Shown here: positions 1-64,000 of the stretch, in pieces
Numbering within the stretch: position 1 is the first letter of the stretch
How the letters are laid out: each line of letters opens with the position of its first letter
Virus record (IMG/VR): IMGVR_UViG_3300001041_000022
Location: 1-64,000 of that record
Length of the DNA: 64,000 bases
Source of the DNA: a virus
Reading direction: 5' to 3' (one strand)
The notes under the pieces: model-generated
Databases searched by the model: none
What the model was told of the DNA's origin: nothing
Seen by the model: only the letters and a program-made list of their open reading frames with translations
Made by a program: the position numbers and the translations under genes

Positions 1-1
1 G

Positions 2-202
2 TTTTTACATAAAAATGGTGCATTAAATGGACGTTCGGAATTTAGAAGATTAGTATGCATGGGTAAGATTTATGTTAATTCTGTTCCTATAAAATTTGAT
101 GAACATTACAATTTAGAGTTAAAAGAAAATGATATTGTAACTATAGGAGAACCAAGTGAAGCCTTCATTGAAGGTAGATTTTATATGGTTGAATTTCAAT
201 AA
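2..202 (+). CDS. C-terminal part of an S4-like RNA-binding protein (partial)
   Basis: The reading frame is open from the window edge and ends with TAA at 200-202. The 66 visible residues contain a basic stretch ending RRLVCMGKIYVN followed by LKENDIVTIGEP, which resembles the S4 RNA-binding fold (RRLVxxGxVxVNG, then a turn and a GD-type strand). The rest of the gene lies upstream, so whether this is a stand-alone S4 protein or the end of a larger enzyme cannot be seen. Confidence 0.5.
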   Translation, partial: FLHKNGALNGRSEFRRLVCMGKIYVNSVPIKFDEHYNLELKENDIVTIGEPSEAFIEGRFYMVEFQ

Positions 203-231
203 ATTACAAAATTTATTTAAAAGGAGTTACT

Positions 232-525
232 ATGAAAAATTACTCTAAAATTAGATTATATGAAATTAATAAAAATGTTAGATGTATAAAATGTAGGCAC
301 AAAGGAGCAGTTCAATTTTACGGTCAATGGTATCCTAATGGACTAGGAGATGATGCTAGAAAAGTTCCTGAATTACAAAAATATAGAGATAACTTTTTTA
401 TGAATCCTACTTGTAGTTTTGGAGGCATTATGCCTTGGGAATGCACCAATTGCGATAATTATGGACTTATTGATTTTGTTAGTTTGGAAGGATATGTAAT
501 GGCTTTTGAAACCACAAGAGATTAA
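232..525 (+). CDS. small zinc-finger-like phage protein, unknown function
   Basis: 97 residues, starting at an ATG 6 nt after AAAGGAG. Two CxxC pairs (CIKC near residue 18, CTNC near 71) plus an isolated Cys suggest a structural zinc site. The C-terminal part, after CTNC, is acidic and hydrophobic. I do not recognise the family. It opens a long colinear run of small early genes. Confidence 0.75.
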   Translation: MKNYSKIRLYEINKNVRCIKCRHKGAVQFYGQWYPNGLGDDARKVPELQKYRDNFFMNPTCSFGGIMPWECTNCDNYGLIDFVSLEGYVMAFETTRD

Positions 526-564
526 ATTAAAATTGCGGTTTTATTGAAATGAAAGAGAGGCGTT

Positions 565-741
565 ATGCTACAACACTACTTTAAAAAAATGGATAATGGA
601 AAATGGATGGAAGTCATCGTGGACTTCAGTGATGTCAACGGTTCCGAAATAGGATATATCATAGATGCAATAATCTATGATGAAAAGCCTGATATGAGCC
701 ACTTAGAGCTAATTTATGATAAAAACGCAGAATTACAATGA
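565..741 (+). CDS. small hypothetical protein (58 aa)
   Basis: ATG at 565 follows AGAGAGG; the frame closes at TGA 739-741. The acidic product has no recognisable domain. The RBS, codon use and spacing fit the neighbouring small genes. It fills an otherwise empty gap between two clearer genes. Confidence 0.6.
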   Translation: MLQHYFKKMDNGKWMEVIVDFSDVNGSEIGYIIDAIIYDEKPDMSHLELIYDKNAELQ

Positions 742-768
742 AACACAGATTTTATAGAGAGGTGAAAT

Positions 769-1050
769 ATGAAACAGCATATAACTCCAAAACAATGTGC
801 GAAAATTGCTGAAGAGCAAGTATGTAAATTATTAGGAGAAGACATAGGAAAGCCAAAAGATTATACTCACGTACATCATAAAAAGTTTACTATAGGCAAA
901 ATGATTGAAATATTAATAAGTTATAAGCCAAACATAATATTTGAGAGATTGTGTGATTATTATTCTGAAGAATATATGTGGGACACAGACCATACCTATA
1001 GGGAAGAATTAGCCGATGCACTTTGGGAAGAGATTAAATTATTAATTTAA
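769..1050 (+). CDS. hypothetical protein (93 aa)
   Basis: ATG is preceded by AGAGGTG. The helical acidic product starts with a basic segment (KQHITPKQCAKIAEEQVCKL) and has no motif I can name. It is part of the colinear early run; the next gene follows after a copy of the AAAATATAAA junction motif at about 1070. Confidence 0.7.
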   Translation: MKQHITPKQCAKIAEEQVCKLLGEDIGKPKDYTHVHHKKFTIGKMIEILISYKPNIIFERLCDYYSEEYMWDTDHTYREELADALWEEIKLLI

Positions 1051-1090
1051 AACTTCAATTTCATTAAATAAAATATAAAGGAGAATGATT

Positions 1091-1318
1091 ATGAAAAAGA
1101 TTTTAGGAATGGCGTTAATACTTACAGGAATAGCTTTAGGAGTTTATTTTGGTTTATGGGTAATGTTTATAGGTGGAATTGTACAGATAATCAATGCATT
1201 GTCACCACTTGAAGCAATGTCTATAGCATTTGGAGTAGTTAAAATAATATTTGCTTCATTGATAGGTTGGATATGTGCAATATTTCCGTTAGGAATTGGA
1301 TTAAGTTTATTAGATTAA
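1091..1318 (+). CDS. small membrane protein, two predicted helices
   Basis: 75 residues. An in-frame ATG also lies at 1085, but it is only about 1 nt from AAAGGAG, so 1091 is the likely start. Two long hydrophobic segments (about residues 4-30 and 42-70) predict a helical hairpin in the membrane. Function is unknown; a holin-like or superinfection role cannot be told from sequence. Confidence 0.65.
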   Translation: MKKILGMALILTGIALGVYFGLWVMFIGGIVQIINALSPLEAMSIAFGVVKIIFASLIGWICAIFPLGIGLSLLD

Positions 1319-1364
1319 GTTAAAAGTTTAATTTCATTAAGTAAAATATAAATGAGGTATGAAT

Positions 1365-1700
1365 ATGAAAACTTGGGAAATGATTAAGAATTTAACTGAA
1401 AATCCAAAATTGAGATTTGAATGCAAGTCGGAAAGTGGGCATTGTAATACAGTATGTGCTGACAATGGATGGCTCAAAAGTGAATCTTCTTATTATATTA
1501 ACTGTAATTTTAATACAGAATGGGAAATAATTCGAGATCCAGTTGATTTTATAGAAGCTTATAAAGCTTGGAATGATGGTAAAATAATAAAATTTATTAG
1601 TCCTAGAAATAAAGTTTGGATATACCAAAAAAATAATGGAAATTCAAATTTAATTAGTTTAAATGATGTAGACGATGGAAAATGGTTTATAGAAAAATGA
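1365..1700 (+). CDS. conserved-type phage protein, unknown function
   Basis: 111 residues starting MKTWEMIKNLTENP, with GWLK and a WEIIRDPVDFIEAYKAW segment. This N-terminal pattern (initial helix, then 'W.....PVdF.EA.KAw..Gk.I') recurs in small phage proteins as I recall, without assigned function. ATG 1365 is preferred over ATG 1359 because of its spacing from the GAGG at 1354. Confidence 0.65.
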   Translation: MKTWEMIKNLTENPKLRFECKSESGHCNTVCADNGWLKSESSYYINCNFNTEWEIIRDPVDFIEAYKAWNDGKIIKFISPRNKVWIYQKNNGNSNLISLNDVDDGKWFIEK

Positions 1701-1739
1701 TTAAATTCTTGTTTTAATAAAAATATAAAAGGAGTTAAT

Positions 1740-1928
1740 ATGAAAATTATTTTAAAATTTTTAGCATTGTTTATTTCAACATTTTGTTTTACTGGATTTA
1801 TGATATTTTCAAGCAATATAAGTTTAAAAGACCCCATGTTTTCTAAGGATACTCTTATTCAAATGGAATTATTAATTTTAGGAATTTGGCTATTGCAATT
1901 TTATTTTCATAATGAAAAAATAAAATAA
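1740..1928 (+). CDS. small membrane protein (62 aa)
   Basis: ATG follows AAAGGAG. Two hydrophobic stretches (about residues 4-25 and 43-56) flank a polar loop, predicting a two-helix membrane protein. The stop codon lies inside the TAAAA pentamer repeat. Function is unknown. Confidence 0.6.
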   Translation: MKIILKFLALFISTFCFTGFMIFSSNISLKDPMFSKDTLIQMELLILGIWLLQFYFHNEKIK

Positions 1929-1945
1929 AATAAAATAAAATAAAA
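1921..1945 (+). repeat. TAAAA pentamer microsatellite (5 units)
   Basis: Five tandem TAAAA units span the end of the preceding membrane-protein gene and the start of the intergenic gap. One unit supplies that gene's stop codon. The unit resembles half of the AAAATATAAA motif found at other junctions. Confidence 0.9.
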
Positions 1946-1966
1946 TTTTCGTTTTATGAGGTTATT

Positions 1967-2254
1967 ATGAAGAAAAGAGCAATGAAAAAGTGGATACCTA
2001 AAAATACAATATATTGTTATGACTGCAAGTGGTGGAAGTTTATTAAGGTTATTGAGCTTAATAGATATAATATAAATTGCCCTAATAATGATTGTAAAGA
2101 TAAGGATAAATGCTGGACTACGCCATCTACTTCATGTAGGGTTAAAGTATGCCGTTGTGAATATTTAGGCTACACAGATAGTAATGAAGATAGTTTGTTA
2201 TGGGATAGATGTAAAGAATGCGGAGTTAGTACAGATTTTATAGAGGGAGATTAA
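1967..2254 (+). CDS. cysteine-rich zinc-binding-type protein
   Basis: 95 residues, with about ten cysteines arranged as CYDC, CPNNDC, CRVKVCRC and CKEC plus single Cys residues. This suggests one or two treble-clef or ribbon zinc sites. RBS GAGG lies upstream. No family is recognised. The next gene starts 1 nt after its stop, so the two are probably translationally coupled. Confidence 0.7.
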   Translation: MKKRAMKKWIPKNTIYCYDCKWWKFIKVIELNRYNINCPNNDCKDKDKCWTTPSTSCRVKVCRCEYLGYTDSNEDSLLWDRCKECGVSTDFIEGD

Positions 2255-2255
2255 T

Positions 2256-2591
2256 ATGGGAGAAAAAGATACAGTTAATTATGGGGTTACAATGACTATG
2301 AATGACGGAACAATTCATCGAGTTAGTTTTGATGAAAATGAACTAAAAGAAGATGAAGGATTAGAATTTATAGAAGGTCAACTTTGTGTATACAGAGAGA
2401 AGGGAATATTTAATTACTCATATATAAGTTTAATTACTGATGATGTTGTTTTTATAACACTTAATAATGGAACGGACAAAGCTATATATGATGTTAATTG
2501 TAAAGACTTTATACCATTGTATAAGAATGATAAACCAATAATGGCAAAGAAAAATATGTTTGGAAAGTATAAAAAAGAATTTTGGAAGTAA
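2256..2591 (+). CDS. hypothetical protein (111 aa)
   Basis: ATG lies immediately after the stop of the cysteine-rich gene, with its RBS (GAGGGAG) inside that gene. The acidic, beta-rich product has a basic C-terminus. No recognisable domain. Confidence 0.7.
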   Translation: MGEKDTVNYGVTMTMNDGTIHRVSFDENELKEDEGLEFIEGQLCVYREKGIFNYSYISLITDDVVFITLNNGTDKAIYDVNCKDFIPLYKNDKPIMAKKNMFGKYKKEFWK

Positions 2592-2688
2592 ACAAAAACT
2601 TGATTTCATTACAATAAAGTAAAATATAAAATGACATTTTAGAATTGCATTAAAATCAAATCAAATATTAAAAGGAGAGGATATAAAC

Positions 2689-2937
2689 ATGACTGATTTA
2701 GAGAAATTTATATCAATATTACATTCAGCAGGGACAGAATATTTTGCTTATTCGGATTGTAATAGTGTAGGAGATTTGATAAATATTATTATTATATTTG
2801 TTGATGGGATTGCAATTTTTCATAAGTTTGTAACATACGAGGAAAATGATAATATGAAAAAACAAGAATACTTAGGATGTGGCGTTGAAAAAGAATATAA
2901 AAGTTTAGATGAATTAGTTGCGGAGGTATGTAGTTAA
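2689..2937 (+). CDS. hypothetical protein (82 aa)
   Basis: Strong RBS AAAGGAGAGG before the ATG. The product alternates hydrophobic and acidic segments without a known motif. Its TAA overlaps the ATG of the next gene (TAATG), an arrangement used repeatedly in this window. Confidence 0.7.
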   Translation: MTDLEKFISILHSAGTEYFAYSDCNSVGDLINIIIIFVDGIAIFHKFVTYEENDNMKKQEYLGCGVEKEYKSLDELVAEVCS

Positions 2938-3398
2938 TGGGAACAAATTATTATTGGAAAGATAAATATAAAGATGATGAATACAATGGCGATATTCAAG
3001 TTCATATAGGAAAAAGATCAGCAGCAGGGTTATATTGTTGGGATTGTGGAACAACTTTATGTAAGGATGGCGAAAGAAGTATTCACTATTCTGAATCTAA
3101 TTGGTATTCAAAATGTCCATCATGTGGAAAAGAGAGGATAGAAGAATCTTTGGAAAGTAGCAGTATGGGTCTTGAGTTAGGATTTAATAAACAAGGGTTG
3201 AATAGAACTGGAGTAAGTAGTTGTAGCTCTTTTACTTGGACATTAATGAAACATAAAAGTGAACTTTTAAAACTAACAGAAAACTGTAAAGAAAAAGTTG
3301 TTATAAATGAATATGGCGATGAGTTTACTGCATGTGAATTTTTAGATTTATTGGTAAATTGTCCAATTGAATATCAATTTCCTAGAGAGTTTAGTTAA
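2937..3398 (+). CDS. zinc-ribbon phage protein of the MGTNYYW type
   Basis: 153 residues beginning MGTNYYW, then HIGKRSAAGLYCWDCG and a second CPSCGKE pair. The opening and the HIG(K)xSAG segment match small phage proteins I recall being common in siphoviruses; their role is unknown. Two CxxC pairs imply zinc. It overlaps the previous gene by one base (TAATG). Confidence 0.75.
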   Translation: MGTNYYWKDKYKDDEYNGDIQVHIGKRSAAGLYCWDCGTTLCKDGERSIHYSESNWYSKCPSCGKERIEESLESSSMGLELGFNKQGLNRTGVSSCSSFTWTLMKHKSELLKLTENCKEKVVINEYGDEFTACEFLDLLVNCPIEYQFPREFS

Positions 3399-3424
3399 AT
3401 AAAATATAAAATAGGATAAAATCA

Positions 3425-3505
3425 ATGAAAAACACTTATGAACAATGGTCAGACATAATTTTTGAAAAAGCGGTGGCTGAAATGCTATTGCCCGTAGAGG
3501 AATAA
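3425..3505 (+). CDS. possible very small protein (26 aa)
   Basis: ATG at 3425 has only a weak upstream purine tract; the frame runs 26 codons to TAA at 3503-3505. The gap between its neighbours would otherwise be about 150 nt. Low confidence. Confidence 0.3.
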   Translation: MKNTYEQWSDIIFEKAVAEMLLPVEE

Positions 3506-3546
3506 ACTCAATAAAGTGCTAGTTTTATAGAAAGGGAGGAATTAGA

Positions 3547-3894
3547 ATGAAAATTGATATACCTTATGAAATTGGACAACACTTATGGATTTTGACGAAA
3601 AAATTAGTTTCTGTGGGAGAAGAAAAGCTTTATATAATGAAAGAATTAAATTACGAAGAATATCAGACCAAGCCTATTTGGGAAGATAGATGGCAATTAA
3701 ACGAGGTTTATCTAAAAGGTATAACTTATGACGAGGATGGATTAATGTATATTTTTTCTAATAATCAATATTTAGAGACAGAATCTGATAGTTTTGAAAG
3801 TGATTATTTTCTATATGAAAAAGAAGTAATTATATCTACTAATAAATCAGACGCAGATGAGGCATTGGTTGATTTACAAAATAAAGAAGAATAA
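3547..3894 (+). CDS. hypothetical protein (115 aa)
   Basis: ATG follows GGGAGGA. The product is acidic, with aromatic-rich beta-like segments and an acidic tail. No domain recognised. It is followed by the TTTTATTGAA junction element at about 3904. Confidence 0.7.
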   Translation: MKIDIPYEIGQHLWILTKKLVSVGEEKLYIMKELNYEEYQTKPIWEDRWQLNEVYLKGITYDEDGLMYIFSNNQYLETESDSFESDYFLYEKEVIISTNKSDADEALVDLQNKEE

Positions 3895-3927
3895 AAATCA
3901 GGTTTTATTGAAAGTGAGGTTATTAAA

Positions 3928-4266
3928 ATGGTAATTGCTGTGGACTTTGATGGTACTTTATGTGATCATAGATTTCCCGAAATTGGGGAAATAGAGGAAG
4001 AACATCAAAAAGTAATTGATTATGTTAGAAAAGTTAAAAACAAAGGAGCAAATATTATACTATGGACATGTAGAGAAGATTTAGAAGAAAGAAAATATCT
4101 TACCGAAGCAGTTGAATGGTGTAAGAAAAATAAAATTCCTGTTGATTTTGTTAATGAATATCCTATACCAAATTTCAAAGGATTTGCTTCACGAAAGGTA
4201 TGTGCTGATATTTATATTGATGATAAGGCAGTAAATTTTATAGAGTTTTCTAAATTTGATTATTGA
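3928..4266 (+). CDS. HAD-superfamily phosphatase
   Basis: 112 residues. Haloacid-dehalogenase motif I is DFDGT (D6 nucleophile, D8). Motif II is probably the Thr in ILWTCRE, and motif III/IV is IDDKA near residue 99, so the compact capless HAD core is complete. Such small phage HADs are assumed to dephosphorylate nucleotides or repair RNA ends; the substrate cannot be told. It sits directly before a second, different HAD gene. Confidence 0.8.
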   Translation: MVIAVDFDGTLCDHRFPEIGEIEEEHQKVIDYVRKVKNKGANIILWTCREDLEERKYLTEAVEWCKKNKIPVDFVNEYPIPNFKGFASRKVCADIYIDDKAVNFIEFSKFDY

Positions 4267-4278
4267 AGGGGGGATTAT

Positions 4279-4785
4279 ATGAAGATTATATTTTTAGATG
4301 TAGATGGAGTTTTAAATAGTGAAGAATCAATAGTTAGACATTATGAAGCTTTTGTAAAAGAAAACGGTGAAGGTGTACCACATGAAGACTTTACTGCAAT
4401 TTTCCCTGAAGAATATATGAATAATCTTAAAGAAATTGTAGAGAAATCAGATGCCAAGATAGTTGTTTCATCTACGTGGAGATTGGGATATCCAGATAGC
4501 AGACATTGGTTGAAACTCATAAGCAATTTAAAAGAATATGGGTTAGATGAAAGGGTTATAGGAGTTACTACAAATATACATGATTTAAGGTGCAATCAAA
4601 TTAAAAAGTGGTTAGAAGATAATAAAGAGTTGGGTATAGATAACTTTTTAGTGTTAGATGATGATTCTTATGATATGGGCGAATTTGTGGGTACAAAATT
4701 AGCTAAAACTCGTTGGAAAACTGGACTGACAGAAGATGTAAAAAATAAAGCATTAGAAATATTAAAAGGGGGATTATATGGCTGA
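4279..4785 (+). CDS. HAD phosphatase of the HAD_SAK type (RNA-repair-associated)
   Basis: 168 residues. FLDVDGVLN (D7, D9) is motif I, VVSSTWR is motif II and VLDDDS near residue 126 is motif IV. The VSSTWR...VLDDDS...GLT pattern fits the HAD domain seen in 'Swiss-army-knife' RNA repair proteins, which remove 3' or 2',3'-cyclic phosphates. No ligase or kinase is fused here. RBS AAGGGGGG is strong. Its end overlaps the next gene by 8 nt. Confidence 0.75.
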   Translation: MKIIFLDVDGVLNSEESIVRHYEAFVKENGEGVPHEDFTAIFPEEYMNNLKEIVEKSDAKIVVSSTWRLGYPDSRHWLKLISNLKEYGLDERVIGVTTNIHDLRCNQIKKWLEDNKELGIDNFLVLDDDSYDMGEFVGTKLAKTRWKTGLTEDVKNKALEILKGGLYG

Positions 4786-4993
4786 TAAAGATAGGGTTAT
4801 TGAAGTGTTAAAGGATTTTGCTTACGCAATGGAAGACCCATATGGAGCTAGTAAAACGGCAGATGAAATGAATTATAAATGGTATGCTAAACGAATAGAT
4901 GAAATTTATAAGCCTTCTTGTAATTGTACTAAATGTACTGGGATACCAGATATAGAAAGTTATTATAAAGATGAGGAGGGTGAAAATGAATAA
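4778..4993 (+). CDS. hypothetical protein with a C-terminal Cys cluster (71 aa)
   Basis: Starts inside the end of the HAD gene (RBS AAAGGGGG within it) and ends inside the next gene, so three genes are translationally chained. SCNCTKC near residue 47 could bind metal. Function unknown. Confidence 0.7.
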   Translation: MADKDRVIEVLKDFAYAMEDPYGASKTADEMNYKWYAKRIDEIYKPSCNCTKCTGIPDIESYYKDEEGENE

Positions 4994-5240
4994 AGCAATA
5001 TTATTAAAATCAGACGATTGGGAAGGATTGTATGTTAACGGAGAATTGGTTCAAGAAGGTCATACTTTAAACCAAGGTTATAGTAGAATTCAACACTTCA
5101 TTAAACTGTCAAAAATGTATAATTTCAAATTAGAGGATATGAAAGAGATATCTTTGAATTATGAAGACGTTTTAAAGACTGAATATGAAGGTAATTTCCC
5201 ACAAAACATTTCTGGATTCATATGTAAATACGATAATTAA
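4986..5240 (+). CDS. hypothetical protein (84 aa)
   Basis: ATG 4986 is chosen because GGAGGGTG lies 5-12 nt upstream; the frame stays open a few codons further upstream but without an RBS. Overlaps the previous gene by 8 nt. No recognised domain. Confidence 0.7.
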   Translation: MNKAILLKSDDWEGLYVNGELVQEGHTLNQGYSRIQHFIKLSKMYNFKLEDMKEISLNYEDVLKTEYEGNFPQNISGFICKYDN

Positions 5241-5258
5241 AATTAAAGGAGAAATAAG

Positions 5259-5906
5259 ATGGATATTAAATTGTTTTCAAAAATAGTTAAAGAATTAGGC
5301 AAATTAGATCTAGATGATTTTATGTATGAGCATGATGGCAAGACTTATATGTTCAAAGAAGTTGGAGATGATTCATGGGACGATCAAGGTAAGTATCAGT
5401 ATAAAAACGAAGAAGGTCAATTAATAGAAATAGATGAAAAATATAAAGAAATACAGTCGTTTAATTTTGGGGTATCTCGTGGTGTATCAAGAAGTGGTTC
5501 ATATTTTACAGATTATAATTATGACAAAGATCCTTATGAATTTTATGAAATTAAAGAAATTTTGATACCTGAAGAGATTATTCCCGCTCATGCCGAAAAT
5601 AAATGGATTACTTTAGAGATTGATTTGGAAAATGTTATTGATGAAGAGGAAGAATTGAAAAAGAGGGCTGAAGCTGAATTAATTAGGCTAGAAAAAGAAG
5701 CTATAGCGGAAAAAGAAAGATTGACTAAGCTTTATCCGATGAACAATGCAACTATAATTCAGAAAGTTAATAAGAACTTTAAAAAGAGAAAGATTGAAAA
5801 GTTTACATTGCAAGATATGAGGAAAGAATATTTTGATATTGTCGTAGCAGAAAATTTAGAAAGTCAAGAATGGATAGATTATCATAGAAGTCTACAAACA
5901 ATATAA
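5259..5906 (+). CDS. hypothetical protein with a central charged coiled coil
   Basis: 215 residues. The N-terminal half is acidic and aromatic; residues about 128-160 form a Glu/Lys-rich helix (EEELKKRAEAELIRLEKEAI) likely to be a coiled coil; the C-terminal part is basic. RBS AAAGGAG. I do not recognise the family. Confidence 0.7.
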   Translation: MDIKLFSKIVKELGKLDLDDFMYEHDGKTYMFKEVGDDSWDDQGKYQYKNEEGQLIEIDEKYKEIQSFNFGVSRGVSRSGSYFTDYNYDKDPYEFYEIKEILIPEEIIPAHAENKWITLEIDLENVIDEEEELKKRAEAELIRLEKEAIAEKERLTKLYPMNNATIIQKVNKNFKKRKIEKFTLQDMRKEYFDIVVAENLESQEWIDYHRSLQTI

Positions 5907-5934
5907 AAGCTAACTTTTATTGGGAAAGGGAAAT

Positions 5935-6120
5935 ATGACTAAAGAATTGGATAAGTTACATGATCATAATGAAAGAATAAAAATGATTGACGAATTCTTT
6001 AATAATTTAACTATTGAAGAATTTGAAAAAATGGCTATTGATTGTGGCGTGGAAGAAATTAAGCCTGTAAGTACTTTTGGAAATTCTAATAAAATAAAGA
6101 CTATAGAAAGCAGGATGTAA
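5935..6120 (+). CDS. hypothetical protein (61 aa)
   Basis: ATG 5935 follows GGGAAAGGG. Helical and acidic. The final A of its TAA is the first base of the next gene's ATG (TAATG at 6118-6122). Confidence 0.65.
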   Translation: MTKELDKLHDHNERIKMIDEFFNNLTIEEFEKMAIDCGVEEIKPVSTFGNSNKIKTIESRM

Positions 6121-6284
6121 TGTTAAAAATAATTAAGATTGAAAAAGAAATAAATGATTACATATTATTTCGGGCAATGTGTAGAAATGAAACTTTCTCT
6201 CAATCAATCAATAGTTTGTTGAGAGAAAAAATAAACGAAAATACTGAAAAATATATGGAAGAAGTAGAGAAAGCCTTAGGATAA
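6120..6284 (+). CDS. ribbon-helix-helix-like DNA-binding protein (54 aa)
   Basis: The N-terminal strand IKIEKEIND is followed by two helices ending SQSINSLLREKINE, the size and shape of the RHH (Arc/MetJ) fold used by small phage and plasmid regulators. There is no separate RBS; the TAATG overlap suggests coupled translation. It lies upstream of a DNA methyltransferase and could regulate the local operon (inference). Confidence 0.55.
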   Translation: MLKIIKIEKEINDYILFRAMCRNETFSQSINSLLREKINENTEKYMEEVEKALG

Positions 6285-6314
6285 GTAGCTAAGAATTTAA
6301 TTAAAAGTAAAGTT

Positions 6315-6340
6315 TTATTGTAATAAACTAAAATATAAAA
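6315..6340 (+). promoter_or_regulatory. representative copy of the recurring junction motif
   Basis: A TTTTATTG block is followed by CTAAAATATAAAA just before the RBS. Related AAAATATAAA copies occur at about 1070, 1343, 1720, 2621, 3401, 7322, 8361, 9375, 10030, 10854, 11148, 14898, 18145, 19573, 20451, 21703, 22284, 22916, 23289, 23955 and 24386, nearly all between a stop codon and the next Shine-Dalgarno. A TTTTATTG/TTTCATT-like block lies upstream in many copies at variable distance, so a simple -35/-10 promoter is unlikely. Confidence 0.7.
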
Positions 6341-6353
6341 GAGTGAGGAATAA

Positions 6354-6992
6354 ATGAAATTATTAGAGTTATTTTGTGGGACAAAAAGTATTACTAAAGT
6401 TTTTAATGCTAGAGGTCACGATGCATATACAGTTGATTTAGAAGAATCAATGAATCCAGATTTGTGTATTAATGTAATGGATTTGACTGCTGAAATGATA
6501 ATTGAGAAATTTGGTAGACCAGATGTTATTTGGGCAAGCCCACCTTGTACAAAATTTAGTGTAGCTTCAATAGGCAGAAATTGGATTAAAGATGGTAATA
6601 ATGTAATTTCTAAAAACGAAGAAGCAGAACTTGCGAAAAGAATAGTAATACATACTATAAACCTAATTAGAGAATTAAATCCTAAATATTATTTTATTGA
6701 GAATCCGAGGGGCATGTTAAGAAAGATGCCGTTTATGCAAGAGTTACTAAGATATACAGTTACATATTGTCAGTATGGCGACACAAGAATGAAGCCAACA
6801 GATATATGGACTAATGTTAACGAACCAAATTTCAAACCAATGTGCAAGAATGGAGATCCTTGCCATGAAGCTGCGCCAAGAGGATCAAGAACTGGCACGC
6901 AAGGATTAAAAAATGCAAAAGATAGAGGTGTTATACCGCCTCAATTGTGTGAACACATATGTCTGAAATGTGAAGAAGATATAAATAAATGA
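6354..6992 (+). CDS. C5-cytosine DNA methyltransferase-like protein (short phage form)
   Basis: 212 residues. ELFCGTKSIT is the SAM-binding motif I; ASPPCTKFS places the catalytic Cys at 65 (motif IV); ENPRG near 118 is motif VI. The usual target-recognition and motif IX/X regions are reduced, as in short phage Dcm-like proteins. Cysteines at the C-terminus (HICLKCEE) may add a zinc site. It probably methylates phage DNA to evade restriction; specificity unknown. A second, full-length C5 enzyme lies 350 nt downstream. Confidence 0.85.
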   Translation: MKLLELFCGTKSITKVFNARGHDAYTVDLEESMNPDLCINVMDLTAEMIIEKFGRPDVIWASPPCTKFSVASIGRNWIKDGNNVISKNEEAELAKRIVIHTINLIRELNPKYYFIENPRGMLRKMPFMQELLRYTVTYCQYGDTRMKPTDIWTNVNEPNFKPMCKNGDPCHEAAPRGSRTGTQGLKNAKDRGVIPPQLCEHICLKCEEDINK

Positions 6993-7017
6993 TGATTTTC
7001 ATTGAAAGGAGTAAACA

Positions 7018-7128
7018 ATGGACAATAATACAGCCACTACTTTACAACTATTTATGTTCTTTGGATGGATCCCACTGTTAGGCTTAGGTGCAGCCATTGC
7101 AATGATTGTTAGAGCCTGTAGAGAATAA
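7018..7128 (+). CDS. single-helix membrane peptide (36 aa)
   Basis: RBS AAAGGAG lies 7 nt before ATG 7018. Residues about 10-31 are hydrophobic (MFFGWIPLLGLGAAIAMIV), followed by RACRE, predicting one membrane helix with a positive-inside end. Between the two methyltransferase genes; function unknown. Confidence 0.6.
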   Translation: MDNNTATTLQLFMFFGWIPLLGLGAAIAMIVRACRE

Positions 7129-7142
7129 TTATGGAGGTAAAT

Positions 7143-7301
7143 ATGCTAGATATCAAAGAAAAGTTAGATGAAGTTTATAGAATTGCAAATAATGTCCTAT
7201 ATTTTGATGATAATTCAGACTACGTATCGGCATTATGGGAGATATTGTTGACCGCAAACCCTGATTTAGACACATTTGAGAAACTAAAATATATAGAATA
7301 A
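7143..7301 (+). CDS. small hypothetical protein (52 aa)
   Basis: GGAGG precedes ATG 7143; helical acidic product without known motif. Followed by the AAAATATAAA junction motif at 7322. Confidence 0.6.
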   Translation: MLDIKEKLDEVYRIANNVLYFDDNSDYVSALWEILLTANPDLDTFEKLKYIE

Positions 7302-7345
7302 AACTGAAATTTTAATGAAATAAAATATAAAAGAGAGGTACATCA

Positions 7346-8374
7346 ATGAATGTATTAAGTCTGTTTGGGGGAATTGAGTGTGGAAGAGTAGCATTCGATA
7401 GAATGGGAATAAAAGTTGATAAATATTACTCCAGTGAAATTGAACAAAATCCAATAAAAGTAGCTATAAATAATTATCCAGATATCATTCAATTAGGAGA
7501 TATTACTTTAATTGATAATACGATACTATCAAATTTACCTAAGATAGATATACTTATTGGAGGCAGTCCCTGCCAGACATTTAGTAACGCTGGTCTGAGG
7601 ACTGGATTTGACGGTAAAAGTGGACTATATTATGAATATAGTAGAATACTAAAATGGGTACAACAAAATAATAATCCAAATGTGTCATTCATGTTAGAAA
7701 ATGTGAGAATGAAAAAGGAATGGGAGGACGTTATTACCAATGATTTAGGCGTGTCACCAGTTCTAATAAATTCTTCGCTAGTATCAGCACAACAAAGGTT
7801 GAGATGTTATTGGACTAATATTGGGAAAATAGAACAACCAGATGATAAAAATATAATATTGCAAGATATTTTAGAAGACGGGTTAGCTTTATCTAATAAA
7901 GCTTATTGTTTGACCGTTAGTGGAAAACAAGGTTTGACCGTTAGTGGAAAACAAGGTTTGACCGTTAAGGGCTTTGAGCATTGGTTACAAAAGAAAGTAG
8001 ACAATTTTGTATTAAGAAGTAAGCCTATCAGATTAGGGCATTTTAATACAGGAGGTCAAGGAGATAGAATTTATTCGGTTAGTGGTAAATCAGTGTGTTT
8101 GTCGGCTAATGGCGGCGGCAGAGGTGCAAAAACGGGGCTATATTACGTTGGAGAAAATGAAAGTGACATACTTGTTAATTATGATAATGATGAATTTATT
8201 AAAAAAAATATAAGAAAATTAACAAGATTAGAATGTGAGAGATTGCAAACGCTGCCAGAAGGATATACAAATTGTATTCCAATATCTGAAGCTTATAAAT
8301 GTATAGGTAATGGTTGGACAGTAGATGTAATTGTACATATATTAAGCTACTTAAATAAACAAAATATAAAATAA
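7346..8374 (+). CDS. C5-cytosine DNA methyltransferase
   Basis: 342 residues with the full C5 order: SLFGGIECG (motif I), GGSPCQTFS with catalytic Cys76 (IV), ENVRM (VI), QQRLRCYWTN (VIII), KLTRLECERLQTLPEGYT (IX) and GNGWTVDVI (X). The variable target-recognition region between VIII and IX holds a perfect 24-bp in-frame repeat. It probably protects phage DNA from host restriction; no partner endonuclease gene is visible, so it is an orphan phage enzyme. Confidence 0.92.
   Translation: MNVLSLFGGIECGRVAFDRMGIKVDKYYSSEIEQNPIKVAINNYPDIIQLGDITLIDNTILSNLPKIDILIGGSPCQTFSNAGLRTGFDGKSGLYYEYSRILKWVQQNNNPNVSFMLENVRMKKEWEDVITNDLGVSPVLINSSLVSAQQRLRCYWTNIGKIEQPDDKNIILQDILEDGLALSNKAYCLTVSGKQGLTVSGKQGLTVKGFEHWLQKKVDNFVLRSKPIRLGHFNTGGQGDRIYSVSGKSVCLSANGGGRGAKTGLYYVGENESDILVNYDNDEFIKKNIRKLTRLECERLQTLPEGYTNCIPISEAYKCIGNGWTVDVIVHILSYLNKQNIK
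7910..7969 (+). repeat. 24-bp in-frame tandem repeat in the methyltransferase
   Basis: Two perfect copies and a half copy of a 24-bp unit encode LTVSGKQG, LTVSGKQG and LTVKG. They fall in the region expected to specify the target sequence, so copy-number change would insert or delete eight residues without a frameshift. Confidence 0.9.
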
Positions 8375-8410
8375 GATAAATCCAAAATTTTAACAAAAAG
8401 GAGAAGAATC

Positions 8411-8707
8411 ATGAGAGCAAATAAAAAAACACTAATGGCAGTTAAAGATTTTCTACAACAACAAGAAGGTTGGGATTTAGATGAAGTTATTTTAGAAATA
8501 GTTGAAGAAACAAAGTTATTGGGGAATAAAGATATGGGCGGAATGTCTCTTGCGACAGATGAGTGTAGTATAAATTGGGACAATGAAGAAATTTGCAACT
8601 TAGATGATTTTATAAAGTCATACTCAAACATCTTTATTAAAAATATATGTAATATATTAGACTCATTTGTTGGCGAAGATTTATCATATTTTGAGTCTGA
8701 AGAATAA
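8411..8707 (+). CDS. hypothetical protein (98 aa)
   Basis: RBS AAAAGGAG; strongly acidic and helical. Possibly a DNA-mimic-like acidic protein by composition only. No family recognised. Confidence 0.65.
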   Translation: MRANKKTLMAVKDFLQQQEGWDLDEVILEIVEETKLLGNKDMGGMSLATDECSINWDNEEICNLDDFIKSYSNIFIKNICNILDSFVGEDLSYFESEE

Positions 8708-8750
8708 GATAAAAACAGAATTTTATAAAAATAAAAAGAGGGGAGAAAAT

Positions 8751-9035
8751 ATGAATATAAAGCTAGTTATAGAAAACGATGGAGAAGAAAAGGTATATAC
8801 TCCTAAATTTTATACATTTCAAACAGTGTATTATGTTTATAAAAGATTTGGGAAAATCAGGATTGTGAAAACTAAAATATCGTCTATTTCTTTTACAAAT
8901 ATATGGAATTATAGAATAGATTACAATAATTATTGTTTTATAGATGATTCAAAGAGTTTATATAATAATTTAGATGACGCATATAAAAGAGCAGAAGAAA
9001 TGGATAGAAGGAAAAACATTAAAATTATAGATTAA
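8751..9035 (+). CDS. hypothetical protein (94 aa)
   Basis: ATG 8751 follows AGAGGGGAG; an upstream open stretch lacks an RBS. Basic and aromatic beta-rich product with a helical C-terminus. Not recognised. Confidence 0.65.
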   Translation: MNIKLVIENDGEEKVYTPKFYTFQTVYYVYKRFGKIRIVKTKISSISFTNIWNYRIDYNNYCFIDDSKSLYNNLDDAYKRAEEMDRRKNIKIID

Positions 9036-9194
9036 ACCAAATCCTAATTTTATACAAAACTACAATTGGAGTGTGATATACTTCCACACTCCAATCATAA
9101 ATCTTAAATGTACTTTGAACCCCTGTAGGGAGTCAAGGTAATATTATTATAGCATATATTAGTCAAAAGTCAATAAAGATAGGAGAAAATACTG
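9036..9194 (+). ncRNA. structured intergenic region with two strong hairpins
   Basis: A perfect 11-bp stem with a 9-nt loop (9065-9075 pairs with 9085-9095) is followed by a second stem-internal-loop structure at about 9116-9143 (ACTTTGA/TCAAGGT outer, CCC/GGG inner). Neither has a T-run after it, so they are not classic terminators on this strand. Candidate structured leader or small RNA; no known riboswitch class recognised. Confidence 0.4.
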
Positions 9195-9371
9195 ATGTGT
9201 GAAAAATGTTGGAGCGAAGCTTATAGAAAAAGTTTATATAATGGAAAATCACAATCAGACTGTTATTTAGATATACTTGAAGAAAGAAAAGATAACCCAT
9301 GCTCACCTCAAGAACAAGCTGGAGGATGGTGGGATGAAGAAAAACAATGCGACAAAAGAGATTTAGATTAA
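9195..9371 (+). CDS. small hypothetical protein with Cys residues (58 aa)
   Basis: AGGAGA at 9181 precedes ATG 9195. MCEKCW at the N-terminus and two further Cys (NPCS, KQCD) could bind one metal ion. Follows the hairpin region directly. Confidence 0.6.
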   Translation: MCEKCWSEAYRKSLYNGKSQSDCYLDILEERKDNPCSPQEQAGGWWDEEKQCDKRDLD

Positions 9372-9397
9372 ATAAAAATATAAAAGGAGAGCAAATT

Positions 9398-9682
9398 ATG
9401 GGAGCAGTAACACTTACAGACGATTACAGAGTAGATGTAGAGGATAAGCAATTCACACTACAAAGAAGAGGCATTAGTGTAAATAAAACCACAAAAGAGA
9501 AAACGGTAGTATGGACATCTGAAGGGTATTTTGGCAATTGGGATAACTTGCTTGAAAAGCTATCTAAGCTATTTGTAGCTGAAAAGGTAGATAAAGAAGG
9601 ATTAGTTACATTGAAGGAATTTAAAGAAATATTAAAAGAAGTTAGAGATGAGATAAAGAATATAGGAAATCAACTAAATTAA
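9398..9682 (+). CDS. phage protein of the single-strand-protein-sized type, unknown
   Basis: 94 residues from ATG 9398 after AAAAGGAGAG. Beta-rich N-terminal half (VTLTDDYRVDVEDKQFTLQR), then a helical Lys/Glu-rich C-terminus. The fold could suit a nucleic-acid-binding protein, but no motif confirms it. Confidence 0.65.
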   Translation: MGAVTLTDDYRVDVEDKQFTLQRRGISVNKTTKEKTVVWTSEGYFGNWDNLLEKLSKLFVAEKVDKEGLVTLKEFKEILKEVRDEIKNIGNQLN

Positions 9683-9737
9683 GGCGAAATAATCAATTTA
9701 ATGAAAATATAATCGTTTAAATATAAGGAGGTATAAT

Positions 9738-10007
9738 ATGTGTGTAACAATGCTAGAAGAAAAAACATGCGGTGTGTTCGATATTATTAGTTCATCAGGT
9801 GGAATAACGATTGGGGCATTGATTGATAATTTAAACACTAAATATGCCAGCACTTTTTTCTTTAATGCTAATGTGAGTTTGGATGACTTAATCGAGACAA
9901 ATGTTCTTATTGGAAGGCTAGAGATTGACAATGACTACATTTTTATAACTGAAAAAGGAAAGCAGTATTTAAGTACACTAAAAAAACAATCTGTCTTAAT
10001 TTTGTAG
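9738..10007 (+). CDS. winged-helix-like protein (89 aa)
   Basis: Residues 20-80 read as helix-turn-helix plus wing: GGITIGALIDNL, then VSLDDLIETNVLIGRLEIDN and DYIFITEKGKQYL, the latter typical of the wing end of small wHTH proteins. Probable DNA-binding regulator; target unknown. RBS AAGGAGG. Confidence 0.5.
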   Translation: MCVTMLEEKTCGVFDIISSSGGITIGALIDNLNTKYASTFFFNANVSLDDLIETNVLIGRLEIDNDYIFITEKGKQYLSTLKKQSVLIL

Positions 10008-10061
10008 TAAAAAATAATTTATCTAAATTAAAATATAATCATTTAAATGAAAGGAGAAGCC

Positions 10062-10271
10062 ATGCTTAAAAGACTATTTACTAAAAATCTTACAGAAATT
10101 CCTTTACTATTTATAAACTTCAACTATCAATATTTTAGAACTAAGGGTAAAGAAAATTCCTGTATGCTGCACTTGCACCCTTGTATCAAAAATGATGAGC
10201 ATGTAATTTCCAAAATGAACGAGCTAGTAGACTACATAAGAGACAATTACGACATGAAAAATATGATTTAA
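10062..10271 (+). CDS. hypothetical protein (69 aa)
   Basis: ATG 10062 follows AAAGGAG; a longer frame upstream lacks an RBS. Basic N-terminus, mixed C-terminus; not recognised. Confidence 0.6.
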   Translation: MLKRLFTKNLTEIPLLFINFNYQYFRTKGKENSCMLHLHPCIKNDEHVISKMNELVDYIRDNYDMKNMI

Positions 10272-10330
10272 ACCTATCGAATTCGAGAGGTTTAAATATG
10301 GTAAATTAGCCATAATTAAAAGGAGAAGCT

Positions 10331-10633
10331 ATGATAAACATAATTCAACAGATAAGAAAAATTATTGGAGATCCAAAATATGCAGATCTAGAAATAATTA
10401 TTTATGAGAAAGAAATAGTATTTAATATTTGGGAAAGAAAAGTGCCAATATCAATTAGCAAAGAAAAGATATATACAGAAAATTTAAAAGAATCAAAAGA
10501 AGAATATATAGTAAAGTTTGATGCGGAGCTATTTCAAGGAAATTTATATGTCAATGAATTAGATGAGTTAAGTAAAATTGCCAAAGTAATTGAGGATAAT
10601 CTTACTGAAATTTTAAAATGTTTAGAAATGTAG
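10331..10633 (+). CDS. hypothetical protein (100 aa)
   Basis: RBS AAAAGGAG. Helix, several beta segments, and a C-terminal helix (ELSKIAKVIEDNLTEILK). No family recognised. Confidence 0.65.
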   Translation: MINIIQQIRKIIGDPKYADLEIIIYEKEIVFNIWERKVPISISKEKIYTENLKESKEEYIVKFDAELFQGNLYVNELDELSKIAKVIEDNLTEILKCLEM

Positions 10634-10646
10634 AGAGGAGAACATT

Positions 10647-10823
10647 ATGCAATTGCGAGAATGGGTAACTAATTTTAATGACCTTAAAAATGTGATAGAC
10701 AACATAGAACGTGAAGTTAAAAAGTTAGAGTCTAATAAAAGGGAAATGAAAGCATATATAAATTACCTTGAAGGTGAACTTGAAGACGCTGGCGTAAGTT
10801 TTTCAGAAGAAGATTTCGATTAA
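10647..10823 (+). CDS. small coiled-coil protein (58 aa)
   Basis: GAGAGGAG precedes ATG 10647. Residues 12-45 form a heptad-like charged helix (IDNIEREVKKLESNKREM); the C-terminus is acidic. Function unknown. Confidence 0.6.
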   Translation: MQLREWVTNFNDLKNVIDNIEREVKKLESNKREMKAYINYLEGELEDAGVSFSEEDFD

Positions 10824-10841
10824 ACTCTGTTTTCATTCAAA

Positions 10842-10898
10842 AGTCAATAAACTAAAATATAAAATAGTTATTGACTTTACTGATAAATAGTATATAAT
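10842..10898 (+). promoter_or_regulatory. sigma-A-type promoter overlapping a large inverted repeat
   Basis: TTGACT (10871-10876) and TATAAT (10893-10898) with a 16-nt spacer form a near-consensus promoter driving the gene at 10923 and possibly the nrd block. The -35 box is the right arm of an inverted repeat (10842-10854 with 10865-10876) whose loop is the AAATATAAAA motif. A regulator or RNA hairpin could act here. Confidence 0.65.
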
Positions 10899-10922
10899 TT
10901 AATACGAAGAGGAGATAAGTTT

Positions 10923-11144
10923 ATGAGTATTAGAAATGCCGTATTGGAAGATTTGAAGATGGTAAACACAAGATTGACAAAAATTTATAATTATCTATTG
11001 CAGGATGCCACGGAAAAAACATTAAATGATATTGGCGGATTAGTTTATTCTTCTGGAGAGTTAGTATTAGATTCTATTCGTGGTTTAGAGATGTTGCAAT
11101 TGATGAGCAATACAAAAACTAATTCTTCTAAAGAAATTCATTAA
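10923..11144 (+). CDS. hypothetical protein (73 aa)
   Basis: First gene after the promoter; RBS AGAGGAG. Helical, no Cys, no recognised motif. Confidence 0.65.
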   Translation: MSIRNAVLEDLKMVNTRLTKIYNYLLQDATEKTLNDIGGLVYSSGELVLDSIRGLEMLQLMSNTKTNSSKEIH

Positions 11145-11170
11145 ACTAAAATATAAAACAGGAGGACTAT

Positions 11171-11323
11171 ATGTTTAGTGTTGCCAAAGCTATAAAATTA
11201 GAAATTGTAGACGAATATTATCTTGAATTTATTAATGAAAGATTAGATAACAAAGACATTGGAATTGAAGTAATGATGTTATTAAAAGATTTTAAAGAGG
11301 GATTAAAAGAAAAATTAAAATAA
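11171..11323 (+). CDS. small helical protein (50 aa)
   Basis: AGGAGG precedes ATG 11171; the helical charged product ends LKEGLKEKLK-like. Directly upstream of the redoxin gene in the same transcription unit. Function unknown. Confidence 0.6.
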   Translation: MFSVAKAIKLEIVDEYYLEFINERLDNKDIGIEVMMLLKDFKEGLKEKLK

Positions 11324-11339
11324 ACTTAGGAGACAATTA

Positions 11340-11555
11340 ATGTATCTAATAATTGGCAGAAAAGGTTGTAGTAGATGCACTGTGATTAAAAATATGTTAA
11401 CTAGCAAAAATATAGATTTTGAATATAAACTTTTAGAATCACTGAGTAGTGAAGAATCTAATGAAATAGTTAAAAAGGCAACAAAAGCAAATCAAATAAA
11501 TATGCCATTAATATTTAAAAATAATGAGATTATAGACATCAAGGAGGTTATTTAA
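11340..11555 (+). CDS. nrdH: glutaredoxin/NrdH-like redoxin
   Basis: 71 residues of thioredoxin fold. The active-site CxxC is GCSRCTVIK (Cys10, Cys13); a cis-Pro loop (INMPLIF) and a final strand (NNEIIDIKEVI) follow, as in NrdH and glutaredoxin. The stop overlaps the ATG of nrdD (TAATG), so the two are coupled. In NrdD subclasses that do not use formate, such redoxins supply electrons for ribonucleotide reduction; that is its likely role here. Confidence 0.8.
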   Translation: MYLIIGRKGCSRCTVIKNMLTSKNIDFEYKLLESLSSEESNEIVKKATKANQINMPLIFKNNEIIDIKEVI

Positions 11556-13453
11556 TGTATTTAAAAGTTACATATGAACAAGAATTTGACGATTTAATGA
11601 TGTATTTAAAAGGTAAATATAATCAAAAACTATTTGACTTAGAAGGAATCGGCGAACAAACTGATATGTCTAAGTTTAGTAAAAAATTCTTTTCTTCAAA
11701 AACAACAGCAGATGCTTCAATAGACGCAAATGCGAATGTTGATAGCGTTGATGTAATCGCTTACAATACCGAGATGCCAAAACCATTTTTTAAACTGAAC
11801 AGTTATTATATTCTATGGAAAGAATTAAAGAGACTGTATGGACTAGGATTGGCAAATGAGATTATTGAAATGCAATTAAGCGGAGATATTTATATTCATG
11901 ATTTTCATGGTATAGCGGCGGGATTGCCTTACTGTTTTAATTATTCAACATATGACGTAATGACAAATGGACTTCCAATGGTTAAAAAAATAAAATCTGT
12001 ATCTCCAAAACATTTGTTGTCATTTAAATCTCAGCTTGAACAGTTCACAACGATAGCCTCTAATTCAACATTGGGAGCTACAGGACTAGCCGACATGTTA
12101 GTTATACTCTCATATTATGCTAAGAAAATATTAGATAATTGTGGAGATTCCCATTTTAAGTTTGCTTCCGAAGAAGATTGCTGGATATATATTAAAGAAA
12201 ATTTAATATCTTTTATATATACCGTTAATCAACCAATGAGAGCAAATCAAAGTCCATTTACCAATATTAGCATATATGATAAATATTTTTTAGAAAAGAT
12301 ATGTGAGGATTATTTGTTTCCAGATGGAAATTATCCAGATATTAATATCATAGGGAAACTACAGACATTATTTTTGACAATTATGAATGAAGAAATGAAG
12401 AGAACTCCTATTACTTTTCCAGTTACTACTGCATGTTTTAGCATAGACAAAGAGAATAATATTAAAGATGAAAAATTTCTAGGGTTTGTTGCAAATCAAA
12501 ATAAAGAATTTGGATTTATAAATATATATTGTGGAGACAGCTCAACATTATCTTCTTGCTGTAGACTCCGTAGCGAAAAAAAATCTGAGTATTTTAATAG
12601 TTTTGGAAGCGGTAGTAGTAAAATAGGATCTCTTGGAGTTTGTTCAATTAATTTTCCAAGACTTGCTATTAAGGCTAATGGCAATAGAGATGTCTTTTTT
12701 GAAAATTTAAAGAAATATATAGAAATTTGTGCAAAAATCAACAACGCTAAAAGACATATAGTTAAAAAAAGAATTGAAAACGGAAATTTACCATTATATA
12801 CACTTGGATATATGGAGCTATCAAAACAATATTCAACTGTTGGTGTAAATGGAATGAACGAATGTGTCGAAATCATGGGAATGGATGTATTAAATGAATT
12901 AGGTCAGCAATTTGTTTTAGACATATTAGACGCCATTAATACTGCAAATAAAAAATTTGAAAAGCAATATGACTCTCCTCACAACTGTGAACAAGTTCCA
13001 GCCGAAAATTTAAGTATTAAGTTAGCGCAAAAAGATGAATTATTAGGATATCAAAGTACTTATAATATTTATAGTAATCAATTTATACCGCTTGTTACAA
13101 ACGCCGACTTATTAGACAGAATATCACTTCAAGGGATGTTTGATAAACATTTCAGTGGAGGAGCTATATGTCATATTAATGTTGATATGCCAATACAAGA
13201 CGAAAATAAAATAAAAGAATTAATTAGGACTTCTGCTAAGATGGGAATTGTATATCACGCCATAAATTATAATCTACAAGAATGCGAAGAAGGTCATATG
13301 AGTGTTGGTAAAAAAGATTTATGTGAAGTTTGTGGGAAGGAAATAGTAAATAATTATACTAGAGTGGTTGGATTCTTAACTAATGTAAAAAACTGGCATA
13401 AAACTAGACGAGAAGAAGATTATCCAAATCGTCAATGGTATGGTGAAGTATAA
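11555..13453 (+). CDS. nrdD: anaerobic (class III) ribonucleoside-triphosphate reductase
   Basis: 632 residues. The glycyl-radical site is RVVGFLT (Gly606). A zinc-site region (C577, H581, C590, C593) precedes it; the usual site has four Cys, so the His is unusual. Conserved core Cys lie in GLPYCFNYS, TACFSID and SSCCRLRSE, and the NSFG-GS...GSLGVCSINFPR barrel strands are intact. There is no N-terminal ATP-cone, so dATP inhibition through a cone is not expected. No intein or intron is visible. It sits between its redoxin and its activase, all with overlapping starts. Confidence 0.93.
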   Translation: MYLKVTYEQEFDDLMMYLKGKYNQKLFDLEGIGEQTDMSKFSKKFFSSKTTADASIDANANVDSVDVIAYNTEMPKPFFKLNSYYILWKELKRLYGLGLANEIIEMQLSGDIYIHDFHGIAAGLPYCFNYSTYDVMTNGLPMVKKIKSVSPKHLLSFKSQLEQFTTIASNSTLGATGLADMLVILSYYAKKILDNCGDSHFKFASEEDCWIYIKENLISFIYTVNQPMRANQSPFTNISIYDKYFLEKICEDYLFPDGNYPDINIIGKLQTLFLTIMNEEMKRTPITFPVTTACFSIDKENNIKDEKFLGFVANQNKEFGFINIYCGDSSTLSSCCRLRSEKKSEYFNSFGSGSSKIGSLGVCSINFPRLAIKANGNRDVFFENLKKYIEICAKINNAKRHIVKKRIENGNLPLYTLGYMELSKQYSTVGVNGMNECVEIMGMDVLNELGQQFVLDILDAINTANKKFEKQYDSPHNCEQVPAENLSIKLAQKDELLGYQSTYNIYSNQFIPLVTNADLLDRISLQGMFDKHFSGGAICHINVDMPIQDENKIKELIRTSAKMGIVYHAINYNLQECEEGHMSVGKKDLCEVCGKEIVNNYTRVVGFLTNVKNWHKTRREEDYPNRQWYGEV

Positions 13454-13905
13454 TGAATATGGCATCAACTCAGTATAGTTTAGATACCGAAAGTTTTGAA
13501 ATATATTTATCAGGTTGTAATGGAAAGTGTAAAGGTTGTCATAATCCAGAGTTAAAGGACTTCTCACTAGGAGTCCCCCTCTCCCCCTTAGTTTTAGAGG
13601 ATATAATAAAAAAAATAAAAAGGTTTGATACTTTAATAAAACACGTTTGGATATTAGGAGGAGAACCTTTAAATCAAAATCATGATGAAGTAATATCTCT
13701 CATTAGAGGACTAAAAATAGCTAATAAAAATATATGGCTATGGACTAGATATGAAATACAGCAAATACCAACAGGAATAAAAAATCTTTGTGATTATATA
13801 AAGTGCGGGGAGTACAAAGAAGATTTAAAAACAGAAAACAATATACAATATGGAATTAAACTGGCTACAAGCAATCAAAAAATATACATAAAAGGGGAGT
13901 TTTAA
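13453..13905 (+). CDS. nrdG: anaerobic ribonucleotide reductase activating protein (radical SAM)
   Basis: 150 residues. CxxxCxxC (Cys22, Cys26, Cys29) binds the 4Fe-4S cluster; ILGGEP at 67-72 is the SAM-contacting GGEP motif. It generates the glycyl radical on NrdD from SAM. TAATG overlaps at both ends keep it in step with nrdD and the FTR-like gene. Confidence 0.92.
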   Translation: MNMASTQYSLDTESFEIYLSGCNGKCKGCHNPELKDFSLGVPLSPLVLEDIIKKIKRFDTLIKHVWILGGEPLNQNHDEVISLIRGLKIANKNIWLWTRYEIQQIPTGIKNLCDYIKCGEYKEDLKTENNIQYGIKLATSNQKIYIKGEF

Positions 13906-14093
13906 TGAAAGTTATATTAAATCCAGACAAAGAAAAGGTTAAACAAATAAGAGAGAAATTAAAATTAAACTTGAATCATTGTCCTTGTAGGCTATTAGCT
14001 GATGATAATTCATTATGCCCTTGCTTGGATTTCAGAGAAACACAGGAATGTATATGCCAATTATTTATAAAAGCGGAGGAAAACAATGACTAG
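13905..14093 (+). CDS. ferredoxin:thioredoxin-reductase-like Fe-S protein
   Basis: 62 residues with CPCR (26-29), CPC (38-40) and CIC (49-51) followed by LF. CPC-x8-CxC matches the FTR catalytic-chain spacing that holds a 4Fe-4S cluster and redox disulfide; the first gap is shorter (9 instead of about 16) and the His of the canonical CHC is Ile. It probably passes ferredoxin electrons to the NrdH-like redoxin. Such a redoxin/FTR-type relay to class III RNR is known from Methanosarcina. About half the usual FTR length. Confidence 0.75.
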   Translation: MKVILNPDKEKVKQIREKLKLNLNHCPCRLLADDNSLCPCLDFRETQECICQLFIKAEENND

Positions 14094-14589
14094 ATATTTC
14101 GATGTAGTTTCTAAATATAAAGACATGAATATTAATTTACCAAAACGTTCAACTGCTCATTCGGTTGGCTATGATTTCGAAAGTGCCGAGGACATAAAAA
14201 TACCTTCTATATGGAAACAGATGACTGATAATCTAATTAATTTTTTTAAGGGATTAGAAGACTTTAATCCTATTAAGCCAACATTAATACACACAGGAAT
14301 TAAAGCATATTTCCCAGAAGATGAAGGGTTATTCATGTACAATAGATCAAGCAATCCATTCAAGCTAGGATTGGTTTTAAGTAATGGAGTAGGCTGCATT
14401 GAGAGTGATTATTTTGACAACGAAAGCAACGAAGGTGAAATAATGTTTGGATTTTATAACTTCTTCCCATATGACGTTGAAATAAAAAAAGGAGATAGAA
14501 TTGGGCAAGGAGTATTCCAAAAGTTTTTAACCGTAGATAATGATAATGCAACTGGAGAAAGAACTGGAGGATTCGGAAGTACGAATTAA
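14086..14589 (+). CDS. dut: dUTP pyrophosphatase
   Basis: 167 residues with the five trimeric dUTPase motifs: AHSVGYDF (1), NRSSNPFKLGL (2), NGVGCIESDYFDNESNEGEI (3), KKGDRIGQGVF (4) and RTGGFGST (5). An insertion of about 15 residues lies between motifs 1 and 2. It removes dUTP and yields dUMP for dTMP synthesis. The start overlaps the FTR-like gene by 8 nt. Confidence 0.92.
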   Translation: MTRYFDVVSKYKDMNINLPKRSTAHSVGYDFESAEDIKIPSIWKQMTDNLINFFKGLEDFNPIKPTLIHTGIKAYFPEDEGLFMYNRSSNPFKLGLVLSNGVGCIESDYFDNESNEGEIMFGFYNFFPYDVEIKKGDRIGQGVFQKFLTVDNDNATGERTGGFGSTN

Positions 14590-14600
14590 AGGAGGCTATT

Positions 14601-14891
14601 ATGAATTTTAAATATGTTGAACAAGGAGTACACGCACTATTAATCAATTACCCAGAAACACAAAGCAATGATCATTTACTATATACATACTTTATGGAGA
14701 AAATCCTAGATGCACAATTCACAAAAGAAAACTTTATCAAGTATCAACAAAGTTTTGAGAGCATATCTCGAACAAGAAGAAGATTGCAAGAAAAATATCC
14801 AGAGCTACAAGATAAAATCACTAAAGCTAAAAGAGAAATTATGGAACAAGAATACGAAAGTTTTTATGGGAAGTTTATAGGAATACGTTAA
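14601..14891 (+). CDS. conserved phage protein of unknown function (96 aa)
   Basis: The layout 'LL...PETQSNDHLLY...FESISRTRRRLQEKYPEL' matches a small protein seen in many Firmicute phages as I recall, possibly a DNA-binding helical protein; no function is established. RBS AAGGAGG. Confidence 0.7.
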   Translation: MNFKYVEQGVHALLINYPETQSNDHLLYTYFMEKILDAQFTKENFIKYQQSFESISRTRRRLQEKYPELQDKITKAKREIMEQEYESFYGKFIGIR

Positions 14892-14926
14892 TTAAGCAAA
14901 ATATAAAAGACTGGTGAGTGAATTCA

Positions 14927-15148
14927 ATGAATAAACCTTTAAGTGAATTAACTTATGAAGAAAAAATGGCTGACATTAAAACAGTTTATGAAACATTGGT
15001 TGATGAATCTAAGTCGTCAGATTGGAATGATTCATTTATTAATGGAATAGAGTTTGTAATTTCGATTTTAGAAAGCAGAGATGCAAATTTTATAGAGAAA
15101 AGAACTTGGTGGCAAAAATTAATTGACGTTGCACTTTTTAGAGGGTAG
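14927..15148 (+). CDS. hypothetical protein (73 aa)
   Basis: ATG 14927 lies after GGTGAG; a GTG at 14918 is possible but sits on the RBS. Acidic and helical with a basic, aromatic C-terminus. Its last codons form one arm of a hairpin. Confidence 0.6.
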   Translation: MNKPLSELTYEEKMADIKTVYETLVDESKSSDWNDSFINGIEFVISILESRDANFIEKRTWWQKLIDVALFRG

Positions 15149-15310
15149 TAAGTATATTACCCTCCCTAAAATAATCGCTCTATGGGGCTGTCAGAATGGA
15201 TAAATTTTGATGAAATTCGGGTTTTATTCAAAGGGTAAGTTTGAGTAAAAGGATAGAAGATTTCTCTTCTATCCTGCAATAAAAAGATAATCTTGCAGAA
15301 ACTTTAGTTG
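15140..15310 (+). ncRNA. non-coding stretch with three hairpins
   Basis: Between two genes (about 218 nt). GAGGGTA/TACCCTC spans the end of the upstream gene; a perfect 11-bp stem with a TTTC loop lies at about 15251-15276; a TGCA-type stem follows at about 15277-15299. No T-run follows the strong stem, so termination is not obvious. Candidate structured RNA or processing site. Confidence 0.4.
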
Positions 15311-15366
15311 CCAATTTATTATATGCAAAAGTCAAAGATTTATTCAGTAAATGAGAAAGGAGAAAC

Positions 15367-15534
15367 ATGGTTACAAAAATTAAAATATGGTTATTGAAAT
15401 TATTGAATCAAATTGTTTATTGGGCTGGTTGTTTAGTTATAGTAGTTATATGGACAAGTATAATATTATCTATGATTGCGTGGATGTTATTACCAGCAGC
15501 TTTACTCATAGGACTATTCAAATTATTAATTTAG
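15367..15534 (+). CDS. two-helix membrane protein (55 aa)
   Basis: AAAGGAG precedes ATG 15367. A short amphipathic start is followed by two hydrophobic segments (about 14-35 and 37-54) around WTSII. Could be a holin-like or inhibitory membrane peptide; nothing specific is recognisable. Confidence 0.6.
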   Translation: MVTKIKIWLLKLLNQIVYWAGCLVIVVIWTSIILSMIAWMLLPAALLIGLFKLLI

Positions 15535-15543
15535 GAGGTCGTG

Positions 15544-15725
15544 ATGCATATTACCTATTCTGATACACTCACTAGGCTACTTGAATGGCATTATGTTGAA
15601 TGTATATATGGAAATTTTGAGAAAGCAAAAAGATACTAAAGGCAATAGATAATTTAATGCACAATAGATATAAATATTTAGAATCGAAACAATTTATATA
15701 TGATATAGAAACTAGTTTAGAATAA
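15544..15725 (+). pseudogene. small gene broken by an apparent -1 frameshift
   Basis: ATG 15544 (RBS GGAGG at 15534) opens a 31-codon frame ending at 15639. The -1 frame continues without interruption from the A-run at about 15629 (KILKAIDNL...ETSLE) to TAA 15725, just before the next gene. Joined, the product would be about 60 residues. Either a frameshift mutation or slippage on GCAAAAAGA; sequencing error cannot be excluded. Confidence 0.4.
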
Positions 15726-15756
15726 AGTTCTATTTTAATAAAGGAGATATAAAATT

Positions 15757-16257
15757 ATGACAAACGCAGAGCAAAAAACAATAGACCAATTATATAAAAC
15801 TGTTTCAGATATTAAAACAGAGAATAGATTGTTGGTAGAAAAATTAACTAAAACTATCGATGAAATTAATACTAAAGTAAATCAAAAACATATGCCTATT
15901 ACTCTTGAGCAAGATATTTTATCAACGGCACAAGCATCTATTCAAAAGGCTATTCAAGAATCACTTACAAAATATGATAGTCCTTTAGTTAAAATTGTCA
16001 CGAGTGTAATAAATGAGAATTCAGCAGAATTAAAGAAAATTATAGCAGATAGTTTTAACGATGTTATTAAACTGGATGATTTTAAAGCTGCTATCAAGAC
16101 TGGATTTTCACATAAAATTGCTAAAACAATTATAAACAATAATGATGGATTATTTGACAAGGTTAGCAATGAGTTAAAGCAAGACGCAGTGTTTAAATCT
16201 AAAATGTCACTAGCCGTAGCTAATGTTATAAATGAGTGTTTGGAGGATAAAAAATAA
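15757..16257 (+). CDS. helical protein of unknown function (166 aa)
   Basis: Heptad-rich N-terminal helix (residues 5-45, QKTIDQLYKTVSDIKTENRL), then several amphipathic helices. Likely oligomeric. No family recognised. TAATG overlap with the next gene. Confidence 0.7.
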   Translation: MTNAEQKTIDQLYKTVSDIKTENRLLVEKLTKTIDEINTKVNQKHMPITLEQDILSTAQASIQKAIQESLTKYDSPLVKIVTSVINENSAELKKIIADSFNDVIKLDDFKAAIKTGFSHKIAKTIINNNDGLFDKVSNELKQDAVFKSKMSLAVANVINECLEDKK

Positions 16258-16730
16258 TGGCATTAAAAGATTATACACATAGCACAAACCAATGCATAAT
16301 CAACAATCATTCTGAATTTACTAAGCTATTGAAATGGTTTCTAAAACACGGTGCAGAAAATTATTGTGGTGGAGATATCCCAATGTTTGAAACTTTATAT
16401 GATATATTAAATGATTTAGACGTTAGATATGAAGATTATGAGAATGAAAGTTGTGACGAAGAAAACTATTTAATAAAAAATGTATCCGAGTTAGAAGAAT
16501 TTTTATTGAATAACGTCAATGAAAACACATTAGTACCTTCTGCTGACGAATACCCGATATTAGCATCATGGCATAGAGAAGAAAGTTGGGATAGGCTTGG
16601 TGCAACTGAAATAAAAACTTTAAACTTTACATCATTAAAAGAAATAAAACCACTAAAAAATTATTTAACCGAGTATTCTCAAAACTTACGAAAAAAAAAT
16701 AATAAATGGAGAAAGCGAATAGCCAAATAA
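16257..16730 (+). CDS. hypothetical protein (157 aa)
   Basis: Acidic middle, basic C-terminus ending KKNNKWRKRIAK. Coupled to the previous gene by TAATG. Not recognised. Confidence 0.7.
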   Translation: MALKDYTHSTNQCIINNHSEFTKLLKWFLKHGAENYCGGDIPMFETLYDILNDLDVRYEDYENESCDEENYLIKNVSELEEFLLNNVNENTLVPSADEYPILASWHREESWDRLGATEIKTLNFTSLKEIKPLKNYLTEYSQNLRKKNNKWRKRIAK

Positions 16731-16768
16731 AAATTTATTTTGAATGAAATATAAGAAGGAGATCAGTA

Positions 16769-16978
16769 ATGAAATATTATATGGCTGAAATAAATGTTCC
16801 TTGTCTCAACTATGGTTATAGTTTTTTGGTGAGAGCAGAGAATAAAAAAGATGCGCAACAAAAGATATATGATTGCTGCAAGGATGATTTTGATTATAAG
16901 AAATCAGAGATTCTTATATATTCATTAGAAGAATTATATAAAGCATCTGATAACTTAGATGTAGTAATGCTCAATTAA
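16769..16978 (+). CDS. hypothetical protein (69 aa)
   Basis: RBS AAGGAG. An alpha/beta pattern (MAEINVPCLNYGYSFLVRAE, then NKKDAQQKIYDCCK) looks like the small domain used to wrap host or phage enzymes, but there is no specific match. Confidence 0.6.
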   Translation: MKYYMAEINVPCLNYGYSFLVRAENKKDAQQKIYDCCKDDFDYKKSEILIYSLEELYKASDNLDVVMLN

Positions 16979-17015
16979 AACAAAGTCCCTAATAAATATA
17001 AAAGTAGGTGATTTT

Positions 17016-17513
17016 ATAAATAGACAAACAGAATTAATAGAATTATATACTGACTGGAATGAATTAGAAGCATATCGAAATTTGCAAAAAGAGCCTTTTT
17101 GTTTTGATGGAGAATGGGTTTATGATGATTCTGATACAAGCGAAGATGTATATTGGAAAATGGATCAATGGCGAATAGATGAATGTATTAATATTTTAGA
17201 AGATAATGATTATCATTGTAATAAACTTAAAAACCACAAAAAACAATTTAAAAACAAAGATAATTATTATAAAAATAAACTATATGGCAAATATAAACTT
17301 CAAAAACTTAAAAATTCTGTGTATTGGACTGTATGGGAAAAGAATAAATATTTAGAAGAAAAGCCTTATTATTTAATTAGAGCATGGTTTTCTACTAATA
17401 CAAAGAGATTCTATAAAAAGTGGAGTAATAAGCAAGTTAGGAAAAACAATGAATTTAGCTTAAGAGGTAATAGTTACAGAAGAGTTTTTAACTTGCAAAA
17501 TGAAATTTGGTAA
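17016..17513 (+). CDS. hypothetical basic protein, probable ATA start
   Basis: The frame opens well before its first TTG (17082), and the only position with an RBS (TAGGTG at 17005) is ATA at 17016, giving 165 residues. If TTG 17082 is used the product is 143 residues without an RBS. The middle is Lys/Asn/Tyr rich and basic. No domain recognised. Rare ATA initiation, or a mutated ATG, is inferred from spacing only. Confidence 0.55.
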   Translation: MNRQTELIELYTDWNELEAYRNLQKEPFCFDGEWVYDDSDTSEDVYWKMDQWRIDECINILEDNDYHCNKLKNHKKQFKNKDNYYKNKLYGKYKLQKLKNSVYWTVWEKNKYLEEKPYYLIRAWFSTNTKRFYKKWSNKQVRKNNEFSLRGNSYRRVFNLQNEIW

Positions 17514-17596
17514 AATATTAAATTGAATCTAAGGCTATAATGATATTTTTAAGAAAAGTGAGATTAAAATTGAGGGATTATAGAAAGGGTACAAAA

Positions 17597-17983
17597 ATGC
17601 CAATACAAAACTTTAAAGATATTTATAATTTTCTAAGTACTGATTTTCCAACAGAAGAATGCACAACTAAAGATTTAAAAGAAGAAGCAATTTATAATTC
17701 TGAAAAATGGTTTCTTTGCATGATTATTGATAAAAGATTTAATAATTTTGCTGAATTTAAAATTATGAAACCTTATATATGGATAGGATCAGAAACAGAC
17801 GTAGAAGAATTTAAAGATGAAATTGGATGGGGATGGCTAGATGAAGATGGAAATTATATTGATAATTACAAGAATCCTGTTCATAGTTGTGATGTTGAAG
17901 ATTGGTATGTAATCGGATTTATTGATTATAAAAATAATAATGATATTGAATTATGGAGTCTATTGCCTAAAGCATCTGAATAA
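17597..17983 (+). CDS. hypothetical acidic protein (128 aa)
   Basis: ATG 17597 after GAAAGGG. Contains WGWLDEDGNYIDNY and several aromatic/acidic stretches. Unknown family. Confidence 0.65.
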   Translation: MPIQNFKDIYNFLSTDFPTEECTTKDLKEEAIYNSEKWFLCMIIDKRFNNFAEFKIMKPYIWIGSETDVEEFKDEIGWGWLDEDGNYIDNYKNPVHSCDVEDWYVIGFIDYKNNNDIELWSLLPKASE

Positions 17984-17996
17984 AGGAGAGTAAATT

Positions 17997-18146
17997 ATGT
18001 ATAAAGTAGAAGGATATAAAATGTTTCCAAACAGCACAGCATTAACTTATTGTATTAGAGATAAATATGGCTGCATGGTTGCAGATAAAATTTTAACTGA
18101 AGAATTAGCAAATAAAATAGTTTTAGGATTAAATACATATAAATAA
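17997..18146 (+). CDS. small hypothetical protein (49 aa)
   Basis: AAAGGAGAG precedes ATG 17997; the frame runs to TAA 18144-18146, which lies in a junction motif. Short alpha/beta product. Confidence 0.55.
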   Translation: MYKVEGYKMFPNSTALTYCIRDKYGCMVADKILTEELANKIVLGLNTYK

Positions 18147-18168
18147 AATATAAAATTGAGGTGATAAA

Positions 18169-18321
18169 ATGAACAATAAAGAAGATATCATCCAAGAATG
18201 TAAGAAGTGGTATTTTAAAAGGTGTAAAAGGCAGCCAACACAAAAACACCTTGATTCCATAGTAGACATGTGTCTTGAATCATTAGAGCAAGAGATGAAG
18301 AAGTTTTTATACAAAGTCTAA
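18169..18321 (+). CDS. small basic protein, possibly frameshifted (50 aa)
   Basis: GAGGTG precedes ATG 18169. The zero frame ends at 18321, but the -1 frame runs on as SLNNALYQIKNVELCKCEAE and ends TAA 18399-18401, overlapping the next ATG as TAATG, the usual coupling here. A GTTTTTA stretch near 18303 could allow slippage; a simple frameshift mutation is equally possible. Confidence 0.5.
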   Translation: MNNKEDIIQECKKWYFKRCKRQPTQKHLDSIVDMCLESLEQEMKKFLYKV

Positions 18322-18400
18322 ATAATGCATTATATCAAATAAAAAACGTAGAACTTTGTAAATGTGAAGCTGAGGCAATTATAATCATGGAGGATATATA

Positions 18401-19012
18401 ATGAATATATTTAATGTAAAAGTTTACGGGTTAGAAGAATCAATAATAGCAAGTGGTTATCCAATGTCGATTGAGGTCAAAGATTTTAACGATATATTTA
18501 CTGGCGAAAACAATGAAGTGTTTACAGAAAAAGACTTAAAAAGAGCTAAAATATTAGGTCATGCTAAGGCAGGCTCGGGGCATAATTGTGCATTTAAAGG
18601 AGTTGTAGTCCAAGCAGATGTAGAAATGCCTCAATACTTTTGGTTGCAATGGGATAGGTATCATTTTCATGATGTCATAAGCAGCCAATCTACAATGCAT
18701 AGAATTACAAAAATGGATTTAGATAAGCAATGCAATAAATATGTAAGCAAACAAATCAAAGATATTTTACGTTTTTATATAGATCACTATAATACATGCC
18801 AAGACAATGATAGAAAACAAGAGCTTTTTCAATGGATTATATCAAATACTCCAGAAGGTTTAAATTTAACTAAAAGAATCACGACCAACTATTTGCAACT
18901 AAAGACTATTTATGACCAACGCAAAAACCATAAACTTGAAGAGTGGCATTATTTTTGTGATTGGGTAGAAGGGCTGCCACGATTTAAAGAATTGATTTTG
19001 GAGGATTTATAA
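18401..19012 (+). CDS. ThyX-like protein (flavin-dependent thymidylate synthase fold, putative)
   Basis: 203 residues. QWDRYHFHDVISSQSTMHRI resembles the ThyX signature region RHRxxSxNExSxR, and NYLQLKTIYDQRKNHKLEEW resembles the ThyX helix that carries the second substrate-binding Arg. GHAKAGSGHNC near residue 54 lies where ThyX has its early strand. Catalytic residues differ from true ThyX, so activity is uncertain. It is followed 1 nt later by a 5'-deoxyribonucleotidase, which supports a dTMP-linked role. Confidence 0.5.
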   Translation: MNIFNVKVYGLEESIIASGYPMSIEVKDFNDIFTGENNEVFTEKDLKRAKILGHAKAGSGHNCAFKGVVVQADVEMPQYFWLQWDRYHFHDVISSQSTMHRITKMDLDKQCNKYVSKQIKDILRFYIDHYNTCQDNDRKQELFQWIISNTPEGLNLTKRITTNYLQLKTIYDQRKNHKLEEWHYFCDWVEGLPRFKELILEDL

Positions 19013-19013
19013 T

Positions 19014-19574
19014 ATGAAATATAATTTGTTTGTCGATTTCGACGATACAATCACCCAGTCATCCAAAGCATATTGTGACGCTTATAATATGAGATATCAA
19101 AGAGTAGATGGTTTTAAGCCAGCTAATTATCTAAACAATAAGCTCTGGAATTTTGGAGAAGAATGTCCACTAGCAATTGATAGAATTGATGATATGTTTG
19201 CTTCATTTGAATTCTTCCATGTGCTTGAGTTTATGCCAGATGCCTATGAAGTGCTGCAGGAATTGAATGAGAAATATAAAATAATAATAGCCTCGATTGG
19301 TACATATTCAAATATCTTCAGAAAATCTTTATTTATAAAGGAAAAGTTACCATTTATAAAGAACTCGGTTTTGCTTGTCAATGATGGAGTTCAAATGACA
19401 AAAGAAATAGTAAAGATGGGTAAGGGAGCAATTTTTATTGATGACGTTAAAAGCAACCTTGATTCTTCAGATGCTACATTAAAAATGTGTTTTGGTGGAG
19501 TAAAAGCATGGAACGAACAATGGGAAGGTTTAAGAATATCGAATTGGCAATCAGTTAGAAATTATTTAATCTAA
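19014..19574 (+). CDS. 5'(3')-deoxyribonucleotidase (HAD, NT5C type)
   Basis: 186 residues. DFDDT (D8, D10) is HAD motif I; IIASIGT is motif II; FIDDV near residue 142 is motif IV. The cap region and overall length fit the NT5C family, which dephosphorylates dUMP and dTMP. Adjacent to the ThyX-like gene. Confidence 0.8.
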   Translation: MKYNLFVDFDDTITQSSKAYCDAYNMRYQRVDGFKPANYLNNKLWNFGEECPLAIDRIDDMFASFEFFHVLEFMPDAYEVLQELNEKYKIIIASIGTYSNIFRKSLFIKEKLPFIKNSVLLVNDGVQMTKEIVKMGKGAIFIDDVKSNLDSSDATLKMCFGGVKAWNEQWEGLRISNWQSVRNYLI

Positions 19575-19596
19575 AATATAAAATAAGGAGAAAAAC

Positions 19597-19686
19597 ATGA
19601 GTAATTACTTAAAATACGTTATTTTGCTTTTATTATGCTTTACAGTCGGACTAATATTAGGTTTTGAGTTCCAAATGCTTAAATAA
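19597..19686 (+). CDS. single-helix membrane peptide (29 aa)
   Basis: AAGGAG precedes ATG 19597; residues 7-24 are hydrophobic. Product is too short for family assignment. Confidence 0.5.
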   Translation: MSNYLKYVILLLLCFTVGLILGFEFQMLK

Positions 19687-19820
19687 TGAGGAAAACCTAA
19701 TTTTGGCAAGATTTTATGATTTTCAAGACTCTCCATTTTTGAAACCCTTGGGAGAGTAGGGCTGTAGAAACGTATTTTACGATAAAAGAGTGATTCTATT
19801 GTAATTTAGGAGGTGAAGAA
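19687..19820 (+). other. gap with hairpins before the HNH gene
   Basis: ACTCTCC at about 19727 pairs with GGAGAGT at about 19752, and CGTA/TACG forms a small stem near 19771. A GAGAGTAGGGCT block recurs at 27378-27392 beyond the integrase. No coding sequence is seen. It may be part of the mobile HNH/PD-(D/E)XK insertion. Confidence 0.4.
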
Positions 19821-20444
19821 TTGGAAGAATTAAAACAATGTACTAAATGCAGAGAATACAAACCTGCAACAGAGGAATATTTTTACAAAGTAAATGGAAA
19901 ACTGGGGCAACCATGTAAGCATTGTAGGGATGAATACCAAAAAATATATAGAGAGAAAAATTTAGATAAATCAAGAGAATCTCAAAGACAATGGAAACAA
20001 AGAAATAAAGAAAGAGAATCAACTAAAGATGAATTGTGGAGAAAAAATAATAAAAAACACATCTTAGAATATACCAAAGAGTATCAAAAACAACATCGTG
20101 ATAAAGTTAATGAATATAGTAAAAAAAGAAGAAACAAAAATCATAAAATAAATAATAAAGAATGGAAATATTGCTTAGATTATTTTAATCATGAATGTGC
20201 TTATTGTGGAACTAGCGAACAAGACCACAAAGAAAAATATAGACAACAATTACATAAAGAACATGTAATACACAATGGAGTTAATACAATAAATAATTGC
20301 GTTCCATCATGTAAAGGGTGTAATAGTAGTAAAAGACAGTTAGATATAGAAGCTTGGCTTAGATCCAAAGATTTCTTCTCAGAAGAAAAGCTTATAAAAA
20401 TAAAGCAGTGGTTAAAAGAAGCTGAAAATTTAAATCAATTATAA
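19821..20444 (+). CDS. HNH endonuclease, free-standing homing type
   Basis: 207 residues from TTG after GGAGGTG. N-terminal CTKC and CKHC form a zinc ribbon; a long basic helical linker follows; the C-terminal HNH site is CAYCG, HKEHVIH and NNCVPSCKGCNSSK. Such HNH genes between phage genes are typically homing nucleases. Directly followed by a second, unrelated nuclease gene. Confidence 0.8.
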   Translation: MEELKQCTKCREYKPATEEYFYKVNGKLGQPCKHCRDEYQKIYREKNLDKSRESQRQWKQRNKERESTKDELWRKNNKKHILEYTKEYQKQHRDKVNEYSKKRRNKNHKINNKEWKYCLDYFNHECAYCGTSEQDHKEKYRQQLHKEHVIHNGVNTINNCVPSCKGCNSSKRQLDIEAWLRSKDFFSEEKLIKIKQWLKEAENLNQL

Positions 20445-20494
20445 TAATCTAAAATATAAAACAAATGGAGTACACGTGTAATTAATGGTAGCTA

Positions 20495-20520
20495 CCCTCC
20501 TGACGGGGAGGATATAATTG
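20495..20520 (+). promoter_or_regulatory. hairpin sequestering the Shine-Dalgarno of the next nuclease gene
   Basis: CCCTCC (20495-20500) can pair with GGGAGG (20506-20511), which is the RBS for the TTG start at 20518, leaving a TGACG loop. A GGTAGCTACC palindrome lies just upstream. Translation of the nuclease is probably kept low unless the stem opens. Confidence 0.6.
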
Positions 20521-21711
20521 GAAAACATAACACATAAATACAAGTATAATATTAATGATGTAATCAATGGTAATATAAAAATATTAAACCTAATTAGGAT
20601 TAACCATGGGAAACATACTATTAAAGGCTATAAATATGAATGTTTGCAATGTAAATATATAGGGAAAATGGATGAATATCATTTAAAAGCCAATCGTAAA
20701 TGTCCTATATGCTCTAACAAAAAAGTTAAAATAGGAATTAATGATATGTGGACAACTAATCCTAGTTTAGCTAATTTGCTGCATGATAAAAATGATGGGT
20801 TTAAATATACTCAAGCAAGTAGTGTATTTGTGAATTGGAAATGCGACAAATGCGAAAATATAATAATAAACAAATCAATAAATAATATTAGTAAACGAGG
20901 TTTGTCTTGCCCTAAGTGTTCTGACGGGGTGAGTTATGCCCAGAAATTTATGTATAATGTTTTAATTCAGTTAGGTATTGAATTCACAACAGAACATGTT
21001 TTTAGCTGGAGTAAAAACATTGAACATACAAATACAAAGCTTAATGGTACTAAGATATACGATTTTTATATTGAAAATAAAAATATTATAATTGAGGTAC
21101 ACGGCAACCAACATTATGAAAAAAGTTTTCCTAATTCATTAAGGACTCTAAAAGAAGAACGAGAAAATGATGAAATAAAAGAATGTATTGCCAAAATAAA
21201 CGGAATTACAAATTATATAATTATTGATGCACAGTCGCCTAATTTACAATACATAAAAACTAATATATTAGATAGTGAAATAATAAATATATTTGATTTA
21301 TCAAGAATTGATTGGATAAGGTGTCATGAATTTGCTTGTAATTCGTTAGTGAAATCGGTCTGTGATTTATGGAATAGTGGTATGAATAATACTTTAGATA
21401 TTAGCAAAGAAATAAAATTAAGTAGAAAAACTATTACTAAATATTTAAAACAAGGTGATGAATTAGATTGGTGTAAATATAAAAAATTCGATCAACAATC
21501 AAACCCAGTAGTACAATTAAATATAAATACAGGTGAAATAATTAATAAGTATGACAGTGTTGGAAAAGCAAAAAGTGAAACTGGAGCATATCATATTTCG
21601 GAAGTTTGTAAAGGCGAATATAAACAGTCTGGTGGATATAAATGGATGTATAAAAAAGATTGGGAAATACAACAAAGTTTCAATAAAAAATCACTTTTAA
21701 TCAAAATATAA
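20518..21711 (+). CDS. zinc-ribbon-array PD-(D/E)XK nuclease with NUMOD-like tail
   Basis: 397 residues. Two CxxC...CPxC zinc ribbons (DUF4379-like, the second including KWDKCEN-type WKCDKC and SCPKC) cover about residues 35-140. Residues 175-240 hold DFYIENKNIIIEVHGNQHYE, the core of a Vsr-like PD-(D/E)XK nuclease. The C-terminal VQLNINTGEIINKYDSVGKA and SGGYKWMYK resemble the NUMOD1/IENR DNA-binding repeat of homing enzymes. Putative homing endonuclease. Relatives lie at 46,421 and 62,720. Confidence 0.7.
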   Translation: MENITHKYKYNINDVINGNIKILNLIRINHGKHTIKGYKYECLQCKYIGKMDEYHLKANRKCPICSNKKVKIGINDMWTTNPSLANLLHDKNDGFKYTQASSVFVNWKCDKCENIIINKSINNISKRGLSCPKCSDGVSYAQKFMYNVLIQLGIEFTTEHVFSWSKNIEHTNTKLNGTKIYDFYIENKNIIIEVHGNQHYEKSFPNSLRTLKEERENDEIKECIAKINGITNYIIIDAQSPNLQYIKTNILDSEIINIFDLSRIDWIRCHEFACNSLVKSVCDLWNSGMNNTLDISKEIKLSRKTITKYLKQGDELDWCKYKKFDQQSNPVVQLNINTGEIINKYDSVGKAKSETGAYHISEVCKGEYKQSGGYKWMYKKDWEIQQSFNKKSLLIKI

Positions 21712-21733
21712 ACTATGAGAAAGGATAATAGCA

Positions 21734-22102
21734 ATGGATAGAGACGAATTAGTTCAATATTACATAATAAATTCAGAATTAAATATGTCTGTCGGTAAAA
21801 TAGCTGGTCAAGTGGCTCATGTTGCGACCATTATTTCACTTGATAGTTTGTGCTTTCAAGAAAATAAACTATGGGTGGAAAGAAAGAAAACATTTATAGA
21901 GTGGTATACAAACCACAACCAAAAGAAAATTATATTAAGAGGTAAGACTAAAGATTTATTAAAACTTAAAGAAGAGGGATTTTACTATATTGAAGATTTA
22001 GGATTGACTGAAATACCTACTGGAAGTTTAACATGTGTCGGGTTAGGAGTAATGCGGAAGTCAGAAACGCAACAGTATATTAAAAGACTACAATTATTAT
22101 AA
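21734..22102 (+). CDS. peptidyl-tRNA hydrolase 2-like protein (first copy)
   Basis: 122 residues. VGKIAGQVAHVA is the Pth2 signature loop; KKIILRGKTKDLLKLKEEG and GLTEIPTGSLTCVGLG match the following strand-helix and TxIxxGSxTV region. Archaeal/eukaryotic-type Pth2 frees tRNA from peptidyl-tRNA. A second paralog lies 840 nt downstream. A phage role in translation rescue or tRNA binding is inferred. Confidence 0.8.
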   Translation: MDRDELVQYYIINSELNMSVGKIAGQVAHVATIISLDSLCFQENKLWVERKKTFIEWYTNHNQKKIILRGKTKDLLKLKEEGFYYIEDLGLTEIPTGSLTCVGLGVMRKSETQQYIKRLQLL

Positions 22103-22138
22103 AGATGATTATAGTCTTGATTTAAGGGGAGAAGTTAC

Positions 22139-22303
22139 ATGAATAAGAATCAATTAAAACAACAAAAGCAATGTTCTCATTTTGAATTAGATGATTGGGG
22201 AGTATGTAAACATCAATATGATTGGAATGAAGATATATGTAAAGATAATTGTATAAGTAACCATGATAAAAATATAGAGAAGGAAAATATAAAAGGAGAA
22301 TAA
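22139..22303 (+). CDS. small Cys/His-containing protein (54 aa)
   Basis: AGGGGAG precedes ATG 22139. Residues CSHFE, VCKHQ and ICKDNCISNH could form a zinc site. It contains the RBS of the next gene (AAAAGGAG). Confidence 0.55.
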   Translation: MNKNQLKQQKQCSHFELDDWGVCKHQYDWNEDICKDNCISNHDKNIEKENIKGE

Positions 22304-22309
22304 AACAGT

Positions 22310-22885
22310 ATGCCAATCTTAGGAAATAGTGATGATATTCATGTTGAATATCAAATACCAAAAAACATTAAACAGTTAATTACATATGATTTTTTAAAGG
22401 AATTTAGAAATCAACTTATTCGTATTCATGAGTACTGGAGCATAGACACATTTGCTGAGGATGGTATTCCGATGAATACGAGTACAAGTGGTTGGTATGC
22501 AGCCTTTGGAAAAGCATGTATTATCACAAACAGTAAAGAATTATATAATTATTGGAAAACTCTTCCTTGGTATGATTCAGATATTTTTGATGGAGAATTA
22601 GCAGAAATACTCATCGAGAAACATTTAATATTAGGTGATATATCAAAAGTAATTGAGCAACAACTAGGAATAAAGGAAGATGAACTTAGGTGTTGTTGTA
22701 CCTGTGGCAAACTTTATACTTCTGATATGATAATAGAGTTATCAGAAAAAGAAGTTGAAGAAGAAATGGGGTATTATAGATGCTTATGTTGTAACGATAT
22801 TAAAAATACTAGTGATGGGAATAAAAATGCAACGAGTTATTATAGAAATTGTTTAAAAGAAATAAAAGAATATGAATGGCAATAA
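22310..22885 (+). CDS. hypothetical protein with C-terminal Cys cluster (191 aa)
   Basis: The N-terminal 120 residues are aromatic-rich; the C-terminal CCCTCG and CLCC pairs suggest a zinc ribbon. It lies between the two Pth2-like genes. Family unknown. Confidence 0.65.
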   Translation: MPILGNSDDIHVEYQIPKNIKQLITYDFLKEFRNQLIRIHEYWSIDTFAEDGIPMNTSTSGWYAAFGKACIITNSKELYNYWKTLPWYDSDIFDGELAEILIEKHLILGDISKVIEQQLGIKEDELRCCCTCGKLYTSDMIIELSEKEVEEEMGYYRCLCCNDIKNTSDGNKNATSYYRNCLKEIKEYEWQ

Positions 22886-22941
22886 AAAGATGAAAGATTT
22901 AGCAGACAGTTAAACAAAATATAAAATAAGAAAGGGATAAT

Positions 22942-23286
22942 ATGAACGATAATAATGAGCTGATACAATATTTTATAGTTAATAAAGACTTAAATATGTC
23001 GGCAGGAAAAATTGCAGCACAAGTAAGTCATGCAGCTATGTTAATTGCGTTACGTGACCAACATGAAGAAAAGTTTAAACAATGGCTAAAAATAGCGATT
23101 AAAAAAGTAGTACTTAAAGCAAATGAAAATGAAATAATTAAAGTATATGAAAAATTGCCGAATGCTAAACTAATTATAGATAATGGACATACAGAGGTAC
23201 CGCCACAATCTAAAACTGTATTAGGATTTCCTATAATGTCAAGAGAAGAAGCACACCCATACGTAAAAAGATTCAGGCTACTTTAA
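22942..23286 (+). CDS. peptidyl-tRNA hydrolase 2-like protein (second copy)
   Basis: 114 residues. SAGKIAAQVSHAAM is the Pth2 signature; KKVVLKANENEIIKVYEK and DNGHTEVPPQSKTVLGFP follow in canonical order (TEVPPxSxTVL). It is closer to standard Pth2 than the first copy. Two divergent paralogs in one phage imply separate tasks or substrates. Confidence 0.8.
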   Translation: MNDNNELIQYFIVNKDLNMSAGKIAAQVSHAAMLIALRDQHEEKFKQWLKIAIKKVVLKANENEIIKVYEKLPNAKLIIDNGHTEVPPQSKTVLGFPIMSREEAHPYVKRFRLL

Positions 23287-23314
23287 CTAAAATATAAATT
23301 TAAAGGATAAATGT

Positions 23315-23659
23315 ATGATTAATTATGATAGGATTAGAGAGATATGCGAGTATTTAGATGTAGAAATCTATGGTAAGGATTGTAATTTTATTGATGAAGA
23401 TAGCGTTACATTTTACAGTAGAGATTATTGTCACAGTATATCTTTTGAAGAGCTAATAAAATGGTATATTAAAAGAATTGATATCATTGATGTTGATGAA
23501 GATTGTGACGCAAATATTGTAGTTGATAAAGTAGATAAAAATATAGAATATTTAATGGAATTAATAAAAATTTATTCAATTTATAATGTGATTAATCAAT
23601 TAAAATACAAATTTATAGAGATAGGAGAAAAACATGGAGAGTTTCGAATTACAATGTAA
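23315..23659 (+). CDS. hypothetical protein (114 aa)
   Basis: RBS AAAGGA. Acidic, with DVDEDCDANIVVDKVD; the C-terminal half is helical. It overlaps the next gene by 26 nt. Unknown. Confidence 0.6.
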   Translation: MINYDRIREICEYLDVEIYGKDCNFIDEDSVTFYSRDYCHSISFEELIKWYIKRIDIIDVDEDCDANIVVDKVDKNIEYLMELIKIYSIYNVINQLKYKFIEIGEKHGEFRITM

Positions 23660-23951
23660 TTGCGGCAGTTGTAACACAGGCATATTTAGTTGTACAAAAA
23701 GAGGAACCAATGCGGTAATTATAACTTACATTTGTAATTCATGTGGCAATATGGAGGAAGTAGTCCAGTATTTGTATAAAGATAAATATTTAAATGAGAG
23801 ATATTGTACCGTAGCAGAATCGTTGGAAGAATCTTTAAAAGAAATGCAATTAATGAGACGGGGTAAATTACCTAAAAAATCTTTAAAAGAATCTAAACAA
23901 GAATGGGATATATGGGTAGAAGAAACGGAAGAAGAATTGAAACAACAATAA
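23634..23951 (+). CDS. zinc-finger-like protein (105 aa)
   Basis: CNCGSC, FSCTK and ICNSCGN give two Cys pairs, forming a probable N-terminal zinc ribbon; the rest is helical and charged. RBS TAGGAG inside the preceding gene. Confidence 0.65.
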   Translation: MESFELQCNCGSCNTGIFSCTKRGTNAVIITYICNSCGNMEEVVQYLYKDKYLNERYCTVAESLEESLKEMQLMRRGKLPKKSLKESKQEWDIWVEETEEELKQQ

Positions 23952-23985
23952 TTTAAAATATAAAAGGAGAGGAGTGTATTGCAAT

Positions 23986-24381
23986 ATGATAGATAAAAAA
24001 TTGCTTGAAAGACAATTGAGTTTTTATAGAGAGAAAGATATGCTTTTAAAACCAGAAGTGTTTAATAAAAATGTTCTACCTAGCTTATTAAAAAAGTTTA
24101 CCAACTATGGCATGACCGAAAATTTTTATTGTTGCAATGGAGATGAACTTTGTTGTTGGCAAGAAATCGTTGAACAGGGTAATTGGAACTTAACATTGGA
24201 AAGTGTTAAGGAAAATATAAAAAGGAATGTTAAGTTCACGAAAAAATATTTATATAACCAAAGTAAATATGGTAAAAGACTCTATAAATATGAAGATGAA
24301 TACGGTTGCCACATTTATATTTATCTAAGAGATATATTTAAAGTAGACTACGCAATCTGGTTCAATAATGAAAAAGAATAA
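23986..24381 (+). CDS. hypothetical protein (131 aa)
   Basis: ATG 23986 is chosen because a GTG at 23974 overlaps the RBS (AGGAGAGGAG). Contains CCNGDELCCW, two Cys pairs without clear zinc geometry. Family unknown. Confidence 0.65.
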   Translation: MIDKKLLERQLSFYREKDMLLKPEVFNKNVLPSLLKKFTNYGMTENFYCCNGDELCCWQEIVEQGNWNLTLESVKENIKRNVKFTKKYLYNQSKYGKRLYKYEDEYGCHIYIYLRDIFKVDYAIWFNNEKE

Positions 24382-24409
24382 ATCTAAAATATAAAATAGT
24401 GAGGTAAAA

Positions 24410-24883
24410 ATGAGAGTAATTTCGTTCGACCAGTCAACCAACAAAACAGGATATTCGGTATTCGATAATGAGAATTTAATTAATCACGGAGTTTTAGATT
24501 TTAGTGAGATCGAAAATTCAGATGAGAGAATATTTAAACTAAAAACTGAAGCTAACAACCTAATTAAAAATCAAAAAGCTGAAATTGTAGCAATAGAACA
24601 AATACAATATCAAGGTAATTTACAGGGGTATAAGCCTCTAGCAGAACTATTAGGAGTTATGAAAAACAATCTATATGAACAAGAGCTGCTGTACTTTATC
24701 ATAGAACCTTCAAAATGGAAGTCTACATGTGGAGTTAAAGGAAAAAAAAGAGTGGATCAAAAAGCCAATGCTCAAAATTTTGTCAAAGAACAATTTGATA
24801 TAGATGCTTCTGAAGATGAGGCGGATGCTATTTGCATTGGATGGCACATGGTTCAAAAAGAAGTAAAAAAAGTAATTATTTAA
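24410..24883 (+). CDS. RuvC-like Holliday junction resolvase
   Basis: 157 residues. RNase H-like fold with SFDQST (D7), VAIEQIQ (E63) and SEDEADA near 138 supplying the acidic metal ligands. Length and order match phage/lactococcal RuvC resolvases, which cut branched DNA before packaging or during recombination. Confidence 0.85.
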   Translation: MRVISFDQSTNKTGYSVFDNENLINHGVLDFSEIENSDERIFKLKTEANNLIKNQKAEIVAIEQIQYQGNLQGYKPLAELLGVMKNNLYEQELLYFIIEPSKWKSTCGVKGKKRVDQKANAQNFVKEQFDIDASEDEADAICIGWHMVQKEVKKVII

Positions 24884-24931
24884 GCTTGTTTTAAATATAC
24901 ATAATAATGAAACGTGAAAGGGTTATAATTT

Positions 24932-25117
24932 ATGGTAGAACCTATTATTAAAAAACACACTAAAGACAAAATAGATAAAAAAGATCAATCTCTGCCACCT
25001 TTCCCTAATGAAATTAAAAAAGAGTTGTTTTTAATTATGAGCAGAAGAGCATTTGAGGCAGGATTAGTAAGTAACGATGTATATCAAAAAGTTAAAGCTG
25101 ATATTGAAAAGCTTTAA
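24932..25117 (+). CDS. small hypothetical protein (61 aa)
   Basis: RBS AAAGGG. Basic N-terminus and a helical C-terminal half (KKELFLIMSRRAFEAGLVSN). Last gene before the integrase promoter. Confidence 0.6.
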   Translation: MVEPIIKKHTKDKIDKKDQSLPPFPNEIKKELFLIMSRRAFEAGLVSNDVYQKVKADIEKL

Positions 25118-25142
25118 CTTTCTTTTTTATAATATCTAAATA

Positions 25143-25170
25143 TTGACGCAACATGTATTAATAGTATATT
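25143..25170 (+). promoter_or_regulatory. sigma-A-type promoter for the serine integrase
   Basis: TTGACG (25143-25148), 16-nt spacer, TATATT (25165-25170), 49 nt before the integrase start. No terminator was found before it, so upstream transcription may also read in. Confidence 0.6.
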
Positions 25171-25218
25171 ATTATAACTATCAAACTCATATTATACATA
25201 TGGTAACAGAGGTGAAGA

Positions 25219-26961
25219 ATGGACTTATATACAATTAGAAATACTTTGAATCTAGGCAAATCTATCTACGACTTACAGTTAAGAGTTACATATTATACTA
25301 GGGTATCAACTTCTACCTTAGATCAATTAAACTCTCTCAAGAATCAAATTAATTATTTTGAAGAACATATTAAAAGTTGTAATAATTGGACTCTCGTAGA
25401 AGGATACATCGATGAAGGTATTACAGGCACATCAATCAATAAAAGAGAAGCATTTAACCAAATGATTGAAGACGGAAGAAATAAGAAATTTGATTTAGTT
25501 ATAACTAAAGAAGTAAGTAGATTTGCTAGAAATACAATTGATAGCTTGTTTTATACTAGAGAATTATTAAAATACGGTATAGGAGTGCTATTTCAAAATG
25601 ATGGAATAAATACCTTGATGCCAGATTCGGAGGTTAAACTTGCCATAATGTCTAGTTTAGCTCAAGAAGAAAGTAGAAAGATATCAGATAGAGTTAAATG
25701 GGGGCATAAACGTTCAATCGATTCGGGAAAAGTGTTGGGGAATAATAAAATATGGGGATATAATAAAGAAAATGGCAAACTAGTAATAGAGAAAGAAGAA
25801 GCTGAAATTGTATGTCAAATCTTCGATTTATATGCAAATCAAAATAAAGGAATAAGGACAGTATCCGATATGCTGTCTCAAAAAGAAATTGTAAATAGAA
25901 ACGGAAACCCCATTACGTTTAATACTATAAAATCTATTATTACTAATCCAAAATATAAGGGATATTATTGTGGTAAAAAATCAACAACAATAGATTTTAT
26001 TACAAAAGAGCGAGAGTTTTTTAATTCAGATAAATGGATAACATATAAAGATTATGAAAGCGTTCCACCAATTGTTTCCGAGGAAATATGGGAAAAGGCA
26101 AACAATATCTTAAAACAAAGAAGTGAAAAAATGACATCCGAAGATAAGACATCGTATCAAAATAAATTCTTATATTCTGGAAAAATAATTTGCTCAGAAC
26201 ACAAAACATCATATTGGAGAAATTTTTATAAATACGACACTATAGAATCAAAAGAAGTATGGCAATGTAAAATTTATAGAAAAAAAGGTAAAAAATTTTG
26301 CGATAGTCCAATGATGTATAAAAATGAGTTGGATGATATTATGAAACACGTACTACATATGTATTCTAAGTATAAAAACGTTTTTAGCAAAGAATTAACT
26401 GAACTACATTCTAAATATTTAAAAGAAGTTAATTATGACAAAGATATTAAAGAGTTGATGAACAATATAAATGAAAATAAAGTATTAAAGAAAAATCTTT
26501 TACGGTTATATGCGGGAGGAAATGTAGCGGACAACGATTATCAAGAACAAATTAAAGATTTAAATGATGAAATTGAGGGTTATGAAAAACGAATAAAAAA
26601 TTATGAAAAATTAAACGATGCAAAGTATGATGTAGCATCACAAGTAAAATCATTAAAAGAATTCTTTAATTTTGATTTTGATATTAACAGTGAACTAGAC
26701 GAAGAAACAATGGATAAATTTTTGGAAAAAATTGAAGTATCAAAAGGGAAAGAAAAAAATGAAATATGCATTAATGTTGTATTAAAAGCGGGTCTGGGTG
26801 AAATACCAGTTTACTTCATAAGAGATATGCATTTGATGTTTATCACACATATAGAAGATAACAAACGCATGTTTAAATTTTTTAGAAAGAAAAACGCTAG
26901 AGATACACATCCTGTAGAGGTTAATTACATTATAGATTTACAATTTGAACTTGCTTCTTAA
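25219..26961 (+). CDS. large serine recombinase (integrase)
   Basis: 580 residues. The catalytic domain (1-165) has YYTRVSTSTLDQ with Ser30 and the conserved EVSRFARN and AQEESRKISDRV segments. Residues about 170-300 are the recombinase domain, followed by a zinc ribbon (C-SEH...C...C near 320-365) and a coiled coil at about 400-480, ending with a beta domain. It catalyses site-specific integration and excision between att sites. Confidence 0.95.
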   Translation: MDLYTIRNTLNLGKSIYDLQLRVTYYTRVSTSTLDQLNSLKNQINYFEEHIKSCNNWTLVEGYIDEGITGTSINKREAFNQMIEDGRNKKFDLVITKEVSRFARNTIDSLFYTRELLKYGIGVLFQNDGINTLMPDSEVKLAIMSSLAQEESRKISDRVKWGHKRSIDSGKVLGNNKIWGYNKENGKLVIEKEEAEIVCQIFDLYANQNKGIRTVSDMLSQKEIVNRNGNPITFNTIKSIITNPKYKGYYCGKKSTTIDFITKEREFFNSDKWITYKDYESVPPIVSEEIWEKANNILKQRSEKMTSEDKTSYQNKFLYSGKIICSEHKTSYWRNFYKYDTIESKEVWQCKIYRKKGKKFCDSPMMYKNELDDIMKHVLHMYSKYKNVFSKELTELHSKYLKEVNYDKDIKELMNNINENKVLKKNLLRLYAGGNVADNDYQEQIKDLNDEIEGYEKRIKNYEKLNDAKYDVASQVKSLKEFFNFDFDINSELDEETMDKFLEKIEVSKGKEKNEICINVVLKAGLGEIPVYFIRDMHLMFITHIEDNKRMFKFFRKKNARDTHPVEVNYIIDLQFELAS

Positions 26962-26979
26962 CCAATAATATTATAGAAT

Positions 26980-27010
26980 AAAGCATATTATAAGTATGCT
27001 TTTATTTTTT
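26980..27010 (+). terminator. rho-independent terminator after the integrase
   Basis: AAAGCATA (26980-26987) pairs with TATGCTTT (26995-27002), followed by TATTTTTT. The RBS of the next gene begins at once after it. Confidence 0.8.
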
Positions 27011-27021
27011 GGAGGTAATCA

Positions 27022-27363
27022 ATGTTATTCAGTTCACTAATCCATTGTCAAAATTGCAACCACACATATAAAGGTAGGAAAGAACGTAATCAAATAAATT
27101 ATCGCTGCAACAACCGTTTAAAAAATGGCACACAAGCATGTATAAATAAAAGCTTCATAAACGAAGAAGAATTAGCTTCAGTAGTTTTAAAACAATGTAA
27201 TATATCAAATACTCAATTTATTAAAGATAATAAGTTCATGAGAGAGCTAATTAGCGAGGTAATAATAAATTCCGACGGATCATACACAATTAACTATAAA
27301 GACCCGAATTTCAAGCCTACATTCATTTCTGACACAAAATTGTCTTGGGGTACAACAAACTGA
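27022..27363 (+). CDS. stand-alone serine-recombinase-type zinc-ribbon protein
   Basis: 113 residues from ATG after TTGGAGG. LFSSLIHCQNCNHTYKG and NYRCNNRLKNGTQACINK match the zinc-ribbon and adjoining segment of large serine recombinases, but the catalytic domain is absent. Either a fragment of a second recombinase kept as a gene or an accessory factor of the integrase. The good RBS argues for expression. Its stop region contains a direct repeat. Confidence 0.65.
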   Translation: MLFSSLIHCQNCNHTYKGRKERNQINYRCNNRLKNGTQACINKSFINEEELASVVLKQCNISNTQFIKDNKFMRELISEVIINSDGSYTINYKDPNFKPTFISDTKLSWGTTN

Positions 27364-27439
27364 CCCCGTAACCATTGCGAGAGTAGGGCTAAAAACCCAA
27401 TAAAATCAACCTTTTATACAATCAATGGGGTACAACAAA
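27346..27439 (+). repeat. 14-bp direct repeat flanking the end of the integrase region
   Basis: TGGGGTACAACAAA occurs at 27346-27359 (inside the zinc-ribbon gene's end) and again at 27426-27439. Being next to the integrase and at the strand switch, it could relate to an attachment site; that is inference. Confidence 0.5.
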
Positions 27440-27446
27440 AATAGGC

Positions 27447-27489
27447 AAAAAAATAGTGGGGAAGAGGTAACCGAAGTCACATCTTCCCC
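27447..27489 (-). terminator. terminator at the strand switch (- strand)
   Basis: GGGGAAGA (27458-27465) pairs with TCTTCCCC (27482-27489); on the minus strand the stem is followed by a T-run (27447-27453). It ends the lysis operon. Confidence 0.8.
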
Positions 27490-27502
27490 TAAAAGTATTC
27501 AT

Positions 27503-27832
27503 CTATTTCTTTTCTAACTTATCAATCAACCTCCCAATTGCTGGTTTAAAAAATATTTCAATTCGCTCTCTAGTAAAAAATTCTCTAACATCTTCTGGTA
27601 AATTATTAACTTTAAGCATGATAATATCAATTATTTCTATTATAAATAACGTTCTATCTTTTTTAGAATTGTATAATTTTATTAACTCATCAATAGTTTC
27701 ATAACCAATTTTTGATATTTTATTCCAACCATCTTCTGTGAACTTTCCATCACTAGATTTCACAAGTTTAATAATTTCTAGAACTGCTAATATAGATGTG
27801 ATTGCGAATAATATATAAAATATGTAATCCAT
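27503..27832 (-). CDS. single-pass membrane protein of the lysis region, holin-like
   Basis: 109 residues: one N-terminal membrane helix (residues 2-24) and a long soluble alpha-helical part ending KLEKK. It lies directly downstream of the endolysin. Topology resembles small accessory holin-type proteins; no specific family confirmed. RBS GGAGG. Confidence 0.5.
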   Translation of the reverse strand: MDYIFYILFAITSILAVLEIIKLVKSSDGKFTEDGWNKISKIGYETIDELIKLYNSKKDRTLFIIEIIDIIMLKVNNLPEDVREFFTRERIEIFFKPAIGRLIDKLEKK

Positions 27833-27845
27833 AAATAATACCTCC

Positions 27846-28445
27846 TTATTGTTTGATTAGGTAAATTTTATCCCCCTGAACCACTTTAATTGACTTAACT
27901 CTGGCAGATAATATATCTCTAAGATTCACATATGTGCTACCATCAATCTTATAATTATCAACCTTTACTGGAGTTCCATCAGAATAAAAAAGCTTCATAG
28001 TATTATGTTCCACGTTATCATCTCCTTCTTTTGGAATAGTAGGAACTTTTCCCGATTTCAAATCGGATAAACTTAATCCGCCAGTCCACTGAAGGTGCGG
28101 ATAGTCCTTAAAACTAGTCCAATCACCTCCATAACTATCAAATCCAACAGAAAGACCAATTTTCCCGATTTTTTTAAATAATGCAATATCATTCCAATCA
28201 ATTTTACCATTAACTATTGGAGCAAAGTCAACAGCCAGACCGTAGTTGTGCATTGAGTTACCACCTTTGGCTTGAGTCACAATATTTCCAGAAGTAGTTC
28301 TTCCTTGAGCATACAATGCGTTTTGTTCTGCTATTGTTCGTAAACCTTGTGTAATAGTTACATTAATATTTTGTTTTTTACACTCAGCTAAAAACTTTTC
28401 AGTAAGAATTTTTACATATGGATTTAACTTATTTAAATCTATCAT
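27846..28445 (-). CDS. endolysin: VanY/M15-type peptidase with stalk-like C-terminus
   Basis: 199 residues. GLRTIAEQNALYAQGR, SMHNYGLAVDF (His66, Asp73) and YPHLQW (His117) are the zinc ligands and catalytic residues of M15 L-Ala-D-Glu/D-Ala peptidases. Residues about 148-199 (LFYSDGTPVKVDNYKIDG, then STYVNLRDIL) resemble the copper-amine-oxidase-N 'stalk' repeat of clostridial surface proteins, a likely wall-binding module. It cuts peptidoglycan peptides at lysis. Confidence 0.88.
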   Translation of the reverse strand: MIDLNKLNPYVKILTEKFLAECKKQNINVTITQGLRTIAEQNALYAQGRTTSGNIVTQAKGGNSMHNYGLAVDFAPIVNGKIDWNDIALFKKIGKIGLSVGFDSYGGDWTSFKDYPHLQWTGGLSLSDLKSGKVPTIPKEGDDNVEHNTMKLFYSDGTPVKVDNYKIDGSTYVNLRDILSARVKSIKVVQGDKIYLIKQ

Positions 28446-28475
28446 AAGTAATCACCTTCCATTCTTTTATATTTT

Positions 28476-29006
28476 TTATTCAACAGGAGTATCATTTCTT
28501 TCAATATTCTCACCCACTAATTCATCTCTTTTCTTATTGAAGAATTGCAATATAGGCTTAAACCGTTTAAACCCAAGGTCTATAGAGTTTTCAAGAATTG
28601 AAGAAAATTCGATTACAACAATCATACTATACAAAAATGTGCTGATTGCTTGACCACAAATAACTTCTGGAATAATGCTAGTTTGATTAGCAACATATAA
28701 GAAAACTCCATAAAAGAATATTTTTGCAAATAGACCATATTTAAGTTTCTTGCTTGATAGGGTTTTGTCTTCTCCCTTCCATGAAATTACAAAATAATAT
28801 AAGCTTATAGTTTTATATTTTTTATAAACTTCTGCCATCATTCTGCTGATTACGTCAGCAATTACTAAAACAAAAATAAAAACGATTATTTCTTTTGGAT
28901 ATCCTATTGCACTTAAAAACGTAGTCAATATCAAACTGACCAACCAAACCATTTCATTTTTTAAGATTTTTAAGAATCCTAGTAAATGACTAATCACCTC
29001 GCTCAT
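28476..29006 (-). CDS. phage holin (holin_4 / toxin-secretion type)
   Basis: 176 residues from ATG 29006 after AGGGGGA. Hydrophobic segments at about 17-34, 36-55, 90-110 and 115-135, with the basic cytoplasmic loop and acidic tail typical of the clostridial toxin-secretion/phage-lysis holin family. Forms the lysis pore next to the endolysin. Confidence 0.8.
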   Translation of the reverse strand: MSEVISHLLGFLKILKNEMVWLVSLILTTFLSAIGYPKEIIVFIFVLVIADVISRMMAEVYKKYKTISLYYFVISWKGEDKTLSSKKLKYGLFAKIFFYGVFLYVANQTSIIPEVICGQAISTFLYSMIVVIEFSSILENSIDLGFKRFKPILQFFNKKRDELVGENIERNDTPVE

Positions 29007-29033
29007 TTTATTTCCCCCTTGAAATTTGAATAA

Positions 29034-29124
29034 TAAAAAAGAGACACTCATAACTGAATGTCTCTAACCTCTATATTAACTTGCTCTCACAAGTAATTTT
29101 AAAAAGAAAGAGGTAATAACCTCT
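29034..29124 (-). terminator. tandem terminators between tail fibre and holin genes
   Basis: Two minus-strand hairpins: AGAGACA/TGTCTCT (29040-29065) followed by a T-run at 29035-29040, and AGAGGT/ACCTCT (29109-29124) followed by a T-rich tract. They separate structural from lysis genes. Confidence 0.7.
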
Positions 29125-29240
29125 ATTTTGAGAATACCCCAACTAACCAATCCTTATTCGTCTTTTCAATTAAAATAATGGTTTCATCAAGTAAAAATGG
29201 GAAATCATTTTATATTTTTGATTAAAAGTTTTGTTTTATA
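29125..29240 (-). other. short gap, nothing clear
   Basis: AT-rich interval between the small gene at 29241-29348 and the tandem terminators. I see no gene and no clear promoter. Confidence 0.5.
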
Positions 29241-29348
29241 TTACTTACTCAATTCCATCCTATATAATTCTGGGACTTCATATATCGTAATCCGACCAAT
29301 ATCAATTAAAAATCTATATAATCTTAACTTTCTTTCATCAATATTCAA
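29241..29348 (-). CDS. very small tail-associated protein, TTG start (35 aa)
   Basis: TTG at 29348 lies 8 nt after GGAGGTG, which is inside the last codons of the upstream gene. The frame runs to TAA 29241-29243 with a basic start and EVPELYRMEL end. Position after the fibre genes resembles that of the small XkdX proteins, but the sequence does not prove it. Confidence 0.45.
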   Translation of the reverse strand: MNIDERKLRLYRFLIDIGRITIYEVPELYRMELSK

Positions 29349-29349
29349 A

Positions 29350-29601
29350 TTACAGCACCTCCGCTTCTATCAATAGACTTGTGGCATCGTTTAACAAACT
29401 GGTCGCATTACTTAATTGGACTTCCAGCTCTGCTATACGTTCCTCAGGTGCCTGCTCTGGTTCTATTGGGGCATCATCAAATACTAAATAATTACCGTCA
29501 TTTAAAGTTATAGCATCCTCTACTAAAAACTCCCCATTTACTGTGGCTTCGTCAATCAATTCTTGTCTATTTTCATCGGTATAGTATACTTTTCTTGACA
29601 T
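29350..29601 (-). CDS. small tail-fibre-associated coiled-coil protein (83 aa)
   Basis: ATG 29601 after AGGAGGG; an apparently longer frame has no RBS. The N-terminal half is beta-rich and acidic; residues 50-80 (EERIAELEVQLSNATSLLND) are a coiled coil. It lies directly behind the giant fibre gene, where fibre-assembly or chaperone proteins are often encoded; inference. Confidence 0.65.
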   Translation of the reverse strand: MSRKVYYTDENRQELIDEATVNGEFLVEDAITLNDGNYLVFDDAPIEPEQAPEERIAELEVQLSNATSLLNDATSLLIEAEVL

Positions 29602-29612
29602 GGTTTTCCCTC

Positions 29613-32600
29613 CTAATTTGTATATACAGGAACAATACTTTGAGCAGCGGCTAAAACAAAATTCTGTACTCTTGCACCAGTACTGCCTACAACTCTGCCC
29701 CATATACCTATGATATCTCCGGGGTTTACATTTATAATGTCTTCTACATAATTAGTGTAGTCAGTTGATGTTGTCGACCTTTCTGTACCCACTGGTGTGT
29801 TATTTATATATATTCTGCCGTAGGCGGTAGCTCCTGCATTTTGACTAGATAGGTCGAACTTAACCCTATAGCTACCTTTTATGTGAACTGTAGCCCCCCT
29901 TACCCTAGAATATGAAGTGCCATATGCGGTATTACTAGGCGCATAACTAAACATTGTTATATCGCCAGCGGTAACCTCTTTAGGCTCACATGTTCCTACA
30001 ATACCTAATCCTGCAACATTTCCTACTTTTACTCCAGCTTTAATATTAGAAGCCCATAGGTTATCTATAATTTGAATGTGCCACTCCCCATTATATAAAC
30101 CATTTGGTGTACCTAATACCAATGCTCCATCCCAAGCTCCTCCAATATTTGAGCTAGGCAATGATCCAGTATCCCCTGTTTTTGAAGGTACGTTACCAGT
30201 AATTAAACTTCCATTAACATAAGCTTTCTTACCATTTAATATATTTGATGCTACTGCATCTCCATCAGAAGTTTCCACCACACTGGATTTTCCTGCCACC
30301 CCGAAAATATTAACTCCCGCTCTAATATTTCCTGTTACTAAATCTACATCGCCCAGCACTTTTCCATCTGCTGCCAAACCCCCATAATATCCTTGTGCTA
30401 TAGCTTGGTCTACCGTGGATGGAGTAATCACGGTTGCACTACCAATCTTACTTATCATATTGCCTGTTTTTTTACTGCCGCCCTGATAGAATGTCTCCCC
30501 AGCTAATACATGAGATGCTACAGCATTTGCATCATCTGATATATCAGCTATCTTGGTTGCTAGTTGTAAAAAAGTATCGCTTCCACTTGCAGATTGTCCC
30601 ATGCCAGCAATAGCCGATGCAATAGCGGTTTTCCCATTACTGGCAGACGTAAAAAGTTCGTCTAACGCTTCCTCCAACCTCTCCACCGCACTAACCGTCT
30701 CATTCACCTGTGCTTTTAAATTAGTACTATAACTATAACTCAAACTAGGTATTACGCTCAACTCTGTGCTATAGTTATAACCGTACTCGTAATACTCACC
30801 AGCCGTTGCCCCGCTAATAGTAAAACTCAATCCACCACTAGCCACTGTACAAGCTGTAATATCTACAAGCGTAAAAGTACCATTACCGACATCAATTTTA
30901 TTCATAAAATCTAATGTTGCAATTGGATAATCCGTATCTGCAATAGCAATATTAGCACCATAGTAACCTACATCTGTTATGCTAGGCTCTAAATATAATG
31001 TACCACTTGGCTTGCTTGTTAGGTTGCTAGGTAGATAATTTGCGGTGGTTGGTACTGCTAGTTGGTAAAGTATTTGTGTCCCTGCTAGTGCTGCTTGTGC
31101 TGCCGCTAGGCTTGCGTATGTGCCTTTAGGAAATATAATAACGATTCTTTCGGTTTCAGAGTATACGAATTTCCAATGTGAGTCTGCACTGTCAAAAAGA
31201 GCAATAGTTGTTTCTGGATAATTACCTACTTTTATTATATTTTGCACAGTTCCATTAGATGGTTTAGCCAAAGGTAAAAAACTAACGTTAGTTTGAATAT
31301 AATCAGCATTTACTCCTGTTGTAATTAGCGCTGTTATATCACTTGCCTGTAAACTATACCAATCACTAATATTCTTAGCATACTTCCCCGTCAGCAAATC
31401 CACTGTATCTGCTACTGTGCCTACTCTACGTAACTCTGGTGTTGTGTACGCTGTGGATTCTGTGTAGGGTTCGTATGTTGTTGCGGATGAGCCGAGTTCG
31501 AGTTGTGCGGTATCTAAATTAGCAACCAGTACGGATGATATAGCATATATCGCATTTGCAGGAACTGTAAAAGGATTTGTATACACTTCGGATATGAATA
31601 TTTTGCTTTTATCATAAAACGCTACTGTACTAGCAAAATTCGTCTTGCAATAAGTACTAGATGGATTTACCCGCATATAGCCAGTTACGTTATACGTCAC
31701 ATCTGTTGTTGTTGCACCATTTGCAGTTCCAGATAAGCGTTTGCCATAAATTAATATATCGTTTTTATCAAACAAATTCTTCCCAACACTCTTAACTCTC
31801 TGCGGTGCAATGGATTTAGTAGTATCAAACCAGTTAGCAAAACGTGCGTTCATCTGGTCTGCTGTAAGATTGTAAAGTGGATTGGTGCTGTCTACGCCCA
31901 TATCGATTGCCATTACTTCTTTGACTTCCATTACTTTTCCGCTTGCTGTGGCGGCGTCTACGTAGGTATGCATTAAATACACTCTAAAATTTCCGCTCAG
32001 TGACGCTTGACAAGTTGCTATTGCCGAAAATGTATACCACGTATTTGGCACTGGAGCAGCTACAACCGCAGGAGAACCTGTTATAGTAGTTCCAGTGCCA
32101 TCAGATATTTTTATGTATAAATATTGGCAATTTGCGTTTGTAACCCTAGCTCTCCCTGTGATGTACATTTTTTTGCCAGTTACTACTGGAATAATTGACT
32201 GTTGATAGGTTTGAGGAGAGCTACTGCTGCCACTGCCTGTAAGGTTCAGTACATTATTTGCTGCACTTACTGTAGCACCTACGGTTAGTGTCCACCCAGC
32301 AGTACTTGTAAAATTACTATTTGTGACTATATTAGTATTAGTATTACCTTCTAACTCTGCTGATGCAAAAGGTGATTTCATTGCTGTGGATGGTAGAGAG
32401 GTTACTTGTTGTGTTGTTGTTGCTTCTGCTGTGTATGTGGCGTTTTCGATTAATTGTGTTGTTCTAAGTGGAGTCATGAATACAGTATTTGACGTTCCAG
32501 CTTCTGCTTCTGCTTCTGTAGCTATTTTTAAATTAGCCGACTTTTCTTCTATCTTTCTGTCCAACCTCTCCACCGCACTAACCGTCTCATTCACCTGTGC

Positions 32601-35600
32601 TTTTAAGTTAGTGCTATAGCTATAAGCCAAACTAGGTATTACGCTTAATGCCGTACTGTAGTTATATGCATACTCGTAACACTCATCGACCGTAGCTGTC
32701 GAAATTGTAAAACTCAATCCACCACTCGCAACGGTACATGTTGCAATATCCACAGGTATAAACGCTCCAGTATCAACATCAATTTTATTAATCCAATCTA
32801 AACTGCTTATAGGATAATCCGTGTCAGCAACAGCAATATTTGTACCGTAATAACCTACATCAGTTATGCTAGGTTCTGTGTATATTGTTCCGTTTGGTTC
32901 GCTTATTAAAGTACTAGGGAGGTAATTTGTCGTAGTTGGTGTTGCTAGTTGATACAGTATTTGTGTCCCTGCAAGTGCTGTTTGTGCTGCTGCTAGGCTT
33001 GCGTACGTACCTTTTGCAATTACTAAAACTAAATTTGCGTTTATGCTTGCACTATAAACATATTGACCTATATATTGAATGTCATCTATTATAGTTGACA
33101 AAGTAGAGGCATTAAAATTTGGCACTTTAAAAACATTTTGCGTAGCCCCTGTAATTGCTGCTTTAGCAAGTGGTAACGCTACTATAAGCGTATCTACGTT
33201 CGTTCTTGTTGTTCCAAGCGTAGTTATATCACTTGCCTGTAAACTATGCCAATCACTAATATATTTAGTATGCCTCCCACTAAGCAAATCCACCGTATCT
33301 GCTACTGTGCCTACTCTACGTAACTCTGGTGTTGTGTACGCTGTGGATTCTGTGTAGGGTTCGTAAACTCTAGTAGCATAAGTTACCGTTGAGCTTTCTT
33401 CGATTTGAATAGTATTATCAACAATTATAGAGTTCGCTGAAAAACTAGATATATTTAAAGTAGCTTTATATGTTGTATTAGGTTTTAATTTCAGCCTATA
33501 ATAAAGTTTAGCATCTTGTGCATTCCCATTTATACCAAATACAAGTCTGTAAAAAGTTTCGTTTGTAGTAGTAGTTGTTACTGTTTTGTTTCCAGCAGAT
33601 GAATAATAATCACTTGTACTAACAACAGTATTATAATCACTCAATCCTGAATATATTTTAAAATATAGACTACCAGATGCATTACCTGTTGTGGTAAATG
33701 CTATTTCGTCAACAGTTATAACTTTTATACCTGTTGACGATTTTGTATTATAACTATTTACGTCAAACAAATTCTTCCCAACACTCTTTACTCTCTGCAT
33801 TCCAACGCTTTTAGTGCTATCAAACCAGTTAGCGAACCGTGCGTTCATCTGGTCTGCTGTAAGATTGTAAAGTGGATTGGTGCTATCTGCACCCATATCT
33901 ATTGCTAATACTTCTTGTACTTCCATAACTTTTCCAGTTGCTGTTGTGGCATCTGCGTAAAACTGTACTGGTCGTATTTGCACCTTGCCAAGATTAAAGC
34001 TTGTTAAAGTTGCTATTCCAAATAATTCATAAACCTGATTAATTGTTGGCGTGGTTTGCTGTGCGATTTGAATAGTACCGCCTAAACTCCCCAATAAACG
34101 TAAGTCTATTAAAGTTGAATTGCTGTTTGTAACACTTAATTTAACTCTAGCGAAAACTTTTTTACCTTCTACGCAATCTATGTTTGTATTTTGGTAAGTC
34201 GAAGCTGCTGAATTGATACCATTACCCGTTACAGATAATATATTGTTTATTGTCGAAAGAGTTGAAAATTGTGGTGTCCACCCAGTAGTACCGTCAGCAA
34301 AATTACTATTTGTGACTATATTAGTATTAGTGTTACCTTCTAACTCTGCCGCGGCGAAAGGTGATTTCATTGCGGTGGATGGCAGAGAGGTTACTTGTTG
34401 TGTTGTTGTTGCTTCTGCTGTGTAGATTGGATTTTCTATTAATTGTGTTGTACGCAACGGAGTCATGAATGTTGTGTTTGATGTGCTAGATTCTGCTTCT
34501 TCTTGAGTTGCTATAACTATACTATTTAGTTTAGTCTTTTCTGTTGCCGTATATGTTTTATTAGTAGTTCCATCTACTATAATATCTGCACTATGAGTTG
34601 ACGGATGAGTATAAACAGTTTTCTCTATTCCATCTACTTTGATATTTCCATTAGTAGAGCTTGATTCAGTTTTATTCGCTCCAGTTGATATACCGTCTAA
34701 TTTAGTTTCATCTGCTGTTAAAAAACTAGCGGTTGTATTATCTAATATTGTTTGATTTACATGACTATGTTTCTTAGTTACTGCATCGTCAATATTAGCT
34801 ACGCTTGAAGTTGGTCTGCCAACTATATTAGTCCAATCGAGGCTTATATTAGCCCAATCCGCATCAGCCATTAATACCCATGTAGAACCATTGTAAATAT
34901 ATGAATCTCCATTACTTGTTAAATAACAAGTATCACCACTTACTAATCCTGTAAGAGCATTCCTTGCTGTTAAATCTGTAACAACATAAGTTTGTTGTTT
35001 AGCTATATCTGGGATAACTGCCAAAGGTATTTTCCCATTACTATCTAATTTAACTATCTGATAAGCACCAGTACCTGAATTTAATGTTAATAAAACTTCT
35101 CCAGTAGGATTCCCTACAGCAATATCGCTATTAGTTGAATTAATATTCATTACTGCACCAGTTCCATCTACTCCTTTTGCACAAATCAACATGAAATAAC
35201 TATTATTTGAGGGAAGTATATTAGTACAAGTAGATAGACAAATATAGCTACTACCATTCCATGAAACCTTATTTAATGGATAATATGTATGAGTAGAATT
35301 ATACGCTTCCCAAACAATAAAACTGTCATTTGTAGTATTTAGTTCACTTATTGAAGTATTTGCTGTAACAATTGTTCCATCTAATGTGCCGTTGAGTGTT
35401 GTAGCTGTAGAAATAGAACCATCTAAATTTGTTTTAGTAGTATTGCCACCAGATATAGAATTTCCTAAATTGGTATTAAGAGTAGTTCCTGTGGAAATAT
35501 TTGAATCTAAGTTTGTTTTTAAAGCATTTCCAGTTCCTATACTTAAATCTAAAGCGGTTTTACTATTATCAGCATTTGCTTTGCTAATATCTAAAGCAGT

Positions 35601-36545
35601 CTTGCTATTATTAGCGTTAGAAATACTAGCATCTAAATCACTCTTTTTGGTTGTTGCTGTTGATATGCTAGAATCCAAATCTGCTTTCTTAGTTATAGAC
35701 GTAGAAATGCTTAAATCCAAATTAGACTTACTTGTATTACCTAAAATAACACTCGCATCTAAATTTGTTTTTGATGCATCTCCTGCAAGTATACTACTAT
35801 CTAGATTTGTCTTAGTATTGTTAGCCGTTGTATTAGATAAATCTAGTGCTGTTTTTGTTGCTAGTGCAGTAGTATTACTATTATCTAAATTAGTTTTCGT
35901 GGTATTGGCAGTAGTATTAGATGCATCTAAAGCTGATTTAGTTACCAATGCAGTTGTGTTACTTCCATCTAAATTAGCCTTAGTTGTGGTAGCTGTAGAT
36001 ATAGAACCATCAAGGTCGCTTTTTTTCGTCGTAGCTGTGGCAATATCTGCTTCTAAACTTGATTCTTTGCTTGTAGCTGTAACGATATCTGCCTCTAAAC
36101 TGGCTTCATGCAATGTAGCAGAAGATATTACGCTCTCTAATCCGCCCATAGCCACAAGTGCTTGCTCTCCGTCGTCAATCATATCTTGTAAGGTTATAGT
36201 TGCATCTGGATTATCATTATGCAAATATACTTTATCTGCACTTATCAATATATTCCCAAGTCCCCAATAGCTAATACTTGGTATTACTACTCCTTCTTTT
36301 AGTGGATTAAAAGTTAGATAATCATTAGTATAATCACATTTAAATTGATTTTCCGTGGGTACGCTATTATCAAATATCTCAGTATATCCACTAATTTGAA
36401 CATGATGTATAATATCTGGCTTTTCTTCCAAAGGGATTCTATTGTTTATTATTTTTTTATTTATATCTGTTCTTTGAACGGCAAAATCTCTAACATCAAA
36501 TACTGTTGGATCTCTAAATTCTCTATTGTTAGGTAAGTAAGACAT
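29613..36545 (-). CDS. giant tail fibre protein with repeats and a duplicated module
   Basis: 2310 residues, starting MSYLPNNREFRDP. Residues about 146-400 consist of roughly 18 copies of a 14-residue repeat (S/T/N-rich, ending KTNLDxS), two heptads each, fitting a trimeric fibre stalk. Two large homologous modules follow at residues about 680-1330 and 1340-1960, sharing TAEATTTQQVTSLPSTAMKS, FANWFDSTKS-type and RRVGTVADTVDLL segments. The C-terminal 300 residues differ and should hold the receptor-binding tip. Expressed late on the minus strand. RBS AAGGAGG. Confidence 0.9.
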   Translation of the reverse strand: MSYLPNNREFRDPTVFDVRDFAVQRTDINKKIINNRIPLEEKPDIIHHVQISGYTEIFDNSVPTENQFKCDYTNDYLTFNPLKEGVVIPSISYWGLGNILISADKVYLHNDNPDATITLQDMIDDGEQALVAMGGLESVISSATLHEASLEADIVTATSKESSLEADIATATTKKSDLDGSISTATTTKANLDGSNTTALVTKSALDASNTTANTTKTNLDNSNTTALATKTALDLSNTTANNTKTNLDSSILAGDASKTNLDASVILGNTSKSNLDLSISTSITKKADLDSSISTATTKKSDLDASISNANNSKTALDISKANADNSKTALDLSIGTGNALKTNLDSNISTGTTLNTNLGNSISGGNTTKTNLDGSISTATTLNGTLDGTIVTANTSISELNTTNDSFIVWEAYNSTHTYYPLNKVSWNGSSYICLSTCTNILPSNNSYFMLICAKGVDGTGAVMNINSTNSDIAVGNPTGEVLLTLNSGTGAYQIVKLDSNGKIPLAVIPDIAKQQTYVVTDLTARNALTGLVSGDTCYLTSNGDSYIYNGSTWVLMADADWANISLDWTNIVGRPTSSVANIDDAVTKKHSHVNQTILDNTTASFLTADETKLDGISTGANKTESSSTNGNIKVDGIEKTVYTHPSTHSADIIVDGTTNKTYTATEKTKLNSIVIATQEEAESSTSNTTFMTPLRTTQLIENPIYTAEATTTQQVTSLPSTAMKSPFAAAELEGNTNTNIVTNSNFADGTTGWTPQFSTLSTINNILSVTGNGINSAASTYQNTNIDCVEGKKVFARVKLSVTNSNSTLIDLRLLGSLGGTIQIAQQTTPTINQVYELFGIATLTSFNLGKVQIRPVQFYADATTATGKVMEVQEVLAIDMGADSTNPLYNLTADQMNARFANWFDSTKSVGMQRVKSVGKNLFDVNSYNTKSSTGIKVITVDEIAFTTTGNASGSLYFKIYSGLSDYNTVVSTSDYYSSAGNKTVTTTTTNETFYRLVFGINGNAQDAKLYYRLKLKPNTTYKATLNISSFSANSIIVDNTIQIEESSTVTYATRVYEPYTESTAYTTPELRRVGTVADTVDLLSGRHTKYISDWHSLQASDITTLGTTRTNVDTLIVALPLAKAAITGATQNVFKVPNFNASTLSTIIDDIQYIGQYVYSASINANLVLVIAKGTYASLAAAQTALAGTQILYQLATPTTTNYLPSTLISEPNGTIYTEPSITDVGYYGTNIAVADTDYPISSLDWINKIDVDTGAFIPVDIATCTVASGGLSFTISTATVDECYEYAYNYSTALSVIPSLAYSYSTNLKAQVNETVSAVERLDRKIEEKSANLKIATEAEAEAGTSNTVFMTPLRTTQLIENATYTAEATTTQQVTSLPSTAMKSPFASAELEGNTNTNIVTNSNFTSTAGWTLTVGATVSAANNVLNLTGSGSSSSPQTYQQSIIPVVTGKKMYITGRARVTNANCQYLYIKISDGTGTTITGSPAVVAAPVPNTWYTFSAIATCQASLSGNFRVYLMHTYVDAATASGKVMEVKEVMAIDMGVDSTNPLYNLTADQMNARFANWFDTTKSIAPQRVKSVGKNLFDKNDILIYGKRLSGTANGATTTDVTYNVTGYMRVNPSSTYCKTNFASTVAFYDKSKIFISEVYTNPFTVPANAIYAISSVLVANLDTAQLELGSSATTYEPYTESTAYTTPELRRVGTVADTVDLLTGKYAKNISDWYSLQASDITALITTGVNADYIQTNVSFLPLAKPSNGTVQNIIKVGNYPETTIALFDSADSHWKFVYSETERIVIIFPKGTYASLAAAQAALAGTQILYQLAVPTTANYLPSNLTSKPSGTLYLEPSITDVGYYGANIAIADTDYPIATLDFMNKIDVGNGTFTLVDITACTVASGGLSFTISGATAGEYYEYGYNYSTELSVIPSLSYSYSTNLKAQVNETVSAVERLEEALDELFTSASNGKTAIASAIAGMGQSASGSDTFLQLATKIADISDDANAVASHVLAGETFYQGGSKKTGNMISKIGSATVITPSTVDQAIAQGYYGGLAADGKVLGDVDLVTGNIRAGVNIFGVAGKSSVVETSDGDAVASNILNGKKAYVNGSLITGNVPSKTGDTGSLPSSNIGGAWDGALVLGTPNGLYNGEWHIQIIDNLWASNIKAGVKVGNVAGLGIVGTCEPKEVTAGDITMFSYAPSNTAYGTSYSRVRGATVHIKGSYRVKFDLSSQNAGATAYGRIYINNTPVGTERSTTSTDYTNYVEDIINVNPGDIIGIWGRVVGSTGARVQNFVLAAAQSIVPVYTN
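30674..34515 (-). repeat. two about 1.9-kb homologous modules in the fibre gene
   Basis: Copies at about 30674-32537 and 32562-34515 are alike along their length, with blocks of near-identity (for example around 31380-31470 and 33250-33360, and 31810-31920 and 33800-33910) separated by divergent stretches. They are in the same frame. Consistent with an old in-gene duplication followed by domain swaps. Confidence 0.85.
35345..36107 (-). repeat. 42-bp (14-residue) coding repeats of the fibre stalk
   Basis: About 18 consecutive 14-residue units such as NTTANTTKTNLDNS and ISTATTKKSDLDAS. Each unit has conserved Leu, Asp, Thr and Lys positions expected for two coiled-coil heptads. They are coding repeats, not a CRISPR array. 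Confidence 0.9.
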
Positions 36546-36566
36546 AATAAACCTCCTTTTTTGATA

Positions 36567-36595
36567 TAAAAAAGAGAGGTATATTTACCTCTCTC
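36567..36595 (-). terminator. terminator just ahead of the fibre gene
   Basis: GAGAGGTA (36574-36581) pairs with TACCTCTC (36586-36593), and a T-run follows on the minus strand (36567-36573). Only about 15 nt separate it from the fibre RBS, so fibre transcription must read through or start very near. Confidence 0.75.
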
Positions 36596-36614
36596 GTATT
36601 TTTATGTTAAACTA

Positions 36615-36767
36615 TTAATCTTCTTTTATATTTTGGTTTTTAATAGGATTATTAATTATCTGAACTATGCCCAAAATACTATTCATATTGCCAATCCCTT
36701 TAATTTCAATCGTATTCAATAAGTCTAGTATGTTCTGAACTTGTTCTTGAGTATATTTAAATTCCAT
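36615..36767 (-). CDS. small hypothetical structural-region protein (50 aa)
   Basis: ATG 36767 follows AAGGAGG, itself preceded by a TAAAATATAAAA motif. Helical, with a Gly/Asn-rich centre. It lies between the terminator-led fibre gene and the next tail gene. Confidence 0.6.
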   Translation of the reverse strand: MEFKYTQEQVQNILDLLNTIEIKGIGNMNSILGIVQIINNPIKNQNIKED

Positions 36768-36791
36768 AAAATCCTCCTTTTATTTTATATT

Positions 36792-37139
36792 TTAATTCTT
36801 AACTAAATTAACTGTTATCATATCAGTCGAATAACTTCTTGCTATTGATTGAAAAGTATAAACATTTGAATTTAATAATTCTATATCACCATTAGGCTCT
36901 ATAATCTCTCCAGTTGTGGTATTTGCTATAGACTGCGTTTCAGTGTTAATTTTATTGATAATCATAGGATTTAAATTATTTTCTTGTAAAAATTTTCCTT
37001 GTAATTCTTGAGAAGTTAAATTACAATTATTTATAATAATATTAAGATTATATCTAACTAAATCTCCATTATTATAAATATTTTCTTGTGCATCAGCAAT
37101 TTCAATTTCCTCACCATTTGCGAATTTTAATTTTAACAT
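36792..37139 (-). CDS. hypothetical tail-region protein (115 aa)
   Basis: Beta-rich first half (MLKLKFANGEEIEIADAQEN) resembling small baseplate or fibre-attachment proteins; RBS GAAAGGG. No specific family recognised. Confidence 0.6.
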   Translation of the reverse strand: MLKLKFANGEEIEIADAQENIYNNGDLVRYNLNIIINNCNLTSQELQGKFLQENNLNPMIINKINTETQSIANTTTGEIIEPNGDIELLNSNVYTFQSIARSYSTDMITVNLVKN

Positions 37140-37157
37140 ATATACACCCTTTCTAAT

Positions 37158-38300
37158 TTAAGTAATTGAATTTAACCTGCTTGTTAATATTGTAAAATCA
37201 CTTGCGTATAAAGTATCTCCTGTGTTTTTATCTAAAATCCCTGTAGCATTCTTGCTCCCTATAGCATTTTTAGCTTCATTAAATCTAGTGGCATAAAATA
37301 ATCCAGATACAACATTCGTTAAAGGGAATCCTGAAAGACTCCATCCCTTAAAACTATAAACATCTCTAATGTTTTGTAAAAAATTATTCCATTCAGTAGC
37401 GGGCATATTAAAAGTAGCTCCCGAATAAACACCAGAACTCCAATTAAAACTAGGTGGTCTATCACTAACTGTTAGAGAGAAATACCCACTTCCTCCGCTA
37501 TAATATATCCATATATTAGTTGTGCCAACTCCTACTGCTGATATTAACCCCGTAGCAGATACTGTGGCTATAGAAGTATTTCCTGAAGAATAAGTAGCAC
37601 CATTAGTTGTTACATCTACTTGAGAACCATCATCATAATTAGCTTTTACTGTTAATTGAAATGTTTGCCCAAGATTTAATTGCCCGTTATAAGGATACCA
37701 GTATGTAAAAGTACCAGTATATTCTCTATAATCGGTTGTTACATAAGCTGGCTTAACTACATATAATATTCCATCATATTGAACTTCTCCTGTTAAAGTA
37801 TAGTCAGTACTTCCAGTTAAACTTCCGTAAGTACAATTGGGGCTATCATAACCAGTGTATCCAGAATCAACAGAAATTGGATAGTAATATCCCCACCCCT
37901 CTCGACTAAATCTAAATGCTTCATATTGATTTTGTGGATTAGATAAATTAGCGATATCTGCAACTAATGTTGTTTCATATATGCTGATAGGTCTAACATA
38001 AGCTGTAGCTGAAGAGGTACTAATGCTTCTGGTATCCGCCCTATACCAAATTCCATTCCATTTTGCCCAAGCTTCAAATGTGTATGTTATTCCTTTGCTT
38101 AAATTAGAATAGCGATATAGTGGAGATGTATAACTACTATCTGTTCCCACATTTATTACATGAATCAAACCATCATCATAAATAGGATCATCTATATGTA
38201 CAAAACCAAAATTATCATATTGATTTTCTGGATTCTCTAAACCATCGATATATAAATCAATATAAGTATCTGCTATTCTAAAAATTTCTATGGTTGCCAT
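37158..38300 (-). CDS. structural protein with fibronectin-like and bacterial-Ig (Big_2) domains
   Basis: 380 residues from ATG 38300 after GAGGTG. Two Fn3-like repeats (about residues 5-95 and 95-200, each built as 'ENQYDNFGFVHID' or 'NQYEAFRFSREG' plus Tyr-rich strands) precede a Big_2 domain (about 205-285, LGQTFQLTVKANYDDGSQVD). Such domains decorate tails or capsids and bind surface glycans. Confidence 0.75.
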   Translation of the reverse strand: MATIEIFRIADTYIDLYIDGLENPENQYDNFGFVHIDDPIYDDGLIHVINVGTDSSYTSPLYRYSNLSKGITYTFEAWAKWNGIWYRADTRSISTSSATAYVRPISIYETTLVADIANLSNPQNQYEAFRFSREGWGYYYPISVDSGYTGYDSPNCTYGSLTGSTDYTLTGEVQYDGILYVVKPAYVTTDYREYTGTFTYWYPYNGQLNLGQTFQLTVKANYDDGSQVDVTTNGATYSSGNTSIATVSATGLISAVGVGTTNIWIYYSGGSGYFSLTVSDRPPSFNWSSGVYSGATFNMPATEWNNFLQNIRDVYSFKGWSLSGFPLTNVVSGLFYATRFNEAKNAIGSKNATGILDKNTGDTLYASDFTILTSRLNSIT

Positions 38301-38331
38301 TAATAATTCACCTCTATTTCCCATTGTGTGC

Positions 38332-38361
38332 AAAATAAAAAGACCTCCGATTAGGAAGTCT
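38332..38361 (-). terminator. minus-strand terminator
   Basis: AGACCTCC (38341-38348) pairs with GGAAGTCT (38354-38361) with one mismatch; a T-rich tail follows on the minus strand. It lies after the small zinc gene at 38387-38491. Confidence 0.6.
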
Positions 38362-38386
38362 CAAATAATATTTAATCTATTTTTAG

Positions 38387-38491
38387 TTACTTAATATTCA
38401 ATTTGCATTTTTCACATTCATATACTAAATGTGTTTCATGTGTCAGGTTAGGTAGTTTATATTTGGGATTATTGCATTTTTCACAACTCAT
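38387..38491 (-). CDS. zinc-finger peptide (34 aa)
   Basis: ATG 38491 after GGAGGTG. MSCEKCNN and YECEKCK are two CxxC pairs about 23 residues apart, a complete small zinc ribbon. Function unknown; an upstream in-frame extension lacks an RBS. Confidence 0.6.
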   Translation of the reverse strand: MSCEKCNNPKYKLPNLTHETHLVYECEKCKLNIK

Positions 38492-38528
38492 GTTTTCACC
38501 TCCATATATATCAATCTTAAAATTCAAA

Positions 38529-38554
38529 ACAAAAAAGACACTCTTCCGAATGTC
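38529..38554 (-). terminator. minus-strand terminator
   Basis: GACACTC pairs imperfectly with GAATGTC (38537-38554); a run of six T follows on the minus strand. It lies between the retropepsin gene and the zinc peptide gene. Confidence 0.55.
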
Positions 38555-38584
38555 CATTTTCAAATAAAACACTCCTTTCGTGCA

Positions 38585-38614
38585 AACAAAAAGACCTCTC
38601 TAACCAGAGGTCTT
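38585..38614 (-). terminator. terminator after the retropepsin gene
   Basis: A perfect 9-bp stem AAGACCTCT/AGAGGTCTT (38591-38614) with a T-run on the minus strand. It isolates the protease pair from the downstream structural genes. Confidence 0.75.
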
Positions 38615-38629
38615 AAATATTAAAACATA

Positions 38630-39181
38630 CTATTTTTTACCACAACATTTCTTATATTTTTTCCCAGTACCACACGGGCAAAGTTCATTTGCTCCTATTT
38701 TGGGTGCTTTTTTTGATGGGATTGTAGAATTATATAATTTAACATAATTAGTTTCAGACACAGAAGGCATTCTAAAAGAAAAAATAGTTTTCCCATTATA
38801 ATTAGAAACAGCAAAATCTCCCTTGTTCATAACATCCATTCCTATTAACAAGTCTGCTCCACTAAATGAGCCTTCTGTAACTCTTAAATTTTTAATAACA
38901 ATTTTATTAGGCAACCACAAATCTACAATATATTGATTCGTGAGATATTCACCATTGGCAGCAATAACTTTTTGAATACCTATAGGCAAAAGATTACATT
39001 CTTTTACTATTTTATTTGTAATACAACTTGCAGTAGCCCCAGTATCCCATATTCCTTCATATTTATTAGTTAAAACATTTGATTTTGCGATTATAGAATT
39101 AGAAATCAAGATTTCATTTTTTAGCACATTTGCCATTCCGTTATTTGTAGTGGTAAAACAACTAACTGCAACCCCATTCAT
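38630..39181 (-). CDS. retropepsin-like aspartic protease with a SEC-C zinc tail
   Basis: 183 residues. EGIWDTGATASCI holds the aspartic-protease triad D46-T47-G48-A49, and SGADLLIGMDVM (about 110-121) is the second clan AA signature, so the single-domain, dimer-type fold is complete. GANELCPCGTGKKYKKCCGKK at the C-terminus is a SEC-C (SecA C-terminal-like) zinc motif. Substrate unknown; candidates are a phage structural precursor or a host protein. It sits downstream of the DUF5678-like gene behind a dedicated promoter. Confidence 0.85.
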   Translation of the reverse strand: MNGVAVSCFTTTNNGMANVLKNEILISNSIIAKSNVLTNKYEGIWDTGATASCITNKIVKECNLLPIGIQKVIAANGEYLTNQYIVDLWLPNKIVIKNLRVTEGSFSGADLLIGMDVMNKGDFAVSNYNGKTIFSFRMPSVSETNYVKLYNSTIPSKKAPKIGANELCPCGTGKKYKKCCGKK

Positions 39182-39207
39182 CTACATTTACCTCGAATTT
39201 ATTTAAG

Positions 39208-39462
39208 TTATTTTATCGGATGTTCAAATACAACCCTTGAGTGATAAGTTTGCGTATAATTTTCTTCATTCAATTCACATTTTTGAACAAGAAAAGTACC
39301 CATTTCTTCTGTTTTATTAGTTTCAGAAATGGCTTCTTCTATAGTATTATAAGCACCCAATACAATATCGTTTTTGATTACGATATACTTGCCCTCGTAT
39401 TTTTTTACCAATTCTTTTAAGTTATTGATAAAATAATTGAACTCTTTTTCAAGTTTTATCAT
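39208..39462 (-). CDS. DUF5678-like small protein, partner of the protease gene
   Basis: 84 residues. YEGKYIVIKNDIVLGAYNT followed by a helix and MGTFLVQKCE matches the DUF5678 strand-turn-helix-strand pattern. From memory, such genes recur beside clan AA proteases, so the two may form a pair (inhibitor, chaperone or substrate); not proven here. It is the first gene after the promoter at 39486-39514. Confidence 0.65.
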   Translation of the reverse strand: MIKLEKEFNYFINNLKELVKKYEGKYIVIKNDIVLGAYNTIEEAISETNKTEEMGTFLVQKCELNEENYTQTYHSRVVFEHPIK

Positions 39463-39485
39463 ATAATACCATCCTTTGCCTTTTT

Positions 39486-39514
39486 ATTTTACAATTATAT
39501 ATTTGTAAAGTCAA
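39486..39514 (-). promoter_or_regulatory. sigma-A-type promoter for the DUF5678/retropepsin pair
   Basis: On the minus strand TTGACT (39514-39509) and TAAAAT (39491-39486) are 17 nt apart, 24 nt before the start of the DUF5678-like gene. Confidence 0.65.
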
Positions 39515-39809
39515 CAGTTAAAACTTTTATTATAGTATATGTATAGTGTGCATAAACGTTATATATTATATCTAATAAATTAATATTATATGATGTATTA
39601 AATCTTCATTATATTCATCGGCATTATGTGAAACATCTTGAAGTGAAAAATAGGGACATTAATGTCCCATTTAAAATAAAGTAAAATATAATACTAATAC
39701 TATATCATATTATAGTGGATTGTGGAATATTTTGAAGATAATAATTTCAATAAAAGTACCATTTGATATGCAAAAAGACCTCTCTAGCCAGAGGTCTTTT
39801 CAGCAAAAA
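39515..39809. other. AT-rich non-coding gap with a palindrome and a strong terminator
   Basis: No gene is seen. GGGACATTAATGTCCC at 39653-39668 is a perfect 16-bp palindrome, T-rich on the minus side, so a terminator or operator. AAAAGACCTCT/AGAGGTCTTTT (39773-39800) is a perfect 11-bp stem with T-runs on both sides, a bidirectional terminator for the gene at 39810-40001. Confidence 0.65.
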
Positions 39810-40001
39810 TTATAATATGTTTAATTTAACTTTTAATGTATCCCCGTTTTTTATTATAATTTCATTTGTTTTAATTAAGTCTCCACGTATAATTTTTGTA
39901 TTTGTTTCAACTGCACTATTACCAGATGAATAACCCAAATATTGTTGTAAATAAACAGTATTATCAATGTTCAATGAACTATTATAAATAGTATTTGACA
40001 A
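39810..40001 (-). CDS. small hypothetical protein, TTG start (63 aa)
   Basis: TTG at 40001 follows GGAGGTG. Asn/Thr-rich, beta-like sequence; could be a small virion or structural protein. It directly follows the SDH-type protease gene. Confidence 0.55.
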   Translation of the reverse strand: MSNTIYNSSLNIDNTVYLQQYLGYSSGNSAVETNTKIIRGDLIKTNEIIIKNGDTLKVKLNIL

Positions 40002-40029
40002 TTGAATTCACCTCCATTTTACTATTCTA

Positions 40030-41082
40030 CTAACATTTTATCCACCCTTGATCAAAATCATTCCTGCGAATACCAATGTTTTTATAAACATTGCCTTGTT
40101 GCGTAGATATCATTTCTAAAGCAGGCTCAAGAGTGATTGTCTTTTTGTATTCATATTTTATATCGGCACTTTGTATTGTTGCAATAATACCTTCTACATC
40201 TATTTTATCACTATTCATATCATTTTGTGAATAGAATGGCTTGAAATTTTTACATTTTAAACTCAAGTCTAAATATTCACTAATTTTCATATTATTTTTA
40301 TATTCATTAAATAATTGCCATATAAAATTTTCCAGTTCATTATCTGGAATTTCTATAATTTTCTCACTCAATATCTCCAAGGCTTCGTTACGATTTATGA
40401 GATGACCATGATTATATAATTTTTGAGTAAGACTATCAATGATTTCATTTATTAATAAATAATCATCCTTCTGGTTTAGGTGTAGTTTTAATAACTTTAG
40501 TGCTAATGTTCTTATTTGGTTATAAGATCTATGTACCGCACCTAAGGCTAGTGGATTTATATTGGTCGATAATAATTCAAAAGCTTTTAATAAACTCGAC
40601 TCTTCTTTAAGGTTCATTGTACTTTTGGCTAATTCGTAATAACTCATCACATCTTCTACACTTAATCCTATTCTTGCCCTTAAATCATTTTCTTGCCCTG
40701 GTATAGAAGGATTAAATGGAGTAGTTATTGTTGGATCTATAGGACTTATATCACCCATCTTACCCATAATTATTTTATCTGCGCCCAGAGAAATCAAGGT
40801 TGCAGCACTATTTGCGTGATAAGGTATTAATACCGTAAACTTCTTAGCATACTGCCTTATCATATTAACTAACTTCCAAGGCACTAAAGTATTTCCACCC
40901 ATACTGAATAAAAATAAATCAATTCTTTCTTGCTCACCGATATTTAATAATATTTCTTGAAAATATAAATAAATATCACTTTCAATTCTTGCAGAAAAAT
41001 TAGAATTGTCATTCGTAAGATAGCAAATAACCTTTGATTTATTATGTTCTTCTATACTGTTTATTAGATTTTTAATATCCAA
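40030..41082 (-). CDS. SDH-type ClpP-fold serine protease
   Basis: About 350 residues from TTG 41082 (RBS GAGGAGG). LFLFSMGGNT and VLIPYHANSAATLISLGADKI followed by MGDISPIDP match the SDH_sah/serine-dehydrogenase-proteinase family, a soluble relative of ClpP/SppA; the likely nucleophile is Ser92 in ANSAAT. The C-terminal 170 residues are helical and basic. Usually membrane-associated or cytosolic; the target here is unknown. With the retropepsin it forms a two-protease island. Confidence 0.85.
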   Translation of the reverse strand: MDIKNLINSIEEHNKSKVICYLTNDNSNFSARIESDIYLYFQEILLNIGEQERIDLFLFSMGGNTLVPWKLVNMIRQYAKKFTVLIPYHANSAATLISLGADKIIMGKMGDISPIDPTITTPFNPSIPGQENDLRARIGLSVEDVMSYYELAKSTMNLKEESSLLKAFELLSTNINPLALGAVHRSYNQIRTLALKLLKLHLNQKDDYLLINEIIDSLTQKLYNHGHLINRNEALEILSEKIIEIPDNELENFIWQLFNEYKNNMKISEYLDLSLKCKNFKPFYSQNDMNSDKIDVEGIIATIQSADIKYEYKKTITLEPALEMISTQQGNVYKNIGIRRNDFDQGWIKC

Positions 41083-41112
41083 AACCATACCTCCTCATTA
41101 AACATTTCTCAC

Positions 41113-41179
41113 ATTATAACATATTTTGGAGGATTGTGGGAGGTTTTAAGAAATAAGTAACCTAGTCGATTATCGACTA
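41113..41179 (-). promoter_or_regulatory. extended -10 promoter and 17-bp palindrome upstream of the SDH protease
   Basis: On the minus strand TGTTATAAT (41121-41113) is an extended -10 element about 30 nt before the protease start; no good -35 is seen. TAGTCGATTATCGACTA (41163-41179) is a perfect palindrome upstream of it, a likely operator, in the divergent spacer toward the toxin gene. Confidence 0.55.
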
Positions 41180-41203
41180 CCTTTAAAACAACTTACAAAA
41201 CAA

Positions 41204-41238
41204 TTGTTGTAAAAATATCTTAAATATTGTAATATAAT
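41204..41238 (+). promoter_or_regulatory. promoter of the toxin-like peptide mRNA
   Basis: TATAAT at 41233-41238; TTGTAA at 41207-41212 gives a 20-nt spacer, or 17 nt to the overlapping TAATAT at 41230-41235. The predicted transcript has a leader of about 90 nt. Confidence 0.5.
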
Positions 41239-41337
41239 GAAAGTAGGTTGTACTAGTGCATCTTAATTCAAATGTATTGGGAAAGTCTTTGGAGATGGGC
41301 TTCATGCCTAATACAAGAGAAAAGAGAGGTAATAATT

Positions 41338-41436
41338 ATGACGGTTATTATAACTGTCTTGTGTATCATCTACTATGCTGAGTGTATAGTAGAGAAGTAC
41401 ATAAAGATAAAGAACGCCCTGCACAAGCGTTCTTAA
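41338..41436 (+). CDS. toxin-like hydrophobic peptide of a type I toxin-antitoxin locus
   Basis: 32 residues after AGAGAGG: a membrane-spanning N-terminal half (TVIITVLCIIYYAECIV) and a basic tail ending NALHKRS. Size, charge distribution and a convergent antisense promoter resemble TxpA/BsrG/Fst-type membrane toxins. Its stop lies inside the antisense terminator hairpin. Confidence 0.7.
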   Translation: MTVIITVLCIIYYAECIVEKYIKIKNALHKRS

Positions 41437-41489
41437 CCTGCCGACTAGGGTTTCCCCTAGTCTTTTTATTTTGTTGCGTTTCTTAACCT
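41400..41489 (-). ncRNA. predicted antisense RNA to the toxin mRNA
   Basis: From the strong minus promoter at 41496-41523, transcription would begin near 41489 and end at the AGAACGC/GCGTTCT hairpin (41411-41433), whose minus side is followed by TTTATCTTT. The RNA of about 90 nt overlaps the 3' third of the toxin mRNA by some 70 nt, including both hairpins, as in convergent type I systems. A direct repeat GCGTT(T)CTTAACCTG lies at 41428 and 41476. Confidence 0.7.
41443..41470 (+). terminator. terminator of the toxin mRNA
   Basis: GACTAGGG (41443-41450) pairs perfectly with CCCTAGTC (41455-41462), followed by TTTTTATT. It is inside the predicted antisense transcript. Confidence 0.85.
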
Positions 41490-41495
41490 GAAATA

Positions 41496-41523
41496 AGTAT
41501 ATCACTTGTTAATACAATGTCAA
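41496..41523 (-). promoter_or_regulatory. strong sigma-A promoter for the antisense RNA
   Basis: TTGACA (41523-41518) and TATACT (41501-41496) with a 16-nt spacer on the minus strand. The -35 box is part of TGTCAATACA, repeated 25 bp upstream (41543-41552). Confidence 0.8.
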
Positions 41524-41641
41524 TACATTATTTTTAAACATTTGTCAATACAAAATAAAAGTTTTATTGGGAAGAGGTAGTAATAACTTCTACCTCTATA
41601 AAAATTTGTGTCATAGTTGTAATTTTAAGTAATATATATTA

Positions 41642-42448
41642 TTATATAGCTACATTATTTTTATTGAGGGCTAAACTGTTTCCGCAGAAGCCTTTTTCTT
41701 TTAGCAATTTCTGTATGAAATCTAATCCTTTAGCAGCGACCAAACATTGGCATCCATTATACTCATAATTTCCACGGATAAAATGAACTTCTCTAACTGT
41801 AAAATACTTGCTATCACAAAATCTTTGATATGGTAAATTATTGGACATTAATACATCGTTCTGTCTCAAAAATTTGAATAATTTGTTGCGTCCAATTTTT
41901 AGCACCTTGGCACACTCGTTCATCGTCTGAGCATTTTTAGCACTCAGAAAATCATCATATCCTTCAGCTTTAGGAATAAGTACTTTATTTTGTTCCTCTA
42001 TCTTTTCTTTTTCCTCAACCACTGTAAGTAATTGTATTAGTGCTTCTTTGTATGTAGTTGGTAAGTTATATTGTCCATGTATAAATGCATTTGCTAATAC
42101 ATCTTTTGCTTTCAACTGATAATCAACAAGTTTGTTTACCACTGCTGGATTATCTTTTATCATCTTTGGAGTGATAGAAATTTTAGCCAACCATAATGGA
42201 AGAAAATCTAATTCTATACCTAAAACTTCTTGATTGCCACCATTTGTAGGGAGGATCAAATTTCGTCCCCCTTTAGAAAGAACTAAGTCTTCTTGTATTT
42301 TCTTTCTTTCATTCTTCATTTGTCCTTCAGATAACCCTATACCATTACAAATATAACTTACGCCAACATATATTTTATTATCGTTGTTTTTAACTGCTAA
42401 TAAATTATCACCGTTAAAATTTACTTCTTTTATTATTAAATTATTCAT
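41642..42448 (-). CDS. phage antirepressor (Ant N-terminal and KilAC domains)
   Basis: 268 residues from ATG 42448 after GGGGGA. N-terminal P22 Ant-like domain (VGVSYICNGIGLSEGQMKNE, LPLWLAKIS and 'LVDYQLKAKDVLANAF'), linker helix, and C-terminal KilAC domain (about 145-260, AQTMNECAKVLKIGRNKLF and CQCLVAAKG). Binds and disables a repressor or controls the lytic switch. Its start overlaps the preceding gene. Confidence 0.88.
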   Translation of the reverse strand: MNNLIIKEVNFNGDNLLAVKNNDNKIYVGVSYICNGIGLSEGQMKNERKKIQEDLVLSKGGRNLILPTNGGNQEVLGIELDFLPLWLAKISITPKMIKDNPAVVNKLVDYQLKAKDVLANAFIHGQYNLPTTYKEALIQLLTVVEEKEKIEEQNKVLIPKAEGYDDFLSAKNAQTMNECAKVLKIGRNKLFKFLRQNDVLMSNNLPYQRFCDSKYFTVREVHFIRGNYEYNGCQCLVAAKGLDFIQKLLKEKGFCGNSLALNKNNVAI

Positions 42449-42752
42449 TTTCAACGTCCCCCTGTAGATTTATTTCTAATCCATTCTTCAGGAATATATG
42501 TGTATCTTTAAGGTTGGATATTCTTTTATCTTGAACAATACAATCTATTGCAGATTTTTTAATACTGATATTACTTTCATCCTCACAATCGCATAATGTA
42601 ATTTTATCTCCACATTGTCGAATATCAAAACTATCAATCAGTTTTAAAAAAGTTACATCTCCTAAGATGTCCACACAAACAGATTTACCCTTCAACTTTT
42701 TAAATTCATTTTCAAACTCATTATTGCTTATTTCTTTTATTTCTCTAGACAT
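42441..42752 (-). CDS. hypothetical protein of the immunity region (103 aa)
   Basis: First gene after the promoter-operator at 42806-42847. Beta-rich, with KGKSVCVDILGDVTFLKLID; no domain recognised. It overlaps the antirepressor start by 8 nt, so both are probably co-expressed early. Confidence 0.65.
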   Translation of the reverse strand: MSREIKEISNNEFENEFKKLKGKSVCVDILGDVTFLKLIDSFDIRQCGDKITLCDCEDESNISIKKSAIDCIVQDKRISNLKDTHIFLKNGLEINLQGDVENE

Positions 42753-42805
42753 TACAAGACCTCCTATACATTATTTTTGTAAGGTAAAATTTACCTCGCA
42801 TCCAT

Positions 42806-42847
42806 AGTATATGATGGCTTTATCAAATTGTCAATATAATATTGATA
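42806..42847 (-). promoter_or_regulatory. lytic promoter with overlapping repressor operator
   Basis: Minus strand: TTGACA (42834-42829), 17-nt spacer, TATACT (42811-42806). The inverted repeat TATCAATAT-A-ATATTGACA (42847-42829) covers the -35. The same TATCAATA half-site recurs upstream of the HTH gene, as expected for one repressor acting at both promoters. Confidence 0.75.
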
Positions 42848-42866
42848 TAAAACAAATTTATTTTAA

Positions 42867-43088
42867 TTATTTTTCCAATGTGAAAGTATATAATTCTTTC
42901 ACATCGCATTCTAATAATAATGAGAACTTTATCAATGTTTCAATAGTAGGATTAATTGCACGAAAAACATTATGCAAATTTTGATTACTCATGCTTAATT
43001 GTTTTGCAATCCAAGTTTTTGTCGCTCCCGTCCGTGCCTGATAATTTTTAACTTGTTCTTCTATTTTATTTTTAACAATAATTTGCAT
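42867..43088 (-). CDS. XRE/Cro-type HTH repressor
   Basis: 73 residues. TKTWIAKQLSMSNQNLHNVFRA is the helix-turn-helix; TIETLIKFSLLLECDVKELY is the typical following helix pair. A single-domain Cro/CI-type regulator, probably the phage repressor acting on the TATCAATA boxes that flank it (inference). Confidence 0.85.
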   Translation of the reverse strand: MQIIVKNKIEEQVKNYQARTGATKTWIAKQLSMSNQNLHNVFRAINPTIETLIKFSLLLECDVKELYTFTLEK

Positions 43089-43117
43089 AATGTTTCCTCA
43101 TCAATATTTTTATTTTG

Positions 43118-43173
43118 ATTATATCACAAAAATTATCAATATAAAATTTCTTTCTATATTGATAATATCAATA
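43118..43173 (-). promoter_or_regulatory. repressor promoter with TATCAATA operator boxes
   Basis: Extended -10 TGATATAAT (ATTATA at 43118-43123) lies 30 nt before the HTH start. TATCAATATA (43134), TATATTGATA (43155) and TATCAATA (43166) form inverted half-sites over and upstream of it; a further -35/-10-like pair lies near 43195. Confidence 0.65.
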
Positions 43174-43235
43174 AAACTAATATATGTCAAGAGGAAATAT
43201 TAATATGATTAATAAATATTTAAATTATTAATAAA

Positions 43236-43265
43236 TAAAAAAAAGACCCCTTTTAGTAGAGGTCT
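43236..43265 (-). terminator. terminator after the small gene at 43271
   Basis: AGACC/GGTCT with a partly paired inner stem (43244-43265) and a nine-T run on the minus strand. It separates this gene from the repressor. Confidence 0.65.
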
Positions 43266-43270
43266 AAGTT

Positions 43271-43489
43271 CTAAAACATAATTTCTAAAGATTTCAAGTC
43301 ATCATATTTCTTGATAATTGTCTTACCATTACTGGTATCGTTCAATGTAATGGTCGAATTCTTCTCTTTTCCCGCTAAAATATACCCTAGCACATTTGAA
43401 CCAGATTCTTGAATTTTCAATAGTTCTTGAAATTCAGTTAAATCTTGAGTAAAGTTTGTACCATCTGCAAAATTTAGTGATAATTTCAT
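43271..43489 (-). CDS. hypothetical protein (72 aa)
   Basis: AAGGAGG precedes ATG 43489. Beta-rich, with a Ser/Thr/Asn-rich second half; resembles small structural proteins of the kind found near phage tail genes, not recognised. Confidence 0.6.
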   Translation of the reverse strand: MKLSLNFADGTNFTQDLTEFQELLKIQESGSNVLGYILAGKEKNSTITLNDTSNGKTIIKKYDDLKSLEIMF

Positions 43490-43605
43490 ATTTTTCCTCC
43501 TTATTGATGTTGTTTTTCCGATAATATCATTTTATAACAATATATACAAGTTATTTGGTTTAGTTTGTTATGGTGAACTAAAGTTATTGATACACATTAT
43601 GTTAT

Positions 43606-43707
43606 TTAAAAAATAATCTTATGTTTTGTAATCTCAATAGGCTGTTCTATAAATATTACTTCGGGTTGTTCATCATTTTGGACAACCTTTATTTTATTTT
43701 CTTCCAT
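43606..43707 (-). CDS. very small protein sharing an MEENKI start (33 aa)
   Basis: AAAGGATGATG precedes ATG 43707. Acidic middle and basic end; begins MEENKI as does the gene at 43988-44128, suggesting a shared translational start region. Confidence 0.45.
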   Translation of the reverse strand: MEENKIKVVQNDEQPEVIFIEQPIEITKHKIIF

Positions 43708-43808
43708 GAAATCATCATCCTTTCTTTTTTATATATTTTTATTTACCTATTATTGAAATTGTGGTACAATTAACCATCGGGATTAATCTTACAAAAGGAG
43801 GCGAACCA

Positions 43809-43991
43809 ATGGATTTTAAAAAATTTAAAACTGACATGGAAAATAAAGCATTGAGTCAAATTAAAACAGGATGGCAAGACTCTGATAAAATTATGGCAAA
43901 TACGCAAAAAGAATCTGCAAAACAATCTGTTTCAATTTTTTGCGATATGATTCAAGAATACGAAAAAAGAAAATCAGAAGAGGGAATTTAA
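43809..43991 (+). CDS. small helical protein (60 aa), + strand
   Basis: ATG 43809 after AAAGGAGG; the extended -10-like TGGTACAAT lies about 40 nt upstream at 43763. Helical, charged (MDFKKFKTDMENKALSQIKT). Its stop overlaps the convergent small gene on the other strand. Function unknown. Confidence 0.55.
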   Translation: MDFKKFKTDMENKALSQIKTGWQDSDKIMANTQKESAKQSVSIFCDMIQEYEKRKSEEGI

Positions 43992-44128
43992 CCCCTCTTT
44001 TCTAATTCTGTGATTCTTTCTTCTAATTCTTTAACTTTCTCAAAAGACTTAAAAACTTTATTGAAAAATTCTCTCATATAAGGAGCGTCATATACTGATT
44101 CATTTTTATCTATTTTATTTTCTTCCAT
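43988..44128 (-). CDS. small coiled-coil protein (46 aa)
   Basis: ATG 44128 after GGAAGTGA. N-terminal MEENKIDK, then a heptad-like helix FEKVKELEERITELEKRG. Convergent with the gene on the + strand; the last bases overlap. Confidence 0.5.
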   Translation of the reverse strand: MEENKIDKNESVYDAPYMREFFNKVFKSFEKVKELEERITELEKRG

Positions 44129-44167
44129 ACTATCACTTCCTTTCATATTATATTTTAGTTTTATGTG

Positions 44168-44196
44168 TTTACAAATTCCACCAAAAAGAGTATAAT
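44168..44196 (+). promoter_or_regulatory. sigma-A-type promoter of the secreted-protein gene
   Basis: TTTACA (44168-44173), 17-nt spacer, TATAAT (44191-44196), 51 nt before the start. The gene lies against the late minus-strand genes, so this promoter probably serves expression from the prophage. Confidence 0.75.
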
Positions 44197-44246
44197 GTAA
44201 TTAGAAATAGGTTAAACTATAACCATACAATTTTGGAGGAATTATA

Positions 44247-44864
44247 ATGAAGAAATATAAACAATTTATCTTAGGATTAGTGACTGGAGCAATGTTATTT
44301 TCTGGAGCAGTATTTGCTGCTAATGAATTAAATATTAAATCAAACCCATATCCTGTACTTATTAATGGACAAACAGCGGCGGTTAGTGGATATAATATTG
44401 ATGGATTTACTTATTTAAAACTTGCAGATTTTAAAAAAGCAGGACTAAAAGTTGTATTTAATGAAACAGATAGTCAGATCGAGATTACCTCTGTAACTCA
44501 GGGTGCAAATGACAATACTACTGTCAGTGGTGATGTATACAACACCCCACCATCCGTCAATAAAAACAATTTACCAAAAGTTACTTATGTAATGTATGAA
44601 ATCAACGGAAATCCATTTGAGCTTATTGAATATGAAGACAAAACATACATTACACCTATTGATATTAATAGATATGCGAGGGTGTCAAAATACAATAAAC
44701 AAACTGTAGATCCATCAAGATTTAGCGAAGGATTATTTTACAAAGGAACAAACGAAGAAGTAATATTCGATAAATCTCAACTAATTAAAATTGAGAGAAA
44801 ATTAGTTTTTGAATATAAATATTTTAAAAATATATTTATACCAAGTTTAAAAGATAAAAATTAA
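44247..44864 (+). CDS. secreted protein with a copper-amine-oxidase-N-like domain (moron)
   Basis: 205 residues. A classic signal peptide (MKKYKQFILGLVTGAMLFSG to AVFA-A, cleavage near 25) is followed by PVLINGQTAAVSGYNIDG and TYLKLADFKKAGLKVVFN, matching the clostridial stalk domain also seen in the endolysin tail. The rest (110-205) is of unknown fold. Likely exported and cell-wall associated; not needed for virion assembly by position. Its end overlaps the convergent tail gene by 4 nt. Confidence 0.8.
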   Translation: MKKYKQFILGLVTGAMLFSGAVFAANELNIKSNPYPVLINGQTAAVSGYNIDGFTYLKLADFKKAGLKVVFNETDSQIEITSVTQGANDNTTVSGDVYNTPPSVNKNNLPKVTYVMYEINGNPFELIEYEDKTYITPIDINRYARVSKYNKQTVDPSRFSEGLFYKGTNEEVIFDKSQLIKIERKLVFEYKYFKNIFIPSLKDKN

Positions 44865-46420
44865 GCAAATTTAGCATAAACTCCCTGAACGGTGGCTCCT
44901 GAAAAATCCACCGTTCCATTGAAAATTACTTTTTTCCCTGTAGCAGTAGCCCATATTGTAATATTCCCTCCACCAGTACCATCAGATAGATGTGTTGTTT
45001 GTATATCAATATTTCCACCAGAATGGAAATTTACATCATAATTATTATGGTAGTTCATTGTATTCAAACTATCTAAATAAATCCATCCCAAAGAAGTATC
45101 TCCATTCATAAAGTCTAAAGAATTATTGTTGTCACTATCACCTATAACTAACCTTGCTCCAGTTGCTCCAGTCTGTAATATTCCACCTGTAATGACTCCA
45201 CCTGTAATACTAGGGCTTTCAATGGTAGTAGATGTTATCTTTGTTGATGTAATATAATTTGGCAATGTTGGAATAGTTGGTTTGCTTGTCACTTGCGACC
45301 ACGATATTGTTGCATTTGCACCCATAATTACATTACTACCTACCACTAAGGTTTCTATATAATTAGATAAAATTTTATTATCACCCAAGATACTTGTTCC
45401 ATTTATTTTGAAATCTTGAGCATCTATTATCCCATTAATAACAAGTTTTTGAGCCGTAGAATCATAGTAAAATCTCTTCGTCCACGTACTTCCATTATCT
45501 GAACTTGTTTCAAATTTTAAATCGGTTGCATTAAATGTTCCTTTGAATTTATTATCATTTCTTGTTACAGTAATACCATCTACGCTATCGAACTTCAAGT
45601 TATTATACACTTGACCTAGTTGCACTGCATTAGTAATGCTAGTAGATAAGCCAGATGAAAGTTGAGAGGATTGTAAGCCTCCGACAATTTCCAAGGATCC
45701 GTTGGAAATCCGAATGCCTCGTTTGTTAGTAGAGTCCTGCCCAATATAGTTACCTACTTCTACATCAAGTAAATTCGTAGTAGGATTGTACATTTCGATT
45801 TTATTGAATTTTCCTGAATTTCCAACAATTTTGTAACATTTTTCTGAAATACTATATTTATATGATTTAATAGACTTGCCATCTCTGAGTACATATAATA
45901 TTAAATCTCCACCTATATATTCATTTGAGCAAAAATTGTATATATCCTTATATAAATCTATAAGGTTTGAATTATTAATATTTTTATTATAATAATCAAT
46001 TGCCTTTTCTGTTTCAATGCCCCCAAAGAAATTAGACATATAATTGTCTTCTGGAATACTTCTAATTATTTTATATTTATTGTATGTGGCAATATTATAT
46101 AAGACATAACTATTATTCTCATAAGCAAGCCATGACAACTCTATAAAATAATTATCTTTATCAACATTATACTCGTTATCCAGCTGATTACAGATATTAT
46201 ATAATTCAGCATAGTCATAATCAGCTTTATTAATCAAGCCAATAAGAATATTTGTAGCAAAATAATCTCCACCAAAAGTAAATACTTTATTGTGTTTACT
46301 AATAATCTTACAAGCATTATCATGAATTTTATAATATGAATTATCTTTTAAACCGCAGAGTCTTGTATCTGCACCGATAATGGCAAAGTCTTTGGTGTAA
46401 TTATAAACATATAAGCTCAT
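44861..46420 (-). CDS. tail fibre-like protein with an N-terminal Ntn-hydrolase (proteasome-like) domain
   Basis: 519 residues. After removal of Met1, Ser2 would be the N-terminal residue and Asp18 (FAIIGADTRL) falls at position 17, as Asp17 does in proteasome beta subunits; CKIISKHNKVFTFGGD fits the Lys33 strand with a small insertion, and GGDLILYVLRDGK the later strands. The domain spans about residues 2-205. The rest (from NPTTNLLDVEVG) is a beta-rich fibre with GITVTRNDNKF and repeated 'TITSTT'-like segments. Directly preceded by a nuclease gene that carries its RBS. Confidence 0.65.
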   Translation of the reverse strand: MSLYVYNYTKDFAIIGADTRLCGLKDNSYYKIHDNACKIISKHNKVFTFGGDYFATNILIGLINKADYDYAELYNICNQLDNEYNVDKDNYFIELSWLAYENNSYVLYNIATYNKYKIIRSIPEDNYMSNFFGGIETEKAIDYYNKNINNSNLIDLYKDIYNFCSNEYIGGDLILYVLRDGKSIKSYKYSISEKCYKIVGNSGKFNKIEMYNPTTNLLDVEVGNYIGQDSTNKRGIRISNGSLEIVGGLQSSQLSSGLSTSITNAVQLGQVYNNLKFDSVDGITVTRNDNKFKGTFNATDLKFETSSDNGSTWTKRFYYDSTAQKLVINGIIDAQDFKINGTSILGDNKILSNYIETLVVGSNVIMGANATISWSQVTSKPTIPTLPNYITSTKITSTTIESPSITGGVITGGILQTGATGARLVIGDSDNNNSLDFMNGDTSLGWIYLDSLNTMNYHNNYDVNFHSGGNIDIQTTHLSDGTGGGNITIWATATGKKVIFNGTVDFSGATVQGVYAKFA

Positions 46421-47590
46421 CTAGCCCACCTCCTTTAATAAGTTGCTTGATAGTATGTCTTCTATATTATCAAAATCCCAATACGGTATTTCTAACAATT
46501 TTATATTATTGTTATTACAATAGTCTCTCTTAATTTGATCTTTAATTTGGTTTATTTTAAACTGTTCGTTAGCCCACTCTTCTCCTTTCCCTGCAAAATC
46601 AACAGGAAAATAATGTTGTTTACCCTGATATTCTATTAAAACATTATGTTCTGGTAAATAAAAATCAAAACGTAACGGTTGAATATATCTACAATCTAAA
46701 AATATTTTTTCTATTTTAAGCTGAACATTATTTAAAGATAAATATTCTTCAATTCTTTTTTCGCCACGGGTTTCTTTACAAAATGGGCATCTGTTTCCTT
46801 TCTGAATGTCCTCCCAAATTACTTCATATATGTGTCCTTTGTCGCATTGAACCTCTAATTTAGTTCCAGAATTTATGTATGTATCTGATAATAATTTATA
46901 TCCTTTTATATTTTCTATAAAGTTTTTAACGAAATCATATGGCAGTCTTGAACCATCTGCTCTTAAAATATCACCACATTCATTACATTGGCGTTTAGTT
47001 TTATGTAAAAATGATTGGAATTTAGTTTCAAAAACATTCCCACATTTACATCTAATTTTTATTTTATTATTAGTGTTAACGTAATCTTTTTCTTCAGTTA
47101 ATAATACACAGTCGCTATTACTGTAAAATTCTATGAAGTTTCTTATATCTTCATAAGGGTATAAGAATGTTTTAATTTGTTCTTTTTTACTACATTTATT
47201 ACAAACATATTGCCCCTTTTTAAAGTTACTTAGGCTTTTAGAAAATATATTCCCACACCTACATAATAATTTTAAATGTCTTCCAGAATTTATATACTCT
47301 TCAGACAATAATTTACACATAGAGTTGCTTTCTATTTCAATATAGTTTTTAACATCATCATATTTTAATCTATATCTTTCACTTATTAACGATCTAGAAC
47401 ATTTGTTACATTGTCTTTTATTTGCTCGTTTAAAACTATCTAAAGTTGTTTCAAATTGTTCGCCACAAGCACATTCAATAATTATCTTTTTGGATGATTT
47501 TATATATTCCTTACTAATTAATTTACAATTTGATTGGCTTTCTATTTCAATAAAGTTTTTTACTTCAGTATATGTAAAGTATTTTCCCAT
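46421..47590 (-). CDS. zinc-ribbon-array PD-(D/E)XK nuclease, free-standing
   Basis: 389 residues from ATG 47590 after GGGAGG. Four similar zinc-ribbon units at about residues 25-65, 85-125, 150-195 and 215-260 (ECACGEQFETTLDSFKRANK and the later CRCG, CKCG, CDKGH pairs), then a Vsr-like nuclease core RFDFYLPEHNVLIEYQGKQHY. The ribbons suggest modular DNA recognition. Stop and next start are adjacent (TAGATG), and the RBS of the tail gene lies in its last codons. Probable homing enzyme inserted between tail genes. Confidence 0.7.
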   Translation of the reverse strand: MGKYFTYTEVKNFIEIESQSNCKLISKEYIKSSKKIIIECACGEQFETTLDSFKRANKRQCNKCSRSLISERYRLKYDDVKNYIEIESNSMCKLLSEEYINSGRHLKLLCRCGNIFSKSLSNFKKGQYVCNKCSKKEQIKTFLYPYEDIRNFIEFYSNSDCVLLTEEKDYVNTNNKIKIRCKCGNVFETKFQSFLHKTKRQCNECGDILRADGSRLPYDFVKNFIENIKGYKLLSDTYINSGTKLEVQCDKGHIYEVIWEDIQKGNRCPFCKETRGEKRIEEYLSLNNVQLKIEKIFLDCRYIQPLRFDFYLPEHNVLIEYQGKQHYFPVDFAGKGEEWANEQFKINQIKDQIKRDYCNNNNIKLLEIPYWDFDNIEDILSSNLLKEVG

Positions 47591-47632
47591 TTAGATTTCC
47601 TCCCTGTTAGTGTTTTCACCCTGTTTTTAAAC

Positions 47633-47735
47633 ATAAAAAGAAGAGTAGGCACAGGGAGTCCCACTCTTATCAATTGAGTTAATTACGCTCAATCTATCTC
47701 TTTAAAATTTTTATATTTTATATTTTATATTTAAT
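47633..47735 (-). promoter_or_regulatory. structured leader before the nuclease gene
   Basis: In minus orientation: three ATATAAA repeats (47735-47705) at the end of the tail gene, AAAGAGATAG, a TTGAG/CTCAA stem (47692-47674), and an AAGAGTGGG/CCTACTCTT terminator-like stem (47668-47641) with a T-run. A similar order occurs inside the tape-measure intron before its nuclease ORF. Confidence 0.55.
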
Positions 47736-49826
47736 TGATGAAAATTTACCCTTGGATTTTAGGTAAATTTTTCCAGAAACTACTTCTCCGTGGATGACGC
47801 CCTTACTAGCGCCAACGGAGAATGAGTTCCCAAAATCCTCGCTGAGACCCCAAGAGCCACATACGAATCTCTGTACATACTGAGGCTCAGTAGGATCAAT
47901 AATAGTTATACCTCTGTTGTTAATTTGAACTTCATTATTAACTCCAGCAGTTATCATGTGCTTAGTAGCATCCATACTATTATTCAAATAATCTGATATT
48001 AAATCATTAGCTGCACCGCCATTAGACCAAGAATCAGAATTTAATGATAAAAAAGCACTGGTGGTAGAAACATTTTTCAATATATCTTTTATGAGAGTGA
48101 ACCCGTTCTTAATACTTTTCTCATTAGCAATCTTTATTGTAATCTTATAGTTAAAATAATCACGTTCTATTTCTATAATCTTACAAACTAAATCTATATT
48201 CAATTTTGAATGTCTAACCAATACTATACTGCCAATTTTCAATCTATCTTTTTCAGAAATATCAACATTTACTGCCTGACAAAAATCCACCAAATCAATA
48301 CTAGCATTAAATCTAGGTTGATTTTGTAATGATAATTGCTTTTGAGCTTCGGTTAATAGTTGCTGCAAAACATCTAATGAATCCCCTTGTTCTGTAATAC
48401 TATTATCTGTATAAACTTTTTCAACAGTCCAATCATTTAATTCCTTTAATTGATTGGAAGTTAAATAGGTTGAAATATCAATAGAATTTCTAAGTATTAA
48501 AATATTATCATTAATATCATCAATTTGTGATTCAAGTGAATCAACTTCAGATTGAATTGTGTTAACTATATTCTGCCTTCTAGTTTCTTCAGCTAAAATA
48601 GAAGAATTAGTGATATTATACATTGAAGTATTGTCAGGTATTGTAGCCCAAATAGTATTTACCGTTATAGTATTACTACTTGCCACATAATCGGTAATAG
48701 TTTTAGTTTGTCCTACTCCAGTTCCAGAAGTAATGGTTATACTGCAATTATTATAATAATCATTTCTATCACTCAATGTATTAGTGCTTAATACAGCAGT
48801 ATTTGAAGTAGCTGATTGTAATAATCCACTCTCAATTGTAGTTTGAGTAGCGTTTATATCTTGACCATTACTAATTGCAATATCTTTGGCTTGTTGTATT
48901 GCGTTAAGTCCTAATGTTGAATCTGTTTTATAAACATCTAATTCATGCTCTTTATCTAGAAGTTGAGTTTGTAAAATTGTTTTTTGAGAAACATAATTCT
49001 GAAACGCTGTTTGGTTATTACTTATGGCTGTTTCATAATTATTGAGAGCAGTTTTCAAACCCGAAGTCATATACCCATCTTGCTTAAAATAACTGAAATC
49101 ACTAATATAATTTTGACCACTTGGATTCACTTGATTTATACTTATATTATTTTTCCCGAAAACTTTAAGCTTAGTACAAATTGAATCTTCTTCCATCTCA
49201 AACTGAATATTTTTCAGATACTTATTTTCAGATATATATAATCCTAAATCGACACCATCGGTTTTATAATCAACAAATGATATCTTTCTAGTTTCTGTCG
49301 AAAATTTAGGAACACAATCCCATTTAATACATACATCGTTAATTATTGCATCTAATACTGATTTATCAGATATCTCAATCGCTCTGTATAGTAAATCTAA
49401 AGAAGTATCTACGTGGTCTACTATCCAGTTCGTATTGACTAATAATAAATTCATTGTGTCTGTTAAGTTTTTTACTGGATTGCCAACAACGCCAGTTTTA
49501 AAAGCTCTAATGTTTTTATTTTTTAGTTCATATCCTAAAGAATAAGTTCTTATATTAAGAACACTTTTATCATCTGATATCTTATCAACCTTATCTATGA
49601 TGAACCATTCGCCATCATATTTTACTAAATAAAAAGGTTTAATTAGACTAACCACTGGATTATCAATCGTTTCGTGTGTTAAAAAATCAGAACAAACAAA
49701 AGGAATACTAAAATTTAGAGTATTGATACCTCCATAAACTTCTGTATATACTGGATTTATTATATCATAAAGGTTATACACCATTGTTCGGTCACGCTTA
49801 TGTAGGGTAATTTTTACATTTTCCAA
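47718..49826 (-). CDS. tail-associated protein (Tal/prophage endopeptidase-like)
   Basis: 702 residues from TTG 49826, 8 nt after AAGGAGG. Starts LENVKITLHKRDRTMVYNLYD with the beta-structured hub fold of Gp37-like/prophage tail proteins (LIKPFYLVKYDGEWFIIDKV); residues about 260-430 are a coiled coil; the C-terminus (GITIIDPTEPQY) matches the fibre-attachment end of this family. Forms the tail tip below Dit. Confidence 0.75.
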   Translation of the reverse strand: MENVKITLHKRDRTMVYNLYDIINPVYTEVYGGINTLNFSIPFVCSDFLTHETIDNPVVSLIKPFYLVKYDGEWFIIDKVDKISDDKSVLNIRTYSLGYELKNKNIRAFKTGVVGNPVKNLTDTMNLLLVNTNWIVDHVDTSLDLLYRAIEISDKSVLDAIINDVCIKWDCVPKFSTETRKISFVDYKTDGVDLGLYISENKYLKNIQFEMEEDSICTKLKVFGKNNISINQVNPSGQNYISDFSYFKQDGYMTSGLKTALNNYETAISNNQTAFQNYVSQKTILQTQLLDKEHELDVYKTDSTLGLNAIQQAKDIAISNGQDINATQTTIESGLLQSATSNTAVLSTNTLSDRNDYYNNCSITITSGTGVGQTKTITDYVASSNTITVNTIWATIPDNTSMYNITNSSILAEETRRQNIVNTIQSEVDSLESQIDDINDNILILRNSIDISTYLTSNQLKELNDWTVEKVYTDNSITEQGDSLDVLQQLLTEAQKQLSLQNQPRFNASIDLVDFCQAVNVDISEKDRLKIGSIVLVRHSKLNIDLVCKIIEIERDYFNYKITIKIANEKSIKNGFTLIKDILKNVSTTSAFLSLNSDSWSNGGAANDLISDYLNNSMDATKHMITAGVNNEVQINNRGITIIDPTEPQYVQRFVCGSWGLSEDFGNSFSVGASKGVIHGEVVSGKIYLKSKGKFSSIKYKI

Positions 49827-49839
49827 AACTAGCACCTCC

Positions 49840-50628
49840 TTAGATTAAATATTTGTACTGATAATACATTGTGATTACAACTTTTCCAGATACATTTATA
49901 TTGTTATTGCCTCTTACTAAACCAAAGAATTCAGAACCACTCAATAAGTTGCTATATCTATATAATCCTAATTGGTCAGTTGATATAATTTCGGAATCTA
50001 AATTTATTTCAATATTTTCATTTGCGACTAATGGGTTACTAGAATTCGTTCCTAATGATATGAATTTTCCACCATTCGTTGTATTGGTTAGTACTATAGA
50101 ACTATTGCTTTCTGTTATGTTTAATTTAAGATATGGATAGATTTCAATGTCACCTAGATTTTCAACAGTTATTTGTTGGGTTGTAATACTAGCTGATAAA
50201 TCAAAAACCTGTGTATACCAATTACTATAAGAAAAACTATCTTGAGTAGTTACATCAAATGATATAATTCCATCTTTTCCGTTAGTTATAAATTCAGGCT
50301 CTCCAGTTACTAATATGTAATAAACTCTATTAGTATCTGTAGGAATAAATGGTTTATAATCTTGCTGGTCAAAAAACCATCTAGCTATTTCACGTTGTTT
50401 ATCATCGTCTAAATTTTCGTGGTATAATTCAATTTTAAATGTGTGTGGATTTTTATTTATTTTATAGAGATAGTTTTGAGACTTGTTATTATGTTGAATT
50501 GTTTCAGATACAATATCTCTGCTAGATACAAAAATATCTTTTATAGATTGATCTAAATATTTGCAGAAAGTTACTCCCATAGATTCACTTGTAATATCTG
50601 CAAAAGTAAAAAAGGTTGTTCCATGCAT
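49840..50628 (-). CDS. distal tail protein (Dit-like)
   Basis: 262 residues from ATG 50628 after GGAGGTG. MHGTTFFTFADITSESMGVT and SRDIVSETIQHNNKS... with a FKIELYHENLDDDKQREIAR segment match the N-terminal hub domain of siphovirus Dit/tail component proteins; the C-terminal half is a beta sandwich. Located between tape measure and Tal, as expected. Confidence 0.8.
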   Translation of the reverse strand: MHGTTFFTFADITSESMGVTFCKYLDQSIKDIFVSSRDIVSETIQHNNKSQNYLYKINKNPHTFKIELYHENLDDDKQREIARWFFDQQDYKPFIPTDTNRVYYILVTGEPEFITNGKDGIISFDVTTQDSFSYSNWYTQVFDLSASITTQQITVENLGDIEIYPYLKLNITESNSSIVLTNTTNGGKFISLGTNSSNPLVANENIEINLDSEIISTDQLGLYRYSNLLSGSEFFGLVRGNNNINVSGKVVITMYYQYKYLI

Positions 50629-50718
50629 TATTTGCACCTCCTTATTTTATTTTTATATGTTAAATTTATTATTTTCAAAGGGAATAGCCCACCTAAATTA
50701 ATAAGTGGACTATATAGG

Positions 50719-53700
50719 TTAAATTCCTTCTGTAGCTAATTTTCTACTCATATCAGTCCAAACTTCGGATTTTATACGCTTAACTAATCCATCCATGCTT
50801 TCTGATGGAATTCCATTAACATGTATAGTTGATTGAACTGTTACGTTTTTATTAGAGTTGTTATTAACTAAATTAGGTATGTTGGAATTGAGCATGGGCA
50901 TTATGGTTTTTGTGATATCTACAATTTTGAGTAAATTTTTAAAATCCATAGCATTTAAAATATATTCTGGACTAACGGTACTACCATGAACTATAGCACC
51001 ACCAGTAAAATCAATTAGTCCACCTTTTTCATATACTCTTCCAGCACTCACAAGGGATTCTTTATACTTCTTTAACTGTTCAGTATTTAACAATGATGTT
51101 TGTTGAGCTACGTCGGATGGTAATTGAGTTCTTATAGATTCAGCTTGACTATGTATTGATGCACGTTGAGATGCAGTAGTAGCTTTACCATATTGTTCTT
51201 TTAGACTAATCATATTGTCAAGCAATGTGCCTCTTACATCTTTCCCAGAAGCTTCATTATAGTCTTTTGTAATATCAATTGGATTACGGTAAGCTGAATT
51301 TTCATTATTGACAACACTTTTAGCTGCTGAAACTGCATTGAAAAACTTAGCTTTTTCTATCATTGTGTCATAATTTCCACCGATAGCTTTTGCCATTTTT
51401 TCGTATTCATCAATTATTTGACCTACTGTTGATGTAGTTAATTCTACTTGAACTGTGTTGAATAGTTTAGCATCACTTAATTTTTCATCAATCGCTGTTT
51501 TTTCAACTTCGACTTTTTTACTTTCTACGTCCTTGAGATTCTGCAAAGACTTCTTTTCTTCGTCCCTTTTATGTTTATTAATATCATCATATTTTTTAGA
51601 TTTTAAATCCGCTAAGTCCATTTCTAGTTGAGCTTTTCGGGCTAATCCTTCGGTAGAATTATCGAGAGCTAATGCGTCAATCTCTGCTTGCTTTTTGTTT
51701 ATGTCTTTATCTTGATTTTGAATACTAGTATCGTAATTTTCTTTATCAATTAATTCATCGAGAAGTTTTATTCTTTTATCTATGTTGTCTTCGTATGTTT
51801 TTAAATTTTTGTCTAGGATTTTCTTCTCTTCTTCGCCAGCTTTTTTACGCATATCCATCATTGCGTTTTGAGCATCTTCTACGTATTTGAGTTCATCTTC
51901 CTGACGTTTTCTTATCAATGAATTTATATTTTGTTCTTTATCCCACCAACCACTAGACCTAGCATCAATTTTCTGTTGAATTTGAGTACGGTTTTCTTCG
52001 GTTAAATTTTTGTTTGTTGCTAATATTTTTTTAAGTCTTTCTGCTTCGTCTTCTAATATTTTTTGCTTCTCTTTATGCAGATTAACTTGCACGTCTATTT
52101 CTTTACTGTATTCTGGAGTTCCTTCTTTTAATAATGATTGGCGACCTTGAGATTGTTTCAAAAGAAGTTCATTTTTAGCAATACGTTTAGACTGATAATC
52201 CTCGACTTGTTTAACCTGATCATCTACTAATTGTTTTCTATTAGCAAATATTTCTTTAACTGTACTAAAATAAGCATCGTCATTTTGTATAATTCCATTA
52301 CTTGTTTCTTGCCAGTCCTTATACAATTCATTAAACAATTTTTTCTTATCTGTATCTTTTCCCCAAGAATCAAATACACTATTCTTTTTTGATTCTGACC
52401 AGTTTGGGTTAATTCCCATCTTGTCCATTTTTAATTCTAAATCTGATTTTTTACTTGTTAACTTTTCAGAGGATAGAGTTATTTGTTTAAGTTTATTTTT
52501 TTGTTCATCAAGAATTTCGTTAACTTTTTTATGCTTTTCTCCGTAATTGGATGTTGGAGCGTTCAGTACATCCAATTCATTTGTGAGATGCCTAATTTTG
52601 TTTGAAGATTTATCGACTTCTGCATTGTATTCTTTAACATATTTTTCATCAAAAGATTGACCAGTGGAAGAACCTTTTTTATCTTTTGATTTTGTAATAG
52701 GTCTATTTAATAAATTTGCAAAAAAATCGCCTTCAGTTTCTGCCTGTGTTTTATTCTGCAATGCAACGCCTAAATTATATAATTCTCCGTCATCATTATT
52801 TTTTATGTTTTTATTATAAAATTCATCGTATGCTTTTTTATATGCTGCTTTATCTGCCATATTTACGCCAGCAGTTTTCATCTGTGATAAAATTTGTTTA
52901 TGCAACGCTGTTGATATGTTTGCATTAAATTTTTCAACATACTCAGGATCGCTAGAATCAAGTGGACTACTAATAATATTTTTTTTGAATTCGTTAATAG
53001 CCTCTACTTCAAATCCATATTTTTGTATTCTAGCGTCTACTTCTTCAAAAACCTTATTTGTTAATTCCTTTTCACTTGCTATTCTATCTAAAGCAACTTG
53101 TATAGACTTAATTCTTAAATCTTCTAATACACCTGTCTCTACGGTATACCCATCAGATGTCTCATGTATATAAGGTATTAATTCTTTGTGATTTTTAGCT
53201 AAGTTTTCAGCTTCTTCGGCAGTTAATTTTTCTCCGTCTTTCATTTTTTGAAGGAGGTCTACGTAATCTTTTTGGGAATCAAATGCTTTTTTAACAACGG
53301 TGTCCATATCTGCAATTGCGTTGGTAACATTTTTTATATCTTGATTATCGCCGATTAAATTCTTCCAATCAACATTTTTTAACTCAGGAAGTTGTTTTAA
53401 TTGTACGATTAAAGAATCAAGGGTTTTACCATTAAAATTTTGAACAATATTAATAATTTTACCTAGTGCGTTTTGATATTCTAAAGGCTTAGTTACGTCA
53501 AAATTTAAAGATTTATTCAAGGTATCATAAATATTTTTTTGTTTATCATTTAAGTTAGCAAAACTACTTACTGAAGATTCTGCCAAAAGTTTAAATGCAT
53601 TTTGTAGTTGCTGAGTTAAAGATTCGGATTCTTGAATTTTTGTATTAGTCTTAGTTAGTTCTTTTTGAACTTGATCTCCTAATGCAGATCTAACCTCTAA

Positions 53701-54750
53701 TGATAAATCTTTATAATCTCCTTTAGCGTTGGTAATCAACTCTAAGGTTTCAGTTAATGATTTTTTATATTCCTTTATACCAATACCTTGTGTAAATATT
53801 CCCTTTGTAAAATCCATACTAAAAGATGCCCCAGATATTTCATTAGATGTAATTCTTAATTCAGGAGCAGCGTATTTATTACCTGATATCTTTTTTTGCT
53901 GACTTTGAGCTAAAAGCTGATTTTCAATAATAAAAGAATTTGCTTTTTCTTTATTCAATTCTCTAATTTTAGCAATATTGTCATCTATAGAACCGTTCTG
54001 TAAATCTATGCCTTTTGCACTATCACCAAATATGGTTACTAATTGTTGTTCTACTTCAAGTAATTTAGACTTTGCTGTTTCATCTGTTTTTGCAAGGTCA
54101 GCGTTTTGTTTGTAGGTATATGCTAAATTATTAACTTCAGCTTGTTGTTGCTTAAAAGCTTCTATATTTTTTTCTACTTGTTGCCTTTGTTCTTCTTGTT
54201 TTTGATCGTAAATATTCATGGCTGAAACAACAGCGGTAACTCCTATTGCTATCCACCCTAAAGGATTAGATAAAAAAACCGCTTTGATTGACATACCTAA
54301 AGACTGAAACCCTAAAGATAGCCCTTGTAAGGCAGTCGCCTCTCTGTTTGCGACCATAGTTGATGCAGTAGATATATCCTTAAATAATTGTAAACTTACG
54401 ATACTACTTCGTACACTCAGTGGCAATAACGTGAAAAATTTAAGTATTTCTGCACCTTTCCATAGTGCAAAACCAGTTCCAACTAAAGTAACAACTGTTC
54501 TTAAATTTCCGAATGTTTCTATGAGCTTAGTTGCTCCTAATACAAATCCTTTAAATGCTTCGCTACTTATTGAATTTAAGTAAAACCCTTCCCAACTTGC
54601 TTTTAGTCTATTTAATGATGACTGTAGCGAATTCTGGAAAATTTCATTTTTTTGGAGGGCTACACCATTAGAATTAATAGCATATTCATTATTTTTTATA
54701 ACATCTGTATAGTTCTCCATTAATGTCATGAATATATTTTTACGGTACAT
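50719..54750 (-). CDS. tail tape measure protein, exon 3
   Basis: 1343 codons from the ATG at 54750-54748 (internal in the joined gene) to TAA. It starts MYRKNIFMTLMENYTD, completing the conserved 'AG-x-YRKN-F..LM.N' segment of TP901-type tape measures. Two membrane-like helices (VVTLVGTGFALWKGAEILKF and 'LGWIAIGVTAVVSAMNIY') precede long coiled coils that set tail length. RNA splicing joins it to exon 2 at the GGT|ATG junction. Confidence 0.85.
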   Translation of the reverse strand: MYRKNIFMTLMENYTDVIKNNEYAINSNGVALQKNEIFQNSLQSSLNRLKASWEGFYLNSISSEAFKGFVLGATKLIETFGNLRTVVTLVGTGFALWKGAEILKFFTLLPLSVRSSIVSLQLFKDISTASTMVANREATALQGLSLGFQSLGMSIKAVFLSNPLGWIAIGVTAVVSAMNIYDQKQEEQRQQVEKNIEAFKQQQAEVNNLAYTYKQNADLAKTDETAKSKLLEVEQQLVTIFGDSAKGIDLQNGSIDDNIAKIRELNKEKANSFIIENQLLAQSQQKKISGNKYAAPELRITSNEISGASFSMDFTKGIFTQGIGIKEYKKSLTETLELITNAKGDYKDLSLEVRSALGDQVQKELTKTNTKIQESESLTQQLQNAFKLLAESSVSSFANLNDKQKNIYDTLNKSLNFDVTKPLEYQNALGKIINIVQNFNGKTLDSLIVQLKQLPELKNVDWKNLIGDNQDIKNVTNAIADMDTVVKKAFDSQKDYVDLLQKMKDGEKLTAEEAENLAKNHKELIPYIHETSDGYTVETGVLEDLRIKSIQVALDRIASEKELTNKVFEEVDARIQKYGFEVEAINEFKKNIISSPLDSSDPEYVEKFNANISTALHKQILSQMKTAGVNMADKAAYKKAYDEFYNKNIKNNDDGELYNLGVALQNKTQAETEGDFFANLLNRPITKSKDKKGSSTGQSFDEKYVKEYNAEVDKSSNKIRHLTNELDVLNAPTSNYGEKHKKVNEILDEQKNKLKQITLSSEKLTSKKSDLELKMDKMGINPNWSESKKNSVFDSWGKDTDKKKLFNELYKDWQETSNGIIQNDDAYFSTVKEIFANRKQLVDDQVKQVEDYQSKRIAKNELLLKQSQGRQSLLKEGTPEYSKEIDVQVNLHKEKQKILEDEAERLKKILATNKNLTEENRTQIQQKIDARSSGWWDKEQNINSLIRKRQEDELKYVEDAQNAMMDMRKKAGEEEKKILDKNLKTYEDNIDKRIKLLDELIDKENYDTSIQNQDKDINKKQAEIDALALDNSTEGLARKAQLEMDLADLKSKKYDDINKHKRDEEKKSLQNLKDVESKKVEVEKTAIDEKLSDAKLFNTVQVELTTSTVGQIIDEYEKMAKAIGGNYDTMIEKAKFFNAVSAAKSVVNNENSAYRNPIDITKDYNEASGKDVRGTLLDNMISLKEQYGKATTASQRASIHSQAESIRTQLPSDVAQQTSLLNTEQLKKYKESLVSAGRVYEKGGLIDFTGGAIVHGSTVSPEYILNAMDFKNLLKIVDITKTIMPMLNSNIPNLVNNNSNKNVTVQSTIHVNGIPSESMDGLVKRIKSEVWTDMSRKLATEGI

Positions 54751-55058
54751 CAAAACTGTTACTTTCACCTTGATTTAAGGCTACTGACTATTCGCACTGA
54801 ATAGCGGAAACGGTTCTTCTTTAGCTGGTCTGATTACCAGCGACCATTTCTCTATATGTCTCCATATAGATCAGACTGTATCTTCACCCTATGAAGGGGA
54901 TTGGCTTGCAGTCGTTACGAGTTCTTTTATTTGAATAAATAAGCTATATCAAATAAAAGCCTTCTCTCGGTATTGCCCACCGTCCTTTACGGTTTGGGGT
55001 TTCACCGATATAGCCAATTTCTTTATATACATTACTGTATATTCGGGCATGTATGTCT
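54751..55058 (-). mobile_element. group I intron 2 of the tape measure gene (308 nt, no ORF)
   Basis: Minus strand. The 5' exon end CGGGT pairs with the intron GCCCG to form P1 with the expected U-G at the splice site; the 3' end is G before ATG. P7 parts are AACGACTG (about 54917) and CAGTCTGA in GATACAGTCTGATC (about 54875), hallmarks of group I introns. Its final 95 nt (54759-54853) are identical to those of intron 1. Self-splicing is inferred. Confidence 0.85.
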
Positions 55059-55281
55059 ACCCGCAGAATCCATTGCGATGGACTGTCTTTGTGTGTCAGA
55101 AAGTGTATCCCACTTACTTGCTAAATCAGATAATATATCACCGACTGGACGTAGAGTTTGACCATCTCCACCAATTTCTCTAATTTTAACACCAATATTA
55201 TCTAATGATTTTTCAACTTTCTTAAATGACTCAGAGTCTGCATCTTCGCCAACATTTAAAATTCTTCCGAAAATTGTTCTT
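55059..55281 (-). CDS. tail tape measure protein, exon 2
   Basis: 223 nt encoding, after one base that completes a Leu codon, RTIFGRILNVGEDADSESFK to SDTQRQSIAMDSAG, the conserved end of the TP901 core. It is open only in this frame, and both splice junctions restore the reading frame and the conserved sequence. Confidence 0.9.
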
Positions 55282-55511
55282 CATTCTATTACTTTCACCT
55301 TGATTTAAGGCTACTGACTATTCGCACTGAATAGCGGAAACGGTTCTTCTTTAGCTGGTCTGATTACCAGCGACCATTTCTCTCCCTTTTCTAAATCGGC
55401 ATATGGGGGAGTTCAGACTTTCGCACATCCATTATAAATGGACTTCTCTCATTAAGTCGTTCAGCGTCTCATATTGATTAAATAATAAATCAAACCATAG
55501 GTGGTACTATG

Positions 55512-56537
55512 TTAAACTGCTTGATTTATTTTTTGGTTATATTCACTTTTGGAGTATATTTTAAATTTATATTGTTTTTTATAAAATTTATTATTTTTAT
55601 TACTTCTATATATTGCATCATTTGCCGAACTAAATGAATTTGTAAATTTCGTTTCTACTAACCAATTCGCACACTGAGTTAGTGAACCAAATGTATTAAT
55701 CAAAGTGTTTTTATTCCCATACATCTCGATAATATTTGAATTTCCTGCTGATTGTATATTTAAATCATTGATATAAAAATTAACAAAATCATTCCTATTA
55801 AGATTATAATCATAATATTCCGATGTGTTAATAGCATAAAATAATAATCCTTTATAATTAATATTTGTATCTATGTTTACACGGATAGCTTTCTTGCCTC
55901 CGTTTGGGTGATTTGTTAATCCAATTTTAGATATCCATATTCCAGCACTAGTAAACGACTCAAAACAATCAATGATATTATTATTTATATCTTTTATTAA
56001 GACGCATTTTGTATTATATCTTTTCAACCCAGTATATTTCACATTGCCTTGCCCACTGATTCTTAGTGGAATACTAAATTTCCTCAATACTCTTCCAATG
56101 CATACATCGCTTACGCCATAAGTATTGGCAATATCATAAGTTGATGCGGATTTATTACAATACATATCAATAATGTTGTCCTTATATTCTTCTATATCAA
56201 ATCCATGCGTTTGCATTCTATTTTTTTTAATGTTTTCTTCGGTATGCTTATATCCACTAATTCCATCTCCACCGTCTGTAAGATTGCACAAATCATATCC
56301 AAATACAAATTTATATTCGTTTATGTACCAGCACTCATATTCCAACGCTTCTTTTTCTGATAAATTTTCAATTAAAATAGACACAGCTGTTGGTACTTTT
56401 TTATATATATTCTTAAAATAATCACTTCTGCTATTTGTTCTAAAATACCTATCTCCATGACCTTTACCTACATAAAAAGGTTCATTAGTATCTAATCTTA
56501 TCCACTCGTAAACATAGTATATTTTATTTTCATTCAT
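55512..56537 (-). CDS. GIY-YIG homing endonuclease of intron 1
   Basis: 341 residues from ATG after AGGAGG. YYVYEW and FYVGKG are the GIY-YIG strands, RYF and the ECWYI Glu the catalytic parts. SGYKHTEENIKK is a NUMOD3-like module, and TYDIANTYGVSDVCIGRVLR a helix-turn-helix; the C-terminal repeats (FESFTSAGIW, FGSLTQCANW) resemble IENR-type DNA-binding units. It cuts intronless alleles to spread the intron. Confidence 0.9.
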   Translation of the reverse strand: MNENKIYYVYEWIRLDTNEPFYVGKGHGDRYFRTNSRSDYFKNIYKKVPTAVSILIENLSEKEALEYECWYINEYKFVFGYDLCNLTDGGDGISGYKHTEENIKKNRMQTHGFDIEEYKDNIIDMYCNKSASTYDIANTYGVSDVCIGRVLRKFSIPLRISGQGNVKYTGLKRYNTKCVLIKDINNNIIDCFESFTSAGIWISKIGLTNHPNGGKKAIRVNIDTNINYKGLLFYAINTSEYYDYNLNRNDFVNFYINDLNIQSAGNSNIIEMYGNKNTLINTFGSLTQCANWLVETKFTNSFSSANDAIYRSNKNNKFYKKQYKFKIYSKSEYNQKINQAV

Positions 56538-56578
56538 TGCAATTCCTCCTATAGAATATTTCTTTTCCTAAAAACAAC

Positions 56579-56613
56579 AAAAAAAGAAAGAGTAGTTTAG
56601 GAATCTACTCTTT
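56579..56613 (-). terminator. strong hairpin terminator inside intron 1, before the nuclease ORF
   Basis: AAAGAGTAG/CTACTCTTT (56587-56595 with 56605-56613) with T-runs on both sides. A second stem TGGG/CCCA lies just upstream (about 56619-56635). If active, it would cut tape-measure transcripts short before splicing or gate nuclease expression. Confidence 0.65.
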
Positions 56614-56802
56614 TTTAATGGGGCAATTACTCCCACCTATCTTTTTAAAATTTATATATTAAATTAATCAATATAAGTTCGCCCCTGTCGTCCCGCCATA
56701 GGACTTCCAAGTTAACTACAATTTTTTACCACAAAAATTGTAACCATTAGAGAGAATTTTCTATAGCAGTTTATTTATTATGCCGCTATAGCCCCAAAAT
56801 TT

Positions 56803-58757
56803 AGGGAATTGGCTATTTCCGTACCGCTCCTTCTCGTCTTTTCAGTTAATGTTCCAAGCATAGATGATAGTAATTCAATTGGTACTTTACTTTCTTTTGC
56901 TACGCTTCCCACGGTTCGTAAACCATCACTTATTTCTTGAATTGCCCTTGGGTAATCTAACTGAAGCTGGCGGGCTGTTCCTGTAATAATATCAGCTACG
57001 TGCATAGAATCTTCTGCTTGTAAATTAAACTGGGCAAGAGTTCCCATGAGCGCATCAGCAGTTTGTTCTACATTTTGCCCTGTGATGTTGCTTAAAATTA
57101 TAGCAGCTTTAGATTTCTGCAAAACTTCATCCATAGTCGATGTGTAAGTACCAAAAACAGATATTGCTTTCATTACATTAGCAGTCGTAGAACCCATTGC
57201 AACAGCATAGTCATTTGCAATTTTAGTTATATCACTAAAAACAAGTTTGGTATTTGTCATTTCCATTTGGAGATTTACAAATACTTTGTTCATATCTTCG
57301 ATAAAAGAAAGTCCTTCTTGTATTTTTCTTAATGAACCGTAGATTAATTGCGTACTAATAGCCCATATGACTATTTTTTTTGCCGCTAATTCAATCATTT
57401 GAGTAAAATTATATCCATCTTTAGTTATATTTTGAAATTCTCCAGAAACTTGAGCAACCTTAGTCCGTATATTATCCATTTGTAAAGCATAAGTTTTGGC
57501 TGAAATTTCACCTCTTTTAAAAGATTGCTCCATTTGGGTTAGTTTATCTACTTCGGTAGAAACCCTTGTATCTGCAAATACTTTATCTTTATTAACCTTT
57601 AATCTAGCAAGAGAGTTATTTATTTTTTGAATTTCATTTTCAATTGCTTGAGAATTTAAAACATTTGTCTTAGTGCCTGAAGTAGAACCTTGTAAATCTT
57701 TATATTTTTTTGCCATTAAGTCTAATTCGTGATTTAATTGTCCGATTTGTGTTTTATTATTAATTAATTCGGATTTATTTATCACACCACTAGCTGTCTT
57801 ATTTTTTAATTCTGTAATTTTATTTGTAATTACGTCAAATTGAGTGTTTAATTCCTGAAGTTTAAGTGGGTCACTAATACCGCTTTTAATAGAAGAATAT
57901 TTCTGTTGTATTTTCTCTAATGATTGTTGTAATTTTACGACTCCAGAAACGTCTTGTGCGGTGGTAGCTTGCTTCCCCTGACTATTTTTTTGGACATTCT
58001 CAATATTCTTATATTTATTTGACAAAGAGGTTAAAGAGTTTATTTGCTTATCAATATTTCTCTTTTGTTCATCAGACATATACGCCTGAGATTTACGAAC
58101 CTTCTCAATTTGGTTTAATATAGATGAATATTCGGTATTCAAACGGGTAAGATTAGTTTGATCCTTTACACCTGCTGAGCTGGAAAAACTTTCTTTAATT
58201 TTATCAATCTTAGTTTGATATTGCTGTAATTTATTCAAAGTAGCATTTAAATTATTTCCAGCATTAGTGTCATTTAAAAGCGAATTACTTAAAACAAATC
58301 CTTTTTGAGTGCTGTTACCTGTTTTAATTTTTGCTTGATCAAATCTCAGCTTTTCAATAGTTCCGTCTAATTTTTTAACTTCAGCGTTAAATCCAGTTAT
58401 TTGACCTTTAGCATTTTTGAATATGTCTACATTTACATCCCCAAGAGATTTAAAATCTTTTTTTATTCTGTTGACTATTCCATTCGCTGACATATAAAAC
58501 TGTCTGCCGTCTTCTTCAAGTTTTTCTCTGTCAAATACTTTAATTTTTGATAGATTTTTCCCACTAACAGATGCTTTTTTCTGAGCTTCATTTATTTTTT
58601 CAGTAATAAACTGGATGTCTTTAGAGTCTATACTTAACTTTACTGATATTGCAGTTTTTATTTGTTTAGACAGAACTTTAATCTGTTCTTCTAGCTTTGC
58701 TACCTGAGTTGCGGAAGTATCTATCTTAGTACCTAATACAATTGACATATCATTCAT
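56803..58757 (-). CDS. tail tape measure protein, exon 1
   Basis: From ATG 58757 (AGGAG 11 nt upstream) to CT of a split Leu codon at 56803. Residues about 15-460 are coiled coil; from about 480 the TP901 tape-measure core begins (DYAVAMGSTTANVMKAISVF to SGTEIANSL). Together with exons 2 and 3 the spliced product is about 2069 residues. Without splicing, translation stops 6 residues into the intron. Confidence 0.88.
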
Positions 58758-58787
58758 AAGTGCATCATCTCCTCTCAATAAATTTCA

Positions 58788-58844
58788 TAAAAAAATAATC
58801 TTCACTTTTCAATCCACTACAATGAACTCAAAAATGAAGATTAT
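58788..58844 (-). terminator. terminator ahead of the tape measure gene
   Basis: ATAATCTTCA (58795-58804) pairs perfectly with TGAAGATTAT (58835-58844) and a T-run follows on the minus strand, only about 20 nt before the tape measure RBS. Confidence 0.75.
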
Positions 58845-58900
58845 AAAGCCCTAGAGTGGTTGAGGCTCTAAGGCTAGATTTTGTTAAAATAAGGGTTTTA

Positions 58901-59926
58901 TTATTTATTTTGTTTGTCTAAATGTCCTTTTAGCTTATCTAAGTCTTTCCACTTGGTTTCTTTGGCTGAAAGGTCGTTGTAGATCTTGTACATATCCGAT
59001 GATGTCCAACCCATAATGGCTATAATGAAATCACTACCTAATCCAAGTCTAGTTAAGTGAGTTACGATATAATGCCTTAGGCAATGCGGATAAAAATTTA
59101 CTTCAAGATGTTTCTCCCACTTCATTACCCAACTTCTTACAGTAGATTCTGTGGCTGGCTCTCCATTACTTTTAATAAAAATAAAATCATGCTCTTTATT
59201 ATTCTTTTTCATTATTTTTTCACGTTCTATAAGCCAATCTTTGTAATATGGTAAGAATGTGTCTTTTATCAAATATTTTATCAACATTTTGCCAGCCTTT
59301 GTTCGACCCTTCGTCTTGATCTCTTTCAATGTTTCTAAAAATATGTCATCAAAAGCCGTATTGTTTTCGTCTATAATTGATGTTGTAAATCTAAGCCATT
59401 CGGAAATTCTGGCTCCGCTACTTATTGCAATAGCAAGTAAACAAGCTTCCTGCGGCTTATTTATTTCATTTTTAAGATAGTTAAGCAATCCATTAATCTG
59501 GTCTTCAGATAAAATAGTTTTTTCTCTTTTAAGAACCTTTGGCATTAGCTCTATAGATTTTATAACTACGTTACGAAAAGCAGGATAATCTTCATCATAA
59601 AATTTTTCTATAAAAACAGATAATTGGCTTAATGCCGATCTTACTCTACCAAATCTGCTCGAACCCCATTGCAATTCATCTACGGAATAACTAAAAAAGT
59701 CAGCCATTTCTATTTTTTTAATAAATGGGAATTCTTTATTTTCATTATTTAATAGATTCCAAGTAAAGAATATGTTTAAATCACTCTCATATCCTTCTAT
59801 TGTTCCATCAGCACATCTTGTATTTTTTTCTTTTAAGTATCGCTTCATTAAGTTTTTATTTACGGGATTTATTTGTTCTATTAGCTCTGGAGTAGTTATT
59901 ACATTTCTAAAAGTTTTTCTTGGCAT
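58901..59926 (-). CDS. tyrosine recombinase-like protein in the tail cluster
   Basis: 341 residues from ATG 59926 (RBS GGCGGTGG). Catalytic residues: Arg173 (SSGARISEW), His281 and Arg284 (PHCLRHY), Trp307 (MGWTSS, in the second His position) and Tyr316 (KIYNDLS). The N-terminal part fits a core-binding SAM-like domain. Complete enough to be active, but its place between tail genes is odd; a DNA-binding or regulatory use of the fold, as in the SPbeta master repressor, is an alternative. Confidence 0.82.
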   Translation of the reverse strand: MPRKTFRNVITTPELIEQINPVNKNLMKRYLKEKNTRCADGTIEGYESDLNIFFTWNLLNNENKEFPFIKKIEMADFFSYSVDELQWGSSRFGRVRSALSQLSVFIEKFYDEDYPAFRNVVIKSIELMPKVLKREKTILSEDQINGLLNYLKNEINKPQEACLLAIAISSGARISEWLRFTTSIIDENNTAFDDIFLETLKEIKTKGRTKAGKMLIKYLIKDTFLPYYKDWLIEREKIMKKNNKEHDFIFIKSNGEPATESTVRSWVMKWEKHLEVNFYPHCLRHYIVTHLTRLGLGSDFIIAIMGWTSSDMYKIYNDLSAKETKWKDLDKLKGHLDKQNK

Positions 59927-59974
59927 ATTCCACCGCCTTTTATATTTAATATCTATATAAATTAATAATTTCCA

Positions 59975-60006
59975 AAACAAAAAGAGTAGAGATTTCTCCC
60001 TACTCT
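59975..60006 (-). terminator. terminator ahead of the tyrosine recombinase gene
   Basis: AGAGTAG (59983-59989) pairs with CTACTCT (60000-60006), followed on the minus strand by TTTTTGTTTT. Confidence 0.65.
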
Positions 60007-60023
60007 GTAAAAGCACATTTTAT

Positions 60024-60479
60024 TTAAACAACTTTTACGCCATTTCTTATTAACCCTAATTTCAAAGCCCTTACATGCTGCTTATTTATCCTTAAATCTT
60101 CTCTGGTGTTTTTTATAAACGGTCTAGCTCCAATCTCTTCATCTAAATCTCTTGTGTAACCCCACGTATAACCTTTTCCGTATTCGATGACTTTTACAAT
60201 ATCTATCCCATCTTCTTCTCTTTCATTAGTGACTTGTAAGGTATTATTATTAATCATTTTACTTCTTATAGTATTATCTGCAATTAATTTATAAGTTCTT
60301 TTATAATGAGGCGTTACACCACCTTTTGAATAAGGAATATATGTATTATAAACATCTTTTTGTATATGGTCTTGCATTGTCTTTCTAACTGTTTCTGCAA
60401 CTTCTTTCTGCATTGCATCTTGTATTTTAAGCTGTATATGCTTTTCTATTAACTTCAACTGCTCTGCAATTGTAGCCAT
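60024..60479 (-). CDS. HK97-gp10-like tail completion protein
   Basis: 151 residues from ATG 60479 after GTGGTGA. The long N-terminal helix with VYNTYIPYSKGGVTPHYKRT, then GYTWGYTRDLDEEIGARPFI matches minor tail/tail-completion proteins (gp10 family) that join head and tail. A further ATG seven codons upstream lacks an RBS. Confidence 0.65.
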   Translation of the reverse strand: MATIAEQLKLIEKHIQLKIQDAMQKEVAETVRKTMQDHIQKDVYNTYIPYSKGGVTPHYKRTYKLIADNTIRSKMINNNTLQVTNEREEDGIDIVKVIEYGKGYTWGYTRDLDEEIGARPFIKNTREDLRINKQHVRALKLGLIRNGVKVV

Positions 60480-60586
60480 TTTATCACCACTTTCCAAAAA
60501 CCAAACTCACTCATACTCACTATAGCTCGCTTATGCTCCGTTTTTCAAATCCTAAATTTTAATAAAATATCTGTTTCATTAATTTG

Positions 60587-61135
60587 TTATTTTGCAGCTT
60601 TTATCATGTCATTCATTGCTTGCATTTTATTAGGGTTAAAGTTATCAAATTCTTTCTTCACTTTCTTCATTAATTTCTGGATTTCTTTTTCATCAGGGAT
60701 CATTTTGGATATATTCTGAATAGCGTCAAATATTATATTTTTGATACTATTTTTTTCTTTTATTTTATATTTAATATCATCAATAGAATCCTCAATTTTA
60801 CGATTAATGTCACTTCTTATGTTGTAAGGTATCGCATCGTAAATTAAATCATACAATCCACTTCCAACTATATTATCATAAAGGTCTGACATTATCATAT
60901 CATCTGAAATTTCTATATTGGTCATATATTTAATTATGCAATAAAAATAAGAATTATCTTTTTCAAAATCAGAAGTCCCAATTATTTCTTCAGCAACCTC
61001 ATCTTTAATGAAATATTTTTCAACACATATGTTCACAAAAACACGTTTGTCTAATAGTGAAATATGTTGATTCACCAGTATTTGTTCATCTTGGAAATTT
61101 ATTTCGATAGGTTTGATTTGTTCAAATATTTTCAT
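60587..61135 (-). CDS. hypothetical tail-region protein (182 aa)
   Basis: ATG 61135 after AAAGGAG. N-terminal beta-rich half (KIFEQIKPIEINFQDEQILV), helical second half. Its place between the collar-type fibre and the gp10-like gene, ahead of the tape measure, suggests a tail-assembly chaperone, but the sequence does not confirm it. Confidence 0.6.
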   Translation of the reverse strand: MKIFEQIKPIEINFQDEQILVNQHISLLDKRVFVNICVEKYFIKDEVAEEIIGTSDFEKDNSYFYCIIKYMTNIEISDDMIMSDLYDNIVGSGLYDLIYDAIPYNIRSDINRKIEDSIDDIKYKIKEKNSIKNIIFDAIQNISKMIPDEKEIQKLMKKVKKEFDNFNPNKMQAMNDMIKAAK

Positions 61136-61195
61136 AATTTTCTCCTTTAATTCATTATTAATTAATTTTAACGTGTTCAAATAAAACCGATATTT

Positions 61196-61236
61196 TAAAT
61201 AAAAGCAGAGATTAAATATTACATCAATCTCTGCTT
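61196..61236 (-). terminator. terminator after the collar-type fibre gene
   Basis: A perfect 11-bp stem AAGCAGAGATT/AATCTCTGCTT (61203-61236), T-rich on the minus strand. The 130-nt gap around it contains no other gene. Confidence 0.75.
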
Positions 61237-61319
61237 GTGTATGTTTCTTAGTTCGTTATGTTGTTCTATTGTTTACTCCTCTGTTAAAATTTCTATGACA
61301 AATTCCGTTTTCGTATCTC

Positions 61320-62687
61320 CTAATACTTGATTATGTAATTCATTACTACATAAGGTTGTAAGTTGTTATGTGCTTGTCCTCCACCAGTTGAACTTGTTGT
61401 TTCCCATCTTTCTGTCTCATCACAAGCGTTTGCATTATTAAATACACCCTCTAAATTTTGTACCCCATATGTGTCATTATATTGATGCGTATGAGATGGC
61501 ATTTGATCTACTGTTAATGTATGTGTCTTAGCGCCACCTGTCTCACCTAATGTGTCAAATTCAGATTGTGTCGAATCTAGTCCTACAGGTATCTTGCCTT
61601 TTAAATTAGGTATATTAAATGTAGTTGAGCCATCGCCTGCACCGTAGGAAGTTCCGCAAATGTTAAATAAATCTATATAAGTTGAGCGTGATATAGCCGA
61701 ACCATTACAAAGCAAATACCCCGAAGGAGCAGAAGCACCAGCATATGCTTTTATTTCTCCAACAATCCCCGTTGGTGGCGCTACAACAGCAGGGGCAAAT
61801 AAAGTTGTAAACGCACTATCAATTTGAGTTGCCATACTAGCACCTTTTAGTACAACTATTTTGCCAACCAACATTGTATTGGTAGATGCGCCTATCCAAG
61901 TATTAGGCGGCTGTGAAGCTTTAGCTTGTTCTAAGGTATAATCTCCAGTGCCTAGATAAACAATGATAGCATTTGCATCTTTTCCCATTGCACGATATAC
62001 CCAGTTTACAGCATACCTACCATCAGTCAGCGTCTGCAACATCCCAGAACCATCATTATAATGCGTGTTGTCATATTGTGTAATATCAGCACTTGCATAG
62101 CCTCCAACACCATCATCATAATATAAAAAGCATAAATCTACTGAAGAATCAACAGCATTTCGAGAATTACGAAAACTTCCTTGCCATACTGCCCCTTCTG
62201 ATATTTTTATCTTCATTGTAGCTTCTTCTGATAAAGTTAACCCAGACACTCTTTCAAATCGTCTGCACTCCATATTTCTACGAAGAAGTTTATTTGCCAA
62301 GCCTAATGCTGGCTCGTCCCAATCTAAAATATCAACCGCCGCATCACCTATTCGGAAAACAGTGTAAACAGGGAAATTATTTGAAAAATTAATACTAGAC
62401 AAATCAGTTGTAACATTATATCTTGGGGTGCCTGAATTATATTCAACTATTACATAGGTTGTTGTCCCATCTACCACTGCAACATTTGATTGATTAATAA
62501 CATTTTCTGTAAGCGCTCCAGTATAATCAGTGGTTGAGAAAAGTCTGAACGTACCTAAACCTACAGTTACAGTGCCACCTGTGTTATATTCAATTGTTGG
62601 TTTTATTACTGTGCCAGTGCTAATGAAGCTATTTGTAATAGCTTGTTTTGCTAACGCTCTTGCAATTATATCAATTTCTATACCCAT
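61320..62687 (-). CDS. tail fibre with C-terminal phage collar domain
   Basis: 455 residues. The first 290 are beta-rich. The C-terminal 150 hold GEIKAYAGASAPSGYLLCNG, TFNIPNLKGKIPVGLDS, GGAKTHTLTVDQMPSHTHQY and PYVVMNYIIKY, the phage tail-collar fibre fold whose HTH-type loop binds iron in T4 gp12/gp37. Likely a receptor-binding or baseplate fibre. RBS AAAGGAG. Confidence 0.85.
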   Translation of the reverse strand: MGIEIDIIARALAKQAITNSFISTGTVIKPTIEYNTGGTVTVGLGTFRLFSTTDYTGALTENVINQSNVAVVDGTTTYVIVEYNSGTPRYNVTTDLSSINFSNNFPVYTVFRIGDAAVDILDWDEPALGLANKLLRRNMECRRFERVSGLTLSEEATMKIKISEGAVWQGSFRNSRNAVDSSVDLCFLYYDDGVGGYASADITQYDNTHYNDGSGMLQTLTDGRYAVNWVYRAMGKDANAIIVYLGTGDYTLEQAKASQPPNTWIGASTNTMLVGKIVVLKGASMATQIDSAFTTLFAPAVVAPPTGIVGEIKAYAGASAPSGYLLCNGSAISRSTYIDLFNICGTSYGAGDGSTTFNIPNLKGKIPVGLDSTQSEFDTLGETGGAKTHTLTVDQMPSHTHQYNDTYGVQNLEGVFNNANACDETERWETTSSTGGGQAHNNLQPYVVMNYIIKY

Positions 62688-62719
62688 TTAATATCATCTC
62701 CTTTATGAAATATGAAGTA

Positions 62720-64000
62720 TTATATATTTGAAATTTCTTTTATTTTATTAATAATCAAATCTTTCCAAGTTTCTTCTTTATCATCAGTCCAATAAGGTAT
62801 CTCTAAATAAAAATATCCTTGCCTTTTAGCAAAGATACGTTTATATCTGTCTTTTAATTGTTGGTAATGAAGCTCATATTCTAGTGTTGTATTATTGTGA
62901 TTTGATTTTTTATAATTAAAAATATTTTGTGTTTTATAATGTTGTACACCATGAACCTCAACAATTAATTTTAATTCAACAATTTCATTATCATATGGTA
63001 AAACATGTTTAGTTTTTGGGTTAACACATTTTATCTTACATTTATGTTCATGCAAAATTGTATGTTTTAAAGATTCTAAATGTAGTCTAACTTTTTCTTG
63101 TAAAAAACTTTCTTCTCGTTCACGAACACAATTTGGACAACGAAAATTATATACATTTGATTCATTTATACATCTTAAATAATCTTCATGATTTCCATCT
63201 TTACATTTAAACCAGATTTTTTTATTTGATTTTGGAGCATATTCGTATGGAGTGTCTTTATTTTTATCACTCCAAATTCCCAAAATTTTTGGATATAATA
63301 TTCCCAAACTATCTTTTATATGTATATCATTACCACTACAATAAGAACATCTTTGTCCAATTGAAAAATTTTTCGAGATAATTTTATAAGAACCATGGTA
63401 ATCTTTTTCTTGACATTTAATCCATATTATTTTTTTACTTCCGAATGAAATTTCCCAAGGACTAATTATATTCTTTTTATAATCCCAATATTTTTCTAAA
63501 AAATCAGAACAAATATTATCTATACCCCATTGAGCGAAAGAATTACATTGGTTACATCTAATGCTACCCTCTTGACCACCCGTAAAAGCACTAATATTTT
63601 TTAATTCACTTTTATGTATTCTATTAGGACATTTAAAATAATACTTTAATTTAGAACTATAGCATACTTTTGAAGGTTGTTTTTTATTTAATTCATAATC
63701 CCATCTATTAAATATGTCTTGCCTATCATTTTCAATGCACCATTGTTCAAACGATATAGATTTTTGTAGTTTGGTATTTAATAAACTTTCATTTTTTGTT
63801 GTTTTATAAGAACATTCATCACAATGATAAAATCCAGTATTTTTAATACACGTATTATAATTATTAAATGCAATATATTTTTCTTTATTACATAAACTAC
63901 ATTTAACTCTTATCTTTATATTACTATTCTCTTTTAAATCTTTAACATCAATTAAAATAGTATTAAACATTTTAGTAAAAGAATAACCTTTTGACTGATA
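62720..64000 (-). CDS. zinc-ribbon-array PD-(D/E)XK nuclease (partial, runs off the edge)
   Basis: The frame stays open to the window end; ATG 63970 is internal or possible but has no clear RBS. At least four Cys-pair ribbons (CSLCNKEKYIAF, then CNQC, CSYCSG and CPNCV) lie within about residues 30-290 counted from ATG 63970; the core NEIVELKLIVEVHGVQHY follows at about 330-345. The same family as the genes at 20518 and 46421. Placed directly upstream of the collar-type fibre gene. Confidence 0.68.
   Translation of the reverse strand, partial: YQSKGYSFTKMFNTILIDVKDLKENSNIKIRVKCSLCNKEKYIAFNNYNTCIKNTGFYHCDECSYKTTKNESLLNTKLQKSISFEQWCIENDRQDIFNRWDYELNKKQPSKVCYSSKLKYYFKCPNRIHKSELKNISAFTGGQEGSIRCNQCNSFAQWGIDNICSDFLEKYWDYKKNIISPWEISFGSKKIIWIKCQEKDYHGSYKIISKNFSIGQRCSYCSGNDIHIKDSLGILYPKILGIWSDKNKDTPYEYAPKSNKKIWFKCKDGNHEDYLRCINESNVYNFRCPNCVREREESFLQEKVRLHLESLKHTILHEHKCKIKCVNPKTKHVLPYDNEIVELKLIVEVHGVQHYKTQNIFNYKKSNHNNTTLEYELHYQQLKDRYKRIFAKRQGYFYLEIPYWTDDKEETWKDLIINKIKEISNI

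Follow-up and report, generated by a model that had tools for sequence, protein, structure and literature searches.

A DUF5678 gene paired with a retropepsin-like protease gene in phages and some bacterial chromosomes: a candidate protease-plus-controller module

Retropepsin-like protease genes of phages recur as the second member of a gene pair whose first member encodes a small DUF5678 protein. Among 76 distinct retropepsin ORFs of phages, 61 directly follow a DUF5678-like ORF, and the recurrence of the pair amid differing surroundings, in phages and in some chromosomes, suggests a self-contained protease-plus-controller module. We consider it very probable that the two genes form a functional unit. 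The pair is described here from a window of 64,000 nt, positions 1–64,000 of the IMG/VR virus record IMGVR_UViG_3300001041_000022, where the DUF5678 gene is designated B, the retropepsin gene A, and a nearby gene for a second protease C.

The gene pair and its surroundings in the window

Gene A (38630–39181, minus strand) encodes a 183-aa retropepsin-like aspartic protease with a C-terminal SEC-C motif, as judged by Pfam, profile matches and the fold of a homologue. The DTGA and LLIGMD signatures and the SEC-C tail, which the original prediction placed in one gene, are all found in it. The catalytic motif D46-T-G-A (39035–39046, minus strand) is part of a WDTGA stretch aligned with the WDTGA of foamy-virus protease, and profile alignment and homologue fold agree in assigning it to the retropepsin active site, where it had been expected. 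Among 58 paired homologues (L255, L257 and the near-identical L218 are left out of all 58-pair statistics), W, D, T and A are present in every sequence and G in 98%, and residues L112, I113 and G114 of the second-half hydrophobic-hydrophobic-Gly motif (LLIGMD) in 88–100%. Profile matches include the foamy-virus and Ddi1 proteases, and the Pfam score for gag-asp_proteas is 27.9 bits, slightly below the cut-off of 28.2. The SEC-C motif (residues 165–182; 38636–38689, minus strand) displays the CxC...CC pattern and scores 32.6 bits against PF02810, with a cut-off of 20.4. Gene B (39208–39462, minus strand) encodes 84 amino acids and lies 26 nt 5' of A; it passes the curated cut-off of PF18929 (28.4 against 23.2 bits) and holds the conserved 5' position, bearing out the anticipated DUF5678-like gene just ahead of the protease.

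PADLOC returned no confident match to B (best E 0.005, PycC) or to the protease core of A, for which it gave hits to the SEC-C tail and one weak hit, PDC-M08B, over residues 31–125 (12.3 bits, E 0.033). PHROG at E 0.01 yielded no match for four B proteins (best E 0.016 for that of the window) or for the core of the six A proteins scanned. Among annotated phages there was no match to the window B; A matched four records, or five with the core of its homologue L185 as the query, and the Leptospira phage record KF114879 leaves the protease unannotated. Plasmids contained no match to the window B or to the L185 protease core, and solved structures no significant sequence match to B. A single-sequence scan of genome contigs with B returned only the window's own contigs; the genome-contig scan with the whole of A was swamped by SEC-C tails.

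Terminator-like sites are commoner than chance between 38200 and 41700 (11, against 0.9 in shuffles, s.d. 0.9). One lies 3' of A (38588–38614, minus strand), and a near-identical one (39772–39797, minus strand) separates the C unit from the B-A pair. The idea of an island walled off by terminators thus holds for the terminators but not for the island, since the second site splits C from the pair. A TTGACT-17-TAAAAT sequence 5' of B (39514–39486, minus strand), proposed as its own promoter, is present; sites of this class are no more frequent in the same region than in shuffles (33, against a mean of 26.1, s.d. 5.4), and a promoter role for it is indistinguishable from chance.

Gene C (40030–41088, minus strand) encodes a 352-aa protease of the SDH type with a predicted ClpP fold. 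It proved to be the nearby MGGN/NSAAT protease of the original prediction: both motifs are present, its sequence matches SDH_protease (PF01972) over residues 52–129 only, at 43.2 bits against a cut-off of 31.3, and G63, G64, S93 and D117 are invariant across C and seven relatives. Its score against the NCBIfam equivalog NF047768 (Clp_like_SDH) is 53.8 bits, far below the cut-off of 250, and solved structures gave no significant sequence match. The extended -10 TGTTATAAT (41121–41113, minus strand, read by eye) and the palindrome TAGTCGATAATCGACTA (41163–41179, pattern scan) are both found 5' of C. A 63-aa ORF 3' of C (39810–40001, minus strand) had no family match in Pfam and PHROG scans, and its resemblance to small ORFs 3' of C relatives was too weak for a claim.

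The adjacency of the three genes on one strand is what a single proteolytic island of A, B and C would show, but the terminator divides them and C is not found near the pair elsewhere. No B or A was found next to any of 18 relatives of C; the fetched stretches of B-A loci hold no SDH relative, except for the window's own contigs, and these contigs alone were returned by a single-sequence scan of genome contigs with C. Homologue searches place C as a phage-borne member of a group known from Bacillota chromosomes. Co-occurrence in other genomes therefore supports the linkage of B with A and speaks against that of C with either; a single island is very improbable, and C is a separate unit outside the B-A module.

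The proposed immunity region is reflected on one side of these genes, where an antirepressor gene (41642–42454) and a weakly matched HTH gene (42867–43088) are located. The other side carries instead a gene with tail/Ig-domain matches (37158–38333) and, farther out, holin and peptidase genes (27846–29051), and we read the 2310-aa ORF between them as a putative tail fibre gene.

Recurrence of the pair in phages and chromosomes

The spacing of the two genes is tight. With gene starts picked by script, the distance from the stop of B to the start of A spans -32 to +31 nt among the 58 pairs for which it could be set; the genes overlap in 20 of these, and the gap is exactly -4 or -1 in 14. Sequence distances among A proteins correlate with those among B proteins (Mantel r 0.42, a value reached in 0 of 2000 permutations), and a common homologous gene within up to three flanking genes per side is found in 19 of 1653 locus pairs.

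Neighbours of the pairs are accordingly diverse. Portal, head, terminase, tail and baseplate genes are among them, as are methylase-Mrr fusion genes (L191, L194) and a Mu F-like gene (L230); among 55 downstream neighbours, portal, minor head, baseplate, tail and scaffold families appear once or a few times each. In L197, L208, L216 and L226 a CI-like repressor gene precedes the pair by 70–314 nt on the same strand; these four genes were chosen by eye from the upstream neighbours and all four were then confirmed, and the repressor family phrog_4 was matched by 5 of 57 upstream neighbours. The window pair is not directly downstream of a repressor gene.

The presence of virion genes next to some pairs, such as the Mu F-like gene of L230, could indicate that A is a maturation protease of head or tail proteins. 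Retropepsins without B point the same way: by gene names read by eye, two of them (L240, L254) lie between a large MuF-like and a scaffold-like gene and one (L244) after a MuF-like gene, in apparent head operons, and others (L249, L250, the first copy in L190) follow tail genes. A fixed place in a head operon is, however, seen only in some of these B-less relatives. The B-paired copies have variable neighbours, adjoin housekeeping genes as well, and carry an extra tail which the B-less ones do not have, while the window pair is bracketed by terminators. A role of the paired protease in virion maturation is accordingly improbable.

In bacterial chromosomes, all four strong Bacteroidota retropepsin matches are paired with B, and so is a planctomycete match (L300). 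Housekeeping genes flank three of these five on one or both sides, namely those for PEPCK, ATP synthase beta and a short-chain dehydrogenase. Counting the strong matches too, retropepsin loci in which B was found numbered 7 of 12 in Bacteroidota, 2 of 10 in Pseudomonadota and 0 of 9 in Bacillota; most of the weak chromosomal matches are unpaired. DUF5678 also adjoins more distant clan AA proteases (L177, L173, L302, L315, L317, L318), and has no recognised retropepsin within 1.5 kb in 7 of 8 Bacillota and 4 of 7 Nitrospirota matches. When seven B candidates were compared with the Pfam family DUF5678, two passed the cut-off, four matched more weakly (E 0.0006–0.013) and that of L303 had no match; L303, called a DUF5678-retropepsin pair by eye, was dropped, as Pfam gave its small protein no family.

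The two genes differ in how often they occur alone. B lacks A in 5 of 13 loci from the B search. Fifteen phage retropepsins lack B, three of them at or near a contig end, and the only paired-type A among them (L228) is at a contig end. Pairing is marked by a tail motif, PS..(I/V/T)D(F/Y), represented in the window by P139-S-V-S-E-T-N-Y146 (38744–38767, minus strand), with N where most relatives have D. Under a permissive pattern accepting D, N or E, and defined after the sequences had been inspected, the motif occurs in 55 of 58 paired proteases and in none of 12 complete unpaired ones, a set that leaves out the contig-end L228, L252 and L167 and still includes similar sequences such as L250 and L251. 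Common descent may explain the motif.

Predicted docking and possible function

Structure was modelled on the homologues L185 and L243, two natural pairs in which B and A are in frame, each taken as one fused chain; the window A and B are 49% and 52% identical to those of L185. The protease domain of the L185 model (92–211), the one part covered by the list of structural matches, adopts a predicted retropepsin fold, with the Rickettsia protease APRc (PDB 5c9f, 5c9b) as its best structural match (Z 12.6, 119 residues, rmsd 2.9) and Z of about 10–11 for HIV and EIAV proteases. B is modelled as helix-helix-strand-strand-helix-strand-strand, and a search of a viral structure library with a homologue model returned two Pandoravirus DUF5678 proteins (rmsd 2.1–2.3 over 60–65 columns, E 0.011–0.023).

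B is predicted to dock on A, as read from whole-chain AlphaFold scores obtained with nine truly paired alignment rows per chain: pLDDT 88.3 and pTM 0.77 for L185, and 84.9 and 0.76 for L243. With the 75 residues of B left unplaced and everything else perfect, we calculate a pTM near 188/263 = 0.715 or 197/272 = 0.724, to which one or two hundredths are to be added, giving about 0.74 at best; this bound serves as the reference in place of control chains. The linkers have pLDDT below 50. Short linkers in fused chains raise local concentration.

We put the chance that B binds and restrains A slightly below even. Tentatively, the pair may belong to a toxin-antitoxin or abortive-infection family, with a retroviral-type aspartic protease as toxin, a docked DUF5678 restrainer, and SEC-C or basic tails for targeting; inhibition, trigger, target and toxicity are here what we infer. 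The pair would be a mobile, self-contained two-gene accessory cassette (moron) with its own terminator. B would be translated first and bind A. Retropepsins need dimerisation for activity, and A, a single-domain retropepsin, should be no exception; B would most likely keep it inactive or unassembled. Once B is lost, or in response to a signal from a phage or from stress, the A dimer would be free to cleave a cell protein, resulting in growth arrest, superinfection exclusion or addiction. The tail of A, be it the SEC-C motif or a stretch rich in lysine and arginine, would direct the protease to its target, for which ribosomes, nucleic acid or Sec components are conceivable candidates.

The frequent occurrence of B alone, against the absence of the paired-type tail from complete B-less proteases, is the asymmetry expected of a toxin and its inhibitor. 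The pairing, the predicted docking and the CI-like repressor ahead of some relatives likewise make the suggestion of a protease plus inhibitor acting in the lysogen reasonable for B and A, though not with C as a part. Alternatively, B could just as well serve as an activator, chaperone or substrate adaptor; the complex would then be the active protease on a protein of the host or of a competing phage, in counter-defence or host take-over. Pairing and docking fit such a role just as well, and the few bacterial A2 peptidases characterised so far have activating protein factors or act in cascades (PMC11957791). Solitary B genes would be odd for an adaptor of A; also against this role, paired-type A without B was seen only at a contig end (L228). 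We regard it as possible but rather unlikely.

B might also be a substrate that A cuts to an active peptide, with its C-terminal stretch F-H-S-R-V-x-F as product or cleavage site. The stretch is fairly conserved (S75, R76, V77 and F79 in 72–76% of the 58), but it is also kept, with no A nearby, in the orphan B of L265 and L267 and with one change in L266, making this reading quite improbable. The orphan B of L271 and L272 have lost it.

Relation to known systems

Retropepsin-like proteases with operon partners have been described in Pseudomonas as RimB and RloA (PMC11957791, PMC12239564). They resemble A in working with an operon partner; their partners are the ATP-grasp ligase RimK and the phosphodiesterase RimA (or RloB and RloC) rather than DUF5678, and the setting is Pseudomonas operons rather than phage cassettes. 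APRc shares the retropepsin fold, and the structural match provides no link to DUF5678 or SEC-C. The clan AA DTGF proteases of TIGR03698 adjoin DUF5678 in some loci (L177, L302) but mostly lack it, the B profile detecting a neighbour in 2 of the 30 Planctomycetota loci collected with this family (L300, L302).

In lambda, the two rexAB genes form a lysogen module immediately 3' of the CI repressor gene. Pairs L197, L208, L216 and L226 resemble it in standing directly downstream of a CI-type repressor on the same strand, whereas the window pair is not beside a repressor; we know of no sequence relation between the two. Type II toxin-antitoxin systems are small, closely spaced gene pairs with the small partner first, mobile between contexts and with orphan partners. 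B and A share the close spacing of adjacent small genes, the small gene first, the orphan B and the changing contexts; the difference is that toxicity and neutralisation are, for this pair, drawn by analogy. To our knowledge, no aspartic-protease toxin has been described. A literature search joining 'retropepsin' with 'toxin-antitoxin' found no paper, and searches on related terms found no description of a DUF5678-retropepsin pair.

The pair provides DUF5678, a domain so far uncharacterised, with a specific partner and a role open to testing, and it shows retropepsins to be distributed among phages in a mobile, paired form overlooked by annotation. With two small genes, it offers a testable candidate for a protease-based abortive-infection or addiction system.

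Pairing of DUF5678 and retropepsin genes in phages

The retropepsin gene A (38630-39181) lies on the minus strand of the window, directly 3' of the DUF5678 gene B (39208-39462, minus strand). The domain calls of the original prediction hold for these genes and for the SDH-type protease gene C: Pfam assigns SDH_protease to C, DUF5678 to B, above the cut-off of that family, and SEC-C together with a near-threshold gag-asp_proteas match to A. The conserved co-occurrence with DUF5678 in other phages, set as a check by the original prediction, is likewise borne out for the clan AA protease genes. Profile-guided scans of viral contigs recovered 80 loci with a query built from five A cores and 13 loci with a query built from four B proteins. 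In most loci, iterated profiles detect a DUF5678-like ORF as the gene next to the retropepsin on its 5' side, and B is directly upstream in 61 of the 76 distinct A sequences drawn from the A-query loci and two annotated phage records. The gap from B to A spans -32 to +31 nt in 58 pairs with both starts set by script; the genes overlap in 20 of these, and the gap is exactly -4 or -1 in 14. Among the 15 A sequences lacking B, three come from the very end of a contig or close to it, and another is an additional copy of A in a locus with a B-A pair; no B was found near the other 11.

Distances among B sequences correlate with those among A sequences (Mantel r 0.42, with 0 of 2000 permutations as high; 58 non-redundant pairs), and a homologous flanking gene, counting up to three genes per side, is common to 19 of 1653 locus pairs. 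The two genes are thus kept together across differing neighbourhoods. Of seven DUF5678 candidates scanned against Pfam, two scored above the cut-off, four below it and one (L303) gave no match, so at some loci the family name rests on the iterated profile. A is absent from the fetched stretch in five of the 13 B-query loci. Orphan DUF5678-like genes, with no protease nearby, occur on phage contigs L265, L266, L267, L271 and L272; possibly they serve as antidotes against a resident B-A pair.

Gene C and the surroundings of the pair in the window

Gene C (40030-41088, minus strand), originally placed in one island with B and A, separates from them on three grounds. The terminator 3' of an ORF of 63 aa (39810-40001, minus strand) stands between C and the B-A pair; neither B nor A occurs in the fetched stretches around 15 chromosomal and three viral relatives of C; and no C is present in the fetched stretch of any B-A locus besides that of the window. 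Some match to C is found in 90 of 249 Bacillota genomes, with close relatives in 14 (42-49% identity over about residues 7-272, or 8-240 in one), some of them near Hsp20 and DNA polymerase III genes; further relatives, at 37-40%, sit on three additional phage contigs. The Gly-Gly, Ser93 and Asp117 of C are unchanged in all seven aligned relatives. We take C to be a separate, ordinary accessory gene. A small same-strand ORF with an S-G-x-P-x-A motif, possibly an SDH-protease partner gene, lies 3' of four chromosomal C relatives (L321, L323, L325, L326), and Hsp20 genes are near L321 and L326.

The region 38200-41700 holds 11 terminator-like hairpins, far in excess of the 0.9 (sd 0.9) expected by chance; promoter-like sites there show no excess over chance. 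One stem pattern fits the terminators 3' of the 63-aa ORF and 3' of A without mismatch. In all, three near-identical terminators on the minus strand (38588-38613, 39772-39797 and 43240-43265) match this pattern with 0, 0 and 1 mismatch, against a chance expectation of 0.01 matches in the window. Two of the three flank the B-A unit on either side, so recombination between such repeats might allow the cassette to be exchanged.

The window, 64,000 bases from a virus record of 66,366 bases, presumably belongs to an SPbeta-like phage. It encodes a serine-recombinase integrase (25219-26961), a protein matching YomG-N, a DNA methylase, NrdD and dUTPase, and also a gene of the tyrosine integrase family (58901-60016). 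A, B and C recur at 100% identity in virus records of 349,050 and 154,102 bases (L081, L082), so the 66-kb record may represent only part of a larger phage genome. Treble-clef matches to DUF4379 appear in three genes (20518-21711, 46421-47590 and 62720-63970), the first below cut-off and accompanied by a NUMOD1 match above the NUMOD1 cut-off; these sequence matches suggest homing-endonuclease-like elements.

Predicted docking and action of the pair

The catalytic Asp of A is conserved. The A profile matches foamy-virus and Ddi1 proteases (E 4e-4 to 1e-2), the foamy-virus alignment spanning WDTGA, and the A domain of the homologue model resembles APRc (Z 12.6) and HIV or EIAV protease (Z 10-11). 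Pandoravirus DUF5678 proteins (BFVD A0A2U7UG46, A0A2U7UD66) are among the structural matches to the B-A model. Ten loci have B and A in the same reading frame, separated by one or two stops; nine were taken as single read-through chains, leaving out L204, in which two kinds of stop occur. AlphaFold2 gave a mean pLDDT of 88.3 and pTM of 0.77 for the L185 chain, and 84.9 and 0.76 for the divergent L243 chain, with the linker below 50 and B residues 1-70 at 85-98 (blocks of ten) in both; the underlying alignments hold only nine truly paired rows. With the 75 residues of B unplaced and the rest perfect, pTM would be bounded at about 0.715 (L185) and 0.724 (L243), perhaps 0.73-0.74 once the unplaced residues are given a small contribution. 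The observed values exceed this bound, which suggests that the models place B on A. B is thus predicted to dock on A, as read from the pTM of the two models.

Under the mechanism we propose, B would be translated first and bind A, probably keeping it inactive or monomeric; release from B would yield a dimeric aspartic protease aimed by the A tail. We infer this inhibition, as we do the trigger, target and outcome. The main rival reading makes B an activator or adaptor of A.

Phage retropepsins come in two kinds, B-paired and unpaired, with different tails. A motif near P-S-x(2-7)-(I/V/T)-D-(F/Y) past the core, a permissive pattern defined post hoc from the sequences seen, is present in 55 of 58 B-paired proteases and in none of 12 complete unpaired ones. 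Paired proteases end in SEC-C (26/58), a strongly basic tail (20/58) or neither (12/58), against 1/12 and 0/12 for SEC-C and basic tails in the unpaired. Several unpaired retropepsins lie within apparent head or tail operons, with gene names read by eye (L240, L244, L254, L249, L250, and L190 at 2806-3249), and as such are candidates that may be aspartic virion-maturation proteases.

The literature searched, which omits most subscription papers and all preprints, names DUF5678 in one paper, off topic judging by its title; in the same literature no paper was found on SEC-C together with retropepsin, retropepsin together with toxin-antitoxin, aspartyl protease, prophage and SEC-C jointly, or PDC-M08. 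The closest described proteases found are RimB and RloA (PMC11957791, PMC12239564).

Distribution and genomic neighbours of the pair

The B-A pair is not confined to phages. The A query matches 12 of 247 Bacteroidota genomes, four strongly (E below 1e-35); B is directly upstream in all four, and is present at seven of the 12 loci with these included. The same pair occurs at a planctomycete locus (L300), and PEPCK, ATP synthase beta or short-chain dehydrogenase lies on at least one side in three of these five loci. Matches elsewhere are weak and mostly unpaired (9/398 Bacillota and 10/249 Pseudomonadota genomes, with B at 0/9 and 2/10 loci). TIGR03698 proteases occur in 21 of 149 Planctomycetota genomes, with a B-profile neighbour in two of 30 loci taken (L300, L302). 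DUF5678 itself is rare (4/299 Bacillota, 7/118 Nitrospirota genomes). It adjoins other clan AA proteases in six loci (L177, L173, L302, L315, L317, L318), the L317 protease scoring below Pfam cut-offs; no recognised retropepsin adjoins seven of eight Bacillota matches, five of those matches being in one genome, or four of seven Nitrospirota matches. Genome G302 has five DUF5678 copies (L174, L178-L181) and no recognised retropepsin, and at least some neighbours of these copies read by eye as UbiD-like.

Of 57 genes neighbouring B-A pairs on the upstream side, more fall to phage repressors than to any other functional class (five matches each to phrog_4 and phrog_8). Four such genes picked by eye, with HTH or CI-repressor domains and an S24 domain, are encoded on the strand of B, 70-314 nt upstream of it. 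Other families among the upstream neighbours include integrase, terminase, minor head and methyltransferase, and a methylase-Mrr fusion gene adjoins the pair in two loci (L191, L194). The 55 downstream neighbours include integrase, head maturation protease, portal, baseplate, tail, scaffold and methyltransferase, as well as two superinfection-exclusion families with a single match apiece and one match to a toxin family. This mix fits a mobile accessory gene pair, and weakly favours a role expressed in the lysogen over one in the virion.
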